Positions 1 to 64,000 of a stretch of DNA of 64,000 nt are shown piece after piece. Each line of letters opens with the position of its first letter. Positions within the stretch are counted from its first letter, which is position 1. The notes under the pieces were generated by a model. It did no database searches, was not told where the DNA came from, and worked only from the letters and a program-made list of their open reading frames with translations. Source of the DNA: Allomuricauda sp. Its GTDB lineage: Bacteria > Bacteroidota > Bacteroidia > Flavobacteriales > Flavobacteriaceae. A program made the position numbers and the translations under genes. Location: the NCBI RefSeq assembly GCF_002699205.1, contig NZ_PABT01000014.1, positions 62,001 to 126,000 of the forward strand, in the 5' to 3' direction.

Positions 1-422
1 TGATCGCCATCGCCTAAATTTTCAAAATCAAAGGTTATGCCTGTATAACCTCTATCCTTAAATGCTTTTTTTAAGGCTTCATAAAACGTGGTGGTTACAA
101 ACTCAAAGGATTTTTCTCGCAACTTTTTTACCTGAGATTTGCTAATTAAGCCGCCATCAAAGCCTAAATACTCCCTGTTTAGGGCCAAGTCTATATCTTC
201 TGAAAACCGTTGTATTAAGTGCCATGCCTTACTTAATGATGTACCTCCCTTAAATAACAGGTGTTCTGCAATGTCCATATCCGAAAAGATAATATCGAGG
301 GTTTGTGTTACCCACCAATCTTTTTCTACAGCAAAATCTTGAATCTTTTTTTGTTTCGCTACTTCTTGAAAAATCAATCGTTTTTCTTCAGCACTTGCTT
401 TATAAAATAATAGACTGCTCAT
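1..422 (-). CDS. abiEii: AbiEii-type nucleotidyltransferase toxin (partial, cut by window edge)
   Basis: This is the N-terminal part (about 140 codons) of an AbiEii/AbiGii-family nucleotidyltransferase, the toxin of the type IV AbiE phage-resistance toxin-antitoxin system. I translated it from the minus strand starting at the ATG at 422-420. The two family hallmarks are visible: KGGTSLSK, and RFSEDIDLAL carrying the paired acidic residues of the DNA polymerase-beta-like active site. The start lies three bases after the stop of the AbiEi-like gene, the usual antitoxin-then-toxin order. In the family, AbiEii is a GTP-binding nucleotidyltransferase that causes growth arrest. The remainder of the protein lies beyond the left edge, so integrity of the C-terminus is unknown. 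Confidence 0.9.
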   Translation of the reverse strand, partial: MSSLLFYKASAEEKRLIFQEVAKQKKIQDFAVEKDWWVTQTLDIIFSDMDIAEHLLFKGGTSLSKAWHLIQRFSEDIDLALNREYLGFDGGLISKSQVKKLREKSFEFVTTTFYEALKKAFKDRGYTGITFDFENLGDGD

Positions 423-425
423 TGA

Positions 426-1022
426 TTATAATGCTTTTGCCATAATTTCTGCTATCCATTGAGGTGCTAACTGCAAATCATGTCTTAAATCTTCAATATT
501 TTCTTGTTTTAAAATTTTTACAATTTTATCTTCCTCGCTTTTGGTTACGCTGTTTTTACCTATTTCCGTTAATGCCAATACTGCCAATTTGCTTATTTTA
601 CCCTTTAGGGCTAACTTTTTGGGGCTAACTTTTTTAAACGTAATATTTCTATTATCTATTTTAATTTTTCGGGCCTTACCGTCGGTGTAGTAAACTACAT
701 TTAATGGTATTTGTTCGCTTAGCCCCAAAGCGTGCATAGCAAAACTGCCTGTTGGGATAATACGTGCCTTATCGCGTTTGGCTATGGCTTGCGCTATATC
801 GTTCAAGCTTGGTAGTACTACTTGGTTTAGTAATTGGCTCGTTTTAGGTTTTACATAGATGCCACTTGCCAACCTGTACAAAACACCTCTTTTTACCAAT
901 CGATATAAAGCTACACGTAGTGCATTGGCATTTGCTATTTGGGCAAAATCTTCTGTAAGGAATATTGTGCCCTCTTCATTATTTTTAATTTGAGCTAGTA
1001 TTTGTTCTTCTATACTCGCCAT
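426..1022 (-). CDS. abiEi: AbiEi-like antitoxin / transcriptional regulator (DUF6088-type)
   Basis: This 198-residue protein is the probable antitoxin of the AbiE pair. Residues 1-60 form a winged-helix module (IEEQILAQI, then LRVALYRLVKRGVLYRLASGIY), typical of AbiEi/DUF6088 proteins, which bind their own promoter. The C-terminal part (ARIIPTGSFAMHALGL onward) is the region known in AbiEi to be needed for toxin neutralisation. It is followed after three bases by the toxin gene, so the two are surely cotranscribed. Repeated CATTACAA boxes lie 19-72 bases upstream of its start and are the probable autoregulatory operator. Family assignment is confident; the exact DUF family name is from memory. 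Confidence 0.85.
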   Translation of the reverse strand: MASIEEQILAQIKNNEEGTIFLTEDFAQIANANALRVALYRLVKRGVLYRLASGIYVKPKTSQLLNQVVLPSLNDIAQAIAKRDKARIIPTGSFAMHALGLSEQIPLNVVYYTDGKARKIKIDNRNITFKKVSPKKLALKGKISKLAVLALTEIGKNSVTKSEEDKIVKILKQENIEDLRHDLQLAPQWIAEIMAKAL

Positions 1023-1040
1023 CTATTTATTTTATATTTT

Positions 1041-1094
1041 TTGTAATGTAAAGTGGTTTCTTTTCATTACAATAATACTTAAAAAACATTACAA
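1041..1094. promoter_or_regulatory. Candidate AbiEi operator (CATTACAA boxes)
   Basis: Three identical 8-mers lie just upstream of the antitoxin start: TTGTAATG at 1041-1048 (inverted) and CATTACAA at 1065-1072 and 1087-1094, the last two spaced by 22 bases. Published AbiE systems are repressed by AbiEi binding to inverted repeats in the promoter, so position and symmetry fit autoregulation. Binding itself is inferred. Confidence 0.55.
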
Positions 1095-1180
1095 AAGCAA
1101 TTTTAACCGCATTAAAGAATTGATTGACTTGTTTTTCGTTTTTTGCAATTGAGGAAGCAAGGAAAAATCGAGCCCATGGA

Positions 1181-1231
1181 AAATGTCTAACCCTATTACC
1201 TAGACATTTTTAGACATTTCCTTAGACATTT
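1181..1231. repeat. Cluster of four TAGACATTT boxes in a 573-bp gene-free gap
   Basis: The stretch 1023-1595 holds no credible gene. Besides the AbiEi boxes it contains AAATGTCTA at 1181-1189 and TAGACATTT at 1201-1209, 1211-1219 and 1223-1231: one inverted and three direct copies of a 9-mer. The spacing of 10 and 12 bases is near one helical turn, which suggests a protein-binding array. Nothing else is evident in the gap. Confidence 0.5.
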
Positions 1232-1595
1232 CTAACGCAGAAATTTCTACATATGAATTTTGTGTTGATGCTAAATTGGTAATCACAAAACAAAAAAAGG
1301 TAAGGCCACAAAACAATAGGAGTTTATAACCTTAACAGACCCCGTGGAGCACTTAAGGGAAAGACACCGCAAAAGATTTAATGTATAAAAACCATATAAT
1401 TCTACTCTTGTGAAAGTTTTTCTTCCATTCATTAAAATTTCTTGGTTAAAATTCGAGTTTATCCCCAAAAAATGGTTGTTTCCTCGAAAAAATACTAAAA
1501 ACTGGATTTATCTGAATACATAAAAAATCAATCAAGAAAAGTATACTCATTTAAATTCATTTTTAAGTTTTGAAAAAATCTTCTCCCATGCTTTT

Positions 1596-4088
1596 TTACA
1601 ACTTAAGGATTTCATTTTTAAACACGTTTTCAAATTTTGGCACATTTTCCACAAAAAAACCATTCATTTTGGGCCAATGAGATTTGTCAAAAAGATTTAC
1701 ATCGTTAAGAACATACTTAATGCGACTCATTTTGTTATCGGGCAATTCTTCCCAGATTAAAGATTTACCAAAACCATCTTCAATTTCCGCTTTTCTACTA
1801 ATTATTTTTTTGAAATACTTTTTGTTCAGCTCTTTATTTGCTGTTGTTATACTAAGCTCAATCTGGCAATGAGAACCAGTAACGACCAAGGAATAATTTA
1901 CTCCTGTTTTTCCGGCACCCATGCTTATCCAATGAGATTTCACAGGATTAACATTTGAAAACTGACCTTTTTCTTGCAATTGGGGCAAAAGTTGCTCCCA
2001 ATATTCTTTACGCACATAAAACCTGTTGCCATGAGAGGAGGCATTATCATATTTGACAATAAGTTCATCTTCCAAATCAAATAAGGACAATAACTTTTTT
2101 AGAATATTGAACTTTGTATTGCTATCGATATTAAACTCGACAAAGTAGCCATTGGTTATTTCCTGGGCACTTCTAAAATCTTCTTTGTTTCTTGTTATTT
2201 TAAGAATATCGTTCCCAAGCAACAGCCCGGTATTTATGGCATATAACTGTTGAAGCACATAATAATACATGTTTGCAATGGCTGATTCTTCAACCTTGTT
2301 GTTCTTGAATATAAAATATTCAAGCTTTTTGTGTGTTGGGGACTCTGCTTCAAAAATAGATTGCTCTACAGCTTCTTCATCTGTCTCTAGTACAACATCA
2401 GGATAACTCCAGATAGTAAGAAACCGTTCGCTGATTAATTTAAACCTGGATTCATAGGAATTGGCGTCCCAAACATCAATTCTTTTTAAATAATCGTTTA
2501 ACCATAACCTACTGTATTTATAACCTTGCTCTCCACCTTGATGATTCATGTTCTTTTTCTCCAAAAAGGTCCTGTTCCCCAATGACCCGTTGTTCCCCGA
2601 CAAGGTTAGGTTTGCCAATGTATTCAAATACTTTTCCTTAAATAGGAAAATTGTTTCCTCATCTAATTGTTTGGACCACTCGGAACTAGGGTTTTGTGGA
2701 AAGATGTGCTCAATCGTGATGCTTTCGCTCGCAGTATCGACATGCTCACGATTATTGTGGTTTTCCAAAAGCTCAAAAAGATAATTCCTGTTTTTTGCTT
2801 TGATATTATAGAGGTCTTTGTCTTTTAAAGCCGCCAGCACGTCTTCATCATCAGGAAAACGTGAATTACCTCTTTTTTTACATAGGGCTTTGGCCAAACT
2901 TTCAAAATAGTCTTCGGTATCTATTTCCGAATACAGGGTCATGAAAATCTTATTCAGTGCATTGGTAGGCAATCCCACTATAAATCTTCGCCAAGCATAA
3001 TTTTGAACCAATTTTAATACGTGAACAACAGTTTCTTCATCTGTAATCCCATTGTCCCAATCTTCAAAAACCTGTAACAAGAATGGATAGGCGACATTCA
3101 CTTCCAATCGGTTGATGTATTCCAGCTCTTTACGAATTTTCGGGTTTTCAACGGTTTCCGGATTGATAAACATTTTATAAAATAGGGAAAGCGCTTTGAT
3201 GTTTTCCAACTCGTTCATGTACTCCTCATCCAGTTTATTGGGGTAGTTCTTTTTAAACTCTTGGTAGACCTTTGATTTATTGGGTATTTTCTTGTTTTTT
3301 AGGGTTAAATAGTCCCTTATGTACTCAGAAACCAACGACTTTTGTTTTATCAAATCCCGGGCATTTTCTTCAATGGGATTCCAAATGGTGTTAAAAACCT
3401 TTTGTTGCTCCCGTGGCTTTAGGTCCATTAGGATATAGTTCCGTATCAAATCGGATTGGGACAGGTCAAGTCCTGTTGAATTGAGACTTTCAAATATCCG
3501 CTGCGGATCATCTTTGTCCCGTTCCAACGAAATTTCGACAAAAATCAACCGTTTCAAACCATTCCTTATTACCTCAAAATTCTCGGCATTGATTCGAGAA
3601 CTGAAAAAAGTATAGTTTTCGATCACATTGGAAAATGAAGCAAACCCTTTTTCATTGCCCTCCATAATGGCCTTGAACGCCATGGAATTAGTGTCGGTCT
3701 GTTTTAGTTTGAGCTTACTATCTTCTTCTTGCACATATTGGTTTACCAAGAACATATTGTAGAGCATCTCGGCCTCTTTTTCCAGTCCATTGTTCTTTGC
3801 AAAACGGAACAAGGCCACATACAGCACATTGATAGTGGTGAGGCGTTGCTGGCCGTCTATAATTACCAGTTCGCGGACTTCACGGGTGGTGTAAGCTCCT
3901 TCGTGTATAAAAACAATGCTGCCTATAAAATGTGTGCCGCGGTCTTCTTTTTCAACACTGATGATATCCTCTAACAATTGTTTGCAATGCCCTAGTTCCC
4001 AATCATAATTGCGTTGGTAAACGGGTATTACAAATTGTACATTAGGTGTCTGTAAAAAATTGATGATGGGTAGTTCGGTGGCTTTCAT
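1596..4088 (-). CDS. GmrSD-like protein: DUF262 + DUF1524 (HNH-like) + DUF4268-like C-terminus
   Basis: This 830-residue protein has the architecture of GmrSD-type, modification-dependent restriction enzymes. The DUF262 (GmrS) domain is at the N-terminus with IPVYQRNYDW (21-30) and the ParB/NTPase-like signature IIDGQQRLTT (76-85). A DUF1524 (GmrD, HNH-type nuclease) domain follows at about residues 440-550, with TIEHIFPQ near 458 and NLTLSGNN further on. The last ~200 residues resemble DUF4268, often attached to defence proteins. Family members cleave DNA bearing modified cytosines in an NTP-dependent way. It starts six bases after the stop of the restriction-modification gene and is the last gene of a four-gene block. 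The family is confident; substrate and defence role are inferred. Confidence 0.85.
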   Translation of the reverse strand: MKATELPIINFLQTPNVQFVIPVYQRNYDWELGHCKQLLEDIISVEKEDRGTHFIGSIVFIHEGAYTTREVRELVIIDGQQRLTTINVLYVALFRFAKNNGLEKEAEMLYNMFLVNQYVQEEDSKLKLKQTDTNSMAFKAIMEGNEKGFASFSNVIENYTFFSSRINAENFEVIRNGLKRLIFVEISLERDKDDPQRIFESLNSTGLDLSQSDLIRNYILMDLKPREQQKVFNTIWNPIEENARDLIKQKSLVSEYIRDYLTLKNKKIPNKSKVYQEFKKNYPNKLDEEYMNELENIKALSLFYKMFINPETVENPKIRKELEYINRLEVNVAYPFLLQVFEDWDNGITDEETVVHVLKLVQNYAWRRFIVGLPTNALNKIFMTLYSEIDTEDYFESLAKALCKKRGNSRFPDDEDVLAALKDKDLYNIKAKNRNYLFELLENHNNREHVDTASESITIEHIFPQNPSSEWSKQLDEETIFLFKEKYLNTLANLTLSGNNGSLGNRTFLEKKNMNHQGGEQGYKYSRLWLNDYLKRIDVWDANSYESRFKLISERFLTIWSYPDVVLETDEEAVEQSIFEAESPTHKKLEYFIFKNNKVEESAIANMYYYVLQQLYAINTGLLLGNDILKITRNKEDFRSAQEITNGYFVEFNIDSNTKFNILKKLLSLFDLEDELIVKYDNASSHGNRFYVRKEYWEQLLPQLQEKGQFSNVNPVKSHWISMGAGKTGVNYSLVVTGSHCQIELSITTANKELNKKYFKKIISRKAEIEDGFGKSLIWEELPDNKMSRIKYVLNDVNLFDKSHWPKMNGFFVENVPKFENVFKNEILKL

Positions 4089-4094
4089 ATCGTT

Positions 4095-7000
4095 TTAGGC
4101 ACTCTCAATAATTGCAATTTCTTCTTCGGTCAACCCATAGAGCTGGTATACTAATTGATCGATTTCGTTTTCTAAGTCGGACACATTTGTAACTTGATTT
4201 TCTTTCTTCAATGAAATAATCTTTCTGGCCAATTCAATAAGTCTATTCTCAATTTCTTTGTTAGGTGGTTTATATGGCAACCTCTTCAATTCATTAACTT
4301 TAATCTTTGGAAACAAATCATCTTCTTCTGAGTAAAATTTTCTAAAGAAAAACCCATAGAGTTTTGAATTAAGAACTGCCAGGAATGAATGTAAATCCGT
4401 TTTGGATTCTTCAAAAGGAACGGCTACGTATAAAGACTGGTCGGCAATAGCATTGGTTTCATCAATTGTACAAATAAATTTGGTGCCGATAATTTGGCGT
4501 ATCAATATTTTAGGTTGGAAAAAATAATGCGAAGCTTTTGGAGACATCAACCAAGGTCCCCATTTAATATATTCATTTGATTGTTTTGAAAAGTATTGCT
4601 GGATATGTTTTCCTTTAAGTTCTGAAAAATATTGATCGGATAGTTTTGTTTTAGAATGATATATTCTGTTTTTAACGTCTTCTTTAGTCAAAGCTTTTCC
4701 TTCTAGGTTTGTTCCATACCCGGCTTGATATGGTTTACAGCCGTTTGAGATATCAAGTAATTCTTCTAGTCTTATTGGATTTCCATTTACTTTCTCCAAA
4801 ATGGATTGAATTTCCGCATTTTCTGAAAAATTAATAATGAGATTATTATCCTTAAACCAACATTTGGGATTGAAGGTGTATTTTAGATTTAGATCATGGC
4901 CAACAATTATTGATTCAAAACCAGGGGTCTTCTTTATTGAAAGTATACATGTTTCAACCTGAGCATCTTCAAAAATCACTTTTTGATTAAAATTGATTAT
5001 CTCAATCGGCTTGAAATTTTTTAGTATTAATTTTCTAACACCGAAAGCATACTTGTTGGATAACCAAGCGTTTGGAATGATATATGAGAGGTTTTTTTCT
5101 TTTCCGAGAATCCCATTTAATGCTAATTCAATGAACAGATAGTAAATTTCTGCATGGCCAATTATACTACTAAATTTTTTTCGGAAATACTCAATTTCCA
5201 AATTGGAAAGATTAACTCCATAGGGCGGATTCCCAATCACCACATCAAATCCAATATAGTCGCCCTCATCATTCAAAACTTCCGGAAACTCAAAGCGCCA
5301 TTCAAAGGCATTTTCATAGATGACATTGTTTACGATTTCCTCTTTTTCCAAGAGGGCTTTTTCGGCTTTTTGTTGTAGTTTTTTAAGAGTGTCCTTATCG
5401 GCTTTGGTTATTTTTTCCCCAAAAGCTTTTAGGTTGTTTTGTCGCTCCTGTTCGTTGATTACTTCACCTTGGGCCTTTTGGAACTTGGCAATAAACTTGT
5501 TGTCCAGGGTGCTTCTAAAATTATTTTTGACCTCGTTGATGATTTGTGAAATTTCGCGCTTTTTTTCTTTTGAGGCCGTGTTTTTATAGTCGGCAACCGC
5601 TTTTTTATAATCCAAAAAGCCATAGGCTATTTTTTTGTCCTTAAAAGCCGCTTTTAGATCATCGTCCAAGGCAAAACGGCTTATCAACGAGTTACCAGTT
5701 TTGATATTGATGTCAATATTGGGCAGCGTTTCCAGCTCGTTATCCCCTTTGTAATAGGCATTTTTGAGCAACTCGATCCATAATCGCAAACGGCATATTT
5801 TAACCGAATTGGGGTTGATGTCCACCCCAAAAAGACAGTTTTCTATCAAGGTTTGCTTTTCATGGAAAAGGGCCATTTGAACCCGTTGACTTTCTTTATT
5901 GCCAGGATGGTACTCAAACAGTTCTTGTTCATCATCGGTTATAACCAATTCATCATTGACGACTTCAACCTCATATTCTTTTAATCGCTTGCCCTCAGCA
6001 TCCTGCAATATTTTAAGGTCGTTCTTAATGGCAATCAACTCATTGAGCGCCGAAACCAAAAAATGGCCAGAGCCCACGGCAGGGTCACAGATTTTTAGGC
6101 TGTTGATGATTGTGTTCGCTTCATTTCTGTCTTCAATCTTGTCATATACATCATCCAGACCTTTACAGTTCCAACCTTTTACCTCATTGAATTTTTGGAC
6201 CACTGCTTTACGAATGGTCTCCCGGCACATATACATGGTGATAAAACCAGGAGTAAAGAACGAACCGTCCTTATAACCATTTATCTTTTCAAAAATGAGC
6301 CCAAGTACCGAGGCATTGATCAGTGTTTTGTTGTCTTCTTGAATATCTTCGGAACCCTCGCTGCTAAAATCATAGGCATCCAAAAATTCAAATAAATATT
6401 CAAGTGTTGAAAGTTCACCCGAACGTTTTTTACCCTTTTCATCTTTTAGTACGGTTGAAGCAATTATGGGTATAGGCTTATCGTCTCTAAGATTGCTTAC
6501 AAATAGGGTATCATGCTCTATGTCAGTTGGTTCAAAAAGTGAAGAGTTCAGGTATGGCACTCTATTAAAAAAGGTTTTGGCTTCCTCATTTCGCTCTTCT
6601 TGTCTTTTTGCCAACACTTGAAAGAAAAGACTATCCAGATCATCATAGTCCTTGATCATTTTTAGATTTAGGAAAGCATAATGTGGATCTCCTTTATGGT
6701 AGCGAATAAGTTGTGCTTCGAGCAGCTTCAGAAAAAGAATCCGATTGACCCAGGTAATGACTAGCTCCAAAGCCACGTTGAACAACCGCTCATCTTTGGT
6801 GTCTCCATATTTTTTGGGATTGGGCAGTCGGCTAATCTTGTCTCGAGTGTCAAGTTGAAGAATGGTGTTCTCCAAAAGGCTTCCTAAGTTTCGTTGTCCT
6901 TCCTCGTTTCGTTGAATTAATTTCTTACTGCCTTTTTTGATTTCCGAAAGCCCTATGATGTGCAATAGCTCGCTGTAAAACTTTTTATCCAGGCTATTGC

Positions 7001-7736
7001 TGTCATTTACAAAAGGTTCTTTTAATAGGTGTTGCGGAGAAAGCACCTTAAAAAGGGCAACAAGTTTCTGGTCATCTTTTGGGTTGTCATTTCGAACTAT
7101 TTTTTCATATTTCCGTAAATCAAAGTACACAAAACTCAAAGACACTTCAAATGCAGACAAATAGGGCTTCGCAATTTCATTGTAGAAGAAATCGGTATTG
7201 GTTCCGGATAAATTTCCAGCTTCAAAATCCTTGAATTGTTTCACCAAAGTTTTGTTGGCCACAAAATTTTTTTCAAAATCATTGGCATCAAAAATGAACC
7301 ATTCAAAAAGGTTCGTGATAATAAGGTTTTTTACCTCTAGGTTGCCTTTGGTAATACGTTCCCTTAAAAAGTATAAGAGCAATTCGTGAAACGCTTTTTT
7401 GTTGAGATTGTCAACAGTTACCATTTCACTTTTGTTCTTTGGGTTTTTGGCCTCGATTATTACCCCCACGGGGCTATCAGGTTTGGGCCCAATATGGATT
7501 ACTTGGTCCTTGCGCCCACTTGTGTTAATGAAATGGTCATTGTGGTAAAGGGAATCTTTCAGGAATCCTGAAACCAGGTTTTTATGATATTCTTCTGATT
7601 CATCCTCATTGGAAAAATCCAAAACCTTAATTAGGTTAGTTTTAAAGAGTTCTATCTCTTCACGGTATGGCTTTACTTTTAAAAAGGCCTTGTTTAATGC
7701 CTTTTTGGGTTTAATTGGTTTGGAAATTGAACTCAT
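4095..7736 (-). CDS. Type IIG (Eco57I-class) restriction-modification enzyme
   Basis: This 1,213-residue single-chain protein appears to combine nuclease, adenine-N6 methyltransferase and target recognition. An N-terminal PD-(D/E)XK-like site is suggested by D77 in GRKDQVIHI and E95-A-K97 in GVIIEAKNPK. The methyltransferase core has motif I DPAVGSGHF near residue 551, GVDINPNSVKICRLRLW after it, and catalytic motif IV GNPPYGV near 834. The last ~300 residues look like a TaqI-type specificity domain (GAGYGTNL-like turn, LNSKLYGFFF). PglX of BREX has a similar methylase core but no such nuclease, and no other BREX gene is present. Three bases separate it from the upstream gene and six from the GmrSD-like gene, so one mRNA is likely. 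Confidence 0.88.
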   Translation of the reverse strand: MSSISKPIKPKKALNKAFLKVKPYREEIELFKTNLIKVLDFSNEDESEEYHKNLVSGFLKDSLYHNDHFINTSGRKDQVIHIGPKPDSPVGVIIEAKNPKNKSEMVTVDNLNKKAFHELLLYFLRERITKGNLEVKNLIITNLFEWFIFDANDFEKNFVANKTLVKQFKDFEAGNLSGTNTDFFYNEIAKPYLSAFEVSLSFVYFDLRKYEKIVRNDNPKDDQKLVALFKVLSPQHLLKEPFVNDSNSLDKKFYSELLHIIGLSEIKKGSKKLIQRNEEGQRNLGSLLENTILQLDTRDKISRLPNPKKYGDTKDERLFNVALELVITWVNRILFLKLLEAQLIRYHKGDPHYAFLNLKMIKDYDDLDSLFFQVLAKRQEERNEEAKTFFNRVPYLNSSLFEPTDIEHDTLFVSNLRDDKPIPIIASTVLKDEKGKKRSGELSTLEYLFEFLDAYDFSSEGSEDIQEDNKTLINASVLGLIFEKINGYKDGSFFTPGFITMYMCRETIRKAVVQKFNEVKGWNCKGLDDVYDKIEDRNEANTIINSLKICDPAVGSGHFLVSALNELIAIKNDLKILQDAEGKRLKEYEVEVVNDELVITDDEQELFEYHPGNKESQRVQMALFHEKQTLIENCLFGVDINPNSVKICRLRLWIELLKNAYYKGDNELETLPNIDINIKTGNSLISRFALDDDLKAAFKDKKIAYGFLDYKKAVADYKNTASKEKKREISQIINEVKNNFRSTLDNKFIAKFQKAQGEVINEQERQNNLKAFGEKITKADKDTLKKLQQKAEKALLEKEEIVNNVIYENAFEWRFEFPEVLNDEGDYIGFDVVIGNPPYGVNLSNLEIEYFRKKFSSIIGHAEIYYLFIELALNGILGKEKNLSYIIPNAWLSNKYAFGVRKLILKNFKPIEIINFNQKVIFEDAQVETCILSIKKTPGFESIIVGHDLNLKYTFNPKCWFKDNNLIINFSENAEIQSILEKVNGNPIRLEELLDISNGCKPYQAGYGTNLEGKALTKEDVKNRIYHSKTKLSDQYFSELKGKHIQQYFSKQSNEYIKWGPWLMSPKASHYFFQPKILIRQIIGTKFICTIDETNAIADQSLYVAVPFEESKTDLHSFLAVLNSKLYGFFFRKFYSEEDDLFPKIKVNELKRLPYKPPNKEIENRLIELARKIISLKKENQVTNVSDLENEIDQLVYQLYGLTEEEIAIIESA

Positions 7737-7739
7737 ATT

Positions 7740-8390
7740 CTATAACTCTTCAAATTTTTTTGAACTTATAACATTGCCCAGTAAGCTATAAGATGCTGCT
7801 GCCGCATTGCGGGCAGAGGGGTGGTAAAAATCAATAACCTTTGAATTTTCATACCTGCCAATAGCGATATTGTATCCACTACTTTTCCATTCAACTGTAT
7901 CAAAAAGCAGGTTTCGTAATTTTTTCCATGTTAAACCGGTAATGATAATTTCAGGATTAATAATTTCTATTTGCTTGAGCAACCACTTTTTGTTTTGCAA
8001 CAAGTGTTTTTCCATTTCAGTGTAATTCGATTGTCCTTTACCACCTATCTTCTTAACATTCATAAAAGCCACATGAAAAATAGCATTTTTAAATCCTTCT
8101 TTGTCATGCCACATTTGTTCATACTCGGGAAAATCGTTTAGTATTCCATAACTCCACTCTGCTAATCGATGGGAAAAGGTGTATTTGAGACCTTCCTTCC
8201 ACCATTCACGGAAATCACCCGCTTCTTGCTTGGGATTGTTGGGTTCCTTGGTCAAAAACAGTATTTTCGTTTTGGCTTTTAAATAGAGGTCTTCGTTGTT
8301 AATTCCGTCTTTTATAAATTTACCTTCGTACTCAGGAACTTCATTTTCCCATTCATCAAATAGTTGGTTTAACTGTTCCGATTTGGTCAT
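7740..8390 (-). CDS. Uracil-DNA-glycosylase-superfamily-like protein
   Basis: This 216-residue soluble protein resembles the uracil-DNA glycosylase fold. The supporting motifs are KILFLTKEPNNPK at 42-54, where UDGs carry the G-x-D/E-P-G water-activating loop; AFMNVKKIGGKG at 108-119; the strand PEIIITG at 146-152; and YHPSAR at 189-194, matching the HPS minor-groove loop. Catalytic residues are not exactly those of classical UDG, so it may act on a modified base other than uracil or be non-catalytic. It sits between the Zn-ribbon nuclease and the restriction-modification gene with three-base gaps on both sides. Its presence in a defence operon suggests recognition or removal of modified phage bases, which is inference. 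Confidence 0.65.
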   Translation of the reverse strand: MTKSEQLNQLFDEWENEVPEYEGKFIKDGINNEDLYLKAKTKILFLTKEPNNPKQEAGDFREWWKEGLKYTFSHRLAEWSYGILNDFPEYEQMWHDKEGFKNAIFHVAFMNVKKIGGKGQSNYTEMEKHLLQNKKWLLKQIEIINPEIIITGLTWKKLRNLLFDTVEWKSSGYNIAIGRYENSKVIDFYHPSARNAAAASYSLLGNVISSKKFEEL

Positions 8391-8393
8391 TTG

Positions 8394-8951
8394 TTAATCA
8401 ACATTTTCAAAAAACTTAGTTGCATATCTGCAATATTCTACAATTAATTTTTTATCAGTTTCAAATTCTTTTCGATTGCCCAACCAGTTTTTACATTTCT
8501 CATGAATTTCTTTCCCTTCCTTCATTTCTGCATAAGAGAGACATTTGATATGCTTTTGGGTAACCAGGACAAAAAGCGCATTTTGAAATGGGTAATCACC
8601 GTACTTATCTACATCCTTAAGTTTTAGAGATCCACTTTTGCGATACTTTACCTCAATAAAGTGGGCTTGGTTGTCTTTAAAAATAACCAAGTCGGGCATC
8701 TGTCGTATATTTTTTGAAACATCTCCACGAACTCCTTTTAATAGGTCGGTAATTCCGGGAATAGAGTTTTCCATGCCATATTTGAAAACTTGGAACCCCA
8801 AGGATTTAAAAAGTTGTTCAACAATTGTTTCAGCGATAATTCCTTTAATTTTACCAGAGACCCAAGGGTTTCCATTTTCTTTTTGGTAACAATCTGTACA
8901 AAGACCATTTTTGAACTTGGTGTATTTACCACATTCTCTGCAATCGGGCAT
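8394..8951 (-). CDS. Zinc-ribbon + PD-(D/E)XK nuclease-like protein
   Basis: I place the start at ATG 8951 (185 residues) rather than the in-frame ATG at 8981, because a perfect inverted repeat and a promoter-like sequence occupy 8966-8982. The N-terminus is a four-cysteine zinc ribbon (C4, C7, C18, C21 in CRECGK...CTDC). A restriction-endonuclease-like core follows: E41 in IAETIVEQLF, D87 in MPDLVIF, and E100-V-K102 in AHFIEVKYRKS, the D...ExK catalytic triad. It is the first gene of the four-gene block and is followed after three bases by the UDG-like gene. It could be a nuclease effector or nicking subunit. The fold assignment is good; its job is inferred from context. Confidence 0.72.
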   Translation of the reverse strand: MPDCRECGKYTKFKNGLCTDCYQKENGNPWVSGKIKGIIAETIVEQLFKSLGFQVFKYGMENSIPGITDLLKGVRGDVSKNIRQMPDLVIFKDNQAHFIEVKYRKSGSLKLKDVDKYGDYPFQNALFVLVTQKHIKCLSYAEMKEGKEIHEKCKNWLGNRKEFETDKKLIVEYCRYATKFFENVD

Positions 8952-8965
8952 ATTTATTTTGAAAG

Positions 8966-8982
8966 TTTGGTAAACTACCAAA
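8966..8982. promoter_or_regulatory. Perfect inverted repeat at the promoter of the defence block
   Basis: TTTGGTA-AAC-TACCAAA occupies 8966-8982, directly upstream of the chosen start of the Zn-ribbon nuclease. Reading the minus strand it overlaps a -7-like TATTTTGG, with an ATTG element 20 bases further upstream, so a bound protein would block transcription. No control-protein gene is adjacent. Confidence 0.5.
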
Positions 8983-9147
8983 ATAGAAATAACGCTTCAC
9001 TTTAACAATTAATAAAGCCACTAATAAGGAAATTTCTTATAACAAATGGAGCGTGGAGAAGACGAAATCAGTTTTGTATTCAAAGTTTTTTTGAATGAAA
9101 CATTCCTTTTTGGAGAACCTTAATTAAAATGGGAGAGTTAAAAAATT

Positions 9148-9831
9148 TTAAGTCGGTCGGACACCCTTTGACATTTGCTCGCTATAGTAATCGTAGTTTC
9201 CTCCATACTTCTTTATAAAGTCTGCTTTAGGAACAAATAGTCCAATCCCATGCTTTGTTCCCATTCCCTCCTTGACCCAGAATAAGGTATCGTCCCCAAA
9301 ATCAATAAAAACAGGCCTCATTGCCTTAGACCAACTCTTTCGGGGGTAATCCCAAATAAATTGTTTTCTTCCTTTATGGTCTTCCGTTTCATCGTGTTTA
9401 AACTTCCAATTAAAATTATAGTTGTCTAGTTCCTTGATATAGAAATTGTGTTTGAAATGAATTCCATTAATTACCCAGATCATGCGTTCGCCATAAAACT
9501 CCTCCCTTTTTCTGATAATGTTCTGTTGGATGGGCGAGTTTTGAAGTTCTATTATAACATCATTTTCGGTCAGTATATCAGCAATGTGCCATTTCTCCTC
9601 CTTTTTGATAACGATCTCCGAATGCTCCTTACCAAAGGTCATTTTCCAACGTAAATGCCAATAGGACTCTGGTTCATACCATGAGTCGCAGTTTTCCGCT
9701 TTGAAGTGAGCCCAATGCCATACATTAACCTCTCCACATTTTGACAATACTCGGCCGCTACAGAGAGGACATTTTCCGTAAGAGTTAGGTTTTGGCTCTA
9801 CTTTCTTATGATTTACTATTGCCCAGAGCAT
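9148..9831 (-). CDS. CoiA-like nuclease family protein
   Basis: This 227-residue protein resembles the competence protein CoiA family. It has an N-terminal zinc-binding knuckle (KCPLCSGR at 20-27, then H39, H42 and C48 in WHWAHFKAENC). A nuclease-like core follows with D85 in HIADILTEND and E95-L-Q97 in VIIELQNS, matching the D...ExQ endonuclease signature of CoiA. Members promote DNA processing during transformation in Firmicutes; in Bacteroidota they often lie in accessory regions with unknown role. It is separated by about 200 bases from the four-gene defence block and is probably transcribed separately. Family call is good, role unknown. Confidence 0.7.
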   Translation of the reverse strand: MLWAIVNHKKVEPKPNSYGKCPLCSGRVLSKCGEVNVWHWAHFKAENCDSWYEPESYWHLRWKMTFGKEHSEIVIKKEEKWHIADILTENDVIIELQNSPIQQNIIRKREEFYGERMIWVINGIHFKHNFYIKELDNYNFNWKFKHDETEDHKGRKQFIWDYPRKSWSKAMRPVFIDFGDDTLFWVKEGMGTKHGIGLFVPKADFIKKYGGNYDYYSEQMSKGVRPT

Positions 9832-10018
9832 ACTTTGCTAGTTTGAACAACAAGATAGTGAATAAGAAATATGGCTTTAAAATAGATTACCTAGCTAACA
9901 AAAACAACTAAAAAACACATATTGTTTACATGTGCCGGAATGGGCTTGATTGAGTAATGGCACTTATTTATCTAGACTCAAATTTCAAATATTTTTTAAT
10001 ATTAGAGTGTTTGGAAAA

Positions 10019-10351
10019 TCAGTTATTTTCCTCCCGATAAAATAGGTTCAAATGGTCCATCAGGGCCTCTTCCCCGACTGGCATCAAACGGTTGGCAATG
10101 GTCATCGCCTGATGGATAAATTCCTCTTCATTCCTGTCCATTACATCGTCAGTACCCAATTCGGGGTTTATTGCCCTCATGGAAAGGTATATCAATGCAC
10201 GAACGGTTAACAATAGATCTGCATGCCCGTCAATATAAAAGAACGTGGGTTGGAACTTGTCCTTGAACCACGGATGGGGAACCAGAGTAGGGGTATGGTC
10301 ATTTGAGTGGTGTTTCAAATCCCTGATAAGCTTCTCTTCGTTCGGATTCAT
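10019..10351 (-). CDS. Hypothetical small helical protein (paralogous module 3)
   Basis: I do not recognise this 110-residue soluble protein. Its middle and C-terminus (LLLTVRALIYLSMRAINPE, then MTIANRLMPVGEEALMDHL) resemble the C-terminus of the HEPN-type gene upstream and the next small gene: a helix rich in L/V, a short acidic linker, then a helix ending in a LLP/LMP turn. It is the last of a minus-strand run, 31 bases after the preceding stop. No catalytic motif or membrane segment is visible. Confidence 0.6.
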   Translation of the reverse strand: MNPNEEKLIRDLKHHSNDHTPTLVPHPWFKDKFQPTFFYIDGHADLLLTVRALIYLSMRAINPELGTDDVMDRNEEEFIHQAMTIANRLMPVGEEALMDHLNLFYREENN

Positions 10352-10382
10352 GGTTTTAATAATATGAGTTTAATTTATTGAA

Positions 10383-10730
10383 TTATTTATTTTCCAGTTC
10401 TAGTAGCTTTTCATCCAATTTGTCTATAAAGTACATTTGGCTATCAGGAAGAATGCAAAGCACCAGTTCTAATACTTGGGTGACACTATCCTCCTTGGAT
10501 GCATATTGGTTGGCAGGGGACAACATCATTCCCTCTCCATCAAGGGCAAAAACACAGACCTCCAAAAGACTGATAATCTGTGTCAAAAGATGGTTGTTGT
10601 CCTTGACCTCGAAGGATACATAGTTTCCATTGGGGTCGATGGACTTATTGTTTCCCAAGAGTCCCGAAAGATTGTTCCTGAGCTGTTGTATCTCTTTCAA
10701 GGTCTTTAACCTTTTCTTCTTTGATTTCAT
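10383..10730 (-). CDS. Hypothetical small helical protein (paralogous module 2)
   Basis: The start is taken as ATG 10730 (115 residues, MKSKKKRLKTLKEIQQL), ten bases after the stop of the upstream gene; a longer reading would run back into that gene. After a basic coiled N-terminus, the segment LLTQIISLLEVCVFALD followed by VTQVLELVLCILPDSQMYFIDKLDEKLL matches the end of the upstream HEPN-type gene (LIKVCITALE...VLGYILDLIPHDEMEFLDKARKLL). The gene therefore looks like a duplicated, shortened version of that C-terminal module. The function is unknown; cotranscription with its neighbours is likely. Confidence 0.6.
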   Translation of the reverse strand: MKSKKKRLKTLKEIQQLRNNLSGLLGNNKSIDPNGNYVSFEVKDNNHLLTQIISLLEVCVFALDGEGMMLSPANQYASKEDSVTQVLELVLCILPDSQMYFIDKLDEKLLELENK

Positions 10731-10740
10731 GTCATTGGAA

Positions 10741-11412
10741 TTATTTGGTTGTGGCGGCCTTTTGTTCTGATAGCAGTTTTCTGGCCTTGTCCAAGAATTC
10801 CATTTCATCATGGGGTATCAAATCCAATATATATCCGAGAACCCCGCTTATATTGTAATGGGGTTGAGGAACGGAACGTGTCGAGAAATTTTCGTTTTCC
10901 AAAGCTGTGATGCAGACCTTGATCAGGTCGGAGATCATAAAGGAGGTTTCTTGGTATCCCTTGGTAATAAGCTCTACGCTATAGAGTCCCTTTTCGGGGA
11001 TATAGGATTTCAAAGCATGGAAATGCATTTTTTCCATTTCCTTCAATTGTTCGAATAGGCATGATTCACCATTGTGTTCAACACTCTTGGTTTCTTTTGG
11101 GAATGCTTTCTCAAAATCCTTTTCAATTCCCTCGATTTGATTGTTGCACTGATCAAGATGCCTTTGAAAAATGGACTCCACTTCTTGGATGAATTCCTTC
11201 ATCTGTGATTGGATGGTCTTGGTCTGCACCTTTGTGATCTCAAACTCATTGCCATAACGGGCAACACTGTAGGCATGTTCCAAAAGGAGCAACAGTTCAT
11301 TGCTTTTCATCTCAGAGGGCTCTATAAAGGGTTGCAGGGAGGGAAAGAACTGTTTGCTATAGTTAATATGGCTGATGATACTGTGGGTCACCATACTCCT
11401 TCCTATGCACAT
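10741..11412 (-). CDS. C-terminal part of a HEPN-like protein (downstream of an in-frame stop)
   Basis: This 223-residue reading frame can start at ATG 11412. It is in the same frame as the gene ending at 11446, and the frame is open from the TAG at 11446-11448 onward (A-F-E-L-S-F-R-F-I-E-Q, then M). The joined sequence reads like a HEPN domain: a helix carrying FNMH-stop-AFELSFRF where relatives have HQAxE, then a TH-containing turn and helical bundle. The last ~60 residues (IKVCITALE...DLIPHDEMEFLD) form the module repeated in the two small downstream genes. It may be translated separately by reinitiation, or be the tail of a broken gene. Confidence 0.55.
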   Translation of the reverse strand: MCIGRSMVTHSIISHINYSKQFFPSLQPFIEPSEMKSNELLLLLEHAYSVARYGNEFEITKVQTKTIQSQMKEFIQEVESIFQRHLDQCNNQIEGIEKDFEKAFPKETKSVEHNGESCLFEQLKEMEKMHFHALKSYIPEKGLYSVELITKGYQETSFMISDLIKVCITALENENFSTRSVPQPHYNISGVLGYILDLIPHDEMEFLDKARKLLSEQKAATTK

Positions 11413-11445
11413 CTGTTCGATGAATCGGAACGAAAGCTCAAAGGC

Positions 11446-11952
11446 CTAATGCATGTTAAAGGTGGCGATGGCATAGTCCCCTTCCTTTATCAGTATGTCC
11501 GCAGTATTGGCAAAGGCATTTACTTTTGCCAATTCCGATTTATGATATCGAATGGCCCTATTGACAAGGGTCTCGTATGCCATTGAGGAATAATCCATGA
11601 TGTTCTCTCCTTGTAAACGAGCAAAAACATTCTCTCCCAGACAGCAATGTTCCAAAAAATAAAGTGCGCCTCTTTCAAGACCTGTTTCAGATTGGGTTTC
11701 TGTATAGACCCTTATCCTGAAATCGGGATGCTTCTTTCCTTTTTTTGTTATAAGGGAGCGGATTTCATTGGGAAGTGGGTCATTGTTGACATCCACAAAA
11801 AGGGTAAGGAAATAATATTCAGTATTGCCCTCCTTCTGCTTTTTGGACAAAAAGGCACTGTCAATGGTTATGATGTTCAGGATGCTGTCGAGTAATTCGG
11901 AAAGCTCTTCCTTTTTTTCAAAGTTTTCCGGTATGTTTGTGTCATGTTTCAT
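11446..11952 (-). CDS. N-terminal part of a HEPN-like protein ending in an in-frame TAG
   Basis: This 168-residue frame looks like the N-terminal half of a two-domain protein: a degenerate nucleotidyltransferase-like alpha/beta domain (YYFLTLFVD, then FRIRVYTETQSE, then RGALYFLEHCCLGENVF) followed by the first HEPN helices (NRAIRYHKSELAKVNAFANTADILIKEGDYAIATFNMH). It stops at TAG 11446-11448 exactly where HEPN proteins of this type have the conserved Q of an HQA-x-E motif, a single C-to-T change from CAG. Nucleotidyltransferase/HEPN proteins in mobile elements are often RNase- or AMPylation-based toxins. The domain assignment is from sequence pattern only. Confidence 0.6.
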   Translation of the reverse strand: MKHDTNIPENFEKKEELSELLDSILNIITIDSAFLSKKQKEGNTEYYFLTLFVDVNNDPLPNEIRSLITKKGKKHPDFRIRVYTETQSETGLERGALYFLEHCCLGENVFARLQGENIMDYSSMAYETLVNRAIRYHKSELAKVNAFANTADILIKEGDYAIATFNMH

Positions 11953-12084
11953 GAAATTGGGGTTTAAAGGGTTCGAGAATCACCAACTATATTAAGGCCA
12001 TGTTCCCAAGTACCCCACCATAGGCACTTGTATTTTATTGAAACTGTTTTGTATTTTACAATCGGATTATTGTACGAAACACCC

Positions 12085-12092
12085 TATATTTG
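12085..12092 (+). promoter_or_regulatory. Bacteroidota -7 element TATATTTG for the XRE regulator
   Basis: TATATTTG matches the TAnnTTTG consensus exactly and ends only four bases before the ATG at 12097, so the transcript is expected to be leaderless or nearly so. I do not see a clear -33 element at normal spacing. Confidence 0.6.
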
Positions 12093-12096
12093 AGAT

Positions 12097-12504
12097 ATGC
12101 AGACAAAGACCAAGAACAACCATATAGGTAGAAAAATCAGCAGGATCAGGGAACTCCGTGGAATGAAACAGGAGACCCTGGCCGAGGAACTGGGCATAAG
12201 TCAACAGGCCGTTTCCAATATTGAGAATAGTGAGAAAGTGGAAGATGTAAAATTGGAGGAGATTGCCAAGGCCTTGGGAGTAACTAAAGAAAGTATTGAG
12301 AATTTCTCTGAAGAAGCAATCTTGAATATTATTGGTAACACTTACCACGTGGATAACTCTTCAGCCGTTAATTATGGCTGCACCTTCAATCCACTGGACA
12401 AGTTGATTGATGCTTATGACGAAAACAAGAAACTCTATGAGCGTCTTGTTCAGGCAGAAAAAGATAAGGTCGCATATTTGGAGAAATTGCTAAAAAGTAA
12501 ATAA
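12097..12504 (+). CDS. XRE-family helix-turn-helix transcriptional regulator
   Basis: This 135-residue protein has an N-terminal Cro/C1-type HTH at about residues 10-65: IGRKISRIRELRGMKQETLA, then LGISQQAVSNIEN, the recognition helix. The C-terminus (KLIDAYDENKKLYERLVQAE to the end) is a predicted coiled coil suited to dimerisation. Similar proteins accompany mobile elements in Bacteroidota. It is transcribed divergently from the HEPN-type operon (145 bases between starts), so it may control that operon. The family is certain; the target is inferred. Confidence 0.85.
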   Translation: MQTKTKNNHIGRKISRIRELRGMKQETLAEELGISQQAVSNIENSEKVEDVKLEEIAKALGVTKESIENFSEEAILNIIGNTYHVDNSSAVNYGCTFNPLDKLIDAYDENKKLYERLVQAEKDKVAYLEKLLKSK

Positions 12505-12852
12505 ACACTTCAAAAAGAAATAAAAAACCTCAATCTCTCATAGGATTAGTTTTTATAATTCAAAGTAGGCCAACAACTTCACATATTGAAATTCCTACAA
12601 TATTTTATTCTCTATGTAACTTTATTTGGCCAGTTTCTAATTTTTAATTGTCTCTAAGAAAGTTTCTGAATAAGTTGATTCAAAACCCATTAACAACGGT
12701 AAATTCTTATTGTCGATTCCGATTTCAATGTTTTTTCACCACTATCACACTCTTTGGAAAAGGATTATAAAATAAATCCACAAGCTAATCAGATTAATAC
12801 ACTTTTAACTTAATGAACATGAAAAATATTTCACTTATAAGTAAAATACAGT
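12505..12852. other. Gene-free AT-rich spacer with a short palindrome
   Basis: I see no gene in this roughly 350-base stretch. At its right end, ACTTATAAGT (12833-12842) is a perfect 10-base palindrome just upstream of the toxin-operon -7 element, a possible operator for the XRE antitoxin. Confidence 0.4.
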
Positions 12853-12860
12853 TATATTTG
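12853..12860 (+). promoter_or_regulatory. -7 element TATATTTG of the toxin-antitoxin-chaperone operon
   Basis: An exact TAnnTTTG match ends eight bases before the toxin ATG at 12869, again implying almost no leader. The palindrome at 12833-12842 lies just upstream. Confidence 0.6.
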
Positions 12861-12868
12861 CAAGCCAT

Positions 12869-13375
12869 ATGTTTTCGGAATGTCAATTGATAAAAATACC
12901 ACAACTCAGCGGCCCAATGGGTTCTGTATACACTATACTGGTTGATGGGGAGGAGAGTACCGCATTCAGAAATTTTGTAACAAACAATAATGATTCATTT
13001 AAAAGTGAAATAAAAGACATTGTTGGACGTTTAAAAACTATGGGGTTTAAAACAGGAATGAGAGAAGATTTTTTCAAACTTTATGAAGGAAATCCTGGAG
13101 ACGGTGTGTGTGCCCTTTATGACGAAGAAGACAGTAATTTAAGATTATATTGTATTCGCTATGGCTCTCAAATCATAATACTCGGTGGTGGCGGTCACAA
13201 ACCAAAATCTATTAGAGCTTTCCAAGAAGATAAAAATTTAAAGAAACAAAATTTTATCTTAAGAGACTTATCAAAACTTATTACCCAAAAAATGCAAGAT
13301 AAAGAAATTTGGTTTAGTGAAGATGGCTTAGATTTTGAAGGCGACTTAACAATTGAAAACATTTACTATGAATAA
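12869..13375 (+). CDS. RelE/HigB-superfamily toxin of a TAC-like operon
   Basis: This 168-residue protein has the core of phage Gp49/HigB-like RelE-fold toxins: FFKLYEGNPGDGVCALYD, then NLRLYCIRYGSQIIILGGGGHKPKS, the strand pair and K/R-rich end typical of ribosome-dependent mRNA endonucleases. It is longer than usual (about 100 residues), with an extra C-terminal helix and tail. The toxin-first order is HigBA-like, and the downstream XRE gene overlaps its end by eight bases. The third gene is SecB-like, making this a toxin-antitoxin-chaperone arrangement. Superfamily good; mRNA cleavage is inferred. Confidence 0.7.
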   Translation: MFSECQLIKIPQLSGPMGSVYTILVDGEESTAFRNFVTNNNDSFKSEIKDIVGRLKTMGFKTGMREDFFKLYEGNPGDGVCALYDEEDSNLRLYCIRYGSQIIILGGGGHKPKSIRAFQEDKNLKKQNFILRDLSKLITQKMQDKEIWFSEDGLDFEGDLTIENIYYE

Positions 13376-13799
13376 ATCAGCAGAAGAAAATTTTGATTTT
13401 ATAGATGATATTTTAGAGGAAATATCACCTGTAGAAATGAAAAAAATAGAACAACGCATGCTTAATTCGGAGAAAATCCGTAAAGCAATGGATGCTAAAA
13501 AATGGAATAATACCAAGCTACTAGAAGCCTTGAATATGAAAAGCCCAAGCATTATAACTAAATGGTTAAGTGGCACTCATAATTTTACTCAGGACACCTT
13601 AGTAGAAATTGGAGATGTTTTAGGAATTAACTTCTTCGAAACAAAGGAGCAAAAGATTACGATTGAATTTAATTTTCCTGTAATGGAAAATAAAACAAGT
13701 GGATTTGATTCTTTCAGTAGTCTGGATTATATTTTGAATTCTCATCAAATCAATTTATCAAGTTCCCCGAACAATAATTGTACAGAATACCAAGCTTAA
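13368..13799 (+). CDS. XRE/HigA-like antitoxin with C-terminal extension
   Basis: I choose ATG 13368 (143 residues, MNKSAEENFDF), which overlaps the toxin stop by eight bases, rather than the upstream TTG at 13353. An HTH spans about residues 38-85 (RKAMDAKKWNNTKLLEALN, then SPSIITKWLSG, then TLVEIGDVLGI). The remaining ~50 residues (ITIEFNFPVMENKTSGFDSF to the end) are probably disordered. In described TAC systems such a tail is the chaperone-addiction region bound by SecB-like protein, making antitoxin stability depend on the chaperone. The gene for that chaperone starts three bases downstream. Confidence 0.75.
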   Translation: MNKSAEENFDFIDDILEEISPVEMKKIEQRMLNSEKIRKAMDAKKWNNTKLLEALNMKSPSIITKWLSGTHNFTQDTLVEIGDVLGINFFETKEQKITIEFNFPVMENKTSGFDSFSSLDYILNSHQINLSSSPNNNCTEYQA

Positions 13800-13802
13800 A
13801 TT

Positions 13803-14225
13803 ATGTCTGAAGAAAAACAATTCAATTTTCAAATAAAAGGAATTGAAATCCTTGACACTAGTATTGTAAGACCAAAGAGCAGAATTGATGGCAACACAGT
13901 ATTTGGGTTTGAATTGCAAGCACAACACAGCTTTAATTTAGAAAGAGAGTTGGTAATAGTAACTTGTAATGTTGAAGTATTAGACAACAATTCTAAAGAT
14001 AAATTAGGTCACGTTAATGCCAGTTGCTTATATTATGTTGAAAATTTTGAACAATATTTTGACAAAGAAAAAAACACCTCAAACTTACCTCAAGATGTAA
14101 TCACAATGTTGAACTCAATTTCCATTTCAACTATTAGAGGTGTTATGTATGGAATTTTTAGAGGAACATTCTTGAATGGTGCTATCCTACCTATTGTGAA
14201 TCCTAACATGCAAATAAAAAAGTAA
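13803..14225 (+). CDS. SecB-like chaperone of a toxin-antitoxin-chaperone operon
   Basis: This 140-residue protein has the layout of SecB-like chaperones: an N-terminal strand FNFQIKGIEILDTSIV, alternating long beta-strands (VFGFELQAQHSFN, LVIVTCNVEVLD, VNASCLYYVENFEQYF), then a C-terminal helix with SISTIRGVMYGIFRGTF and the end ILPIVNPN, comparable to the R-x-x-i...lPpinl end of SecB. It is third in the toxin/XRE/chaperone operon, three bases after the antitoxin. In Mycobacterium the SecB-like Rv1957 controls the HigBA-like pair in the same way. It is not likely to be the housekeeping SecB. The fold call rests on pattern, not on a search. Confidence 0.62.
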   Translation: MSEEKQFNFQIKGIEILDTSIVRPKSRIDGNTVFGFELQAQHSFNLERELVIVTCNVEVLDNNSKDKLGHVNASCLYYVENFEQYFDKEKNTSNLPQDVITMLNSISISTIRGVMYGIFRGTFLNGAILPIVNPNMQIKK

Positions 14226-14373
14226 AGCTTTAATTCCTACAACACTACGCTGACATTTTTGAAAATGTTAGAGATGTAAGCACTCTTAACCATTACATAT
14301 TAAAACCAAGCTATTTAAAAGTGGAACAATAATAGCCCCAAATCTTACCCCCAACTTTTGCGCATGGATCCTG

Positions 14374-14421
14374 TCGGGTTTTTGTAGCGTTCCGGTAGAA
14401 AAGCGTGAAGCAAAAACCCGA
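14374..14421. repeat. Long inverted repeat downstream of the relaxase gene
   Basis: TCGGGTTTTTG (14374-14384) and CAAAAACCCGA (14411-14421) are perfect 11-base arms around a 26-base loop. It lies 26 bases past the relaxase stop, so it could be its terminator, but the absence of a T-run and its place in a mobilization module also allow a nic/oriT or recombination role. Confidence 0.5.
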
Positions 14422-14446
14422 TAGGGAGCAACCTACTTCTTGGATT

Positions 14447-15469
14447 TCAGTAGCCCATATCCTCACCCGCTCCCCTTGCCTTATCGATACCCCTTCCAAG
14501 AGCCTTTATAATCTTGGCCGCTATTTGCACTTTATTGGTCGGTATACTGGGAGCTTTGACACCCATCGTTTTAAGTAGCTTAAAGGCCATGTCTTTTTCC
14601 TTGGTGGGCAGTCCCATAACCTTGGCAAAGAACTTTCCTGGTTCCTTGGCATGGGCCTTTCTTCCAACATAGGATTCCACATAATTTCTCTTGAAGCCCG
14701 TTGTTCGGTCAAAGGTCTTTTCGGCTGCTTGGTAAAAACTGTCCCGGTCAAAGCCCCTTTTGACCGTCTTTCCATTCAGTTCCACTTCGGAAGCCTTGTG
14801 TTTTGCCATTGGGGAAAGCGTATAGGTGTTGGATACATCCCTTCTGCTAACGATGATATGGATATGGGTCTGTGGCCCCTCTTTTTGCATTCCCGCGGCC
14901 ACCAATTGTCCGTTCTGTTTATGTGGTGCCAATCTTTCTTGCTCTTTGATCCTTTTTTCAAGCTCATTGACATTCCCCATGGATTCGCCCCGTTCCACTT
15001 TCCGTATCTCGTTCCTGAGCCTTGCTATCTCGCCTCGGTAGGGCGCATTCTCCTGAACCTGTTTGTCAAAGCCCCTATAGGTGCGTTCATGTTCTATCTT
15101 GGCATAATATTTCAAGTTTTCGGCCTTGACCTCTTGGTTCCTGTGGAAACTCTTTGCATAGTCCTCCATGAGTTTCCTTGTATATTCCCGTAGCATATTT
15201 GGGTCATTTCCGATGGCCTGCAATTCCCTTTTATTGGGACTGACCACTATAGAGTAGAATTTCGGGTCTTTCTGTCTTAACTTGGCCGTATTGGCATCTA
15301 TTTTCTCGATGACCTTTTCAGGGCTTACGCTGTCATTTTCTTGGTCAAAGAATTCCTCCCTCTGTTCGGGCAACCTATCTTGGTTCTCCTTTTCCAGATA
15401 GTCCACATAGTTCCCTACACTGGAGTTGTAAGTGCTGCCCATTTTCTGTGCCGAGATGGTAAGGTACAT
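14447..15469 (-). CDS. Mobilization relaxase (DUF5712/MobB-type, Bacteroidota)
   Basis: This 340-residue protein is a relaxase-like mobilization protein that would nick one strand at oriT for conjugative transfer by a helper element. The HxH metal-binding motif is in PQTHIHIIVSRRD near residue 200. The N-terminus MYLTISAQKMG holds a Tyr that could be the nucleophile, and central coiled segments (EIARLRNEIRKVERGE) plus a basic C-terminus (RGIDKARGAG) follow. Its ATG overlaps the BfmA stop by one base (TAATG), a tight translational coupling usual for this pair. No type IV secretion gene is present, so the element is mobilizable, not self-transmissible, within the visible part. Confidence 0.82.
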   Translation of the reverse strand: MYLTISAQKMGSTYNSSVGNYVDYLEKENQDRLPEQREEFFDQENDSVSPEKVIEKIDANTAKLRQKDPKFYSIVVSPNKRELQAIGNDPNMLREYTRKLMEDYAKSFHRNQEVKAENLKYYAKIEHERTYRGFDKQVQENAPYRGEIARLRNEIRKVERGESMGNVNELEKRIKEQERLAPHKQNGQLVAAGMQKEGPQTHIHIIVSRRDVSNTYTLSPMAKHKASEVELNGKTVKRGFDRDSFYQAAEKTFDRTTGFKRNYVESYVGRKAHAKEPGKFFAKVMGLPTKEKDMAFKLLKTMGVKAPSIPTNKVQIAAKIIKALGRGIDKARGAGEDMGY

Positions 15470-16059
15470 TAGCGTTGTTTTAATTGGTATCTCAGGCTTT
15501 CAAAATCCCCAATCCCCATATTGATCTTTAGATATGGTTTTCCCATCATTGGCTCCACCTTCTCAACTTTGTTGAGGATTTCATTGCAGTGCTCCTTATA
15601 ATCTTTGAATTCTTGTAGCATTCTGTCGTGCTCTGTTTTCGGAACGGTATTCCTTGGCTCCAGAAAATCCATTCGCTCTTCCTGTAACTTAACGGGTTCA
15701 CGTTTAGGTTTCCTTCCATCCTTTACATAGGCCTCGTAAAGAATGAGCATCATTTCATAGGTCGGCCGGATACTGGTTTTTTCCATGTTCTTGATAATGG
15801 CGATGATCCTATCAAATTTTTTCATCATCTGACGCTCCAATTTTTTGATACTGTCAAGGATAATCTTTGTTCCCTCCCCAAAAGGGTCAAGTTGGTTCTC
15901 CTTGAAGTAGCGTATCATTCCATCCAAAACCTCACTATGCGATTTGCTGAACTTTTTGGAATAGTTGCGAAAACGTGTGGCCGTTTCTTTCTTTACGGTG
16001 ATGTTGGAATAACCGCCGGTTCCTTTCTTTGTTCTGCCGTTTGCTTTTTTCTTTTCCAT
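15469..16059 (-). CDS. bfmA: BfmA/BtgA-family mobilization protein
   Basis: This 196-residue protein is the relaxosome accessory component that binds oriT next to the relaxase. It shows a basic N-terminus (MEKKKANGRTKKGTGGYSNI), then a ribbon-helix-helix-like segment (VKKETATRFRNYSKKFSKSHSEVLDGMIRYFK) typical of BfmA/BtgA. A coiled helix (IKKLERQMMKKFDRIIAIIKNME) and a conserved ending (LKINMGIGDFESLRY) follow. It precedes and overlaps the relaxase gene by one base. The repeat-rich gap upstream (16060-16345) is the natural candidate for its binding site. Confidence 0.85.
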   Translation of the reverse strand: MEKKKANGRTKKGTGGYSNITVKKETATRFRNYSKKFSKSHSEVLDGMIRYFKENQLDPFGEGTKIILDSIKKLERQMMKKFDRIIAIIKNMEKTSIRPTYEMMLILYEAYVKDGRKPKREPVKLQEERMDFLEPRNTVPKTEHDRMLQEFKDYKEHCNEILNKVEKVEPMMGKPYLKINMGIGDFESLRYQLKQR

Positions 16060-16075
16060 AGGTGTGATTTTGTTT

Positions 16076-16306
16076 TTGCGTCAAATTGCGTCAATTTTTT
16101 CGTCAAAAATTTTCAGTGTTTATTGGGCTTCCCAAAGGGTTTACTGTAGATTTCGGAAAAGTCTACTGTAGTCCCTGATTTTGTACAGTATTCCAAAATC
16201 TGTTCAATACACTGGTTTTCAACTTGTTGAAGACCTGAAAACAACCGTGATGGCGCAATTTGCGCATCACCCTCTTGCTATTCGATTTTTCACGCGAGCG
16301 TGAAAA
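16076..16306. repeat. Repeat-rich candidate oriT upstream of bfmA
   Basis: The 286-base gene-free gap holds several repeat sets. TTGCGTCAA occurs at 16076-16084 and 16086-16094, with a variant TTCGTCAA at 16099-16106. TACTGTAG occurs at 16142-16149 and 16164-16171, with inverted TACAGTA at 16184-16190. A near-palindrome (TGATG-GCGCAA / TTGCGC-ATCA) lies at 16248-16269. A perfect hairpin TTTTCACGC-GA-GCGTGAAAA is at 16287-16306. Iterated boxes and hairpins beside mob genes are typical of oriT; the nick site is not identified. The last hairpin could instead terminate the HTH gene. Confidence 0.5.
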
Positions 16307-16345
16307 CCCAAATACTGCACATTAAGTGCATAGGCATTAATAAAT

Positions 16346-16639
16346 TCAGTGGTTTTTGTTTCTTTGAAGCTGTTGATTGAACCTCTCTTCCAGAAACTCA
16401 TCCGATAGGTTTGGGTCGCCCATAAGCCATTTATCAATGGTATCCTTGTCAAAAAATATTTGCCGTATATGCCTATTGTTGCTCATAGGGATAAGCTTTA
16501 ATGAGGTAAGTTTGTATATCTTGCTTTTGGAAAGACCTGTATAGGCTGCGAGATCTTCCACGTTCATAACCTTCTTTTGATGGCCTAAGATAGTTTTGAT
16601 TTCTTTGAGTATTGTCAACACATTCTGTTGCTCTTCCAT
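16346..16639 (-). CDS. Excisionase-like helix-turn-helix protein
   Basis: This 97-residue protein has a MerR/excisionase-type HTH: MNVEDLAAYTGLSKSKIYKLTSLKLIPMSN, followed by the wing RHIRQIFFDKDTIDKWL. Such helix_turn_helix_17 proteins are standard in Bacteroidota integrative and mobilizable elements, where they aid excision or regulate mobilization genes. It is on the same strand as bfmA with 286 bases between, and no integrase gene is adjacent. Family assignment is good. Confidence 0.8.
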   Translation of the reverse strand: MEEQQNVLTILKEIKTILGHQKKVMNVEDLAAYTGLSKSKIYKLTSLKLIPMSNNRHIRQIFFDKDTIDKWLMGDPNLSDEFLEERFNQQLQRNKNH

Positions 16640-16796
16640 AACTTTTGATTTTTGGAATTAGAGAATATGTAAACGGCCGCCTACTTTTTTGTACACGACA
16701 AACATATATCACCTGATGCAAGTGAAAAATAGAGAATTGAAGATTGCGCTTTAATTGCTTTTTGTTTTCGGGGTTGGAACAAAAAATCTATAATAA

Positions 16797-17474
16797 TTAG
16801 GGTAGGCCTAGTGCTTTTGCTATAGCTTTTCGTGTATCATTATAGTCCCCTTCTTTGGTCTTCTGTGACCATTTGGAATAACTGGATGCAAATGTGTTCT
16901 CGTTGATTTCGGAACCATCGAAGGAAAATTTTTTTTGAACCAATCTCAAAAGTGAATTCCTCGACTCCTTACCAAGTCCCTGAATGCCATCTTCAATTAT
17001 ATAATCCAACAACGAGAAAAGAAACCTAAGATTACCCGGTTGCTTGTTCTTTGGTACCTCCCTAATGACTATCTTCCCTTGACAGGGCAAAAGATTTGTC
17101 AAAAGCTCCAGATTTTCCATATCGGAGTAATCAAACCCAAAATATTCCTTGTCTATTTTTTTAGATGATAGCTTTACAAATGAGAACCCTTCTACATCAG
17201 CATTTGCCATTTCTTTGGCCTTGAACCAGCCAATTACAAACACTAGAACTATTAATAATAGTAGGAACTGAAAAATATAGTAAGCGGATATCTGTAACCA
17301 CGTGTAATTCTTCCCGCTAATGAAAAAAAGAAGTGTTAAGGGTATAAAACTTATAATGATAATTAAAATGGAGAGCTCATTAAGGGAAAGATGTCTAGCC
17401 TTGGATTCCAGTTTTCTAGACATCGTTCTTTGCCTATGTATCCAGACCGCCAAAATATTTCCCAATTTTTCCAT
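16797..17474 (-). CDS. Unknown protein with two transmembrane segments
   Basis: I do not recognise this 225-residue protein. Two hydrophobic spans (LSILIIIISFIPLTLLFFI at about 33-51, and YIFQFLLLLIVLVFVIGWF at about 66-84) place it in the inner membrane with a ~140-residue soluble C-terminal domain ending in NTFASSYSKWSQKTKEGD and AIAKALGL. An alternative start at M18 (position 17423) is possible. It sits between the mobilization genes and a SIR2-like gene on the same strand, 179 bases after the latter, so it may be a partner of that gene or ordinary island cargo. Confidence 0.55.
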   Translation of the reverse strand: MEKLGNILAVWIHRQRTMSRKLESKARHLSLNELSILIIIISFIPLTLLFFISGKNYTWLQISAYYIFQFLLLLIVLVFVIGWFKAKEMANADVEGFSFVKLSSKKIDKEYFGFDYSDMENLELLTNLLPCQGKIVIREVPKNKQPGNLRFLFSLLDYIIEDGIQGLGKESRNSLLRLVQKKFSFDGSEINENTFASSYSKWSQKTKEGDYNDTRKAIAKALGLP

Positions 17475-17653
17475 ACTTCAAGATAATGATAAAATGAATG
17501 TATTTGATTGTTCGTCTTCATGCACCTCTATAAGACATCTTGTAAAGGTTAACAGGGAATCTACAGGTTCAATAACTTATACCATTTTGGGAAATTCTCT
17601 GCCATATTTCCCTAAGTACTATAGATTAAGGAGATTTATATAGAATTATTCTT

Positions 17654-18667
17654 TTATAATTCATAGGGTAAAAAGAATTGACCCGTTTCAGATATGGGAA
17701 TTATCTGTTTTGCGTCAATTCGTTGTTGTACTGCTTGCAATCGATCAATAAGCTTAACAGCATTGATATCTTGATAATATATCTTTTTGAGGTTGATCAT
17801 TGAATCAAATAGCGTTCTATCAACTTCTCTATTAAAAAAAGGAAATGAATAACCTATAATCACTAATGTTTCAGTGTCTGCAATCCTTTCTGTCGTGTAG
17901 TCAACAATTGGTTCTCGATCAGCAGAATCTCTCTCCCATGCAAATGATATTGATGGAATATATTGAGTATTGAAGCTTATATTAATATAATTTGTCAGTA
18001 AAACTCTATAAAACTCATCATTTAGATTTTCAAGCGGGTTTGCTAAATAATTGTTTTGATTATCCCCTAATTGGTGAAAAGCAGCTACACCATTTAATTT
18101 ACTAATGATAAATCCGTTAGCACTAGTTTTTTGCAATCCCTTTACTCTAACCTGTAATTTTATTGCATTTGTGGCTATATCTTTAAATTCTTGGTTATAA
18201 TCACAGGATGCCATTTCAAATTGAGTATCATAATTCCAAGTAACTATTTTAATGTTCTCAGGCATTATTTGAGACATTTTAATTATAGAGGCGAAAAAAG
18301 TGTCATACCTAACATCTATTTTCTTTCCGGCCTGAGCAAGGGTGAAGTAGGCGCATAAAGCCAATTTTAACCTTCTTAAATCTTGTTGATGACCGGCCAA
18401 ATATAACTTTTTAGCATATGTATCAATGCTCGCATGATTCATAGCGCATTTACTTAACCAATCAAAATCATCCATCAATTTAGCACTTGCAGTATGAACA
18501 GTATATTGTGTTTGTTTCCCAGCAATTGCAAGTGGTTGGTCATTTGAACTACTTACATGATTTCTTAATAAATCTTTAGCTTCTAAAAATTTTTCGGACA
18601 TTTCTCCAACTATAGGTAAAGCTCCGTGACTTGCTCCTGCACCGACTAAATATGTAATATTGGTCAT
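17654..18667 (-). CDS. SIR2-like domain protein (candidate NADase defence effector)
   Basis: This 337-residue protein has the SIR2-type Rossmann signatures found in prokaryotic antiphage effectors: ITYLVGAGASHGALP at 4-18 (NAD-binding GAGAS), VTWNYDTQFE near 142-151 (T-x-NYD motif), KLNGVAAFH near 191-199, and LVIIGYSFPFFNREVD near 265-280. The insertion DDFDWLSKCAMNHASIDTYA is like that of SIR2_2 proteins. In systems such as Thoeris and DSR the SIR2 domain depletes NAD+ upon infection. No partner (TIR, HerA, Argonaute) is adjacent, and the two-TM gene is the only neighbour on the strand. It is the last gene of the island before the tRNA. Domain confident, role inferred. Confidence 0.75.
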   Translation of the reverse strand: MTNITYLVGAGASHGALPIVGEMSEKFLEAKDLLRNHVSSSNDQPLAIAGKQTQYTVHTASAKLMDDFDWLSKCAMNHASIDTYAKKLYLAGHQQDLRRLKLALCAYFTLAQAGKKIDVRYDTFFASIIKMSQIMPENIKIVTWNYDTQFEMASCDYNQEFKDIATNAIKLQVRVKGLQKTSANGFIISKLNGVAAFHQLGDNQNNYLANPLENLNDEFYRVLLTNYINISFNTQYIPSISFAWERDSADREPIVDYTTERIADTETLVIIGYSFPFFNREVDRTLFDSMINLKKIYYQDINAVKLIDRLQAVQQRIDAKQIIPISETGQFFLPYEL

Positions 18668-18908
18668 TAAAAGATTAATTTGTAATAGATAGCTTAAAAG
18701 TACATAATTCAGATATTGCTAAATAATTAAGGTTTTTTAATCCAACCGTTTTATTGCAAGTCCACTTTAAACATTGTTCACTATCCTATTAAGAAAAGGG
18801 GTTGGTTGTAAGGAATAAAATAACTTTTTTTGAAATGTTGTACCTATGTTGTACCCGTATAAAAAAGAAAAACCTCCCAATTGCTTGAAAGGCTTATCTT
18901 TGTTGATG

Positions 18909-18982
18909 TGGTCCCACATGGGCTCGAACCATGGACCCCCTGATTATGAGTCAGGTGCTCTAACCAGCTGAGCTATAGGACC
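18909..18982 (-). tRNA. tRNA with CAU anticodon (Met or Ile2)
   Basis: The minus strand folds as a complete cloverleaf: acceptor GGTCCTA/TGGGACC, D-arm AGCTCAGCTGGTTAGAGC, anticodon stem CTGA-loop-TCAG with loop CTCATAA (anticodon CAT), T-arm CATGG-TTCGAGC-CCATG, discriminator A, CCA not encoded. Elongator Met and lysidine-modified Ile2 tRNAs share this loop and I cannot separate them. The accessory island abuts its 3' end, the classical integration target. Confidence 0.92.
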
Positions 18983-19041
18983 CGCATTTTGCGGATGCAA
19001 TATTAGTGTTTATTTTTCTTCAGCGCAAGGTTTTACTGCTT

Positions 19042-19449
19042 CTACCCTTCTTTTATTTCTTGGCAAAGCTCTACCAGCACCCCATTCGTGCCCTTAGGGT
19101 GCAAAAAAGCCACTAGTTTGTTGTCCGCTCCTTTTTTGGGCACTTCGTTCAAAACGATAAAGCCCTCTCCTTTTAATCGTTCTATTTCGGCTACGATATC
19201 CCCCACCGCAAAAGCGATATGGTGAATGCCCTCGCCCTTCTTTTCCAAATACTTGGCAATGGGGCTATCTGGCTTTGTTGCCTCCAACAACTCAATTTTA
19301 TTGGGCCCCGATTGAAAGAAAGAGGTCTTGACTCCTTCCGAGGCCACATCCTCTATTTTATAATGGGGCGTGCCCAAAAGTTTGGCAAATAATGCATTGG
19401 ACGCTTCCAAATCTTTTACAGCAATACCAATGTGTTCAATTTTGTCCAT
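19042..19449 (-). CDS. mce: Methylmalonyl-CoA epimerase
   Basis: This 135-residue enzyme interconverts (R)- and (S)-methylmalonyl-CoA in propionyl-CoA/succinyl-CoA metabolism. It is a single glyoxalase/VOC-fold chain with MDKIEHIGIAVKDLE (metal-ligand His), FQSGPNKIELLEA, GEGIHHIAFAV (metal His) and NGVLVELCQ (metal Glu) in the expected order. I use ATG 19449, which begins the conserved fold; the frame extends 13 codons further up without homology. It is the first core gene right of the tRNA and is transcribed toward it. Confidence 0.9.
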   Translation of the reverse strand: MDKIEHIGIAVKDLEASNALFAKLLGTPHYKIEDVASEGVKTSFFQSGPNKIELLEATKPDSPIAKYLEKKGEGIHHIAFAVGDIVAEIERLKGEGFIVLNEVPKKGADNKLVAFLHPKGTNGVLVELCQEIKEG

Positions 19450-19538
19450 AGGAATTATAATAACCGTTAAAAATTCTGATTTTTCCAAAATTACACACTG
19501 TAAATGGTTAATAACGTGAGGTTAGTCATTAATTCGCT

Positions 19539-19546
19539 TATTTTTG
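19539..19546 (+). promoter_or_regulatory. -7 element TATTTTTG for rbfA
   Basis: An exact TAnnTTTG match ends four bases before the rbfA ATG at 19551, implying a leaderless transcript, as for the XRE regulator gene in the island. Confidence 0.55.
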
Positions 19547-19550
19547 CACT

Positions 19551-19946
19551 ATGGAAGAAACACAGAGACAGAAAAAAATAGCAGGAATCATTCAAAAAGA
19601 CCTGGCCGATATATTACAGCGTGCCGCTACCGATGGTGGCCTCAAGGGAACTTTGATCTCTGTATCCAAAGTTTCTGTTACCGTGGATCTATCCTTGGCC
19701 AAGGTGTATGTGAGCATTTTTCCGAACAAAGGTGCCAAAGAATTGTTGGAGGGCATCAAGGAAAGCCAAGTTGCCATTCGGTATGAATTGGCCCAACGTA
19801 CCAAACATCAATTACGACGGGTACCAGAGCTCAATTTTTATCTGGATGATTCTTTGGAATACATTGAAAAGATTGAAAAATCCTTGAAGGGAGAAGAAAA
19901 CCCTATTGAAAACAGGGATTTGCTCGATAAACGTAAGAAGTCCTGA
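19551..19946 (+). CDS. rbfA: 30S ribosome-binding factor A
   Basis: This 131-residue KH-like protein binds the 30S subunit near helix 1/44 of 16S rRNA and is needed for late 30S maturation and cold adaptation. It shows the family pattern: RQKKIAGIIQKDLADILQRA, then SVSKVSVTVDLSLAKVYVSIFP, then YELAQRTKHQLRRVPELNFYLDDSLEYIEKI. The length is normal. The permease gene begins two bases after its stop, an operon. Confidence 0.93.
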   Translation: MEETQRQKKIAGIIQKDLADILQRAATDGGLKGTLISVSKVSVTVDLSLAKVYVSIFPNKGAKELLEGIKESQVAIRYELAQRTKHQLRRVPELNFYLDDSLEYIEKIEKSLKGEENPIENRDLLDKRKKS

Positions 19947-19948
19947 TT

Positions 19949-21154
19949 TTGAACTTTCCTTTTTATATCGCAAAGCGTTATTTACGGTCCAAAAGCAGCC
20001 AAAATGCGGTAAATATCATCAATTTTATCACTTTTTTGGTAATTGTGATAGGTTCCGCGGCCCTTTTTATCGTGCTTTCCGCTTTTGCAGGTCTAAAAAC
20101 GTTCAGTCTTTCGTTTTCCAACACTTTTGATCCCGATCTGAAAGCTTCACCGGCCACGGGCAAATATTTTACCATTTCCCCAGATGAAGAATCTGCACTT
20201 CGAGAAATAGAGGGATTGGCCAATTTCTCCAAAGAATTGGAAGAGCGGGCCTACCTTACGTACAAAGAAAAAAGTACTATCGCCTACATAAAGGGAGTGG
20301 ATGAAAACTACCGAGCTGTTACAGGGGTGGACAGCACCCTGATTTTTGGAAACTGGGGTTCGGATATGTACCACGGGGTTATTGGTATTGGAATATATAA
20401 TATCCTGGGAGTGCCCATGAACAACAGGACGGCCATGGAAGTATTGGTTCCAAAACCCGGCGAAGGCTCTTTTTCGCAACAAGGGTTTAACTCCAAACCA
20501 TACAATGAGCTCGCGTTGGTGGTGAGCGGTGTTTTTGCAGTTGAGGAAAGTTTGGACAAAAAATATGTGTTTGCCCATCTTCCCATAGTTCAAGATCTAT
20601 TGCAAAAGAATCGTAATGAAGTATCTGGAATCAATTTTAAATTGATGGAAAGTGCCTCCGTGGATGAAGTTCGGAATTCCATTATGGAAGTTTTGGGCGA
20701 TAAAGCTTCTGTTTTGACACGCCGGGAACTGAACACTTCGCTCTACCGTATGTTGAACACGGAAAATTTGGCAACCTATCTCATTTTTACCCTGGTGTTG
20801 ATCATTGCACTTTTTAATGTGGTGGGGGCCATCATAATGATGATATTGGACAAGCAACAGAACTCCAAAACATTGTACAGTCTGGGCACGACCATTTCGG
20901 CATTGCGACGCATCTATTTTATCCAAGGTATATTGGTCACCTCTTTTGGTGGGTTGATAGGAGTCTTGATCGGTTCTTTATTGATTGGTTCCCAGCTGGC
21001 CTTCGGTTGGTTAAAAATCACCCCTACCTTGGCTTATCCGGTTGAGTATAGCCTGATAAATTTGCTTATAGTGATAGGAACAATTCTGGTATTGGGCTTT
21101 ATTTCTTCGAAAATTGCAAGTAGCCGAATCACCAAGAAATTGATTACTGCCTAA
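19949..21154 (+). CDS. FtsX/LolC-type ABC transporter permease
   Basis: This 401-residue inner-membrane protein has the four-helix MacB/LolCE-type layout: one N-terminal TM (IINFITFLVIVIGSAALFIVL at about 22-42), a ~230-residue periplasmic domain, and three C-terminal TMs (LATYLIFTLVLIIALFNVVGAIIMMI, ILVTSFGGLIGVLIGSLLIG, LINLLIVIGTILVLGFI). The family moves lipoproteins or other substrates together with a separately encoded ATPase; none is adjacent. It begins with TTG at 19949, two bases after rbfA, and no better in-frame ATG lies near. Cargo is unknown; a Lol-like role is inferred. Confidence 0.85.
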   Translation: MNFPFYIAKRYLRSKSSQNAVNIINFITFLVIVIGSAALFIVLSAFAGLKTFSLSFSNTFDPDLKASPATGKYFTISPDEESALREIEGLANFSKELEERAYLTYKEKSTIAYIKGVDENYRAVTGVDSTLIFGNWGSDMYHGVIGIGIYNILGVPMNNRTAMEVLVPKPGEGSFSQQGFNSKPYNELALVVSGVFAVEESLDKKYVFAHLPIVQDLLQKNRNEVSGINFKLMESASVDEVRNSIMEVLGDKASVLTRRELNTSLYRMLNTENLATYLIFTLVLIIALFNVVGAIIMMILDKQQNSKTLYSLGTTISALRRIYFIQGILVTSFGGLIGVLIGSLLIGSQLAFGWLKITPTLAYPVEYSLINLLIVIGTILVLGFISSKIASSRITKKLITA

Positions 21155-22143
21155 GCAAACTGGTAATCCCCGAATTTTTCCTGTACCTCGTCAAAAACGG
21201 CAAAAACATCTGCGGCTTCATCACTGGTCACCATTTTCATACGGTATTCCTTAAAGTGGGGAATACCTTTAAAGTAGTTGGTATAATGCCTACGGGTTTC
21301 AAAAACGCCCAATTTTTCTCCTTTCCAATCTATGGCCATCTGTAGGTGTCTTCGGGCTGCCTCAACTCGTTCCCGCATGGTTGGGGGAGCCAAATGCTCT
21401 CCTGTTTTAAAATAGTGTTTTACTTCTTTAAAGAACCAAGGGTAACCAATGCTTGCCCTACCGATCATGGCGCCATCCAAGCCATATGCGTCACGCATTT
21501 TTACGGCCGCTTCCGGCGTGTCCACATCTCCGTTCCCAAATACCGGAATGTGCATCCGTTGGTTGTTCTTTACCTCAGCGATGGGCGCCCAATCGGCCTC
21601 GCCCTTATACATCTGTACTCGGGTACGTCCGTGGATGGCAATAGCTTGAATTCCAACGTCCTGTAAACGTTCTGCGACCTCAACGATTTTAATGGAGTTG
21701 TTGTCCCAGCCCAAACGTGTTTTCACTGTTACGGGCAATTTGGTGCGCTTAACAATTTCTTCGGTAAGCTTTACCATCAACGGAATGTCACGCAAAATAC
21801 CCGCACCAGCATTTTTGCAGACCACCTTTTTTACGGGACAGCCAAAATTGATGTCGATAATATCAGGGTTGGATTTCTCCACGATATCCACCGCTTGCAA
21901 CATGGAATCCAGTTCAGCGCCAAAAATTTGGATGCCCACAGGCCTTTCTTTTTCATAAATGTCTAATTTGATGACACTTTTGGCGGCATCCCTGATCAAT
22001 CCTTCGGAGGAAATAAACTCAGTATAGACCACATCGGCACCCTGCTCCTTGCACAATTTACGGAAAGGCGGGTCGCTCACATCTTCCATCGGAGCTAGAA
22101 GAAGCGGAAAATCAGGGAGTTCTATATTTCCAATTTTTGGCAA
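21151..22143 (-). CDS. dusB: tRNA-dihydrouridine synthase B
   Basis: This FMN enzyme reduces uridine to dihydrouridine in the tRNA D-loop. I start it at TTG 22143 (330 residues, MPKIGNIELPDFPLLLAPME), preceded by AAAGGAA; the open frame runs on to 22530 but that part lies inside the receptor gene and has no homology. Hallmarks are APMEDVSDPP (18-27), FISSEG, DINFGCPVKKVV with catalytic Cys102, KTRLGWD, AIHGRTRVQMYKG and FGNGDV. An exact -7 element lies at 22165-22172. The last four bases overlap the end of the convergent permease gene. Confidence 0.93.
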   Translation of the reverse strand: MPKIGNIELPDFPLLLAPMEDVSDPPFRKLCKEQGADVVYTEFISSEGLIRDAAKSVIKLDIYEKERPVGIQIFGAELDSMLQAVDIVEKSNPDIIDINFGCPVKKVVCKNAGAGILRDIPLMVKLTEEIVKRTKLPVTVKTRLGWDNNSIKIVEVAERLQDVGIQAIAIHGRTRVQMYKGEADWAPIAEVKNNQRMHIPVFGNGDVDTPEAAVKMRDAYGLDGAMIGRASIGYPWFFKEVKHYFKTGEHLAPPTMRERVEAARRHLQMAIDWKGEKLGVFETRRHYTNYFKGIPHFKEYRMKMVTSDEAADVFAVFDEVQEKFGDYQFA

Positions 22144-22164
22144 TTCCTTTGTTTTTTTGGACTG

Positions 22165-22172
22165 CAAAAGTA
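22165..22172 (-). promoter_or_regulatory. -7 element TACTTTTG for dusB
   Basis: Read on the minus strand this is an exact TAnnTTTG match, 21 bases before the TTG start, followed by an AAAGGAA ribosome-binding site. It supports the short TTG-initiated dusB. Confidence 0.6.
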
Positions 22173-22195
22173 CAAAATAGGGAACAACCCAATAG

Positions 22196-24616
22196 CTAGT
22201 CTTGAGATTGTAGTCTTTCGCGCTCTTTTTTATCGATGCCCCTTTGATTGTCCTCCAAACGGAAATTTCCAAAATTATAGGTAAAACCAAAACGGATAAA
22301 CTGCGTTTCGGGACGTCTTCGATAAAAATTGTCCTGGTTGAGGTACTGCGAACGATAGGTGGGTACGTATTGCTCCAGAATATCCTCTGCAGCCAGCGAT
22401 AAGGTGATTTTATTGTCAAACAGTGTCTTTCGTAAACCAATGGTGAGGTTAAACTGTTCATCGGATACGTATGAACCAAAAAGAAACTTGGAGATGTACG
22501 TTCCCGTGATCTCTCCCGTAAAGCTTCCATCTTTGGACAGCGTTAAATAATTGCCCACATAGGCATACACACCATTTACCTCGTTGGTGAAGGGCACATT
22601 TCCACTTTGTTCTGCCAAAAAGGTTTCCTCTTCATGAAAAATGGATGTGTAGGCATACATATACCACGCGGGCAAAATGGATTTGCTCAATGTGAAGTCC
22701 AAACCATAGGATTTACTTTCCAATACGTTCTGTTTTAGTTCCACCAACGTTTGGTCATCGTTGTCCTGAAACACCAAATAGGCAATGTTGCTTCCATTGT
22801 CCCGGTAGTAAACATCAAAGAAATATTCGCTATTGAGGGTATAGTTAAAATTAAAATTGTTACTGAAACTAGGTTTCAACCCAGGGTTGCCCTCCTCATA
22901 ATCATTTTCATTGTAAAAAAATCGAAATGGGTTTAGGTCGTTGTATTTGGGCCGGTTAATATTTCTTCCATAATCAAAGGAAAAACTATGGTTATCCGAT
23001 GGTGAGTAAAGTACATAAACCGATGGGAAAGGCTCAAAAAAGTCCTGGGTGTTGGTTTCGTTCAGGGTCAGGGACCTTCCTTCGGCTTCGGTCAGTTCTC
23101 CCCGCACCCCTAACTTCATGGACCAGTTTTCCCAATTTTTTACAAAACTCAAGTATGCCGCATACACGTTTTCGTCATAGGTATACATATCCGACAGGGA
23201 AGTGTCCACTGTATTGCTGGATCCATTAAAATTGAAAAAGTTTACGTTGTTTTCCGACGAAATCGACGAAATCTTCGCTCCTGTTTCAAAAGAAGCGTTG
23301 CCAATTGGTGTGGAATAATCCAATTGCCCAGTAAAAATTTTAATCTCTTGGTCAGTGTCCGAATCAAATCCAAAATCCCTCAAAAAAGCACCATCGCCAC
23401 TAAAATAATTGGAGGCAAGCCGCTGGAAAGACTCCCCATTGTAATATGTATAGTGACCGTTTGCCCTTAATTGAGCCCCCGGTTTTTTCAGTTTGTGTAC
23501 GTAGGTAAGGTCAAATGCCAAATTGGTGTTGTCCATGTTGGCATTGTTCTGTGTTGCAAATGTGGAGTCCAACTGTGCTTGAGCATTCCTCATCTCGTTA
23601 TTGAGCAGGGTTTCCTGTTCTTGATTTAAATTAAAAAGAAGGTTGGATGTCAGATTCAAACTGTTCTTTTCATCAAAATCATAATCCAGAATAAAACTTG
23701 CATTTTGGGATTGTGATTTATCTGTTTGGTTGTAATCAGTGTCCCAAGTGGAGAAAACAGCGTTGCTATCATTGATAAAATTGATGCCTTTTATCGTTTT
23801 TTTTAGTTCTTTTTTGGGGTTGATGGTGTAATTGGCGAACAGATTGAGCTTATCCGTTTTATAATAATGACTGGTTCCCACACTGAATTTTGGAAAAACA
23901 GCTTGGGTAAATGTTCCATTGATGCTTCCCTTATAGCCAGGAACAATGTTTTTGCTCGTAACGATATTCAGGATTGGGCCTCCTTCGGCATCATAACTTG
24001 CAGGAGGATTGGCAATCACTTCCACGGACTTTATGTTCGTCCCGGAAAGTCCCTGTAACAAATCCTGGACCTCCTGCCCAGAGAGCTGCACTTTTCTATC
24101 GTTCAAGTATACCGTGGCATTTTGACCACGAATCAACAATTCTTCTTGGTTTACAATGACCCCTGGTGTGCTTTTAAGAATATCCCATGATGTTCCTTGG
24201 GAAACCACGGTGTTTTCCACCGCAAAGACCAGTCTGTCCGGCAATCTTTGGAGCTTGGGGCGCTGCGCTGTAACCACTACCTCGTCCAACTTGTTGTTTT
24301 CCTGTGGAATCACCAAGGCGCCCAGCGACACATCCCCGGCAATGTCCAAAGCCCTAGGTTCCGAGCCTCTGCCCACATAGCTTGCCTGTAATAAATAAAG
24401 GTCGGGCTCCACCTCAAGAAGTTCAAAAAAACCCTCATCATTAGCAGATGTACCTTTAACAAACGTGGAGTCATTTGCTTGGAGAAGCAATATATTGGCA
24501 TAAGGAATCGTCTGATTTTGTTCGTCCACAACCCTTCCAGTAATTTTGAAGGTTTGGCCGTACATACCATATACCATAGAAAACACCAATAAAGTTGTAG
24601 TGCCGAGGTTCTTCAT
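22196..24616 (-). CDS. TonB-dependent-receptor-like outer membrane beta-barrel protein
   Basis: This 806-residue outer membrane protein has a signal peptide (MKNLGTTTLLVFSMVYGMYGQ), a CarboxypepD_reg-like domain at about 22-105 (ITGRVVDEQNQTIPYANILL), a plug at about 115-220 (DILKSTPGVIV, ATVYLNDRKVQLSG, IKSVEVIANPPASYDAEG), and an OMP_b-brl_3 type barrel to the end with alternating aromatic strands. Such proteins import ligands energised by TonB; no substrate is suggested and no SusD gene follows, so it is not a SusCD pair. The upstream promoter region is shared with divergent lepA (151 bases between starts). Confidence 0.88.
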   Translation of the reverse strand: MKNLGTTTLLVFSMVYGMYGQTFKITGRVVDEQNQTIPYANILLLQANDSTFVKGTSANDEGFFELLEVEPDLYLLQASYVGRGSEPRALDIAGDVSLGALVIPQENNKLDEVVVTAQRPKLQRLPDRLVFAVENTVVSQGTSWDILKSTPGVIVNQEELLIRGQNATVYLNDRKVQLSGQEVQDLLQGLSGTNIKSVEVIANPPASYDAEGGPILNIVTSKNIVPGYKGSINGTFTQAVFPKFSVGTSHYYKTDKLNLFANYTINPKKELKKTIKGINFINDSNAVFSTWDTDYNQTDKSQSQNASFILDYDFDEKNSLNLTSNLLFNLNQEQETLLNNEMRNAQAQLDSTFATQNNANMDNTNLAFDLTYVHKLKKPGAQLRANGHYTYYNGESFQRLASNYFSGDGAFLRDFGFDSDTDQEIKIFTGQLDYSTPIGNASFETGAKISSISSENNVNFFNFNGSSNTVDTSLSDMYTYDENVYAAYLSFVKNWENWSMKLGVRGELTEAEGRSLTLNETNTQDFFEPFPSVYVLYSPSDNHSFSFDYGRNINRPKYNDLNPFRFFYNENDYEEGNPGLKPSFSNNFNFNYTLNSEYFFDVYYRDNGSNIAYLVFQDNDDQTLVELKQNVLESKSYGLDFTLSKSILPAWYMYAYTSIFHEEETFLAEQSGNVPFTNEVNGVYAYVGNYLTLSKDGSFTGEITGTYISKFLFGSYVSDEQFNLTIGLRKTLFDNKITLSLAAEDILEQYVPTYRSQYLNQDNFYRRRPETQFIRFGFTYNFGNFRLEDNQRGIDKKERERLQSQD

Positions 24617-24718
24617 TCTAAGTTTGGGTTGGACACCAAATCTAAGAAATTATTTTTGAGCGATATACGCAAGAATTTTCTTATTGACAAAAAACCATTT
24701 CTGGGTATTTAAAACAGT

Positions 24719-24726
24719 TATATTTG
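24719..24726 (+). promoter_or_regulatory. -7 element TATATTTG for lepA
   Basis: An exact TAnnTTTG match lies 42 bases upstream of the lepA ATG at 24768, giving a leader of about 35 bases. It supports the start at 24768, because the longer frame from 24684 would begin upstream of the promoter. Confidence 0.55.
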
Positions 24727-24767
24727 CAGTTGATTATATCCCTTTTTTAGGGTATGTTATTGTTGAT

Positions 24768-26564
24768 ATGGAAAAGATCAGGAATTTTTGCATCATTGCA
24801 CATATAGACCATGGTAAAAGCACCTTGGCGGATCGTTTGTTGGACTTTACCGGCTCGGTAACCGAACGCGAGAAACAGGACCAGTTACTGGACAATATGG
24901 ACTTGGAGCGGGAACGCGGCATTACCATTAAGAGCCACGCCATACAAATGGACTATGTCCATAATGGCGAAAAATATGTGCTCAATCTGATCGATACTCC
25001 CGGACACGTTGATTTTTCATACGAAGTGTCCCGTTCCATTGCTGCCTGCGAAGGGGCCTTATTGGTAGTGGACGCGGCACAAAGTATTCAGGCACAGACC
25101 ATATCCAACCTATATTTGGCGCTGGAAAACGATCTCGAAATCATTCCGGTGCTCAACAAAGTTGACCTTCCAAGTGCAAATCCAGAAGAAGTCACCGACG
25201 ATATTGTGGATCTTTTAGGTTGTGCTCCTGAGGAAGTAATACCCGCCAGCGCAAAGACCGGGCTTGGAATACAAGAGATCCTCAACGCCATTATTGACCG
25301 CGTCCCGCCTCCAAAAGGAAACCCAAACGAACCCCTGCAAGCTCTTGTTTTTGATTCGGTTTACAATCCGTTCAGGGGTGTCGAGACCTATTTTAGGGTG
25401 GTAAACGGAGAAATTACCAAAGGGCAGAAGATAAAGTTTGTGGCGACCGGAAAATCTTATGACGTGGATGAAATCGGAACTTTGAAACTGACCCAAATTC
25501 CAAAAAATAAAATCTCTACGGGAGATGTGGGCTATTTGATTACAGGAATAAAAGATGCCCGTGAGGTAAAAGTGGGTGACACCATTACCGATTCTGCAAA
25601 CCCGACCAAAAACCCCATTGGTGGTTTTGAAGATGTAAAACCTATGGTTTTCGCCGGTATTTATCCCGTGGATACGGAGGATTTTGAGGATTTACGATCT
25701 TCCATGGAAAAATTACAGCTAAATGATGCTTCTCTGGTATTTACCCCGGAAAGCAGTGCGGCCCTGGGCTTTGGGTTTCGATGCGGATTTTTGGGAATGC
25801 TTCATATGGAGATTGTCCAAGAACGCTTGGAACGGGAATTTGGCATGACCGTAATCACAACGGTTCCCAACGTGAGCTATCATGCCTACACCACCAAGAA
25901 CGATGGTAAGCCTATCATAGTGAACAATCCGACGGATTTGCCCGACCCTTCCACAATAGACAGGGTTGAAGAGCCCTACATTAAGGCCACCATCATCACA
26001 AAGGCCGACTTTGTTGGCAACGTTATGTCGCTCTGCATAGAAAAACGTGGGCAAATTGTCAACCAGACCTACTTGACCACGGAACGTGTTGAGCTCATTT
26101 TTGATATGCCACTGGCGGAAATCGTTTTTGATTTTTACGATCGTTTAAAAACCGTTTCCAAAGGGTATGCCTCTTTTGATTATTCTCCAATTGGGATGCG
26201 GCCCTCAAAACTGGTACGTGTGGATATCCTGTTGAATGCGCAACCTGTTGATGCCCTTTCTGCGCTGGTGCACTTTGACAATGCATACCACATCGGTAAA
26301 AAGATGTGCGAAAAGTTGAAAGAACTGATTCCAAGGCAACAGTTTGATATTCCAATACAAGCCGCGATTGGATCAAAAATTATTTCTAGAGAAACCATAA
26401 AAGCGCTTCGTAAGGATGTAACCGCCAAATGTTATGGTGGTGATATTTCACGTAAGCGTAAATTGTTGGAAAAGCAGAAAAAAGGTAAAAAGCGAATGCG
26501 CCAGGTAGGGAACGTGGAAATTCCACAGCAAGCTTTTATGGCTGTGCTAAAGTTGAACGATTAG
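24768..26564 (+). CDS. lepA: Elongation factor 4 (ribosomal back-translocase)
   Basis: This 598-residue GTPase acts on stalled or mis-translocated ribosomes. From [10 protein letters not shown] it has the P-loop [10 protein letters not shown] (11-20), switch [18 protein letters not shown] near 75-82 and NKVD near 130. EF-G-like domains II, III and V follow, and the LepA-specific C-terminal domain contains [20 protein letters not shown] and [20 protein letters not shown]. The length matches the family. It converges with the antiporter gene, whose stop codon overlaps its own. Confidence 0.96.
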
Positions 26565-28408
26565 CCCTTTTTTTTCTCCTCCAATTCGAATCTTTTACCA
26601 AGGTAAACCAATTTATAGCCGTCTCCCTTTGGAGTGAAATCCTTACTGTTTGCCGGTATAATTTCAATGCTGCCATTGGGGGCCTTGGTGAACAGCGGAA
26701 CGATATCCCGCTCCTTTTGGGTAATATCTATAAGCCCATCGTAATGTTCCTTGCTCTTAAGGTCTATTTCGTGGATCGTAGGGTATTTGCGAACCGTGTC
26801 CATTAATTGGATAAAATCATCCGTATGTGAAAAAAGCCCCTCTTTCGGGTTGTTCTCCGGGTCATTTACTTCCTCGGTGTTTACCAGGCGAAATGCCCCG
26901 TTTTCTCCAAATTGCTTGCGGAACTTATTGATGGCAAACTTGTTGATGTCCGAATTTCCGGTCAATGCCATCAAGTAGCCCATGTCGTTCAGCTCAATAT
27001 TGTCCGTAAGGGAATCCGAAAAAATATTGGCCGAGAAAGCTTCAAGCCCTAATTTTTTTGCCTTTTCAACATTATTCTGGTTGTTGTCAATCAACACTAC
27101 GTGCCTATTATTTTTCCTTAAATAATTGCCAATAAGTCTGGATAACTTGGAAGCCCCTATGATCAAAATACCTTCGGATTTTTTCAAGAAAACACCGACC
27201 ATTTTTGCAAAAAGTCTTGCTGTTGTTGCATTTAAAAGCACGGTGCCCAATACGATCATAAAAACCAGAGGGGTTATATATTCTGCTCCCGGTTCTCCCC
27301 TTGACATCAATTTTGACCCAAAAAGAGAGGCAATACCAGCAGCCACGATACCCCGTGGCCCCACCCAACCAATAAAAAGTTTTTCGTTGAATTTTAAATT
27401 TGATCCATGCGAACTCAGGAACACTCCCAAGGGCCGTATAACAAAAACAATTATAGCAAAAAGGGCTACCGTTTTCCAAGTATATATCAGCTCCAGGTCA
27501 CTAATGTTGATGTTCGCCGCCAACAGAATAAAAAGAATGGAAATCAACAGTACGCTAAGGGATTCCTTAAAATAAAGCAGCTCTTTTATGTTCGGGAGGT
27601 TCATGTTGCCAAGTACCATTCCCATGACCACTACGGCCAGCAACCCAGACTCGTGGGCAAACAAATCTGACTCCACATATACCAAAAGTACCGTGGATAA
27701 GGAAACCACGTTCAACAAATAATGTGGAATAAGGTCTTTTTTTATGGCAAAGGCAAGCGCATGGGCAAACGTGAACCCAAAGGTGGTTCCGAACAGAATA
27801 ATTTTGCCAAACTCAACCAAGGCTGTTTGGGTAAATGCCTGGCCCTCACCGACACTGATAAACTCAAATACCAATACGGCAACCAGGGCGCCTATCGGGT
27901 CGATTAGTATCCCTTCCCATTTCAATACGGCGGACACGTCTTTTTTGAGGGGAATATTTCTCAAAATAGGGGTAATAACGGTTGGTCCGGTAACGATGAT
28001 CAATCCTGAAAACAAAAAGGAAATTTGCCAAGAAAGACCAAAAATATAATGGGCGGCAACACCTGCACCAAAAAATGTGACTATGGTTCCAATGGTTATC
28101 AGTTTGCTTATAACGGGGCCGACATTGGAAATCTCCGCCCTTTTCAAAGTTAGTCCACCTTCAAACAGAATAACACTAATTGCCAATGACACAAAATAGT
28201 AAAGCCCCTCTCCCGGGAACAGTCCCTTCTCACCGTTCCAAATGGGTTCAATCAGTTTTGACCCATCTTCCGTGTACAGCGTCGCAATCGGACCTACCAA
28301 TAAGCCAATTAAAATAAGGGGCAAGATCGCCGGCAATTTAAATCGCCAAGCTACCCATTGTGCAATAATGCCAAGAATTATAATTCCCGCAAGTTCGACC
28401 ATGGTCAA
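26561..28408 (-). CDS. CPA1 (NhaP-type) cation:proton antiporter with TrkA domain
   Basis: This 615-residue protein has about 12 TM segments in residues 5-400, the Na+/H+ exchanger fold. The core signature is in [17 protein letters not shown], with conserved FEGGLTLK and [13 protein letters not shown] cytoplasmic TrkA-N Rossmann domain begins near residue 405 ([23 protein letters not shown]), followed by a TrkA-C-like tail ([16 protein letters not shown]), implying regulation by nucleotide. It exports Na+ or K+ in exchange for protons, suitable for a marine bacterium. Start may be M1 or M3. It overlaps convergent lepA by four bases. Confidence 0.9.
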
Positions 28409-28539
28409 AGTTTTGTGGAAATTTACTGTTTTTCTTTTACAATATCATTTACCCGACCTGCCACAAAATTATTTTAGGGCATACACCTTGACCATTTCGT
28501 CACATAAACCCCATGTCAAAAAATGTGGTTGACCCCTTT

Positions 28540-28568
28540 TTTGTTAAAATACGGCCAATATATCTTTG
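28540..28568 (+). promoter_or_regulatory. Promoter TTTG-N17-TATCTTTG for the MBL hydrolase
   Basis: TTTG at 28540-28543 and TATCTTTG at 28561-28568 are spaced by 17 bases, fitting the Bacteroidota -33/-7 consensus. They lie 57 bases upstream of ATG 28625 and argue against the longer frame beginning at 28523. Confidence 0.5.
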
Positions 28569-28624
28569 TTTTTTCTCCATTTGGACAGTGCTTTTGTTAT
28601 TTTGCAAGCCATTTTATTTTCCAA

Positions 28625-29491
28625 ATGACAATTTATCCTATAGAAACCGGTAATTTTAAGTTGGATGGAGGGGCCATGTTCGGTGTAGTGCCCAAGTCTA
28701 TCTGGAACAAAACCAATCCCGCGGACTCCAACAATATGATAGATCTGGCCGCACGTTGTCTATTGATTGAAGATGGCGATAGGCTCATTTTAATAGACAA
28801 TGGCCTTGGGAACAAACAATCCGAAAAATTCTTTAGTTATTACTATCTCTGGGGAGAACATACCTTGGACAAATCCTTAAAAAATGCTGGTTTTCATCGT
28901 GATGATGTAACCGATGTTTTCCTGACCCACCTACATTTTGACCATTGTGGTGGAAGTATACAGTGGAACAAGGACCGAACCGGATACGAACCCGCCTTTA
29001 AAAACGCACGATTTTGGACCAACAAAGATCATTGGGAATGGGCCACCAAACCCAATGCCCGTGAAAAAGCCTCTTTTTTGAAAGAGAACCTTTTGCCCAT
29101 GCAAGAAAGTGGACAACTCCATTTTGTGGACAGAAAAGAAAGCTCCTTTGTAGAAAATTCCGAGCTCGGTTTTGGCATTCACTTTGTAGATGGCCATACG
29201 GACAAACAAATGTTGCCACATTTGACCTACAAAGGAAAAACCTTGGTTTTTGTAGCTGATCTGATTCCAACCGTGGGCCACATCCCGTTACCTTATGTAA
29301 TGGGATATGATACCCGTCCCTTATTGACCTTAAAAGAAAAAGCATCCTTTTTAAATCAGGCCGTAGCAAACGATTGGCTTCTATTGTTTGAGCATGATGC
29401 CCATAACCAAATCTGTTCTTTGAAGCATACCGAGAAGGGGGCACGTTTGGATCAACTGTTTTCCTATGACGAACTCTTCAAAACACAATAA
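28625..29491 (+). CDS. MBL-fold metallo-hydrolase
   Basis: This 288-residue protein has the metallo-beta-lactamase fold: LTHLHFDHCGG near residue 102 (HxHxDH, di-zinc site), GIHFVDGHTDKQMLPH (third His region), VFVADLIPT (bridging Asp) and LLFEHDAHNQ near the end. Such enzymes hydrolyse lactones, thioesters or phosphoesters; the quorum-quenching-lactonase-like arrangement is the closest pattern but no substrate can be assigned. Start is ATG 28625, after a promoter match. The S8 peptidase gene follows after 21 bases, likely the same transcript. Confidence 0.88.
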   Translation: MTIYPIETGNFKLDGGAMFGVVPKSIWNKTNPADSNNMIDLAARCLLIEDGDRLILIDNGLGNKQSEKFFSYYYLWGEHTLDKSLKNAGFHRDDVTDVFLTHLHFDHCGGSIQWNKDRTGYEPAFKNARFWTNKDHWEWATKPNAREKASFLKENLLPMQESGQLHFVDRKESSFVENSELGFGIHFVDGHTDKQMLPHLTYKGKTLVFVADLIPTVGHIPLPYVMGYDTRPLLTLKEKASFLNQAVANDWLLLFEHDAHNQICSLKHTEKGARLDQLFSYDELFKTQ

Positions 29492-29512
29492 CCAGTTTAT
29501 ACAATCAATTTT

Positions 29513-31162
29513 ATGAATCGCACATATAGCAAACTATCATTCCTTTCAATCGCCGCCTCCCTTCTTTTTATGGGCTGTGGATCCACCTCTCTGGTATCAA
29601 CACCCATTGAGAACATTGACACCGTACCTTTAAAAGTTTCGGAACTTACAGAGACTGAGAAAAAACAATGGGGCCATCTGGACCTTTTTACGGATACCAT
29701 CCCAGGTATGAGCGTGAACAAGGCCTACAACGAGATCATCAAAAACAAAAGGGGCAATACCGTGGTCGTAGCTGTCTTGGATTCGGGTATGGATTTGGAA
29801 CACGAGGATTTAAAGGATGTCCTTTGGACCAATGTCGATGAAATCCCAAATAACGGTAAGGACGATGACGGCAACGGATATGTTGACGATGTTCATGGGT
29901 ATAATTTTTTAGGGGATTCCTATAATGAGCAGTTGGAATATGTTAGAATGCTCCGCTTGAACATTGGGGATCCATCAGAAAGAGCAGAGGCCCGTCTCTT
30001 ATTGGACAAGGAGTACTCCGAAGCTGTTCAAAACAAACAGCAGTACGAGCAAATCTACCAAGTTGTAAAAGCCTCTGATAAATTGGTCAGAAATGAGTTG
30101 GGGAAAGAAACCTACACCAAAAAAGATTTGCTTTCCATTGAGCCAAAAACCGCTCAAATGGAACAAAGTATTGCCGTATTGACACAAATGTTCACCTACG
30201 GGGATAGTATCCCAAAAGTATTGGAGGAACTTGAGGAGGGAATCACATACTTTTCCGAGCAGGTCAATTATAACCTCAACAAAGATTTTAATGGAAGGAT
30301 TCCCGTGGGTGATGACCCTTACGATATTACGGATGTTCCCTATGGTAATGGAAACCCGAAAAATCAAGTGGCCACCGAAAGCCACGGAACACACGTAGCG
30401 GGAATAATCGCCGCAAAAAGAAACAACGGTATTGGGGTCAACGGTGTTGCCAACAATGTTAAAATAATGAGCATTAGGGCCGTTCCAAATGGCGATGAGT
30501 ACGATAAAGATATCGCTTTGGGCATTCGCTATGCAGTGGATAACGGCGCCTCCATAATCAACTGTAGTTTTGGAAAATCCTTTTCTCCCAAAGCAGAATG
30601 GGTTTACGATGCCATAGAATATGCTGCCAAAAACGATGTTCTGATCGTCCATGCCGCCGGTAATGATGGGGAGGATTTGGAACAACCAGAAAACAAAAAT
30701 TATCCCAACGACCATCGTTTTGAGGGCACTGAGTTTGTTGACAACATGATTACAGTGGGAGCCCTTTCCAGCAAATATGGCTCTGAAATGGTGGCTTCTT
30801 TCTCCAACTATGGCAGTCAAAATGTGGATGTTTTTGCCCCAGGAGACGAAATTTATTCCACCATGCCAAATAACGACTATGAGTTTCAGGGAGGTACCTC
30901 TATGGCTGCTCCTGCGGTTGCCGGTGTTGCGGCGCTCATTCGTTCCTTTCACCCTGAGTTGACAGCATCACAGGTAAAAAACATCATCATGCAGTCCGGT
31001 CTCAAGACAAAGACATCGGTAATTGTGGCCGGTGATGAGACCAAAGCCACAACTTTCGATAAAATTTCCAAGTCCGGTACCATGGTAAATGCCTATAATG
31101 CCTTAATTTTAGCAAACAACATCTCAAAAGGTAAAATGGCCTTAGAAAGTAATTCCAAATAA
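29513..31162 (+). CDS. S8-family subtilisin-like peptidase, lipoprotein
   Basis: This 549-residue serine protease has a lipoprotein signal (SLLFMGCGS, Cys near 23), so it is probably lipid-anchored in the envelope. The catalytic triad is Asp near 89 (VVAVLDSGMDLEHEDL), His near 290 (ATESHGTHVAGIIAAK) and Ser near 461 (GGTSMAAPAVAG), with the oxyanion Asn in IVHAAGNDGED. About 200 residues separate Asp and His, much more than the ~35-40 of classical subtilisins; the insert is helical and charged (LLLDKEYSEAVQNKQQYEQI). It is followed three bases later by an M1 peptidase, so two envelope peptidases are coexpressed. Confidence 0.92.
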   Translation: MNRTYSKLSFLSIAASLLFMGCGSTSLVSTPIENIDTVPLKVSELTETEKKQWGHLDLFTDTIPGMSVNKAYNEIIKNKRGNTVVVAVLDSGMDLEHEDLKDVLWTNVDEIPNNGKDDDGNGYVDDVHGYNFLGDSYNEQLEYVRMLRLNIGDPSERAEARLLLDKEYSEAVQNKQQYEQIYQVVKASDKLVRNELGKETYTKKDLLSIEPKTAQMEQSIAVLTQMFTYGDSIPKVLEELEEGITYFSEQVNYNLNKDFNGRIPVGDDPYDITDVPYGNGNPKNQVATESHGTHVAGIIAAKRNNGIGVNGVANNVKIMSIRAVPNGDEYDKDIALGIRYAVDNGASIINCSFGKSFSPKAEWVYDAIEYAAKNDVLIVHAAGNDGEDLEQPENKNYPNDHRFEGTEFVDNMITVGALSSKYGSEMVASFSNYGSQNVDVFAPGDEIYSTMPNNDYEFQGGTSMAAPAVAGVAALIRSFHPELTASQVKNIIMQSGLKTKTSVIVAGDETKATTFDKISKSGTMVNAYNALILANNISKGKMALESNSK

Positions 31163-31165
31163 TAT

Positions 31166-33019
31166 ATGAAACGTTTACAATTCCTCTTTTTTTTCGCCTT
31201 TTTTGGGGCTACCATATTCTTAAGCGCGCAAACATCCGGTTATTGGCAACAACATGTGGATTATACCATGGATGTACAAATGGATGTAGAATCATATCAA
31301 TACACGGGAACCCAAAAATTGGTCTATACCAATAATTCCCCAGACGAATTGCACCGTGTTTTTTATCATTTGTACTTCAACGCTTTTCAACCCGGCAGTG
31401 AAATGGACATTAGACTCCAAAACATCAAAGATCCGGACAAAAGGATGATGGAAAACGGGAAAAGTCGTATTGCCTCCCTTACTGAAGATGAAATTGGATA
31501 TTTGCACGTAAAATCCCTTACCCAAGATGGCCAGCCGGTTTCTTTTACCGAAGAGGGGACCATTCTTGTGGTAGATTTGGCACAACCTATTCCATCGGGA
31601 GGGAAAACCACTTTGGACATGACGTTCGAGGGTCAGGTTCCGGTACAGATAAGACGTTCCGGCAGAAACAACAAAGAGGGTGTCGCCCTCTCCATGAGCC
31701 AATGGTACCCAAAATTATCTGAGTATGATTTTGAAGGATGGCACCCAAACCCATACATAGCCCGTGAGTTTCATGGCGTATGGGGCGATTTTGATGTAAA
31801 AATCACTTTGGACAAAGATTATACGGTAGGAGGTACTGGTTACCTACAAAACCCTCAAGAGATAGGGCATGGTTATGAAGCCCCTGGAACCAAAGTAAAA
31901 ACTAAGGGGAAAACACTTACATGGCATTTTAAAGCGCCCAACGTACACGATTTTATGTGGGCCGCAGACCCTGAATACATTCATGATATTTACGAAATGG
32001 AAGATGGCCCAACACTTCATTTCTTCTACAAAGACAATCCTGAATTCAATGAAAACTGGAAAAAACTTCAGCCAAAAACAGCAGAGGCGATGACTTTTTT
32101 CAGTAACAACATCGGTAAATATCCCTATAAACAATACTCCGTTGTACAAGGCGGTGATGGTGGTATGGAATATGCCATGAGCACATTGATCACGGGGCAA
32201 CGCAAATTTGGAAGTCTTGTTGGCGTAATGGTCCATGAAATGGCACACTCTTGGTTTCAACATGTCCTTGCCACCAACGAGTCCAAACACGAATGGATGG
32301 ATGAAGGGTTCACCTCATTCATCAGCAGCCTGTGCATGAACCAGATTATGGAACAGAACAAACAAAATCCATTTGAAGGATCGTACAGAGGTTACTACGC
32401 CTTGGTGAACTCTGGTTTGGAGATGCCACAGACTACCCATGCCGACAGATACACCACAAATTTTGCTTATAGCATTTCGGCCTATAGCAAAGGATCTATA
32501 TTCCTTTCCCAACTTGGTTATGTGATTGGTCAAGATAAGCTTATGGAAACCATCAAAAAGTATTTTGATGATTTTAAATTCAAGCATCCTGTACCCAACG
32601 ACATCAAAAGAACAGCGGAGAAAGTTTCCGGTATGGAACTCGACTGGTACTTAACCGATTGGACACAGACCACCAACACCATTGATTACGGTATCAAAAG
32701 TGTTGAAGCTGATGGTGATAAAACCAAAGTAACCATGGAGCGCATTGGGGAAATGCCCATGCCTTTAGATATTTTGGTGGTAGATAAAAATGGAAATCAG
32801 GAAACCTATTATGTGCCATTGCGCATGATGTACGGTGAAAAAGACAACCCTTATCCCAACCTTAAGCGCACGGTTTTGGAAGATTGGCCTTGGGCTTACC
32901 CAACATATGAATTTACGTTGGACATGCCCTTGGAAAACGTTCAGGCCATCATGATCGACCCATCACAATTAATGGCGGATGTGGACGGTGAAAACAATGT
33001 ATATCAAGTGGAGGAATAA
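31166..33019 (+). CDS. M1-family metallopeptidase (aminopeptidase-like)
   Basis: This 617-residue secreted peptidase has a signal peptide (FFFAFFGATIFLSAQ) and the gluzincin site VMVHEMAHSWFQH near 353-365 with the third ligand in WMDEGFTSF about 19 residues on. The N-terminal beta domain (YTMDVQMDVESYQYTGTQKL) and the GGMEYAMST motif, corresponding to GAMEN, match the M1 family, which removes N-terminal residues. It has no C-terminal T9SS signal, so it is likely periplasmic. A terminator follows at 33041-33070. Confidence 0.92.
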   Translation: MKRLQFLFFFAFFGATIFLSAQTSGYWQQHVDYTMDVQMDVESYQYTGTQKLVYTNNSPDELHRVFYHLYFNAFQPGSEMDIRLQNIKDPDKRMMENGKSRIASLTEDEIGYLHVKSLTQDGQPVSFTEEGTILVVDLAQPIPSGGKTTLDMTFEGQVPVQIRRSGRNNKEGVALSMSQWYPKLSEYDFEGWHPNPYIAREFHGVWGDFDVKITLDKDYTVGGTGYLQNPQEIGHGYEAPGTKVKTKGKTLTWHFKAPNVHDFMWAADPEYIHDIYEMEDGPTLHFFYKDNPEFNENWKKLQPKTAEAMTFFSNNIGKYPYKQYSVVQGGDGGMEYAMSTLITGQRKFGSLVGVMVHEMAHSWFQHVLATNESKHEWMDEGFTSFISSLCMNQIMEQNKQNPFEGSYRGYYALVNSGLEMPQTTHADRYTTNFAYSISAYSKGSIFLSQLGYVIGQDKLMETIKKYFDDFKFKHPVPNDIKRTAEKVSGMELDWYLTDWTQTTNTIDYGIKSVEADGDKTKVTMERIGEMPMPLDILVVDKNGNQETYYVPLRMMYGEKDNPYPNLKRTVLEDWPWAYPTYEFTLDMPLENVQAIMIDPSQLMADVDGENNVYQVEE

Positions 33020-33040
33020 CCTCCTCATGCTCTAAATTTT

Positions 33041-33070
33041 AAAGGGTGGCCAATTGTGCCGCCCTTTTTT
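33041..33070 (+). terminator. Rho-independent terminator after the M1 peptidase
   Basis: AAAGGGTGGC (33041-33050) pairs with GCCGCCCTTT (33058-33067) around a 7-base loop, with one G-U pair, and is followed by a T-run ending at 33070. Confidence 0.75.
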
Positions 33071-33126
33071 AATTCATGGTACAATTTATTTAAGTAATTT
33101 ACCCCTTAAAAGGAGCTGTCCCCATT

Positions 33127-33579
33127 ATGCTGGAAGAAAATACGGATTCAAAAAAAACAGAATCATCCCTAAAGTCCCCTCAAGGGGGGGCACTGAATTT
33201 TTCATTTCCAAAAAAAGAGAAACTTACCAACAAAAAATTGTTCGAAGCCCTTTTTACGGAAGGTAAAAGTTTGCGTGAATTTCCCTTAAAACTAATATAC
33301 CTCAAGACTGATTTCAAAGAAAAAGTGCCCATAAAGGTTGCCGTCGTCGCCCCAAAGAAAAAGTTTAAGACCGCGGTGCAGCGCAATCGGATAAAGCGTC
33401 TTTTGCGAGAAGCATACAGACTCAACAAACCCCTTATTTTTAACAACATTGAGGGAAATTATGCGTTCATATTTTTATACCTTGGCAAGAAGACCCCTAG
33501 TTTTGATGAAGTTGATTCGGCCATGAAAAAACTGTTGGGGACATTTTTAAATAAAGAATTTCATGAAAAGATTGATTAA
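33127..33579 (+). CDS. rnpA: Ribonuclease P protein component
   Basis: This 150-residue protein is the protein subunit of RNase P, which matures tRNA 5' ends. The family core begins FPKKEKLTNKKLFEALFTEG, continues PIKVAVVAPKKKFKTAVQRN with the RNR signature QRNRIKRLLREAYR, and ends GNYAFIFLYLGKKTPSF. About 26 residues precede the core, whereas relatives usually start one to three residues before it. That extension is encoded over a CCCCTCAAGGGGG palindrome (33176-33188). It overlaps the next gene by 17 bases. rpmH is not adjacent, unlike the usual bacterial order. Confidence 0.93.
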   Translation: MLEENTDSKKTESSLKSPQGGALNFSFPKKEKLTNKKLFEALFTEGKSLREFPLKLIYLKTDFKEKVPIKVAVVAPKKKFKTAVQRNRIKRLLREAYRLNKPLIFNNIEGNYAFIFLYLGKKTPSFDEVDSAMKKLLGTFLNKEFHEKID

Positions 33580-35188
33580 AAAGCAGGTTTTGATTCCCGT
33601 TTTGGCAGTTGCCTTTTTGGTTGGGGCCAGTAGTTTCAAAAGCGACTTTTTTGAGATTGCCAAACAGATAGAAATCTTCACAACGCTGTTTAAAGAACTC
33701 AACATGAACTATGTGGATGAAACCAATCCTGCGGAGCTAATGGATTCCGCCATAAAAAACATGTTGGCCGAACTCGATCCGTACACCCAGTTTTTGAACG
33801 AACAGGACGTTGAATCCTATAAAATCAACAACTCTGGAGAATATTCGGGCATTGGAGCGCTTGTGCGTTCCTACGAAAACAAATTGGTAATTGTGGAGAC
33901 CTACCAAAATTATGCTGCTGACAAAGCAGGATTAAAGGCAGGGGATGAAATTATAAAGATCGGGGAAACCCTGGTTTCCGATTTTGATGACAATGCCGGA
34001 GAACTGTTAAAGGGGGCAAAAAACTCCACGGTAGAAGTTACATTCTTAAGACAAGGAGAAACCAAAACCGCCACAATTACACGTGAAGGCGTAGAAGTGG
34101 ATGCTGTCCCGTTTTATGATATGATTGATTCAAAAACAGGCTACATTGTCCTGTCCCGTTTCAATAGAAAAGCTTCCAAACAGACCAAATCGGCCATACA
34201 GGACCTTAAGGGCCGGGGCGCCGAAAAATTAATTTTGGATTTAAGGGGAAACCCCGGAGGATTGTTGTCAGAGGCCATTAATGTAACCAACCTTTTTGTT
34301 CCCAAAGGCGAATTGATCGTAACCACAAAATCCAAAGTAAAAAAATTCAATCAAGAATATAGGACCAAAAACCAACCTGAGGACGAAGAAATCCCGTTGG
34401 TTGTTCTCATAGACGGAAAAAGTGCTTCTGCCAGTGAAATTGTTTCCGGCGGATTACAGGATCTGGACCGTGCCGTAATTGTTGGGGCGAGAAGTTTTGG
34501 CAAAGGCCTTGTGCAACGTCCGCTTAAACTTACGTATGGAACGCAATTAAAGGTCACTATTTCCAGGTATTACACCCCTTCTGGACGATGTATACAATCC
34601 TTGGACTATTGGAATCGTGATGCTGAAGGGAACGCCGTTCGCAACACCAATTTTAATGAGTTCACTACAAGAAATGGCCGAAAAGTCTGGGATGGTGGAG
34701 GCGTTATGCCGGATGTTACCGTGGAATCCTTAAAATCCAATTCGCTTATTGATGCTTTGGAGGCGAACAATGTCGTTTTTGATTTTGCAACGGATTATTT
34801 TTACAATCACAGCTTCAGCTCCGTGGATGATTTTAATTTTTCAGATAATGATTATGCTGCTTTCAAATCCTTTGTAAAAGAAAAGAACTTCTCCTTTCAG
34901 ACCAAAACGGAAAAGCTTTTGGAAGAGTCCATCAACGCCGATGATACATTATTGGGCCCAGAGGTCCAAGAGAAATATAAGGACCTTCTATTGGCTGTAA
35001 ACAAGGGCAAGATAACTGCTTTGGACAACTATAAAAATGAGATAAAAAAGAATCTGGAGGACGAAATAATAATACGCTATTTTTACCGTGAAGGACTTTA
35101 CAAATACTACCTAAAACATGATGATGCCATTCTTGCCGCCAAAGAACTGCTTGCCAATGACAAGATATATTCCAGCATTTTAGAATAG
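33563..35188 (+). CDS. S41-family C-terminal processing peptidase
   Basis: This 541-residue CtpA/Prc-type serine protease has a membrane-targeting N-terminus (KKQVLIPVLAVAFLVGAS) and a PDZ domain at about 90-170 (GEYSGIGALVRSYENKLVI, AGLKAGDEIIKIGE). The catalytic core has LDLRGNPGGLLSEA near 222-235, Ser in IDGKSASASEIVSGG near 290, and Lys in GARSFGKGLVQ near 316. It acts in the periplasm, degrading or trimming envelope proteins. Translation is coupled to rnpA by a 17-base overlap, a neighbourhood I regard as normal for flavobacteria. Confidence 0.93.
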   Translation: MKRLIKKQVLIPVLAVAFLVGASSFKSDFFEIAKQIEIFTTLFKELNMNYVDETNPAELMDSAIKNMLAELDPYTQFLNEQDVESYKINNSGEYSGIGALVRSYENKLVIVETYQNYAADKAGLKAGDEIIKIGETLVSDFDDNAGELLKGAKNSTVEVTFLRQGETKTATITREGVEVDAVPFYDMIDSKTGYIVLSRFNRKASKQTKSAIQDLKGRGAEKLILDLRGNPGGLLSEAINVTNLFVPKGELIVTTKSKVKKFNQEYRTKNQPEDEEIPLVVLIDGKSASASEIVSGGLQDLDRAVIVGARSFGKGLVQRPLKLTYGTQLKVTISRYYTPSGRCIQSLDYWNRDAEGNAVRNTNFNEFTTRNGRKVWDGGGVMPDVTVESLKSNSLIDALEANNVVFDFATDYFYNHSFSSVDDFNFSDNDYAAFKSFVKEKNFSFQTKTEKLLEESINADDTLLGPEVQEKYKDLLLAVNKGKITALDNYKNEIKKNLEDEIIIRYFYREGLYKYYLKHDDAILAAKELLANDKIYSSILE

Positions 35189-35300
35189 CGAAAGACTACA
35201 AAATAACCCATAAGGGTTATCCATCAATTCATATCGTGTAACCGTCAAATTTTTCAAATAGGGTCGGATTATTAATCCTACCTTAAAGAAAAAATTGTTC

Positions 35301-36263
35301 ATGACCTACACAATACTTACCCTGATTTTGGTCGGGTCTATACTTTTGTTTTGGCTTTACAATTTAATGTACAATTGTTTTTCCAGGTCCTTTTGTGTTC
35401 TGAAAAACCGAAATAGCGGCTCCATTACCACAAAGGATGCATCCATTATTTCCGTGACCACCATTAAAAAAGGAAGAAAACCGTTATTGGAACTATTGGT
35501 GCTGTTCGAAAACTTTTCTGGTCATCATATCCATAGAAAAATAAGGGTGTGGGACAGTAAGCCCCAATTAAATAGGTTCGAGCCGGACAAAACTATCCCT
35601 ATTGGCCTCAATATTGCCAGAAAACCCAAAGATCCCGTATTTCTTTCACAACGGCTGTGTCGTTTTTCATTTGTGTTTGTAATTATCTGTAGTTTAAAAA
35701 CGGTTCTTTATGTTATGGGATGTTATGTTCTAATGGGTGAGGCCCTGGAAAGGGTTTTTTCTGAACCGAACAGATATGAACTTATATTTAAATCATCCAA
35801 CACTTGGCAGATAGGCGTTCTTTTTGTTGTTGTCAGTGTTTTACTATACCTGCTTTTACAAAAAATTGGGGTTTTGGTGAATGGAAAAACCATGGTTCAA
35901 AACTGGAACCTCTTGTATTACGGTATTGGGGCCACAGCAACTGTTTCAGGATACCGAAGCACAGGAACATTTGTAAAAAATAATCTCGTGGTACAGTTCC
36001 AATACACTTTTAAAGGTCAAGGTGGACAACTCGTTGAAGGAGGTGACAAAAAAGTGATGGGAAAGGGCCAATCCCCCGAAGAAACCGAACAATTAGAGGT
36101 GATGTACATTCCAAACAACCCTTCTGTTTCCCGTATTACCGACAACTTGGAGTCTATGGAGTTTAGCCGATTTCTTAATTTGCTGTTTATGATATCTGCC
36201 TTTATTTTCTCCGGAGTGTTCATCTTTTCTTTTTACCAAACGGTTTTTAACACTTGTGATTAG
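35301..36263 (+). CDS. Membrane protein with four TM segments, DUF3592-like
   Basis: This 320-residue inner-membrane protein has an N-terminal TM (YTILTLILVGSILLFWLYNL), two central TMs (FVFVIICSLKTVLYVMGCYV and IGVLFVVVSVLLYLLLQKI) and one near the C-terminus (FLNLLFMISAFIFSGVFIF). The soluble strands before the last TM (ATATVSGYRSTGTFVKNNLV, LEVMYIPNNPSVSRI) resemble DUF3592 proteins, which have no known function. ATG 35301 is used; a TTG two codons earlier is possible. No partner can be assigned from context. Confidence 0.7.
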   Translation: MTYTILTLILVGSILLFWLYNLMYNCFSRSFCVLKNRNSGSITTKDASIISVTTIKKGRKPLLELLVLFENFSGHHIHRKIRVWDSKPQLNRFEPDKTIPIGLNIARKPKDPVFLSQRLCRFSFVFVIICSLKTVLYVMGCYVLMGEALERVFSEPNRYELIFKSSNTWQIGVLFVVVSVLLYLLLQKIGVLVNGKTMVQNWNLLYYGIGATATVSGYRSTGTFVKNNLVVQFQYTFKGQGGQLVEGGDKKVMGKGQSPEETEQLEVMYIPNNPSVSRITDNLESMEFSRFLNLLFMISAFIFSGVFIFSFYQTVFNTCD

Positions 36264-36365
36264 AATTAAAAAAGATGGAATTTGTACTTGTTTTTTGGAA
36301 TAGTTATTCTCCGGATTTTTTGATAAAAAAAGTTGAAAAACATTGTTTTCGCATTTTTGGAACTG

Positions 36366-37025
36366 TTAATAATCTATTCTATAATCAATATTAATCCGGC
36401 ACAAAGTATCTTTTCTAAAGAAAAACCCCATTTCATGATTCCTTTCACAGGTAAATACAATTTTAGTGGCTGCTAACGCACCTGGGTTATCAACATCCGT
36501 GATTTTTAGAAATTCCTGTTTTGCCATACCTACTTTTACTCCTCCCAAAACAGAAAGTTTTGGGGTAGTTATATATGAAATATACCAATACCAATCCCAT
36601 CTTTCCGGAAATTCTGGAAACTCTATTTTGGTGTCTTTATAGGTAATCCTAATTACTCTGGCTTCTTCTCCAGCGTTGTCCTCCCCTGGGTTATCCTCAG
36701 GAGGGCCTTCCGTGTAAAGATGACCTCCATATTGGTCTTCAAAATATTCTACTTTAATTTCTTTACTGCCCAATAGGGTTTTGATTGCGTCTACTTCCAA
36801 TGGAAAATCGTATGGGGAATAACAGCCAATTTCAGACTCCTCGTTGTACACTCTTTCTTGAATTTCAACTGTTTTTTTCTCAACCGGTTCATTCTCATCA
36901 ATATAATAATATTGTACTGTGGAATCCATTACTTCTATCGATTGATCTTTGGTTTCTTTGTGTTTTGTGTCATTACATGCCATGCAAGTAAAAAGTAGGG
37001 CGCAGGCGATAGTGGTAAATTTCAT
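36366..37025 (-). CDS. Putative lipoprotein of unknown function
   Basis: This 219-residue protein starts MKFTTIACALLFTCMACND, a type II signal peptide with lipobox ending at the Cys of CMAC, so it should be lipid-anchored in the envelope. The mature part is acidic near the N-terminus and has aromatic strands (RWDWYWYISYITT) and a segment (KVGMAKQEFLKITDVDN) seen in many Bacteroidota lipoproteins. I do not recognise a family. ATG 37025 is chosen over one eleven codons upstream because it directly precedes the signal sequence. Confidence 0.65.
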   Translation of the reverse strand: MKFTTIACALLFTCMACNDTKHKETKDQSIEVMDSTVQYYYIDENEPVEKKTVEIQERVYNEESEIGCYSPYDFPLEVDAIKTLLGSKEIKVEYFEDQYGGHLYTEGPPEDNPGEDNAGEEARVIRITYKDTKIEFPEFPERWDWYWYISYITTPKLSVLGGVKVGMAKQEFLKITDVDNPGALAATKIVFTCERNHEMGFFFRKDTLCRINIDYRIDY

Positions 37026-37249
37026 TTTTGTAAGTTTTTGGGATTGTTCCTGCAACAATACCCAAAAAATTATTAACTCCGTTTGTCAATTGACAAAAAA
37101 GAGTGGAAAATGTTTTCTTTTTTAACAAATTAACTAGGAAGATATCTAGATCATCAGCCAAAACAGTAATTGGTCATAAAACAGGGGCTCCAAGGATTTT
37201 CTCAACATGATGATACATTAAAAAAGATAGAATAATCCTATTTTTGGGC

Positions 37250-38491
37250 ATGCAACAACTAAAGGTCTGTGAACTTTTTGCCGGGGTCGGAGGTTTTCGT
37301 TTGGGACTGGAAAACACAGGACACTACAAAGTAGTGTGGAGCAACCAATGGGAACCTTCTACCAAAACGCAGCACGCTTCCTTGGTCTACGAGGCCCGTT
37401 TTGGTTCGGAAAATCATTCCAACACCGATATAGAAACCGTGGAAACCAAAGAAATTCCAGACCATGATATTCTTGTGGGTGGTTTTCCCTGCCAAGATTA
37501 TTCCGTGGCCACATCCTTAAAAAATTCCAAGGGTCTTATCGGTAAAAAAGGGGTGCTTTGGTGGTCTATCCATCGGATTCTTTCCGAAAAAAAGAACAAA
37601 CCAAAATATCTCTTTTTAGAAAATGTAGATCGTCTTCTAAAATCGCCCTCTACACAACGGGGGCGTGATTTTGCTGTAATGCTCCGTAGTTTGTCGGATT
37701 TGGGTTATGCTGTGGAATGGCGCGTAATCAATGCGGCCGAGTATGGAATGCCTCAGCGCCGAAGGCGCGTTTTTTTTCTGGCGTATTTAAAGGGAAGCGG
37801 AATCCATTCAAAACTAAAAAAAACTCCTCCTGTCAATTGGATATTGCAGGAAGGCACTTTCTGTGATTCTTTTCCAGTTGTACAGACAACACAAAACTTG
37901 GTCTCTTTTGAGCTGGAGAAAGATTTAGTGACCTTATCCAACACTTTCAATAAAGAAAAAGGGCTTTCCCCGTTTTTAAACTCTGGTGTTTGCATTAATG
38001 GAAAAGTGACCACTTTAAAAACTTTCCCTTCTTTCGACGGCAAACGAACAGTACTGTCCGATATTTTGGAAAAGAAGGAGATTGCTCCCGAATATTATAT
38101 AGACGATGCCGATTTGCCCAAATGGGAATATTTAAAAGGCTCCAAAAAAGAAATCCGCAAGACCAAAGCTGGTTTTGAATACAATTACAGCGAGGGCAGC
38201 ATGGTTTTCCCAGATGCCCTTGATCAACCTTCCAGAACTATAATAACCGGCGAGGGCGGTAAATCCCCATCCCGGTTTAAGCACGTGGTCCAGACCCCCC
38301 AGGGACTGCGAAGACTTTTACCAGTTGAATTGGAACGGTTGAACATGTTTCCCGATAATCACACCAAATTGGATGGCATTTCTGATACCAAACGTGCCTT
38401 TTTTATGGGCAATGCACTTGTGGTCGGGATTGTGGAGAAAGTAGGTGTTTCCCTGTTCCGGAAAATAACCGAATTTGAAAAGCAATTTTAA
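37250..38491 (+). CDS. C5 cytosine DNA methyltransferase
   Basis: This 413-residue enzyme methylates cytosine in a specific DNA sequence as the modification half of a type II system. Motif I is CELFAGVGGFRLGLE (about 6-20), motif IV with catalytic Cys is VGGFPCQDYSVA (about 78-89), motif VI is FLENVDRLL, motif VIII is QRRRRVFFLAY, and motifs IX-X are PSRTIITGE and FFMGNALVVGIVEKVG. A target-recognition stretch lies between VIII and IX. ATG 37250 follows in-frame TTG 37244. The next gene begins 17 bases before its stop. Its recognition sequence cannot be read from the protein. Confidence 0.93.
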   Translation: MQQLKVCELFAGVGGFRLGLENTGHYKVVWSNQWEPSTKTQHASLVYEARFGSENHSNTDIETVETKEIPDHDILVGGFPCQDYSVATSLKNSKGLIGKKGVLWWSIHRILSEKKNKPKYLFLENVDRLLKSPSTQRGRDFAVMLRSLSDLGYAVEWRVINAAEYGMPQRRRRVFFLAYLKGSGIHSKLKKTPPVNWILQEGTFCDSFPVVQTTQNLVSFELEKDLVTLSNTFNKEKGLSPFLNSGVCINGKVTTLKTFPSFDGKRTVLSDILEKKEIAPEYYIDDADLPKWEYLKGSKKEIRKTKAGFEYNYSEGSMVFPDALDQPSRTIITGEGGKSPSRFKHVVQTPQGLRRLLPVELERLNMFPDNHTKLDGISDTKRAFFMGNALVVGIVEKVGVSLFRKITEFEKQF

Positions 38492-39083
38492 CGCTGATCT
38501 ATCCAAAGAAAAAAAACTGACCCCCTTACTGGATTCGTATTATCAAAAACACCTGAAGCATTATAGTTTTGAGCGTGTTTCCAATCTAAAAAAACAATTG
38601 TTGGGCATTGACCTTATCCTAAAGGATAATCGTTCGGAAAAGCAGTTTTTTGTGGATGAAAAGGCCCAGCTGGATTATATAAATGAAAGCTTGCCCACCT
38701 TTGCTTTTGAGTTATTTTATCAAAAAAATGGCATTCAAAGACAGGGATGGCTGTTCGATGCTTCAAAAAAGACGCATTTTTATGCATTGGTCACCAGTAT
38801 TTATTCCGATGAAGAGGATGTTTTTACATCCTGTAATATCACGATGGTAAACAGAGAAAAACTAATTTCCTATTTGCATGGTTTGGGTTTGAATAAAGAG
38901 CAATTGGAACGGGTTATTTCAAAAAATAATGATAGACACGGCAAATTGGTGTTGGATGAATTCAATCCTAAAACCGAAGGATATCTGTTTTTCTCAAGAA
39001 AAAATAAAGCGGAGCAACCTGTAAATCTAATTTTTAAGTTGGATTTTTTGATTCGGATCGGTGTGGCGAAAAGGTTGAGTTGA
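38475..39083 (+). CDS. Putative restriction endonuclease paired with the C5 methyltransferase
   Basis: This 202-residue protein is probably the nuclease partner of the methyltransferase. A PD-(D/E)XK-like pattern is suggested by GIDLIL (D46) and FFVDEKAQ (D61-E62-K63) with a hydrophobic strand between. The start is TTG 38475, inside the methyltransferase gene, with no ATG until much later; a 17-base overlap implies translational coupling, which is usual for paired R and M genes. I cannot match it to a named enzyme, so specificity and activity are inferred from context. Confidence 0.6.
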   Translation: MKSNFNADLSKEKKLTPLLDSYYQKHLKHYSFERVSNLKKQLLGIDLILKDNRSEKQFFVDEKAQLDYINESLPTFAFELFYQKNGIQRQGWLFDASKKTHFYALVTSIYSDEEDVFTSCNITMVNREKLISYLHGLGLNKEQLERVISKNNDRHGKLVLDEFNPKTEGYLFFSRKNKAEQPVNLIFKLDFLIRIGVAKRLS

Positions 39084-39140
39084 TTTTTAATACACGTTTT
39101 TATCCTTCATTCGTAGCAAATGTAGGATCACATAAATAAA

Positions 39141-39581
39141 CTACTCTTTCAACATTCTCCTATGTGGAATCCCATCTTCCAAATACTCTTCTCCAAAGGC
39201 ATTAAAACCCAAATCCGTGTAAAATTGTAGTAAATAGGTTTGTGCCGAAATCTCGATAGGCTTATTTGGAAATCTTTCATCTATTGTAGCCAAAGAGGCT
39301 TGCATAATCTGTTTGCCCAAACCATATTTACGTTGATCGTGGCGTACCACTACCCTTCCAATACTTACATTTTCAAAATAATCCCCAGGTTTAAAAATTC
39401 TGGTGTAGGCAACAATTTCATCGTTTTTAACTCCTATGACATGGAGCGCTTTTTGGTCCTTATTGTCCACGTCTTGGTACACACAGTCCTGTTCCACTAC
39501 AAAAACCTCGCTGCGGAGGCGTAAAATATGGTAGAGTTCTTCGGTGGTGAGCTGATCAAAGGTTTTTACGGATACTTGCAT
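39141..39581 (-). CDS. GNAT-family N-acetyltransferase, ElaA-type
   Basis: This 146-residue acetyltransferase starts at ATG 39581 (MQVSVKTFDQLTTEELYHIL), sharing one base with the stop of the upstream cation transporter gene (TGATG). The ElaA pattern is clear: LRSEVFVVEQDCVYQDVDNKD, then YTRIFKPGDY, then the acetyl-CoA loop IGRVVVRHDQRKYGLGKQIM, and the end FNAFGEEYLEDGIPHR. The substrate of ElaA is not established. Coupled translation with the transporter gene is likely. Confidence 0.88.
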   Translation of the reverse strand: MQVSVKTFDQLTTEELYHILRLRSEVFVVEQDCVYQDVDNKDQKALHVIGVKNDEIVAYTRIFKPGDYFENVSIGRVVVRHDQRKYGLGKQIMQASLATIDERFPNKPIEISAQTYLLQFYTDLGFNAFGEEYLEDGIPHRRMLKE

Positions 39582-40507
39582 CAATCTTGGACTATTACGC
39601 TTTTGGAATCGCATTTATCAAACTCAGGCTGGATATTCACATGGTTGATTCCATGCTTGTGGTACACGTGTTCCTCGATCTTTTCCAATATTTCATCAAA
39701 CTCTGAAAGTCGGATATCCTCTTTAAAATCAATATGGGCTTCCATGTGCACTTCCTCTTCATTGAGCTGCCAAATATGTACATGGTGTACATTTTTTACC
39801 GGTTCTATGGTACAAATAGATTCTACAATATCTTGTATAACCACGGATTTTGGGGTAAAGAGCATTAATACTTCTGTGGATTCCTTCAATAGATCATAAC
39901 CCATATAAATGAGATAAACACCTATGATCATGGTCAAGATGGCATCTACCCAAAAAATTTGAAAATACTTCATCAAAATACCCCCGATCAATACTGCCAC
40001 AGAGGCCATCATATCCGTTAGCAAATGCAAATAGGCGGATTTCATGTTCATGTTGTGGTCAGAATCCTTTTTTAACAACAGCACGCTAAAACCATTGCCA
40101 GCAATGGCAATCAAAGCCATCCATATTACAAGGTTGGACTCAATCTGCTGGGGATCCATTAATCGTTCAACGGCTTCTTTCATTAAAATAATGGCAACGA
40201 CAACCAGGGTTGCCGCATTAATAAATGCAGCCAAAATCTCGGCTCGTTTATAGCCAAAAGTTTTAAGGTTCGATGCTTTTTTTTGTCCCAGTCTTCGCGC
40301 CCAATAACTGATTACCAAAGAGAGGACATCGCTAAAATTATGCAGTGCATCGGACAGCAGGGCCAAACTTCCGGAAATCAAACCTCCGATTATTTGTCCC
40401 AATGTTATACCAATGTTCAGGAAAATGGATATTAGAAGATTTCTCCCTTTTAAGTCGGTATGGGAGTGGGAATGTCCATGATGATGGTGGCTATGATGAT
40501 GGCCCAT
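39581..40507 (-). CDS. Cation diffusion facilitator (Zn/Co/Cd efflux)
   Basis: This 308-residue inner-membrane antiporter exports divalent metals, most likely zinc, in exchange for protons. The N-terminus is strongly His-rich (MGHHHSHHHHGHSHSH), a metal-binding tail seen in CzcD/ZitB types. Six TM helices follow, with metal sites in LLSDALHNFSDV (TM2) and LHLLTDMMASVAVL (TM5), and the cytoplasmic domain has VHHVHIWQL and MEAHIDF. It is followed by ElaA with a one-base overlap, and rpiB lies five bases upstream on the same strand, so the three form an operon. Confidence 0.92.
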   Translation of the reverse strand: MGHHHSHHHHGHSHSHTDLKGRNLLISIFLNIGITLGQIIGGLISGSLALLSDALHNFSDVLSLVISYWARRLGQKKASNLKTFGYKRAEILAAFINAATLVVVAIILMKEAVERLMDPQQIESNLVIWMALIAIAGNGFSVLLLKKDSDHNMNMKSAYLHLLTDMMASVAVLIGGILMKYFQIFWVDAILTMIIGVYLIYMGYDLLKESTEVLMLFTPKSVVIQDIVESICTIEPVKNVHHVHIWQLNEEEVHMEAHIDFKEDIRLSEFDEILEKIEEHVYHKHGINHVNIQPEFDKCDSKSVIVQD

Positions 40508-40512
40508 AGGAT

Positions 40513-40944
40513 TTATCTACATGGTATTTTTTCTATTCTTCTCTCGTGTCTTCCTCCTTCAAATTCAGTATTTAAAAAAGTATCTACCATGTCCAGTGCC
40601 TGCGGAAGAGAAATAAATCGAGCTGGTAAACTTAAAATATTGGCATCGTTGTGCTCTCTTGCCAGTTGTGTAATTTCTTTGTTCCAACAAAGGGCCCCCC
40701 TAACGTTCTGGTGCTTATTAATGGTCATGCTGGCACCATTGCCACTACCGCACAGCACAATGCCCAAATCTACGTTTCCTTCAGCTACATCAGTCGCCAC
40801 AGGGTGTGCAAAATCAGGATAATCAACGCTATCGGTACTATCCGTACCATAGTTTATAACTTCAATTCCCTTTGACCTTAAAAAGCCAACTATGGCCAAT
40901 TTATAATCGGTTCCGGCGTGGTCGTTTCCTATCGCAATTTTCAT
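40513..40944 (-). CDS. rpiB: Ribose-5-phosphate isomerase B
   Basis: This 143-residue enzyme interconverts ribose-5-phosphate and ribulose-5-phosphate in the pentose phosphate pathway. It has MKIAIGNDHAG, VINYGTD, DYPDFAHPVA and the catalytic Cys in IVLCGSGNGASMTINK, then VRGALCWN and EFEGGRHERRIEKI. The length is normal. It leads a minus-strand operon with the cation facilitator and ElaA genes. On the minus strand TACCTTTG (plus 40971-40978) is an exact -7 match about 27 bases upstream. Confidence 0.94.
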   Translation of the reverse strand: MKIAIGNDHAGTDYKLAIVGFLRSKGIEVINYGTDSTDSVDYPDFAHPVATDVAEGNVDLGIVLCGSGNGASMTINKHQNVRGALCWNKEITQLAREHNDANILSLPARFISLPQALDMVDTFLNTEFEGGRHERRIEKIPCR

Positions 40945-41538
40945 GGTTCTGTATTAAAATAGATGCTTAACAAAGGTACAATATCTTTTAATGTGATGAT
41001 GTTTATAAAAACGAGGATGTTTTTGCATCTATTTAAAAAACAACCAATTAACAAATAAGGAATTTTGTTAATTATTTACAGAAAACTAATGGTAACCAGA
41101 TTTTGTTTTTTAAAAAAATAGATCATTAAAAATAATAATTTAACCTTCTGCAGATATTTCATCAAAAATTAATAGACCTATATGAGACAAATTTTAATAG
41201 TAGTTAACATTGAAAACACATTTACTTTTCAATAATTTTATGTTGACAACGGTTATTAAATACTGTGCATAAAAATCATAATCCCTTGATTTTTATAATT
41301 CTTGTTTCAGGATAAATTGTGGATAAAATCTTTTCTCTGTTCAAAGCAACTTTTATCCCAAAATGTTATTCCACATTTCAACGATCTATCATAACCACCA
41401 TTTTAATTAAATTTAAAAAAGAAGAAAAAAATATAATATTGATAATTGTTGATAAAAGTCCTTTTGTTTATGATTACTCTTCCTTTCCTTGTTGGCCAAG
41501 GATTATAATTTGTATTTTTCAAAAAAATAAGGACATTA
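40945..41538. other. AT-rich gap with DnaA-box-like 9-mers, candidate oriC
   Basis: This 594-base gap has no credible gene. TGTGCATAA (41264-41272) and TGTGGATAA (41318-41326) are exact TTATNCACA boxes on the minus strand. TGTTGATAA (41447-41455) and TGTTGACAA (41241-41249) are one- and two-mismatch versions in the same orientation. A purine/AT-rich tract at 41401-41445 could be an unwinding element. Genes diverge on both sides (rpiB leftward, rnr rightward) and rnpA, classically near oriC, is about 8 kb away. dnaA is not visible, which is common in this phylum. Confidence 0.5.
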
Positions 41539-43722
41539 ATGTCAAAGAAAAAGAAAAGAGCTGGTAGTCAGCGAAAGAATGAAATTACGAAGGGCATTTT
41601 TACCGTATTGGAAAAAGAACCGTCCAAAGCATTCAATTACAAGCAAATAGCTTCAAAATTAGGTATTACCGATACCCAGGATAGAAACTTATTGATCAAA
41701 CGTTTAGGGCAGTTAAAGGCCAGTGATCGTATTGTGGAGCCTGAACGGGGCAAATATCAAAAGAAGCCATCGTTACATACCTACTTTACTGGTAGGGTGG
41801 ATCTTACCACAAGTGGGAATGCATATATTGTTGTTGAAGAGCTGGAGGATGACATATTTGTGCAGAACAATAATTTGAACGGAGCCTTTCATGGTGATAC
41901 CGTAGAGGTGTTTATAAAACCTAGACGTAAGAGCAAGAAGATGGAAGGAGAGGTTTCCAAGGTGCTCGAGAGAAAGAAAACAACGTATGTGGGCATTGTT
42001 GACAAGCAAAAAAGTTTTGCCTTTGTCCGACCAACGGATTCCAGGATGTACACCGATATATTTATTCCACCAGAAAAGCTGAAAAAAGCAAACGATGGTG
42101 ATAAAGTATTGGTTCTTTTGGGGGATTGGCCAGATGGTGCGGATTCTCCGTATGGGGAAATTGTTGAGGTTTTGGGTAGACCTGGGGATCACAATACTGA
42201 GATCCATTCCATTTTGGCGGAGTATGGTCTTCCCCATGAGTTCCCATATGAGGTGGAACAGTTTGCCAAAACATTGGACACCAGTATAAAGGAATCAGAA
42301 ATTGCGAAGCGTAGGGATATGCGCGATGTGCTTACCTTTACCATTGATCCAAAAGATGCCAAGGATTTTGATGATGCCCTTTCCTTTCAAAAGTTGGAAA
42401 ATGGGAACTACGAAATAGGAATCCATATTGCGGATGTTTCACATTATGTGCAACCCGATACCATTTTGGAAGAAGAAGCATATAATAGGGCAACCTCGGT
42501 GTATTTGGTAGACAGAGTGGTTCCTATGTTGCCAGAGGTGTTGTCCAATAAAGCATGTTCCCTTCGTCCAAATGAGGAAAAGTATACATTTTCTGCCATT
42601 TTTGAAATGGATGATAATGCCCAATTGGTAAAACAATGGTTTGGAAGAACGGTCATTAACTCCAATGAACGATTCGCCTACGAAGAGGCACAACATATTA
42701 TTGAGACCGAACAGAACGGTATTCCAAAGGAAATTTCGATCAGGGGCGAGGCCTATGCTGTTTCTGATGAGATTGTGGATGCTATTTTAACCTTTGATAG
42801 ATTGGCAAAGATCATGCGTCAAGCACGTATGGATGCCGGGGCCATTTCATTTGATAAAATAGAGGTAAAGTTCCATCTGTCCGAGGACAATGAGCCCGTA
42901 GGTGTATATTTCAAGGAAACAAAGGATGCCAATAAACTCATTGAGGAATTTATGCTATTGGCCAATAGAAAAGTGGCCGAATTTATTGGTAAGCAGAAGA
43001 AAACATTTGTTTACCGTGTTCATGATAAACCGGATGAGGATAAATTATTGGCCCTGAATTCGGTTATTTCCAAGTTTGGACACAGCATAAACCTTAAGGA
43101 TAACAAGACCATTAATAAATCCTTGAACAAGTTATTGGAAGATGTTAAAGGGAAAAAGGAACAGAACCTTGTGGATACTTTGGCGATACGAAGTATGAGC
43201 AAAGCCATTTATACTACCGAGAACATTGGCCACTACGGATTGGGATTTGAGTATTATACACATTTTACCTCGCCCATTCGACGTTATCCAGATGTTATGG
43301 TGCACCGATTGTTACAACACTATCTGGATAAGCAAAAAATGCCAAAAGCTCTATTGTACGAAGAAAAATGCAAACATTCTTCGGATATGGAACTGTTGGC
43401 TGCCAATGCCGAACGGGATTCTGTTAAATATATGCAGATCAAATTTATGGAAGACCATAAGGATCAAGAGTTTTTGGGCGTAATTTCTGGAGTGACGGAA
43501 TGGGGAATTTATGTGGAGATTATTGAAAACAAGTGCGAGGGCATGGTTCGTATCCGGGATATCAAGGACGATTATTATGTTTTTGATGAACGGCAATATG
43601 CCATTGTCGGAGAAAGAACGAAACGTATGTACCAGTTGGGTGACGAGGTATATGTAATGGTCAAAAGTACTGATTTGGTCAAACGCCATTTGGACTTTTC
43701 ATTGATAGGTAAAAAGAAATAA
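41539..43722 (+). CDS. rnr: Ribonuclease R
   Basis: This 727-residue 3'-5' exoribonuclease degrades structured RNA. After a basic start (MSKKKKRAGSQRKNEITKG) comes a winged-helix segment (FNYKQIASKLGITDTQDRNL) and two cold-shock/OB domains. The RNB catalytic domain has the Asp cluster TIDPKDAKDFDDALSF near 269-284, GIHIADVSHYV, and HFTSPIRRYPDVMVHRLL. A C-terminal S1 domain (FLGVISGVTEWGIYVEI) and the end KRHLDFSLIGKKK follow. Length and order match the family. It lies immediately right of the candidate oriC. Confidence 0.95.
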   Translation: MSKKKKRAGSQRKNEITKGIFTVLEKEPSKAFNYKQIASKLGITDTQDRNLLIKRLGQLKASDRIVEPERGKYQKKPSLHTYFTGRVDLTTSGNAYIVVEELEDDIFVQNNNLNGAFHGDTVEVFIKPRRKSKKMEGEVSKVLERKKTTYVGIVDKQKSFAFVRPTDSRMYTDIFIPPEKLKKANDGDKVLVLLGDWPDGADSPYGEIVEVLGRPGDHNTEIHSILAEYGLPHEFPYEVEQFAKTLDTSIKESEIAKRRDMRDVLTFTIDPKDAKDFDDALSFQKLENGNYEIGIHIADVSHYVQPDTILEEEAYNRATSVYLVDRVVPMLPEVLSNKACSLRPNEEKYTFSAIFEMDDNAQLVKQWFGRTVINSNERFAYEEAQHIIETEQNGIPKEISIRGEAYAVSDEIVDAILTFDRLAKIMRQARMDAGAISFDKIEVKFHLSEDNEPVGVYFKETKDANKLIEEFMLLANRKVAEFIGKQKKTFVYRVHDKPDEDKLLALNSVISKFGHSINLKDNKTINKSLNKLLEDVKGKKEQNLVDTLAIRSMSKAIYTTENIGHYGLGFEYYTHFTSPIRRYPDVMVHRLLQHYLDKQKMPKALLYEEKCKHSSDMELLAANAERDSVKYMQIKFMEDHKDQEFLGVISGVTEWGIYVEIIENKCEGMVRIRDIKDDYYVFDERQYAIVGERTKRMYQLGDEVYVMVKSTDLVKRHLDFSLIGKKK

Positions 43723-43774
43723 TAGTACTTTGGAATAAGATTTGCTATTCTGTTGATAACCAAATTTTTATAAC

Positions 43775-44455
43775 ATGAGAGTAATTACGATTGTTATTTT
43801 TTTCCTATCACTACAATATATTGAAGCCCAAGATGCTACCTTAACCCAACATCTACAAAAGTTTACCGAAGTAAAGGGGTTTGATGGTATTTCCATTAAT
43901 CTTATCAAATCCAATGAAAATAAAGCTGTGATTACCGGAGAAAACATTGATAATGTGGCTATTGTCAATAATGATGGTATTTTGAAAATCAGGATGGAAA
44001 TTTTCAAAATATTCAGTGGGTATAGAACTTATGTGGATCTCTATCATTCTGAAGAACTTGTGGTAATCGATGTTAATGAAGATGCAAGAATTTCCTCGGA
44101 TGATACTTATGTGCAAGATGTTTTGGAACTTAAGGCACAGGAGGGAGGCGAGTTGGAAATCAATTGCGAACTGGACCAACTTTTGGTCAAAGCTGTTTCT
44201 GGAGGAAAAATATTTACGGGTGGATTTTCCAATACCCAAGATATTATTATCAATACCGGTGGTGCTTATAATGGAAGAAACTTTAAAACAAAATTTACCA
44301 CAATAAGTGTAAATGCCGGAGGAAATGCTGAAATTTATGCATCAGACTACGTAAAGGCCAATGTAAAGGCTGGTGGAGAGGTATTGGTGTATGGAGATCC
44401 AAAAAAAATGGACGAGCACACCCTTTTCGGTGGTAAAATTAAAAGAATGCATTAA
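43775..44455 (+). CDS. GIN-domain (DUF2807) secreted protein
   Basis: This 226-residue protein has a signal peptide (MRVITIVIFFLSLQYIEAQ) and a DUF2807/GIN-domain right-handed beta-helix: repeats of short strands such as FDGISINLIKSNENKAVITG, DVLELKAQEGGELEI, VSGGKIFTGGFSN and ISVNAGGNAEIYASD. Bacteroidota contain many of these envelope proteins, and a function has not been set. It is followed three bases later by the LysE-type exporter gene, so the two are cotranscribed. Confidence 0.85.
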   Translation: MRVITIVIFFLSLQYIEAQDATLTQHLQKFTEVKGFDGISINLIKSNENKAVITGENIDNVAIVNNDGILKIRMEIFKIFSGYRTYVDLYHSEELVVIDVNEDARISSDDTYVQDVLELKAQEGGELEINCELDQLLVKAVSGGKIFTGGFSNTQDIIINTGGAYNGRNFKTKFTTISVNAGGNAEIYASDYVKANVKAGGEVLVYGDPKKMDEHTLFGGKIKRMH

Positions 44456-44458
44456 AAA

Positions 44459-45115
44459 ATGATTGAAGATATCCAAGCTGCCGTTCCTTTGGGATTTTTG
44501 TTGAGCTTTATGATCGGTCCTGTTTTCTTTGTTTTATTGGAAACAAGTGCTACCAAAGGATTTAGGGCAGGGGTAAGTTTGGATGTTGGGGTCATTATTG
44601 CTGATATTGTTTTTTTGGTTATTGCTTATTTCAGTAGTTTTCAATTATTGGAGAATTTGAGCAATGAACCCGGTCTCTTTGTTTTTGGAGGGATGATCCT
44701 CTTGGTGTACGGTATATTCCTTTTTGCCAAAAAGCCCAAAAAGAAATCCAATGTGAAAGTCTCAAAAGGGACATACTTGGGTTTAATGGCAAAAGGATTT
44801 CTTTTGAACTTTATTAATATTGGTGTTCTTGCTTTTTGGTTGGGCCTTATTATAGTGGTAGGTCCTAGTCTGGATAACGATCCCAATAGGATGATGGTTT
44901 TTTTCAGTACAGTGATATTGGTCTATTTTGCGACCGATCTTATAAAAATAATATTGGCCAAACAATTAAAGCGCTATTTGACCCAAGAACGTATTGTTCT
45001 TATCAAAAAAGGATTGGGCATTGTGTTGATTATTTGTGGCATTGTGCTTATTAGCAAAGGATTCTTGCCCAAGGAAAAATTTGATATCAAAGAAGGAATA
45101 GAAAGGATGAGCTAA
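44459..45115 (+). CDS. LysE-family exporter
   Basis: This 218-residue inner-membrane protein has the six-TM LysE/RhtB fold: AAVPLGFLLSFMIGPVFFVLLETS with the family's GPVFF-type motif, GVSLDVGVIIADIVFLVIAYF, FVFGGMILLVYGIFLF, FLLNFINIGVLAFWLGLIIVVG, a fifth TM around VILVYFATDLIKIILA, and GLGIVLIICGIVLISKGFL. The family exports amino acids such as lysine, threonine or leucine; the substrate here is not evident. It is cotranscribed with the GIN-domain gene and ends at a strong terminator. Confidence 0.88.
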   Translation: MIEDIQAAVPLGFLLSFMIGPVFFVLLETSATKGFRAGVSLDVGVIIADIVFLVIAYFSSFQLLENLSNEPGLFVFGGMILLVYGIFLFAKKPKKKSNVKVSKGTYLGLMAKGFLLNFINIGVLAFWLGLIIVVGPSLDNDPNRMMVFFSTVILVYFATDLIKIILAKQLKRYLTQERIVLIKKGLGIVLIICGIVLISKGFLPKEKFDIKEGIERMS

Positions 45116-45118
45116 CAA

Positions 45119-45145
45119 AAAACCCAGTACACTGTACTGGGTTTT
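45119..45145. terminator. Bidirectional terminator between lysE and tRNA-Cys
   Basis: AAAACCCAGTACA (45119-45131) and TGTACTGGGTTTT (45133-45145) are perfect 13-base arms with flanking A and T runs. It can end the plus-strand exporter transcript and the minus-strand tRNA transcript. Confidence 0.85.
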
Positions 45146-45146
45146 G

Positions 45147-45217
45147 AGGCATCGAGCGGATTCGAACCGCTGTACAAGCTTTTGCAGAGCTCTGCCTAGC
45201 CACTCGGCCACGATGCC
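45147..45217 (-). tRNA. tRNA-Cys (GCA)
   Basis: Complete cloverleaf on the minus strand: acceptor GGCATCG/CGATGCC, D-arm GCCGAGTGGCTAGGC, anticodon stem GAGCT/AGCTT with loop CTGCAAA (anticodon GCA, normal U33), T-arm with GGTTCGAATCC, discriminator U. CCA is not encoded. Confidence 0.93.
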
Positions 45218-45299
45218 AATTGGATGGCAAAGCTATAAATATTTTATGAATTTTTAGATTGAAAAATAATCTAAATGTTTTTTATAAAAAATACCTCTG

Positions 45300-45371
45300 A
45301 GGCATCGGGTGGACTCGAACCACCATAAAAATCCTTGCGGGATTTTGTCTATCCAATTCGACCACAATGCC
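45300..45371 (-). tRNA. Second tRNA-Cys-like gene (GCA) with C33
   Basis: Cloverleaf on the minus strand: acceptor GGCATTG/CGATGCC (one G-U pair), D-stem GTCG/AGAC, anticodon stem AAATC/GATTT with loop CCGCAAG (anticodon GCA), T-arm GGTGG-TTCGAGT-CCACC, discriminator U. Position 33 is C rather than the nearly invariant U. It lies 82 bases upstream of the normal tRNA-Cys and could be a functional divergent copy or a decaying one. Confidence 0.75.
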
Positions 45372-45435
45372 ATTTTGACCATTGAACACAAATTTATAAA
45401 AAGAGGAACAGTATCAATGAGTTATATATATCTGT

Positions 45436-45792
45436 TCATCTAGTATTTCTGAGTTTTACCGAAACGCTCTCCACATCACCACCAATGGGTGGGTTTATTT
45501 TGGATACTTCCACTTCGACTTCTGATACTTCCGGTATTTCTGTCAATATACGATCGATAATTCGTTTGGCCACATGTTCCAAAAGATTGGAACGTACTGT
45601 CATTTCTTCCTTTATGATATTGTTGAGATGTACATAATCCACGGTTTCACTAAGCTGATCGGAAATGGCTGGTTTGGAAAGATCGGTGGTTACCTCCAAA
45701 TCTACCCTGTAATCACTGCCAATGAGCATTTCTTCCTTTAAACATCCGTGGTTGGAATGTATTCTAACGTTTTTTAACCTAATCTTTCCCAA
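45436..45792 (-). CDS. folB: Dihydroneopterin aldolase
   Basis: This 118-residue enzyme converts dihydroneopterin to 6-hydroxymethyl-dihydropterin in folate synthesis. It starts MGKIRLKNVRIHSNHGCLKE, the family's conserved N-terminus with the active-site region, then YRVDLEVTTDLS, the Tyr/His region SETVDYVHLNNIIKEEM, NLLEHVAKRIIDRI, and the end VSKINPPIGGDVESVSV, with the substrate-binding K-x-N-P-P. It lies 47 bases after the PorP/SprF gene on the same strand. Confidence 0.94.
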   Translation of the reverse strand: MGKIRLKNVRIHSNHGCLKEEMLIGSDYRVDLEVTTDLSKPAISDQLSETVDYVHLNNIIKEEMTVRSNLLEHVAKRIIDRILTEIPEVSEVEVEVSKINPPIGGDVESVSVKLRNTR

Positions 45793-45839
45793 AGTCTTGA
45801 ATTAAAAGAGAGGGCAAAAATAGGGCAAAAACGGTCAAA

Positions 45840-46799
45840 TCAATACATACATCTACAGTTACTTATTCCCTGGAAGAGATCCATGCCCACGGTAAGTACA
45901 TGGGTACCGCTACTATAACCTAAAATTTCGTTGGTAATTACCTGATAGGAGTATCCAAAATAGAAATTACTTTTTTTGAACCCGGCTATTGGCGCAATGT
46001 AAAGGGGCTCTCCCAATTGATCGTTCAAAAAACGATAGGTCAGCCCAACGTAATAATAGTCTTCAAAATCACGAAAACGGAATTTGGTGTTCAAATCGGT
46101 AACAGAACGGCCATCACTTTCAAACCATTGAAAAAACACGGAAGGCTCTATTTCCAATTTACTGTTTTTACTTTTGGAAAAACTGTACCCAGAATACACA
46201 TAGTAGTTCCTAAGTTTATTGGGCTCAATTTGAATCATGTCCGTGTTGAAATTTGACAAGTCTTTGTTGAGTATATTGCCAGCATTTAGGCTAAAGAAGA
46301 ATTTATCATATCTGTATAGTACACCTATATCAAAGTTATGGTTTGTAGTGGCCTTGTCATCGGTTGGTAATTGACCATTATTTTCTTCAAATTCCTCTAC
46401 ATCTATCCTAAATTGGTTAAAGTTGTAGGATATACCAAAGGATAGAAAGATATCATCATACCTGTCCAAAGTTAGGTGGTGGGCAAAAGAAACCCTTGCT
46501 CCTCTTTGTCGGGTATAACCATTGCTATCATTATAAAGCAACATACCTATTCCCGATCTATTCCCAATTCTGGCATCTGCGGCCAATGTTTGGGTATCTG
46601 GGGCATCTTCAATCCCAACCCATTGCGTGAGGCCGTTTAAACGGACTTTTATATGGTCTCCGATACCAGCATAGGTTGGAGACATTAAAAATGGATTGTC
46701 CGCGATGTATTGGGATAATTGGGGTACGGTCAACTCTTGTCCCCTGGCACAGATTGCCAAGGATGCTAATAGGATAGTTGAATATACTTTTTTTAACAT
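45840..46799 (-). CDS. PorP/SprF-family type IX secretion membrane protein
   Basis: This 319-residue outer-membrane barrel has a signal peptide (MLKKVYSTILLASLAICARG) and the family signature QYIADNPFLMSPTYAGIGD, followed by RGARVSFAHHLTLD, NFDIGVLYRYDKFFFSLNAG and a C-terminal strand KSNFYFGYSYQVI. PorP/SprF proteins work with specific T9SS substrates; SprF is needed for surface display of SprB in Flavobacterium. It starts 22 bases after the giant adhesin stop, so it is the natural partner of that protein. The ending SNCRCMY is cysteine-bearing, which is unusual for the C-terminus. Confidence 0.88.
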   Translation of the reverse strand: MLKKVYSTILLASLAICARGQELTVPQLSQYIADNPFLMSPTYAGIGDHIKVRLNGLTQWVGIEDAPDTQTLAADARIGNRSGIGMLLYNDSNGYTRQRGARVSFAHHLTLDRYDDIFLSFGISYNFNQFRIDVEEFEENNGQLPTDDKATTNHNFDIGVLYRYDKFFFSLNAGNILNKDLSNFNTDMIQIEPNKLRNYYVYSGYSFSKSKNSKLEIEPSVFFQWFESDGRSVTDLNTKFRFRDFEDYYYVGLTYRFLNDQLGEPLYIAPIAGFKKSNFYFGYSYQVITNEILGYSSGTHVLTVGMDLFQGISNCRCMY

Positions 46800-46820
46800 G
46801 GGGTTAAAGTAGGTTAAGTG

Positions 46821-49800
46821 TTATTGTCTATATAGTGTAAAGTGTCCCACAAACTCTCTGTCGTCTTGTTCTCCTTGAAGTTGAACAACGTACCAGTAGT
46901 CACCAGTTGGCAATGGTTTTCCATCATAATTTCCATCCCAACCTTTGACGTTTCGGGTCATCTCTTCCACTACTCTACCATAACGATCATAAATCTTAAT
47001 TAGTACGTCCGGGAAGCCCTCAATGTTGTCAGGAAGCCATATATCGTTGAGACCGTCGCCATCTGGGGTGAAAAACTTCGGAAATTCAACATCTATAAAT
47101 TCCATGAAAATCTCTGCAGTGGCCTCACAACCGTTTTCATCAACCACGGTTACGGTATAAGTATCGGTCCTGTTGATGTAGAAAGTGTTGTCAGATCCAT
47201 TATCAATATCGTTGAAGTAGAACGTATAGTCTTCCACACCACCTTCAGCTATTGCTGTTATTTGGTTGATATTGTTATTTTCCAACATTAATGTAAGCGG
47301 TTCGTACCCTTCAATGGTAAAGTCATAGGTTGTCATACATCCATTTGCATGGGCAATGGTCAAGAAATGATTTCCCGGGGCTATATTGGTAAAGTCGGCC
47401 GTTAGTTGCATGTCTGCCGGATCGGTAGAATCCAAAGCATACATAAGATCGGGCACTATGGATTCGTCCTCCATAACAATGTTCAAATAGTTGTCCGGGA
47501 TGTTTCCGGTACACTCATATATTGGTGTTACAGTGGCAGCAAGGTTAACACCGGGCTCTATTTCCACAATCACATTGGTATCACAACCTTGGGCATCCCT
47601 TACAAATACCACGTGGGTTCCTGAGGTCAGATTTTGGAACAAGAACTGATCTTGAACAAAATCGTCATCCGCATTCGAGTTGAGGCTTGTTGAATAAGGA
47701 GCAGTACCTCCAGAGATTTGAACTTCGAACGAACCATCCCCACTTTCAAAACAGACCTCGTCCATAATATTGATGGCTTCGGCCACAACAGGTTCTGGTT
47801 GTGTAAGTTCAAATTGGAAGGTGATAAAACATCCATTCACATCTTGGGCTATTACGTCATAAATGCCTGGAGCCAAATCTGTAAAGGTGTTTTCGGTATC
47901 AAACTGATCTAGATTTGGTGAAATGGCATAAAGAATCTCGCCGGTTCCTCCAGAAACTTCAACAGTAATGGTTCCGTCTTCCATACCAGAACAAGTTATA
48001 TTGGTAAACTCTTCCCGATCGACCACCAAAGGATCTGGATCAACAATGGTAATTACAGGTGAAACCTCAACACAATCGACGCTGGTCACTCTTACATAGT
48101 AATCTCCTGCCATTAGTCCGCTAAAGGTTCCACTGGTTTGTGGTCCATCAACAAGGTTGGTCAAGGCTGCATCACTGTACAATTCGTAACTATAGCTGCC
48201 CAGACCACCAGTGGCGCTTGCAATAATGGTCGCTGAAGCTTCTCCCATACAATTGATGATGGCTGCTGAATCGTCTATTTCCAGCATGAGTTCAGGAACA
48301 TCATCTACAGTTACTTGGTTGGATATCATAGCATCACAACCGTTGGCATCGCGAACGTAATATTGGTAAGTACCTGGTCCTACATCAAACGTATGGGTAT
48401 CTCCACCACTCATTGCGGTAAAGCTGATTCCATCCGTACTATAGAAATAGGGGGCTGTTCCTCCAGCAGCACTCAACATGATTTGTGCATCACTTGTACA
48501 GGTCATTCCACTTAATTGGATCAAAGATGCCATAACCTCTGTTGGTTCGGTAATGGTCACTTGAGGGGTTTCCATACCACAGCTCCATCCATCGGATACG
48601 GTTATACTGTAAATCCCAGCACCCAATCCAGTGAAGGTGTCACTGCTTTGCGCTCCCGTTGTGGATACTATGGTAGTACCGGTTTCGTCATAAATGTTCA
48701 ACTGGTACATATAGGAACCTTCTCCTCCCAATACATTATCTGCCCATACGGATGCACTGTTGTCCCCATAGCACAAAAGGTCTATTGGAGCGGCATCGAT
48801 ATCTGCTGTAATTGGATCAGGCTGTGTTAGGGTCAATGTCCTGTCTTCAACACAACCACCACTATCTGTAACGCTCACCGTATAGTCTCCCGCGGATAAT
48901 CCAGTGAACAAATAACTGGCTACATCGTTCATGGTATAAACTTGAGCTGTTGTGGTATTGGTCAACACAATGTCATAAGGAGCATAACCTCCTGTTGGAG
49001 CTATTAATATCTCACCTTGATCATTGGTACAGGTAACATTCGCCATTTCTTGTGGCGTGTAATCCAAGGCTGAACTTGGGGAAACTATGGTTATGGTATT
49101 GGAATCTTCGATACACTCTGGATAACCCGTTTCTGAAACGCGCACGAAATAATTTCCACCTATCAACAACGGGTCTGTAATCGACATTGGGTTGGTCGAT
49201 GTGTTTCCACTTCCCGTTATCCCGGTAGTTGTACCATCAGCATTGAACACCTCATAATTGTATGTTCCGATATACCCGGTAACATCAATTTCCAAGGTTC
49301 CCGCGTCACCAAAACAGATGGCGGGCATTGTAGCTGTGGCCGTTACGTCAATTGTATCGTATGGATCAATGGTATACGTGGTTTCTACATAACAACCTGT
49401 TGTATCGTTGGTAGCCCTGAATGAGTAGCTACCTGGTTCGGTCAACTCAAAAGTAGCCGTTGTACCGGTTGAAGCCATTATTGCTCCATAAGGGTTTCCA
49501 ACGGGCAACAATTCAAACGTATAGGTGTCACCACCAATGCTTTCCGTTACCGTTAAGGTCACCGTTTCTGGGTTGATACAGGAGATAGCAACATCTTGAT
49601 TGGCAGCCAATGTAAAAGTGTTCAAAGGTTGCACATCAATACTATCTGGATATTCACATCCATTGGCATCCCTTACGATATAGTTGATAGTTTGAACTGT
49701 TCCGTCGTCCACTACATCAAAAGTGGCATCCGAAGTAAAGCTGTTTCCTTCAAAACTATAAAGGTAAGGTGCTGTTCCACCGGTTGCAGTAACTGTTACC

Positions 49801-52800
49801 GTTGCTTCGTTAACCGAGTTGCTTGGACTACAGGCAAAATCTATTGCTGTGGCAGAGGCCCCCAATACTGTTGGTTCTCCAACGGTAACATCAAACGAAT
49901 CTTCACAAGCCCTTGATGAAATTACCCTTGCTTGGTAATCACCAGCAGGCAGATTGTCAAATACAGGACTTGATTGTGCAAATCGGTATGGATGCGCCAA
50001 ATCCGACATTTCATAAAGTTCATAGGTATAGACAGGATCAACCACGGTTGCAGGATCCAATACCACGGTCAAGCTTCCATCTGAACCTCCGAAACAGTTG
50101 ACATCATCTATAAGCACATCATCAATCACTGGATCTACTTTGTCATCCAACTCTTGGGTAACCACATAGGTACAAGGTTCGGAAGTATCCAAGTCTGTTA
50201 TGGTAAATGTATATGTCCCTGGTTCTGTCAAGTTTGTGAAAATACCGTCATTGTTGGTAATCACTGTTGCTGAGACAGGCGTAACGGTGCTGTATTCCAA
50301 ATTTGCGGAACCACCAGATACGTTAACGGTGATTTGGCCCCCTGGATCGCTAATATCACAATCAATAGGTTTAACCACAGTTGTATTGGTCGTCATGGCA
50401 TCTGTGAGTACTACTGGACCAACAGTTGTGGTACAAGACCACTGATCGGCAATCAGTACTTCGTAGGAACCAGCTCCAAGACCGGAGAAAATATCACTGG
50501 TCTGTGGGGAGCCTACGTTAGAACCATCTTTGATCAATTGATAGGTATAGTTGCTTCCTTGTCCACCCGTTGTCCCCACTACTTGGATTTCACCTTGTAG
50601 GTCGGTACAATTGGCTTGATTGATCTGTAATGTTGCCGTGATTGGAACAGGATCAGTTAGGGTTATGGTATCCACCAATTCCTCACAACCGCTTGAATCG
50701 ATTACCCAAGCCTCGTAAGTACCGGCACCAAGTCCTGTAAAGTTTGGATCGGGGTCATAGTCACCGGAGGCTGTTGGCGAAGAAGTTCCTACATAGTAGG
50801 AATATCCACCCCATCCACCGGCAACGTTGGTAATTTGAATGGTCCCATCGTTACCCAAACAGGTAATATCGGTTACTACTGTAGCCCCAGTAATGGCAGC
50901 AGCAGGACCTGCAATGGTAAAGGATTCGCTGTACTCACAAGCCGCCCCTGGAGGGTTCGTATCGGTAACTTCTATATAATAAGTACCGGCAGCAAGTCCT
51001 GTGATGGTAAAGCTTCCGTCGGCATCAGAACCTGTGGTTATGTTATCATCACCTAAATTGGTAGGTGTATTGTTTACATCGTAATACAGCGTATAACTTG
51101 TAGCACTTGCATAGGTTGTGCTGGAAGCGTCAACAAGGTTTAATTCTACAGCACCATTGGTGTCTCCATAGCAGGTGATGTCCGTGGTGTTCACCACAAT
51201 TAAATCCAATACTTCTGGATCGGTCACTTCGTGAGAAACGGTTGTGACACATCCTGTTACCGTGTTTCTTACTTCAAAGTTGTGGATACCAACACTCAAT
51301 CCTGTAAAACTTCCAGAGGCTTGGAACGTACCAGATGGCAATTCCCTAAATTCATAATTGGCCGGATGCGTATTTGAATCGGTAATGGATCCCACTGCGG
51401 TAATGGTAATATCCTCGCCAGCAATACAAGTAGCAACTGCATCTACGTTAATTGTTGCGGAATCTAAACTATCAAACGGAGCGATGGTAGCTGTTGTTGT
51501 GCCTATACAACCATTACTATCATACACATTAATGGTGTAGTTTCCACCGTTGATATCGGTTTCGGTATACACTGGATTGTTTCCGGATTGAACCACTACA
51601 GATCCTGCATCGTTGATAAATTCATAGATGACATAGTTTCCACTACCTCCGGTAATAGAGGCCGCATCTACGGTAATAGTAGCGTTGTTCATGTTGTTTC
51701 CAGTAGTACAACCAAATTCTACTACCGTGGGATCGGGAACGGATATATCCGCAGGTTCGGAAATTACGATGCCCAGAATGTCGAAAGGACAATTATTTGA
51801 TCCCACAGCATGGACATCGTAGGTTCCAGCCGGTAGATTTTCAAAGGTGTTTCCGTTCAATACTGCACCCACTGGCATTGGCGATAAAGTATAGGTCAGG
51901 GGTAGGGTGCCATTATCGACCGCTGTTAACGTTATGCTTCCATCGGCACCTCCATGACAGGTTACATCTACATGTGTTTCTGTAAATTCCGGCAATAGTT
52001 TATCAGGAACTTCGATGGTTATGGTTTGTGGACAGTTTGGTGGCGCTGTTCCCATATCAAATACGATTACATCATAATCACCTGCAACAGCTGCGCCGTT
52101 CCATGTAAAAGGATTAGAAGGAACAACCCCCCTAACTTGATCGTTACTACCCGGACCGTCTATTAAATATTCATAGTTTCCAGAACCAGAAAGTATTTCT
52201 ATTTCAAGCACTGCATTTCCAGCAGACCCCAGCTCACAATCCATGGCCACGGTTTGTGTTACAGTGAACTCAAGAGGTGGGTGAATATTGATGGTTTCGG
52301 TATCGATACAGCCATTTAAGTCCCTAACGGAGATGGTTTGACCCACACCTGAACTTAGATTCGATATTACGTACTGATTGCTTCCATCAAACGTAAAGTT
52401 TTGGTAGGCACTACCATTTACACTTAGTTGGAACGGTGCCATGGCCAACGCTGGGTTGTCCAAGGTAACCAAGACTTCAAATAAACCTTCATCCACACAT
52501 TCATCAATAATGGACACGGAAATTTCTGGACTTGGGTCTTCATCTACGGTAATGGGTTTTTGGAAGATACATCCGTAGGCATCCATTACGTAAACCATGT
52601 AGTCTCCGGCCTCAACATTAGCGGTGGTATTACTTGTCCATCCAGCTGTTGCTGCGGTAGGCGCAGGATCTGTATCCAATAAGTATTGGTACACATATGG
52701 AGCAGTACCATATCTTCCAGTAGCTGTTATTATTCCTGCATTGGGGTTACAGTTATCGTTTTGTGGACTGGCCACATCTAAATCCAATGCATTGGCAGAT

Positions 52801-55800
52801 TCCCGGATGGTAAATTCAGCACCATTTACGGAACACCCGTTGTTGGCACCACCTATTTCGGTGAGCAATAGGTAGTACTCACCAGGAGGAAGTGTGGCAA
52901 AATTGTTCACGGTTACCGTGGTTGGTGCGTTTACCGTTGCAACACCGCTGTAACCTGTGGATATGTTGGATTGTCTGTTGAAGATTTCGTAGGCAACCTC
53001 AGTTGCACCCACATCGAAACCTGTGAAGGTAAATGAAATATTTCCATCTGCTGAACCTTTACAGCTCACGTTGTTCACAGCATCCAAAGTAGCTGTCATT
53101 GCGGAAGGCGTATTGATGGGTGCAGCTGCTTCTTCAAAATAATAACAGAGGGTTGTAAGATCATGAACCACAAAAGTATAGGTGATACCAGGAGTAAGCC
53201 CGGTAAAAGTTGCCGTATCTCCTCCCACAGTATCGGGACCTATGTAATCGTTCACTGGGTCATCTACATAAGGTGCCCCATATTGTTCTAGTATAGCAAA
53301 CTCATAATTTCCACTTCCTACGGCTGCATCTACGGAAACAATTGCGGTACCTCCAGAAATGCAATCTGCAGTAGCGGTGCTCACATCAATGTCAAGATCA
53401 TCTGGAGGGGACGCTATAATTTCTGTGGTATAGGAAGCACATCCATTTGCATCCACGATATCTATTTGATAGATACCGAAGTCCAATACTGTAAATGTAT
53501 GGTCTCTAGCACCGGGAGTGGTAGTATAGGTTTGTGGGGCTATACCGTTGTTTGCTGTCAGGATATAAGTATACTCGGCCGTACCACCGGAAACACTGGA
53601 AACAGTGATTGAACCAGGGTTAGTGATACCAGAACTTATATCACAGGTAATCGGCACGTCCGATGTGGTATAACTGATCGGATTTGGTTCAGAAATTACC
53701 ACAGGGAATGGATCGGACACACAGCCCTTATCATCAGTTACGGTAACTTCGTACGAACCAGCTGGCAAACCAGTGGTTTGTGTTCCATAGTCAGTAGAGG
53801 TAATTGTTTCAAAAACATTGATAGTGTAAGGAGGAACACCTACCGAGGTATCGATTACAATATCCAATGCACCCGTACTTTCCCCGTTACACAAAATATC
53901 CGTTGGAATAACATTGCTTATTACGGGCTGCACTGCGGGTGTAATCAAAATGCTATTTGTCACAACAGAGCAGACAGTGGGTACCGTGGTATCTGTTACG
54001 CGGAAAATGTAGGTCCCATCGGTATCGGTATTAAAAACATTTCCTGTAAAATTAGTGGAGTAGTAGTTGGTTCCACCATCGTTGGACCATTCGTAGGAAT
54101 ACGAACCTGAACCCCCGTTTGCAGTTATGGTTATGGTAGCATCTGCCAAACAGGTCAAGTCATTGTCCAAGAATGCAGAAGCGGTAAGCGCTGGATTTAT
54201 GGTAACCGTCTCTTGAACCCCAGCACACCCATAACCATCACGAACGTCTATGGTATAGGTTCCTGCCGTTAAGTTTTCAAATGTATGTGTTGTGCCTGTG
54301 GAGGGTGTTGGGGTTATCCAGGCACCACCGTTCAAGCTAAATTGATAATCTCCATTTCCATTGGTAACATTTACTGTAATGGTACCATCATTGTTGCCAG
54401 AATAACATGCTGTAGGTGTTGCTGTAAACACAATGGCCTCTGCAGGGTCAATGGTAATGGTTGTGGTGTCCTCACATAAATTAATATCCCTTGCGCGGAC
54501 CACATAATCCCCTGTGGCAAGTCCAGTAAACACATTTGATGATTGGAAAGCGGTAATTACATTACCTAAATCATCCTCTAATTGATATTGGTATGCGGGT
54601 GTTCCATCGGTGGCTGTGGCCGTGATGGTTGCACCACCATTGGTACATGTAAGTTCGTTGGTAATGGAAGCTGTAACGTCCAAGAGGTCGGGCTGTGTCA
54701 AGGATTGGTTCAACACAACGGAACAAGCAGGGTCTCGTAGATCCACAATATTGATGGTATGTGCGCCTGCTGGAAGTCCCGAAACAGTAATAGGACTGGC
54801 AAATTGGGCGGCAGATATAGCTCCGCTATCAACTTGGTATGTAAAGCCTATAGCTGGATCAAAGTTTTCAGCCTCAAAGGTAATGGTCCCATCGTCAGCA
54901 CCGTTACAAGTTATATCAGTGTAGGCTGTAATTGCCCCATCAAAGGCGTGACCGTCCTCAACCGTAACATTAAGGGTTAAGGAATCGCCACAAACCTCTG
55001 GTATTTGGTAGGCTTCGATGTCGTCGATTGCAATATCGTTTCCGTTAATTACAGCAGAGTTTGTTCTAATAACAATATCCAAGTTTGAATTTGCCCCTGG
55101 GTTTAGATCAACGGAATAATTATGCCAATCGTTGGCACCTGTGTTCTTTGGGATACTTCCAGTGGTTGTACTGGCGATAATGGATCCACCTCCATCTACT
55201 AATTGAATTTCAATGGAAGGGTCACCACCCGAAGTACCAGTTCTTAATAGGTTAAATGCATAAAGGGAAACTGTAATATCTCGGTTGGGAACTACTTCCA
55301 CTCCGGTTTTTTGATATACAATTCCACCAACACCGGCGACACCGCCCACGTTGATTGCCAAGAACCTTCCATTGGCTACTCCTGTATGGTCGTTGGGGTT
55401 TTGCCAAGTACCATATGGATTGTCAATGGATTGGGTTACAGAATATTCCCCATCTTGTATATGTGTGTCAATGGCCCACCCACAAGAGTTTACAGCACCA
55501 CTTTGTGGCTCGTAACAATAGGCAGGGTCAATTTCGGAAATACTGGTATTTGGTCCAACCCCAAAGTTTTCAGAAAGGAGTATACTTGGAGAAGGGGTTA
55601 AGTTGCTTGTATAGTTCACCGTGATCGTGTGATCGCCAACGGTAACATCTGTAAATGTGTTTGAAGTGTTCGGTGTGTTTGGATTACCATCAATTTCATA
55701 AGTGTAATCAAAATCCGTACTGCTTGGCGTAACGGTAATGGTTCCTTCACCATCACACTCGTAATCAACGGTTGCCGTTGCGGTAGGAGGTGTAGGCTCT

Positions 55801-58800
55801 GGATTAATGGTAATGGTCATTGGATAGGTACACAAGTTGGCATCCCTAATGTACAGGGTGTGTGTCCCCGGCAATAGATATCCAATGGAACTTGCCCCGT
55901 AGTTGGATCCACCATCAAAGCTGTATTCGTAAGGATCTGTACCTCCAATGGCATTTGTGATACGTACCTCAGCACCCATTCCCGGATAACATTCGGCCAA
56001 AGCGGTCACAGCGGCAGATGCTGAAAGGGTCAAGGGCTCGGTAATGGTGTAGATTTCGGTCACTTCACAGTTGTTGGCGTCCCTAACCCGGATATTGTAA
56101 CTTCCTGCGGGTTGGTTTACAAAAGTGTTGGAGGTTTGATAGGTTGCCCCATTATCAATACTGTAAGTGTAAGGTCCTTCACCGCCTGATGCGGCAATGG
56201 TTATTTGGGCTTGAGCTTCACCACTACAAAGAATGTCTGTATTGGATATTGTGAGTGATAAAGGAGCATCTTGGACAATGGTGATATCGTAATTGGCTTC
56301 ACAATATCCAGAGGCACCATTGTTATCTCTTACATAAATATCGTAGTCTCCAGCACTTGGTGCAGAAACTGGATTTGTCGTTGAAAAGTCACTGTCGGTT
56401 GGTACAACACCATCGGCAACTATTGCATATACGTAATTTCCATCTCCACCGGCTGCAGTTATGGTTACATCCGTATCTGTTCCACAGGCTGTTATGTTTG
56501 GCGCTGATGCCGTTACACTAAGTTCTGGATCAATGGTGATGGATGCCGAATCGGTACAATCGTTTCCGTCCCTAACATCAATGGTATAGGTTCCTGGGCC
56601 GAGGCCTGTAAATACATTTGTAGCTACGAACGGACCTCCATTTAGGCTGTATTCGTAACTTCCATCTCCTCCCGAAGTAACATTGGCCGTTAAGGTCAAT
56701 CCTGTGGCATCATCATAACAAATATCATTTGGAACAATATCCAAAACCGGTGCAATGGCATCATTAATTGTGAAGGTGTCCGTAAAGACACAACCATTGG
56801 CATCGGTCACGGTAAATGTATAGTTTCCGCCTATGCTCAATTCAGCAAACAAACCATTGGTTTGCGGGGCTGGAAGGGTATATCCAACGGGACCAGCGGT
56901 AATTTCATAGGTATAACTTCCCCACCCACCTGTAGCGGCGATATCCACTGAGCCATCGGCTTCACAAGTTGGCTGTACAACGGTAACCGGTGCGGTCAAT
57001 GCTACTGGTGGAGCAGCAATGGTTACATCGGCAGTGTCCGTACAGTTGGTAAAATTATCTGTTACGGTAATGGTATAAGTTCCTTCGGCCAACCCGGTAA
57101 GGGAAATGGTTCCATTGGTTTCGGCTGTTCCCGAAAAAGTTGCAGGACCAGTGACCGAATAGTCGTAGTCGGTGTTAAAGTTGTTTACGGTATAGGTTAT
57201 TTCACCATCTGTATCACCAAAACAGGTAATGTTGCTGACCAATTGTCCAGTAACGGAAATTTCGGTCACGGGATCAATGGTAAAGCTTTCATCATAGGAA
57301 CAACCATCGTTATCGGTGACTCGGAACATATAGGTTCCCGGAGTTAAATCTGTAAAAGTGGCATCGTTGCCATTGTTATGAACACTTCCGGCAGGTGAAA
57401 TTATTTCATAAACCAAATTGGGTGTGCCGCCCGTTACCGACAGGGTCACATCTGAATAAAAAGTTGGACACTGTGGATCTGTTGCTGAAAAATCGATGTC
57501 CGTTGGAGGATCTAAAGGCTCTATGGTTACAGGGTCGGTTACATAGGTACACCCGGTGGCATCCCTTACAGTAATGGTATAAGTTCCATCGGTAAGATTG
57601 TTGAACGTTGGTGAAGCACTAAAGTTAACACCATCAATACTATATTCATAAGTTGGGGTTCCTCCGGTTACATTTTGTGCTTCGATAATACCGTCTTGCA
57701 AACAGGTGTAATCTTGGGTCAATACGGCGTCCGCGGTTACTCCAGATGTCGGGCCGCCAATAGTAAAGGTTTCAATAAAGTCACAAGACACGGATCCTTG
57801 TGTTTGTGTAATGGTCAAAGAATAATCTCCTTGTGGCAAATTGGTAAATGTACCCGATGTATTGGATGCCGTTGAGGTATCAGGATAAGTCAATGTATAG
57901 GATAGACTATATCCATTGGAATTGGTGACGTTGACCGAGAAAGAACCGTCTTCAGCCCCAAAACAAGTTTCATCAACAATGGAAGTTGTGTATTCCACCG
58001 AAGGTGAAATTGAGATAACCGCACTGTTTGAAATTGCGTAGCAATTGTTTCCATCCACTACTACAAACTCATAGGTTCCCTCTTCTCCATTGGTAAAAGT
58101 GAAGTCGTTGGTTGATTGATAAGCGCTGGGGGGAATATCGCCAATATCGGTATAAAGGTCTGTACCGTTATAGCTCCAAATAGCGTAGTAATAATCTGGA
58201 TTTGGAAATCCACCGGAACCTGTTACAGTAATTATACCATCGGTACAATCGATGTTTTTTGTGGTGATGGCGTTTACAGCGATGTCGGAAACATCGTTAA
58301 TGGTAACCTGTTCTGTGTAATCACAACCGTCGTCCGTGGTTACTGTAACATCATAAACCCCGTCGTTTAGGTTTTCAAAGGTGTAATTGTTGTCGTTGGA
58401 TGGTCCATGGGTATCCACTACGGTGCCCCCTTGGGATATTTCGTAATAGTATTGGGCCTCAACATTGAGCACGGAAATGGCTATTTCACCCAGACCGTTA
58501 CAATCAGTGTCCTTGGTAGCAACATCTACCTGAAAATCCCTTTCCAAAATACCAATGTTGTCCAATACGAAAACACAGCCATCGGTTACTCCTTGTTGTC
58601 TAATCTCCACCATATACGCACCGTTGGTGTCAATATCAAAGCTTGGGTTGGATTGGTATGGTACCACAACGGCACCAGTGGTTTGATTCACCAACTGGAA
58701 CTCATAGGTCAATGGCACATTGGTCACTGTAATGTTTCCATCCGTGTCGCAGATAATGTCACTGCTGGTATACTGTGGGTCTAGGTCGTTTTTATAAATG

Positions 58801-60995
58801 TTGAAATAGAACCTACTGAAACATCCGTCTTCATAATAGATAACCAATCTGTATTGACCCTTATCGGAAGCTAGGAAGTCATTTCCAGTATGAACCACGT
58901 TCCATGTACAACCGGTGTTTGTGTTGGCACACCCATCTACAGGCTCCCCGCAGCTTAATTCGTCCAGTTGTTCCCAATCGATTCTTACGGCATCCGGGAT
59001 GTTTATCTGTAGCAGTTCGGTATCGTTGAGCCCGCACAAGAAAATTTCGGGAAGTTCACTACCGTCGTTTGGGCATATTTCAATATCACCATCAATGGAG
59101 TTGGAAGGGTCGTTGATCAATGCGGTTATAGGATTGGACTGTACCGAACCAAACAACTCTACGGTAATTATTTCTTGAAAGTCTTTACATGGGTCGGCCA
59201 CTTGCTTGTCCACAATGTAGGTGCCAACTTCGGTGACCAACATGGTGCTGGGGTCGTTGTCGGAATCACCGTCTGTAATTACGGTATCGATTCCTATATC
59301 GATTTGATTGTTCCCATTTTCGTCAATATACCAGATGTAATTGTCAAAATTATCACCGGCATCGAGCAAGACATCTTCCCCACACAATTGGACGGTTCTA
59401 CTAAAGTTACATGCGCTAAGGTCATCCAACAAGAAGTTTGTTGCCCCGGGTGTTCCAAAACCGCATCCATCAAAATCATAGACACTGGGATCATCTGTTA
59501 TTTGGGCGGAATTTAGCTCTCCTTGATAGGTTGAGTAGGCCAGATTCTGGATTATATCGGTACAGGCATCTATAAAATCAAAGCAGTTTTCCGCTACTTG
59601 GACCCGCATACGGATAACCGCTGGCGGGTCTCCTTCTTCCACTAAATTGTCTGGAATGGTAAAGACAATTGTGCGTGTGGCAGGGTCAAAAGTATAGGTT
59701 ACCCCGGAAGGCATGGATATACTTGATTCATCCAAGGTTACATTGACGGGCAATACGTCCCTTATGGTATAATTTGTGGCATCGTCGTTACCAACGTTTT
59801 GAAACGTAAGCACATAATCCAAGTGCTGGCCCAGGTGTACGCCCTGTCCGGTTATATCGTTGCCTCCAATATCCTCTACGGTCTTGGCCAAGTTAATGGA
59901 GGGTTCAATAATTTCTACATCCAACGAGGTAAAGAAAATGTCGTATTTATCTTGTGAAGAGGATGCTCGCAGCGTGGCACCGGTTTCACTGTTTGGTATT
60001 ACGGATTGACTTGGATTTGGTATGGTAAAGAGGTCAACATCCCAACCTAATGTATTAACACTGTTTGGGTTACGATTTGTCTGAATAACCCCTTGATCCG
60101 TGATGTTACTGTTAAAAAAGTTGTTGGACGGGTTTGCAGAATTTGATAGGGTGGTAAAGGAACCATTGCTATCAGCCTTAATGGAAAGTCTATCCCCGGT
60201 GATTCTGTTGTCCCCTTCCAATGCGGCAACACCTAGCTTAGCGTTTACTGGGAAAGGCGCTGGCAAAGTAGTAAAGCCGCTAAAAGGAATGTCCACGGTC
60301 TCACCCGATTTTATTCCTGCATAACCATCAAAAGTGGTGATGTATTTTCCTGGATATGTTGGGTTCTCATAAACGATGATCAAAGACCATCCCCCCGATA
60401 CTCCCCCGGTTACGTCGTCTCCCGAACTTGCCCTGATATTGGCCACGGTATATTCACCATCCGGATTGGTCAAGCCGGTGAGTATGGATGTTACATCCTT
60501 ATAGCATGCATATGGCGCATAGCTTCCAAAATCGGAATCACCTTCACCATCAAATAAGATTTCATCTGCGGTAAGGTCTACGTAAGAAGCTCCGGGCACC
60601 TTGAATTTTATTTCATCAAAATCCGTTCGGCGATTGTTGTCCTTGTATACGGCAGACCAATAAAGTCCGGCATATCTAATCCTTGAACAATCCGAATCTG
60701 GAATTGCCAATGTTGCACTACTGGAACTGAAGGTAGAAGGATCACCATCAATATCAATATATTGCATGTTTAGGTCATCATTGTAACCCGAGTTGTTACC
60801 CGTTTTATTATAAGGGTCTTCAGGATCATTCTTTTTGTCGTCTCGGTTTACAATGTTATTGGCAATAAACGTTAGATCTCCCCTAATTTCGTTTGCGTAA
60901 CGAACGTCGAAATCGTTTTTAACTTGTGAAAATCCCGTGTAGGCACACAGGAGCAAACAAGTAGTTGTGCCCCACCTGAGTAATGATTTTTTCAT
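46821..60995 (-). CDS. Giant SprB-repeat adhesin with T9SS type B sorting domain
   Basis: This 4,724-residue cell-surface protein has a signal peptide (about 1-23, CLLLCAYTGFSQ). A DUF3344-like N-terminal domain spans about 25-360, then a DUF11 domain at about 367-475 (VLTFQNVGNDDATNYTIRDV). From about 790 there are dozens of SprB-type repeats of 70-85 residues, each with a C-x-G-x-x-D/N-G start (ITCFGDTDGEI, VTCHGGADGSI, ITCSGMEDGTI), a Y/F-rich middle, an AGTY- or LPAGTY-like turn and D-x-x-GC near the end. At about 1790-2000 a jelly-roll-like domain interrupts the array (NFGVGPNT, then IAIDDIEAYQ). The last ~90 residues (FFTPDGDGLNDIW, IYDRYGR, PTGDYWY) are the CHU_C type B signal. SprB-like proteins mediate gliding or attachment. 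Confidence 0.93.
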   Translation of the reverse strand: MKKSLLRWGTTTCLLLCAYTGFSQVKNDFDVRYANEIRGDLTFIANNIVNRDDKKNDPEDPYNKTGNNSGYNDDLNMQYIDIDGDPSTFSSSSATLAIPDSDCSRIRYAGLYWSAVYKDNNRRTDFDEIKFKVPGASYVDLTADEILFDGEGDSDFGSYAPYACYKDVTSILTGLTNPDGEYTVANIRASSGDDVTGGVSGGWSLIIVYENPTYPGKYITTFDGYAGIKSGETVDIPFSGFTTLPAPFPVNAKLGVAALEGDNRITGDRLSIKADSNGSFTTLSNSANPSNNFFNSNITDQGVIQTNRNPNSVNTLGWDVDLFTIPNPSQSVIPNSETGATLRASSSQDKYDIFFTSLDVEIIEPSINLAKTVEDIGGNDITGQGVHLGQHLDYVLTFQNVGNDDATNYTIRDVLPVNVTLDESSISMPSGVTYTFDPATRTIVFTIPDNLVEEGDPPAVIRMRVQVAENCFDFIDACTDIIQNLAYSTYQGELNSAQITDDPSVYDFDGCGFGTPGATNFLLDDLSACNFSRTVQLCGEDVLLDAGDNFDNYIWYIDENGNNQIDIGIDTVITDGDSDNDPSTMLVTEVGTYIVDKQVADPCKDFQEIITVELFGSVQSNPITALINDPSNSIDGDIEICPNDGSELPEIFLCGLNDTELLQINIPDAVRIDWEQLDELSCGEPVDGCANTNTGCTWNVVHTGNDFLASDKGQYRLVIYYEDGCFSRFYFNIYKNDLDPQYTSSDIICDTDGNITVTNVPLTYEFQLVNQTTGAVVVPYQSNPSFDIDTNGAYMVEIRQQGVTDGCVFVLDNIGILERDFQVDVATKDTDCNGLGEIAISVLNVEAQYYYEISQGGTVVDTHGPSNDNNYTFENLNDGVYDVTVTTDDGCDYTEQVTINDVSDIAVNAITTKNIDCTDGIITVTGSGGFPNPDYYYAIWSYNGTDLYTDIGDIPPSAYQSTNDFTFTNGEEGTYEFVVVDGNNCYAISNSAVISISPSVEYTTSIVDETCFGAEDGSFSVNVTNSNGYSLSYTLTYPDTSTASNTSGTFTNLPQGDYSLTITQTQGSVSCDFIETFTIGGPTSGVTADAVLTQDYTCLQDGIIEAQNVTGGTPTYEYSIDGVNFSASPTFNNLTDGTYTITVRDATGCTYVTDPVTIEPLDPPTDIDFSATDPQCPTFYSDVTLSVTGGTPNLVYEIISPAGSVHNNGNDATFTDLTPGTYMFRVTDNDGCSYDESFTIDPVTEISVTGQLVSNITCFGDTDGEITYTVNNFNTDYDYSVTGPATFSGTAETNGTISLTGLAEGTYTITVTDNFTNCTDTADVTIAAPPVALTAPVTVVQPTCEADGSVDIAATGGWGSYTYEITAGPVGYTLPAPQTNGLFAELSIGGNYTFTVTDANGCVFTDTFTINDAIAPVLDIVPNDICYDDATGLTLTANVTSGGDGSYEYSLNGGPFVATNVFTGLGPGTYTIDVRDGNDCTDSASITIDPELSVTASAPNITACGTDTDVTITAAGGDGNYVYAIVADGVVPTDSDFSTTNPVSAPSAGDYDIYVRDNNGASGYCEANYDITIVQDAPLSLTISNTDILCSGEAQAQITIAASGGEGPYTYSIDNGATYQTSNTFVNQPAGSYNIRVRDANNCEVTEIYTITEPLTLSASAAVTALAECYPGMGAEVRITNAIGGTDPYEYSFDGGSNYGASSIGYLLPGTHTLYIRDANLCTYPMTITINPEPTPPTATATVDYECDGEGTITVTPSSTDFDYTYEIDGNPNTPNTSNTFTDVTVGDHTITVNYTSNLTPSPSILLSENFGVGPNTSISEIDPAYCYEPQSGAVNSCGWAIDTHIQDGEYSVTQSIDNPYGTWQNPNDHTGVANGRFLAINVGGVAGVGGIVYQKTGVEVVPNRDITVSLYAFNLLRTGTSGGDPSIEIQLVDGGGSIIASTTTGSIPKNTGANDWHNYSVDLNPGANSNLDIVIRTNSAVINGNDIAIDDIEAYQIPEVCGDSLTLNVTVEDGHAFDGAITAYTDITCNGADDGTITFEAENFDPAIGFTYQVDSGAISAAQFASPITVSGLPAGAHTINIVDLRDPACSVVLNQSLTQPDLLDVTASITNELTCTNGGATITATATDGTPAYQYQLEDDLGNVITAFQSSNVFTGLATGDYVVRARDINLCEDTTTITIDPAEAIVFTATPTACYSGNNDGTITVNVTNGNGDYQFSLNGGAWITPTPSTGTTHTFENLTAGTYTIDVRDGYGCAGVQETVTINPALTASAFLDNDLTCLADATITITANGGSGSYSYEWSNDGGTNYYSTNFTGNVFNTDTDGTYIFRVTDTTVPTVCSVVTNSILITPAVQPVISNVIPTDILCNGESTGALDIVIDTSVGVPPYTINVFETITSTDYGTQTTGLPAGSYEVTVTDDKGCVSDPFPVVISEPNPISYTTSDVPITCDISSGITNPGSITVSSVSGGTAEYTYILTANNGIAPQTYTTTPGARDHTFTVLDFGIYQIDIVDANGCASYTTEIIASPPDDLDIDVSTATADCISGGTAIVSVDAAVGSGNYEFAILEQYGAPYVDDPVNDYIGPDTVGGDTATFTGLTPGITYTFVVHDLTTLCYYFEEAAAPINTPSAMTATLDAVNNVSCKGSADGNISFTFTGFDVGATEVAYEIFNRQSNISTGYSGVATVNAPTTVTVNNFATLPPGEYYLLLTEIGGANNGCSVNGAEFTIRESANALDLDVASPQNDNCNPNAGIITATGRYGTAPYVYQYLLDTDPAPTAATAGWTSNTTANVEAGDYMVYVMDAYGCIFQKPITVDEDPSPEISVSIIDECVDEGLFEVLVTLDNPALAMAPFQLSVNGSAYQNFTFDGSNQYVISNLSSGVGQTISVRDLNGCIDTETINIHPPLEFTVTQTVAMDCELGSAGNAVLEIEILSGSGNYEYLIDGPGSNDQVRGVVPSNPFTWNGAAVAGDYDVIVFDMGTAPPNCPQTITIEVPDKLLPEFTETHVDVTCHGGADGSITLTAVDNGTLPLTYTLSPMPVGAVLNGNTFENLPAGTYDVHAVGSNNCPFDILGIVISEPADISVPDPTVVEFGCTTGNNMNNATITVDAASITGGSGNYVIYEFINDAGSVVVQSGNNPVYTETDINGGNYTINVYDSNGCIGTTTATIAPFDSLDSATINVDAVATCIAGEDITITAVGSITDSNTHPANYEFRELPSGTFQASGSFTGLSVGIHNFEVRNTVTGCVTTVSHEVTDPEVLDLIVVNTTDITCYGDTNGAVELNLVDASSTTYASATSYTLYYDVNNTPTNLGDDNITTGSDADGSFTITGLAAGTYYIEVTDTNPPGAACEYSESFTIAGPAAAITGATVVTDITCLGNDGTIQITNVAGGWGGYSYYVGTSSPTASGDYDPDPNFTGLGAGTYEAWVIDSSGCEELVDTITLTDPVPITATLQINQANCTDLQGEIQVVGTTGGQGSNYTYQLIKDGSNVGSPQTSDIFSGLGAGSYEVLIADQWSCTTTVGPVVLTDAMTTNTTVVKPIDCDISDPGGQITVNVSGGSANLEYSTVTPVSATVITNNDGIFTNLTEPGTYTFTITDLDTSEPCTYVVTQELDDKVDPVIDDVLIDDVNCFGGSDGSLTVVLDPATVVDPVYTYELYEMSDLAHPYRFAQSSPVFDNLPAGDYQARVISSRACEDSFDVTVGEPTVLGASATAIDFACSPSNSVNEATVTVTATGGTAPYLYSFEGNSFTSDATFDVVDDGTVQTINYIVRDANGCEYPDSIDVQPLNTFTLAANQDVAISCINPETVTLTVTESIGGDTYTFELLPVGNPYGAIMASTGTTATFELTEPGSYSFRATNDTTGCYVETTYTIDPYDTIDVTATATMPAICFGDAGTLEIDVTGYIGTYNYEVFNADGTTTGITGSGNTSTNPMSITDPLLIGGNYFVRVSETGYPECIEDSNTITIVSPSSALDYTPQEMANVTCTNDQGEILIAPTGGYAPYDIVLTNTTTAQVYTMNDVASYLFTGLSAGDYTVSVTDSGGCVEDRTLTLTQPDPITADIDAAPIDLLCYGDNSASVWADNVLGGEGSYMYQLNIYDETGTTIVSTTGAQSSDTFTGLGAGIYSITVSDGWSCGMETPQVTITEPTEVMASLIQLSGMTCTSDAQIMLSAAGGTAPYFYSTDGISFTAMSGGDTHTFDVGPGTYQYYVRDANGCDAMISNQVTVDDVPELMLEIDDSAAIINCMGEASATIIASATGGLGSYSYELYSDAALTNLVDGPQTSGTFSGLMAGDYYVRVTSVDCVEVSPVITIVDPDPLVVDREEFTNITCSGMEDGTITVEVSGGTGEILYAISPNLDQFDTENTFTDLAPGIYDVIAQDVNGCFITFQFELTQPEPVVAEAINIMDEVCFESGDGSFEVQISGGTAPYSTSLNSNADDDFVQDQFLFQNLTSGTHVVFVRDAQGCDTNVIVEIEPGVNLAATVTPIYECTGNIPDNYLNIVMEDESIVPDLMYALDSTDPADMQLTADFTNIAPGNHFLTIAHANGCMTTYDFTIEGYEPLTLMLENNNINQITAIAEGGVEDYTFYFNDIDNGSDNTFYINRTDTYTVTVVDENGCEATAEIFMEFIDVEFPKFFTPDGDGLNDIWLPDNIEGFPDVLIKIYDRYGRVVEEMTRNVKGWDGNYDGKPLPTGDYWYVVQLQGEQDDREFVGHFTLYRQ

Positions 60996-61007
60996 AAGTA
61001 TGGCAGG

Positions 61008-63083
61008 TTAAATGGTTGTGTTTCTTTTTATGCGCATGATCCACATTTTGTCATCATACGAATCGTTCAGTTTGGTATAGTAAGAGGTTAATGCGTTGTT
61101 CCAGGTCTCATGTTTTTTTAAGTAAACATACCTTTGTTTGTCCTTTGGACTGATAAAGTAGCTTGCATGTAAACCTCTTGAATTCAATTCTTTAACAAAT
61201 TCTTTCGCTTTTGAAGAACTGTCAAAGACATTGGCTATTATATAATAACCCTCAGGTAGTCCATCACCGGATGCTGCGCTGATGACTACATGCTTGTTTC
61301 TTTTTCCAATGGTGTTGTTGTTCACATTTTTGGAAAGAACATTGTTGTTGTACTTTGAGTTTGATGTAATTGCTGACCCGTTGTATCCTGCAATGGGCGA
61401 ATCTCCACCGTTAACGTTCATTACCCATGCATCGCCTTGGTACTTGCCGTTCATCTTGGTACGGTAGGCCTCCAAAGCATCATTTTTGTTACTGAAGTCG
61501 CCAATGTACACATAGTTAAGCCTGTTCTTGGGGTTTTGGAAGTAATCGGCATCGATACCTTGGGCGCGAAGTTTATCCAAAAATGCGTTAAGGTTGTTGG
61601 TATCTCTGAACACATTGGCAATCAGGTAGTGACCGCTTTCTACATTGGGTACGTAATGCGATTTGAATCCAGTTCTTTTACTTTTAGTGGGTCTAAAGGT
61701 TTTATCTTTCTTTATACCCGAATTGGAGGCATAGGTTGACGTGGTGTTATCCTTGGCCTCGTTTATCTTAATTATTTTTTTGGTTGATGTGCTGTTGGTT
61801 AGACCATGATTCGCAATGGGTTGTTTTTTCCTGGATACGATATCTGCGCTATCCATATTGGCAAAGTAGACTTCTTTTGCCCTTTGTTCCAGTGCGGGAT
61901 TTTGTCCACGGGTTTCACGTTGTACCATTTTCATTACGGTCTCGAAACGTCTTTCCAAATCTTTTTTTCTAGTTGATTCAATGGAATCTTGACGCATCAG
62001 CAATTCATCCAAAATGGCATCGTTTTCAGCCAGTTTGTCTTTTAATCTTGCAATTTCGAGGTCCTTATCCGTGATGTTCAAGCTGTCTTGGGGCACATCT
62101 TCATCGTTTGAGGCCAATTCCTCACCTTCTTTTTCCAACATTACCCGGTCTTCGGTAAGGTTTGGTGTAAATGAGTATGCCAATGAGATTTCGTGGGTTG
62201 CCCCGAAGTTCTCAAAATCGTTGGTCAACCCTTTTTCTACTGTATAACCCAAGGATATGTTCTTGGTTAGGTTAAAACCAAGTCCGGCGGATGCACCGTA
62301 AAAGTCATCATAGCCTGCTTGTATCCAACCTAGTTTTGGAAGGTCCAGAATCAAGTTTCCACCCAAAGTAATATTTTCTTCACCTACTTTTCGTACTCTG
62401 GCCAAAGGCATCAAGCGAGCACTTTCCATTATTCCCGTTCCATTTTCAAACTGATGGGTATATTGTAGGTGTCCCGAATATGTTTTTTCGTTAAAATCGG
62501 TAACGGATTCGCTGGTTTTCAGGTTGTAATCGAACAGGTTTTCTGCGAAACCACCAATATCAAACTTACCAATGGAAAAGTTGAATCCAGGTTGAAAGCT
62601 TACCAAGGAACTGCTTTCCAAAGTATTTAAAAAGGGGTCTTCCTCAACGGAGTTTACCCTATCTTGATTAAAGGCACTTTGATAGTAGCTTACATTGGCA
62701 CCAAAGGTGAATGTACTGTTTTGGCTCAGACGAACGCCATAAGCATAGTTGGCATGCAGACCAAAGTTATTGAAAAGCCCTTCCCGGTTGGTGAACAAAC
62801 TGAGACCAACACCACTTCTGTCACTTACCCTACCACTATAACTCAAGAAGTAAACCTGGTTGTTATCATCAAAAGATACCGATTGGTTTCTATTAAATAG
62901 GTTGATGTACGACTTGTCTTCCCTTACCGTTGAAAAAGTTGGGTTCAACAAGAACCTATTAAACTTTAAAAGGTTTTGGGATGGTACGTTATAGGGTACA
63001 TATGCTTCTTCTTCCTGTCCTCTCATTCCGGAGAAGGCAAGTAGCAAGATAGTAAGTAGAAGTAGAGGTTTTCTGGTTTGCAT
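61008..63083 (-). CDS. PorP/SprF-family protein fused to two SPOR-like repeats
   Basis: This 691-residue protein has a signal peptide (LLLLTILLLAFSGMRGQ), then a PorP/SprF-type barrel at about 25-310 (FNRFLLNPTFSTVREDKSY, YAYGVRLSQNSTFTFGANVS). A coiled-coil linker follows at about 335-400 (DLEIARLKDKLAENDAILDE). Two SPOR-like repeats come next: near 495-580 (HYLIANVFRDTNNLNAFLDK, LNYVYIGDFSNKNDALEAYR) and near 610-690 (YYIIANVFDSSSKAKEFVKE, RYVYLKKHETWNNALTSYYT). SPOR domains often bind peptidoglycan, so the protein could tie an outer-membrane T9SS partner to the cell wall. It sits between two type B sorted proteins, twelve bases before the giant adhesin gene. Confidence 0.85.
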   Translation of the reverse strand: MQTRKPLLLLTILLLAFSGMRGQEEEAYVPYNVPSQNLLKFNRFLLNPTFSTVREDKSYINLFNRNQSVSFDDNNQVYFLSYSGRVSDRSGVGLSLFTNREGLFNNFGLHANYAYGVRLSQNSTFTFGANVSYYQSAFNQDRVNSVEEDPFLNTLESSSLVSFQPGFNFSIGKFDIGGFAENLFDYNLKTSESVTDFNEKTYSGHLQYTHQFENGTGIMESARLMPLARVRKVGEENITLGGNLILDLPKLGWIQAGYDDFYGASAGLGFNLTKNISLGYTVEKGLTNDFENFGATHEISLAYSFTPNLTEDRVMLEKEGEELASNDEDVPQDSLNITDKDLEIARLKDKLAENDAILDELLMRQDSIESTRKKDLERRFETVMKMVQRETRGQNPALEQRAKEVYFANMDSADIVSRKKQPIANHGLTNSTSTKKIIKINEAKDNTTSTYASNSGIKKDKTFRPTKSKRTGFKSHYVPNVESGHYLIANVFRDTNNLNAFLDKLRAQGIDADYFQNPKNRLNYVYIGDFSNKNDALEAYRTKMNGKYQGDAWVMNVNGGDSPIAGYNGSAITSNSKYNNNVLSKNVNNNTIGKRNKHVVISAASGDGLPEGYYIIANVFDSSSKAKEFVKELNSRGLHASYFISPKDKQRYVYLKKHETWNNALTSYYTKLNDSYDDKMWIMRIKRNTTI

Positions 63084-63089
63084 TGCTGC

Positions 63090-64000
63090 TTATTTAATAA
63101 CAGTGATGGTTCCTTGTTTCAGGCTTTTACCACCTTTTGTGATCTTGTAGTAGAAAATCATGCTTTGTCTACTGAAAGACGTGGTGGATTGAGGCCAGTT
63201 GTTTTCATAGCCAGATTGGCTGAATATTTGTTCTCCCCGTTCATTAAAAATGGTCACAAGAACATTGGGATCTCTAGAATACGTGTTTGGTAATACCCAT
63301 AGGTCGTTGATGCCATCGCCGTTGGCTGTGATGACATTGGGTATGGCAAACATATCCCTATAGGTTATGGTAATTACTTTGCTTACCGTGCAAGTGCCGA
63401 AGCTGGCGATCAAAAGGTACTCTCCTTCTTCGGTAAAGTCATAAGAACTGCTTGAAGAAATCAAGTTATTTCCTGAATCATACCACTCATAGGAATCGGC
63501 TCCGCTGGCAGTAAGTGTTTTTGTTTCTCCTTCAACAATGATGAGGTTCTGGGAATTGTCCAATACCAATAGCGATTCATCAAATTCAGTTATGGTAATT
63601 TCATTGGATATCAACGGACATTCATTGGTGTTGATTACCAGTTGGTATACGCCCGTTTCGCTCACGGTGAAACTTTCGGATGATGAGTCGACCACAGTCC
63701 CGTCTTTCTTCCATTCGAAGGATTCATCAGATAGATCGTATGTGGTACTTAGGACAATGGTTTCTCCTCCTTCACATAATACTGTTCCGTTAGCAGTTAT
63801 TGTCAATGTTTCGTTTGAAGCAAGTTTTACCTGTAAGCCATTGGAAGTTGCTTCAAATGTATCCACTGAACCATATAGGGTATAGTTTCCATTGCCCTCT
63901 TGGTTTGATATTGTGATTGTTTTTGAAGTTTCTCCTGGGATATCAGAACCATCCAGTTTCCATTGATAGCTGAACGACCCCTGTAAATCTGTGGTTACAT
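63090..64000 (-). CDS. T9SS type B sorted surface protein (partial, N-terminus beyond window)
   Basis: This is the C-terminal ~300 codons of a large surface protein; the frame is open to the window edge, so the GTG at 63866 is not the start. The visible part has Ig/PKD-like domains with a repeating W-K/Y-E-W pattern (SYQWKLDGSDI, ESFEWKKDGTVV, DSYEWYDSGNN) and ends with a type B sorting domain (IPNVITANGDGINDLW, IFNERGEQIF, SRQSMIFYYKI). It is probably secreted and anchored through the T9SS. The PorP-SPOR gene follows after six bases, suggesting a substrate/partner pair like that of the giant adhesin. Confidence 0.88.
   Translation of the reverse strand, partial: VTTDLQGSFSYQWKLDGSDIPGETSKTITISNQEGNGNYTLYGSVDTFEATSNGLQVKLASNETLTITANGTVLCEGGETIVLSTTYDLSDESFEWKKDGTVVDSSSESFTVSETGVYQLVINTNECPLISNEITITEFDESLLVLDNSQNLIIVEGETKTLTASGADSYEWYDSGNNLISSSSSYDFTEEGEYLLIASFGTCTVSKVITITYRDMFAIPNVITANGDGINDLWVLPNTYSRDPNVLVTIFNERGEQIFSQSGYENNWPQSTTSFSRQSMIFYYKITKGGKSLKQGTITVIK

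Follow-up and report, generated by a model that had tools for sequence, protein, structure and literature searches.

A row of four genes in an Allomuricauda sp. genome is probably a modular defence cassette, in which a nuclease (NUC) and a uracil-DNA-glycosylase-like (UDG-like) protein form a header and restriction enzymes form an exchangeable payload, carried on a putative mobilizable element. The row lies in a 64,000-nucleotide stretch of contig NZ_PABT01000014.1 (hereafter the window). Comparison at the sequence level establishes a header-first layout, payloads that differ between loci, a step in divergence, a replaced end of the type IIG enzyme and the features of an element.

Composition of the four-gene row

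All four genes are on the minus strand. The header opens with NUC (8394–8951, 185 aa), a Zn-ribbon PD-(D/E)XK nuclease with a probable Hjc-type fold, followed by the UDG-like protein (7740–8390, 216 aa, zero cysteines). The payload comprises a type IIG restriction-modification enzyme (4095–7736, 1213 aa, DUF7149-DUF7814-Eco57I-TaqI_C) and a GmrSD-family type IV nuclease with a C-terminal DUF4268 (1596–4088, 830 aa). In the window ORFs, the gaps are 3 bases for NUC/UDG, 3 for UDG/IIG and 6 for IIG/GmrSD. The original prediction had read four minus-strand genes at these distances and had named all four families; the ORF coordinates agree, as do the domain scan and PADLOC for the families.

The domain scan gave weak PD-(D/E)XK matches to NUC, with Pfam Hjc at only 0.02, and a profile search of solved structures by sequence returned nothing beyond chance-level matches to ribosomal proteins (best 0.0097). 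The PD-(D/E)XK catalytic residues (E41, P86-D87 and E100-V-K102) are invariant in 27/27 rows of an alignment of the window protein with 26 homologues (alignment A2, taken from 120 matches listed of 261). In the predicted structure, a moderate model (pLDDT 78), the closest folds belong to Holliday-junction resolvases and to the homing endonuclease I-Ssp6803I; the comparison with Hjc scores 9.7 and that with influenza PA about 8, nearly as good. NUC differs from archaeal Hjc and I-Ssp6803I in being bacterial, in its N-terminal Zn-ribbon and in leading restriction loci. Matches to NUC at E ≤ 0.001, some of them weak or partial, occur in 11/71 genus, 12/397 family and 23/395 class genomes (own genome included), with zero among 72,556 plasmid and 50,697 phage records.

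The UDG-like protein adopts the fold of the uracil-DNA glycosylase superfamily. Its UDG match in the Pfam-type domain scan is below cut-off, UDG matches from a profile search of solved structures by sequence are weak (best 0.0096) and PADLOC gives no match at 0.05. In UDG families 4 and 5, four cysteines bind a 4Fe-4S cluster. The UDG-like protein lacks them: it is cysteine-free, and no column that is invariant or nearly so across 33 rows holds a cysteine (alignment A1, 33 homologues taken from 120 matches listed of 158). Ka/Ks values for the gene are 0.05 and 0.04. The alignment has zero matches in viral contigs, and plasmid records yield two weak ones (29% and 31%).

The IIG enzyme combines methyltransferase and target recognition in one chain (Eco57I 5.2e-31, TaqI_C 5.3e-24), scores 3.5e-244 against the PADLOC model REase_MTase_IIG and, in the domain scan, shows only DUF7149 and DUF7814 towards its N-terminus. 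In carrying Eco57I and TaqI_C together it resembles other type IIG (Eco57I-like) enzymes; only its neighbours are unusual. The second payload gene has GmrSD_N (DUF262, 9.4e-34) and GmrSD_C (DUF1524, 8.6e-18), and PADLOC matches it to the Orf5 and HEC-06 models. Excerpts from the literature describe HEC-06 as GmrSD-like (PMC11411939) and DUF4268 as a known extra domain of the GmrSD family (PMC4619093).

Header and payloads across loci

A pattern scan with the UDG alignment over 84,980 species, one genome per species, gave 27 loci. The UDG gene lies directly behind NUC, at a gap of 0–3 bases, in five non-redundant lineages (the window, L001/L002, L003, L004 and L010), the header UDG being 72–89% identical outside the window. 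Close UDG proteins including P0004, P0005, P0007 and P0008 (77–84%) were left out of this comparison of gene contexts. L002 has the IIG and GmrSD payload of the window, with a 95% identical GmrSD in L001/L002 and 2 differences between L001 and L002 across the four genes. L003 has IIG with Mrr and DUF3800 in place of GmrSD; L004 has an MmeI-type enzyme, an OLD-family ATPase, a UvrD helicase and DUF2130, of which we take the ATPase and helicase to be Gabija-like; and L010 has Mrr with a type I HsdM/HsdS/HsdR set. The loci of L003, L004 and L010 yielded no GmrSD. The four families thus do co-occur elsewhere, the full row being present in only two independent lineages, the window and L001/L002.

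NUC also leads restriction loci that have no UDG gene: type III (L071 and L075), type I (L073), a split IIG-like enzyme (L070) and an Mrr remnant (L062). Skipping UDG and allowing a gap of ≤60 bases, a NUC-clade gene comes first in restriction loci (types I, IIG, IIL, III and Mrr) at 10/13 assessable loci, counted with a restriction-modification reference set that derives partly from these same loci; for other ORFs of those loci, a restriction gene follows in 2/176. The script itself counts 9/13; the tenth, L073, is a manual addition, since NUC is followed there by a type I methylase that PADLOC recognises (3.9e-270) and local BLAST missed. L062 counts solely through an overlapping Mrr remnant. 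The remaining 3/13 (L072, L074 and L080) lead no restriction gene. Duplicates were dropped (L001 as near L002, L010 as L140, L063 as L004, and L133/L134 as L002/L003), L139 was excluded as its contig stops 271 bases behind NUC, L068 has no NUC ORF and L141 (38%) was left out.

Long-form members of the NUC family have a restriction gene behind them in 0/9 loci (1/9 by PADLOC). L077, of this long-form group, has a type I methylase by PADLOC (1e-268) at a gap of 52; HsdR lies at a gap of 65 in L078, slightly above the limit, and one gene further in L113. Class-level relatives lead a restriction gene in 0/17 loci (24 places outside the window's genome, 20 fetched and 17 assessed, with no NUC ORF called in L120-L122). 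In L123, at class level, a NUC relative (32%) has an IIG relative (54%) two genes upstream.

In the NUC tree, a clade of 12 rows (support 100/98), which omits the decayed L080, contains 10 restriction headers. Its members share a short Zn-ribbon-to-core gap, apart from L075 and L140, which show no readable ribbon. Mapped on the whole tree, the header label takes 6 changes, as few being reached in 2/500 shuffles; the header role is therefore clustered yet not of one origin, and has been gained or lost repeatedly.

The original prediction had also proposed one fixed four-part system. This did not hold: IIG, GmrSD and NUC can each be present where the others are missing. At E ≤ 1e-100, IIG relatives are present in 4/71 genus genomes, in 5 copies of which 4 stand behind UDG, and in 14/397 family genomes. 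Outside the cassette, NUC, UDG and GmrSD adjoin IIG in none of the 11/11 loci inspected, in which several large neighbours carry no assignment and the contigs of L132, L164 and L166 end soon behind IIG; these loci are the flanks in 10 family genomes besides the window, plus L132 (G423, G445 and G381 omitted). GmrSD relatives at E ≤ 1e-50 occur in 6/71 genus genomes; 3 belong to the cassette and 3 lie outside it. Two of the latter were inspected (L174, with an inner stop, and L175; that of G058 was omitted), and both have genes weakly similar to IIG (64 and 40 bits) nearby. GmrSD genes are known to keep company with restriction loci (excerpts of PMC4619093). Distant UDG-like proteins adjoin restriction genes in 1/19 loci (L018 of this group is without an anchor ORF), and the family therefore need not be defensive.

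Breakpoints, divergence and the mobile element

DNA matches to the window that run through NUC end at 8382 (L062 and L071), 8390 (L073), 8394 (L072, L074 and L075) and 8395 (L070), in all seven loci ≤12 bases from the last base of NUC, 8394. Near the end of UDG (7740), they stop at 7783 in L063 and 7704 in L140. Among the compared loci, only the L001/L133 lineage continues matching through GmrSD. L070 has a separate 56-bp match to the GmrSD start, a possible GmrSD remnant behind another header. Inside IIG, the match stops at 5220 in L133 and L134 and resumes at 4176 (L133) or 4181 (L134), with one 32-bp matching patch between in L133. The C-terminal specificity part (4180–5220, minus strand) is thus replaced between relatives, with pN 0.42 and pS 0.70 against L002 beyond codon 830.

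Synonymous divergence steps at the UDG/IIG border. Against L002, pS is 0.78–0.81 for NUC (by start chosen, its synonymous sites being near saturation), 0.65 for UDG, 0.37 for IIG codons 1–830 and 0.34 for GmrSD; fifteen chromosomal genes beside the element give 0.55–0.85, and four other element genes 0.34, 0.43, 0.56 and 0.65. Against L003, the values are 0.71–0.74 for NUC, 0.66 for UDG, 0.34 for IIG codons 1–830 and 0.48–0.77 for chromosomal genes. The header lies in the chromosomal range, and the IIG body and GmrSD below it. By pS, the strains differ far less in payload than in header, so header and IIG/GmrSD lack one shared history, and the step argues for an exchange of payloads relative to the header. 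Since some of the element's other genes are low in pS as well, the payload is not alone in its low divergence. The simplest reading of direction is that the payload moved and the header stayed, with part of the element backbone low too and NUC close to saturation.

The cassette sits on a ~21.6-kb element at tRNA-Met (18908–18982, minus strand), between 43-bp direct repeats with 2 differences. The 3′ part of the tRNA gene is one repeat copy; the other is found some 2.7 kb beyond the window's left edge (starting at 17336 in L142), beside a tyrosine integrase gene (Phage_integrase 2.9e-18). The element also carries, on the minus strand, a relaxase-like gene (14447–15469; DUF5712 1.5e-106, Relaxase only 0.013 and below cut-off) and an AbiEi-like gene (DUF6088; 426–1022, by domain scan and PADLOC). 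From a scan of part of its ORFs, it is a putative integrative mobilizable element. The tRNA-Met flank is common to the cassettes of L001/L133, L134 and L062. Upstream of the header lies a CoiA-like gene (9148–9831, minus strand; CoiA_N 5.6e-8), a relative of which is upstream of NUC in L072, where the DNA match spans 9869-8394.

A 401-aa gene beside tRNA-Met (19949-21154) was rejected as the integrase: it matches FtsX/MacB_PCD, and the integrase is encoded beyond the window's left edge. A 336-aa ORF behind the AbiEi-like gene crosses the window edge. Scanning 8300–9300 for promoters gave 2 sigma-70-like sites versus 3.1 in shuffles, with a method that does not cover Bacteroidota promoters, and no RNA families other than tRNA were found in window positions 1–20000.

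Competing explanations and known systems

That all four proteins act as one coherent system, jointly restricting unmodified and modified phage DNA, is improbable. The short gaps between the genes and the recurrence of the same row in a second lineage, L001/L002, speak for it, as does the 56-bp GmrSD match behind the L070 header; the IIG body and GmrSD have similar pS and so may have travelled together. Against this stand the IIG loci inspected outside the cassette, all without the partners, the replacement of partner genes in L003, L004 and L010, and the different divergence of header and payload. An obligate four-gene system was rejected on account of the step at the UDG/IIG border and the IIG loci that lack the partners. 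What stands of the predicted joint attack is its division of labour: IIG acting on unmodified and GmrSD on modified DNA is plausible by published precedents, without the fixed row.

Two other explanations concern the header. We consider it doubtful that NUC and UDG form a two-gene base-excision restriction unit, in which the UDG-like protein makes abasic sites, NUC cuts there and the payloads are mere hot-spot neighbours: NUC leads loci without UDG in L062, L070, L071, L073 and L075, so its partner is not always UDG, and no NUC was found in the DNA around distant UDG-like proteins. It is unlikely that NUC is instead a recombination-promoting nuclease of the element, resolvase- or homing-like, driving cargo exchange rather than defence. 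Its nearest folds fit such a role, the cargo differs directly behind NUC and the divergence step sits behind the header; yet fold alone does not show function, the tight 5′ placement before restriction genes suggests co-expression, and distant NUC relatives are without such cargo (the class-level loci above). We raise more tentatively than the modular cassette the wider possibility that NUC, with or without UDG, heads mobile restriction cassettes in general and serves payloads of types I, IIG, IIL, III and Mrr alike, as a shared processing enzyme boosting the restriction enzyme behind it or as a resolvase/homing-like payload swapper.

In the modular cassette that we favour, the four enzymes may add up without forming one obligate complex. 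By family, the IIG enzyme would most likely methylate host DNA and cut unmodified foreign DNA, and GmrSD would most likely cut DNA carrying modified bases. Like Brig1 and Brig3, the UDG-like protein may excise a base that is modified or non-canonical, and NUC would process the resulting DNA or act on branched, nicked or abasic DNA. Brig1 and Brig3 are DNA glycosylases; the partner of Brig3 is the glucosyl hydrolase BapA, whereas the neighbour here is a nuclease. Brig3 with BapA illustrates that defence enzymes of the UDG superfamily may come with a partner in their operon (abstract and excerpts of PMC13160076).

A methylation-based system coupled to a GmrSD enzyme is already known. Excerpts of PMC11411939 describe a type I restriction-modification system with embedded GmrSD-like TgvAB (Vibrio cholerae VPI-2) and BREX with BrxU. 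Like the cassette, these combine methylation-based restriction with a GmrSD-family type IV enzyme and are proposed, in the same excerpts, to cover unmodified and modified phages. They differ in that the cassette's partner is a one-chain IIG enzyme, its GmrSD follows and does not interrupt, and both have a NUC-UDG header in front. The apparent novelty lies in a header that recurs ahead of restriction payloads open to exchange, a variant of mobile defence cassette; no description of a header of this kind was found in the titles and abstracts searched, a search outside which most subscription papers lie.

The NUC clade offers a simple handle for finding more payloads. Should modified or branched DNA be a substrate of NUC or the UDG-like protein, unlike restriction types would share a common accessory enzyme; if NUC is a payload swapper, the element would change its immune weapon and keep its header. 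A header kept while restriction types swap would, if true, throw light on the way mobile elements renew the immune genes they carry.

The tRNA-Met element and other genes of the window

The four-gene cassette (8951–1596, minus strand) is carried on an element of ~21.6 kb, spanning window positions 1–18950 and 17336–20000 of the stretch to its left (L142); at each end lies a 43-bp repeat that corresponds to the 3′ end of tRNA-Met. An integrase and a relaxase-like gene are present on the element. The cassettes of three other loci (L001/L133, which are one lineage, L134 and L062) adjoin the same tRNA-Met flank. A small gene at 12869–13375, adjoined by an HTH gene, matches the PADLOC candidate PDC-M64B (7.9e-43) and may represent another defence module that the element carries. 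Elsewhere in the window, a 4,724-residue SprB-repeat protein (46821–60995) with a type IX secretion signal, flanked on both sides by PorP/SprF-like genes, looks like an ordinary gliding-type adhesin.

Apparent exchange and loss around the nuclease gene

Directly upstream of the nuclease gene (NUC), two loci carry genes for an HTH-peptidase M78 protein and a PIN-like protein (L004, 7761–9316; L001, 6160–7748); the window has a CoiA-like gene at this place instead. The same CoiA-like–NUC arrangement recurs in L072 (9055–10539), where the UDG-like gene is missing; downstream and convergent lies a relative of the gene that stands behind the EVE-AAA gene in L070, another NUC locus. In L062 (6732–7318), a 3′ remnant of an Mrr gene directly follows NUC, then DUF3800, in the order of L003; the UDG-like gene, the type IIG gene and most of Mrr were apparently lost by deletion. 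Close behind a payload gene of L070, a NUC-led locus other than the window's, a 56-bp patch (4701–4756) matches the window's GmrSD gene at its start (82%), possibly a GmrSD remnant.

Relatives of the type IIG and UDG-like genes

A second type IIG gene, 56% identical, lies at 1275–4871 of contig G062:C55 (L131, L132), in a genome that also has the full cassette. Distant UDG-like genes are followed by a type I methylase-like gene after 171 bases (L008) and a ResIII helicase gene after 30 bases (L012), neighbours which hint that some distant members are part of defence loci.
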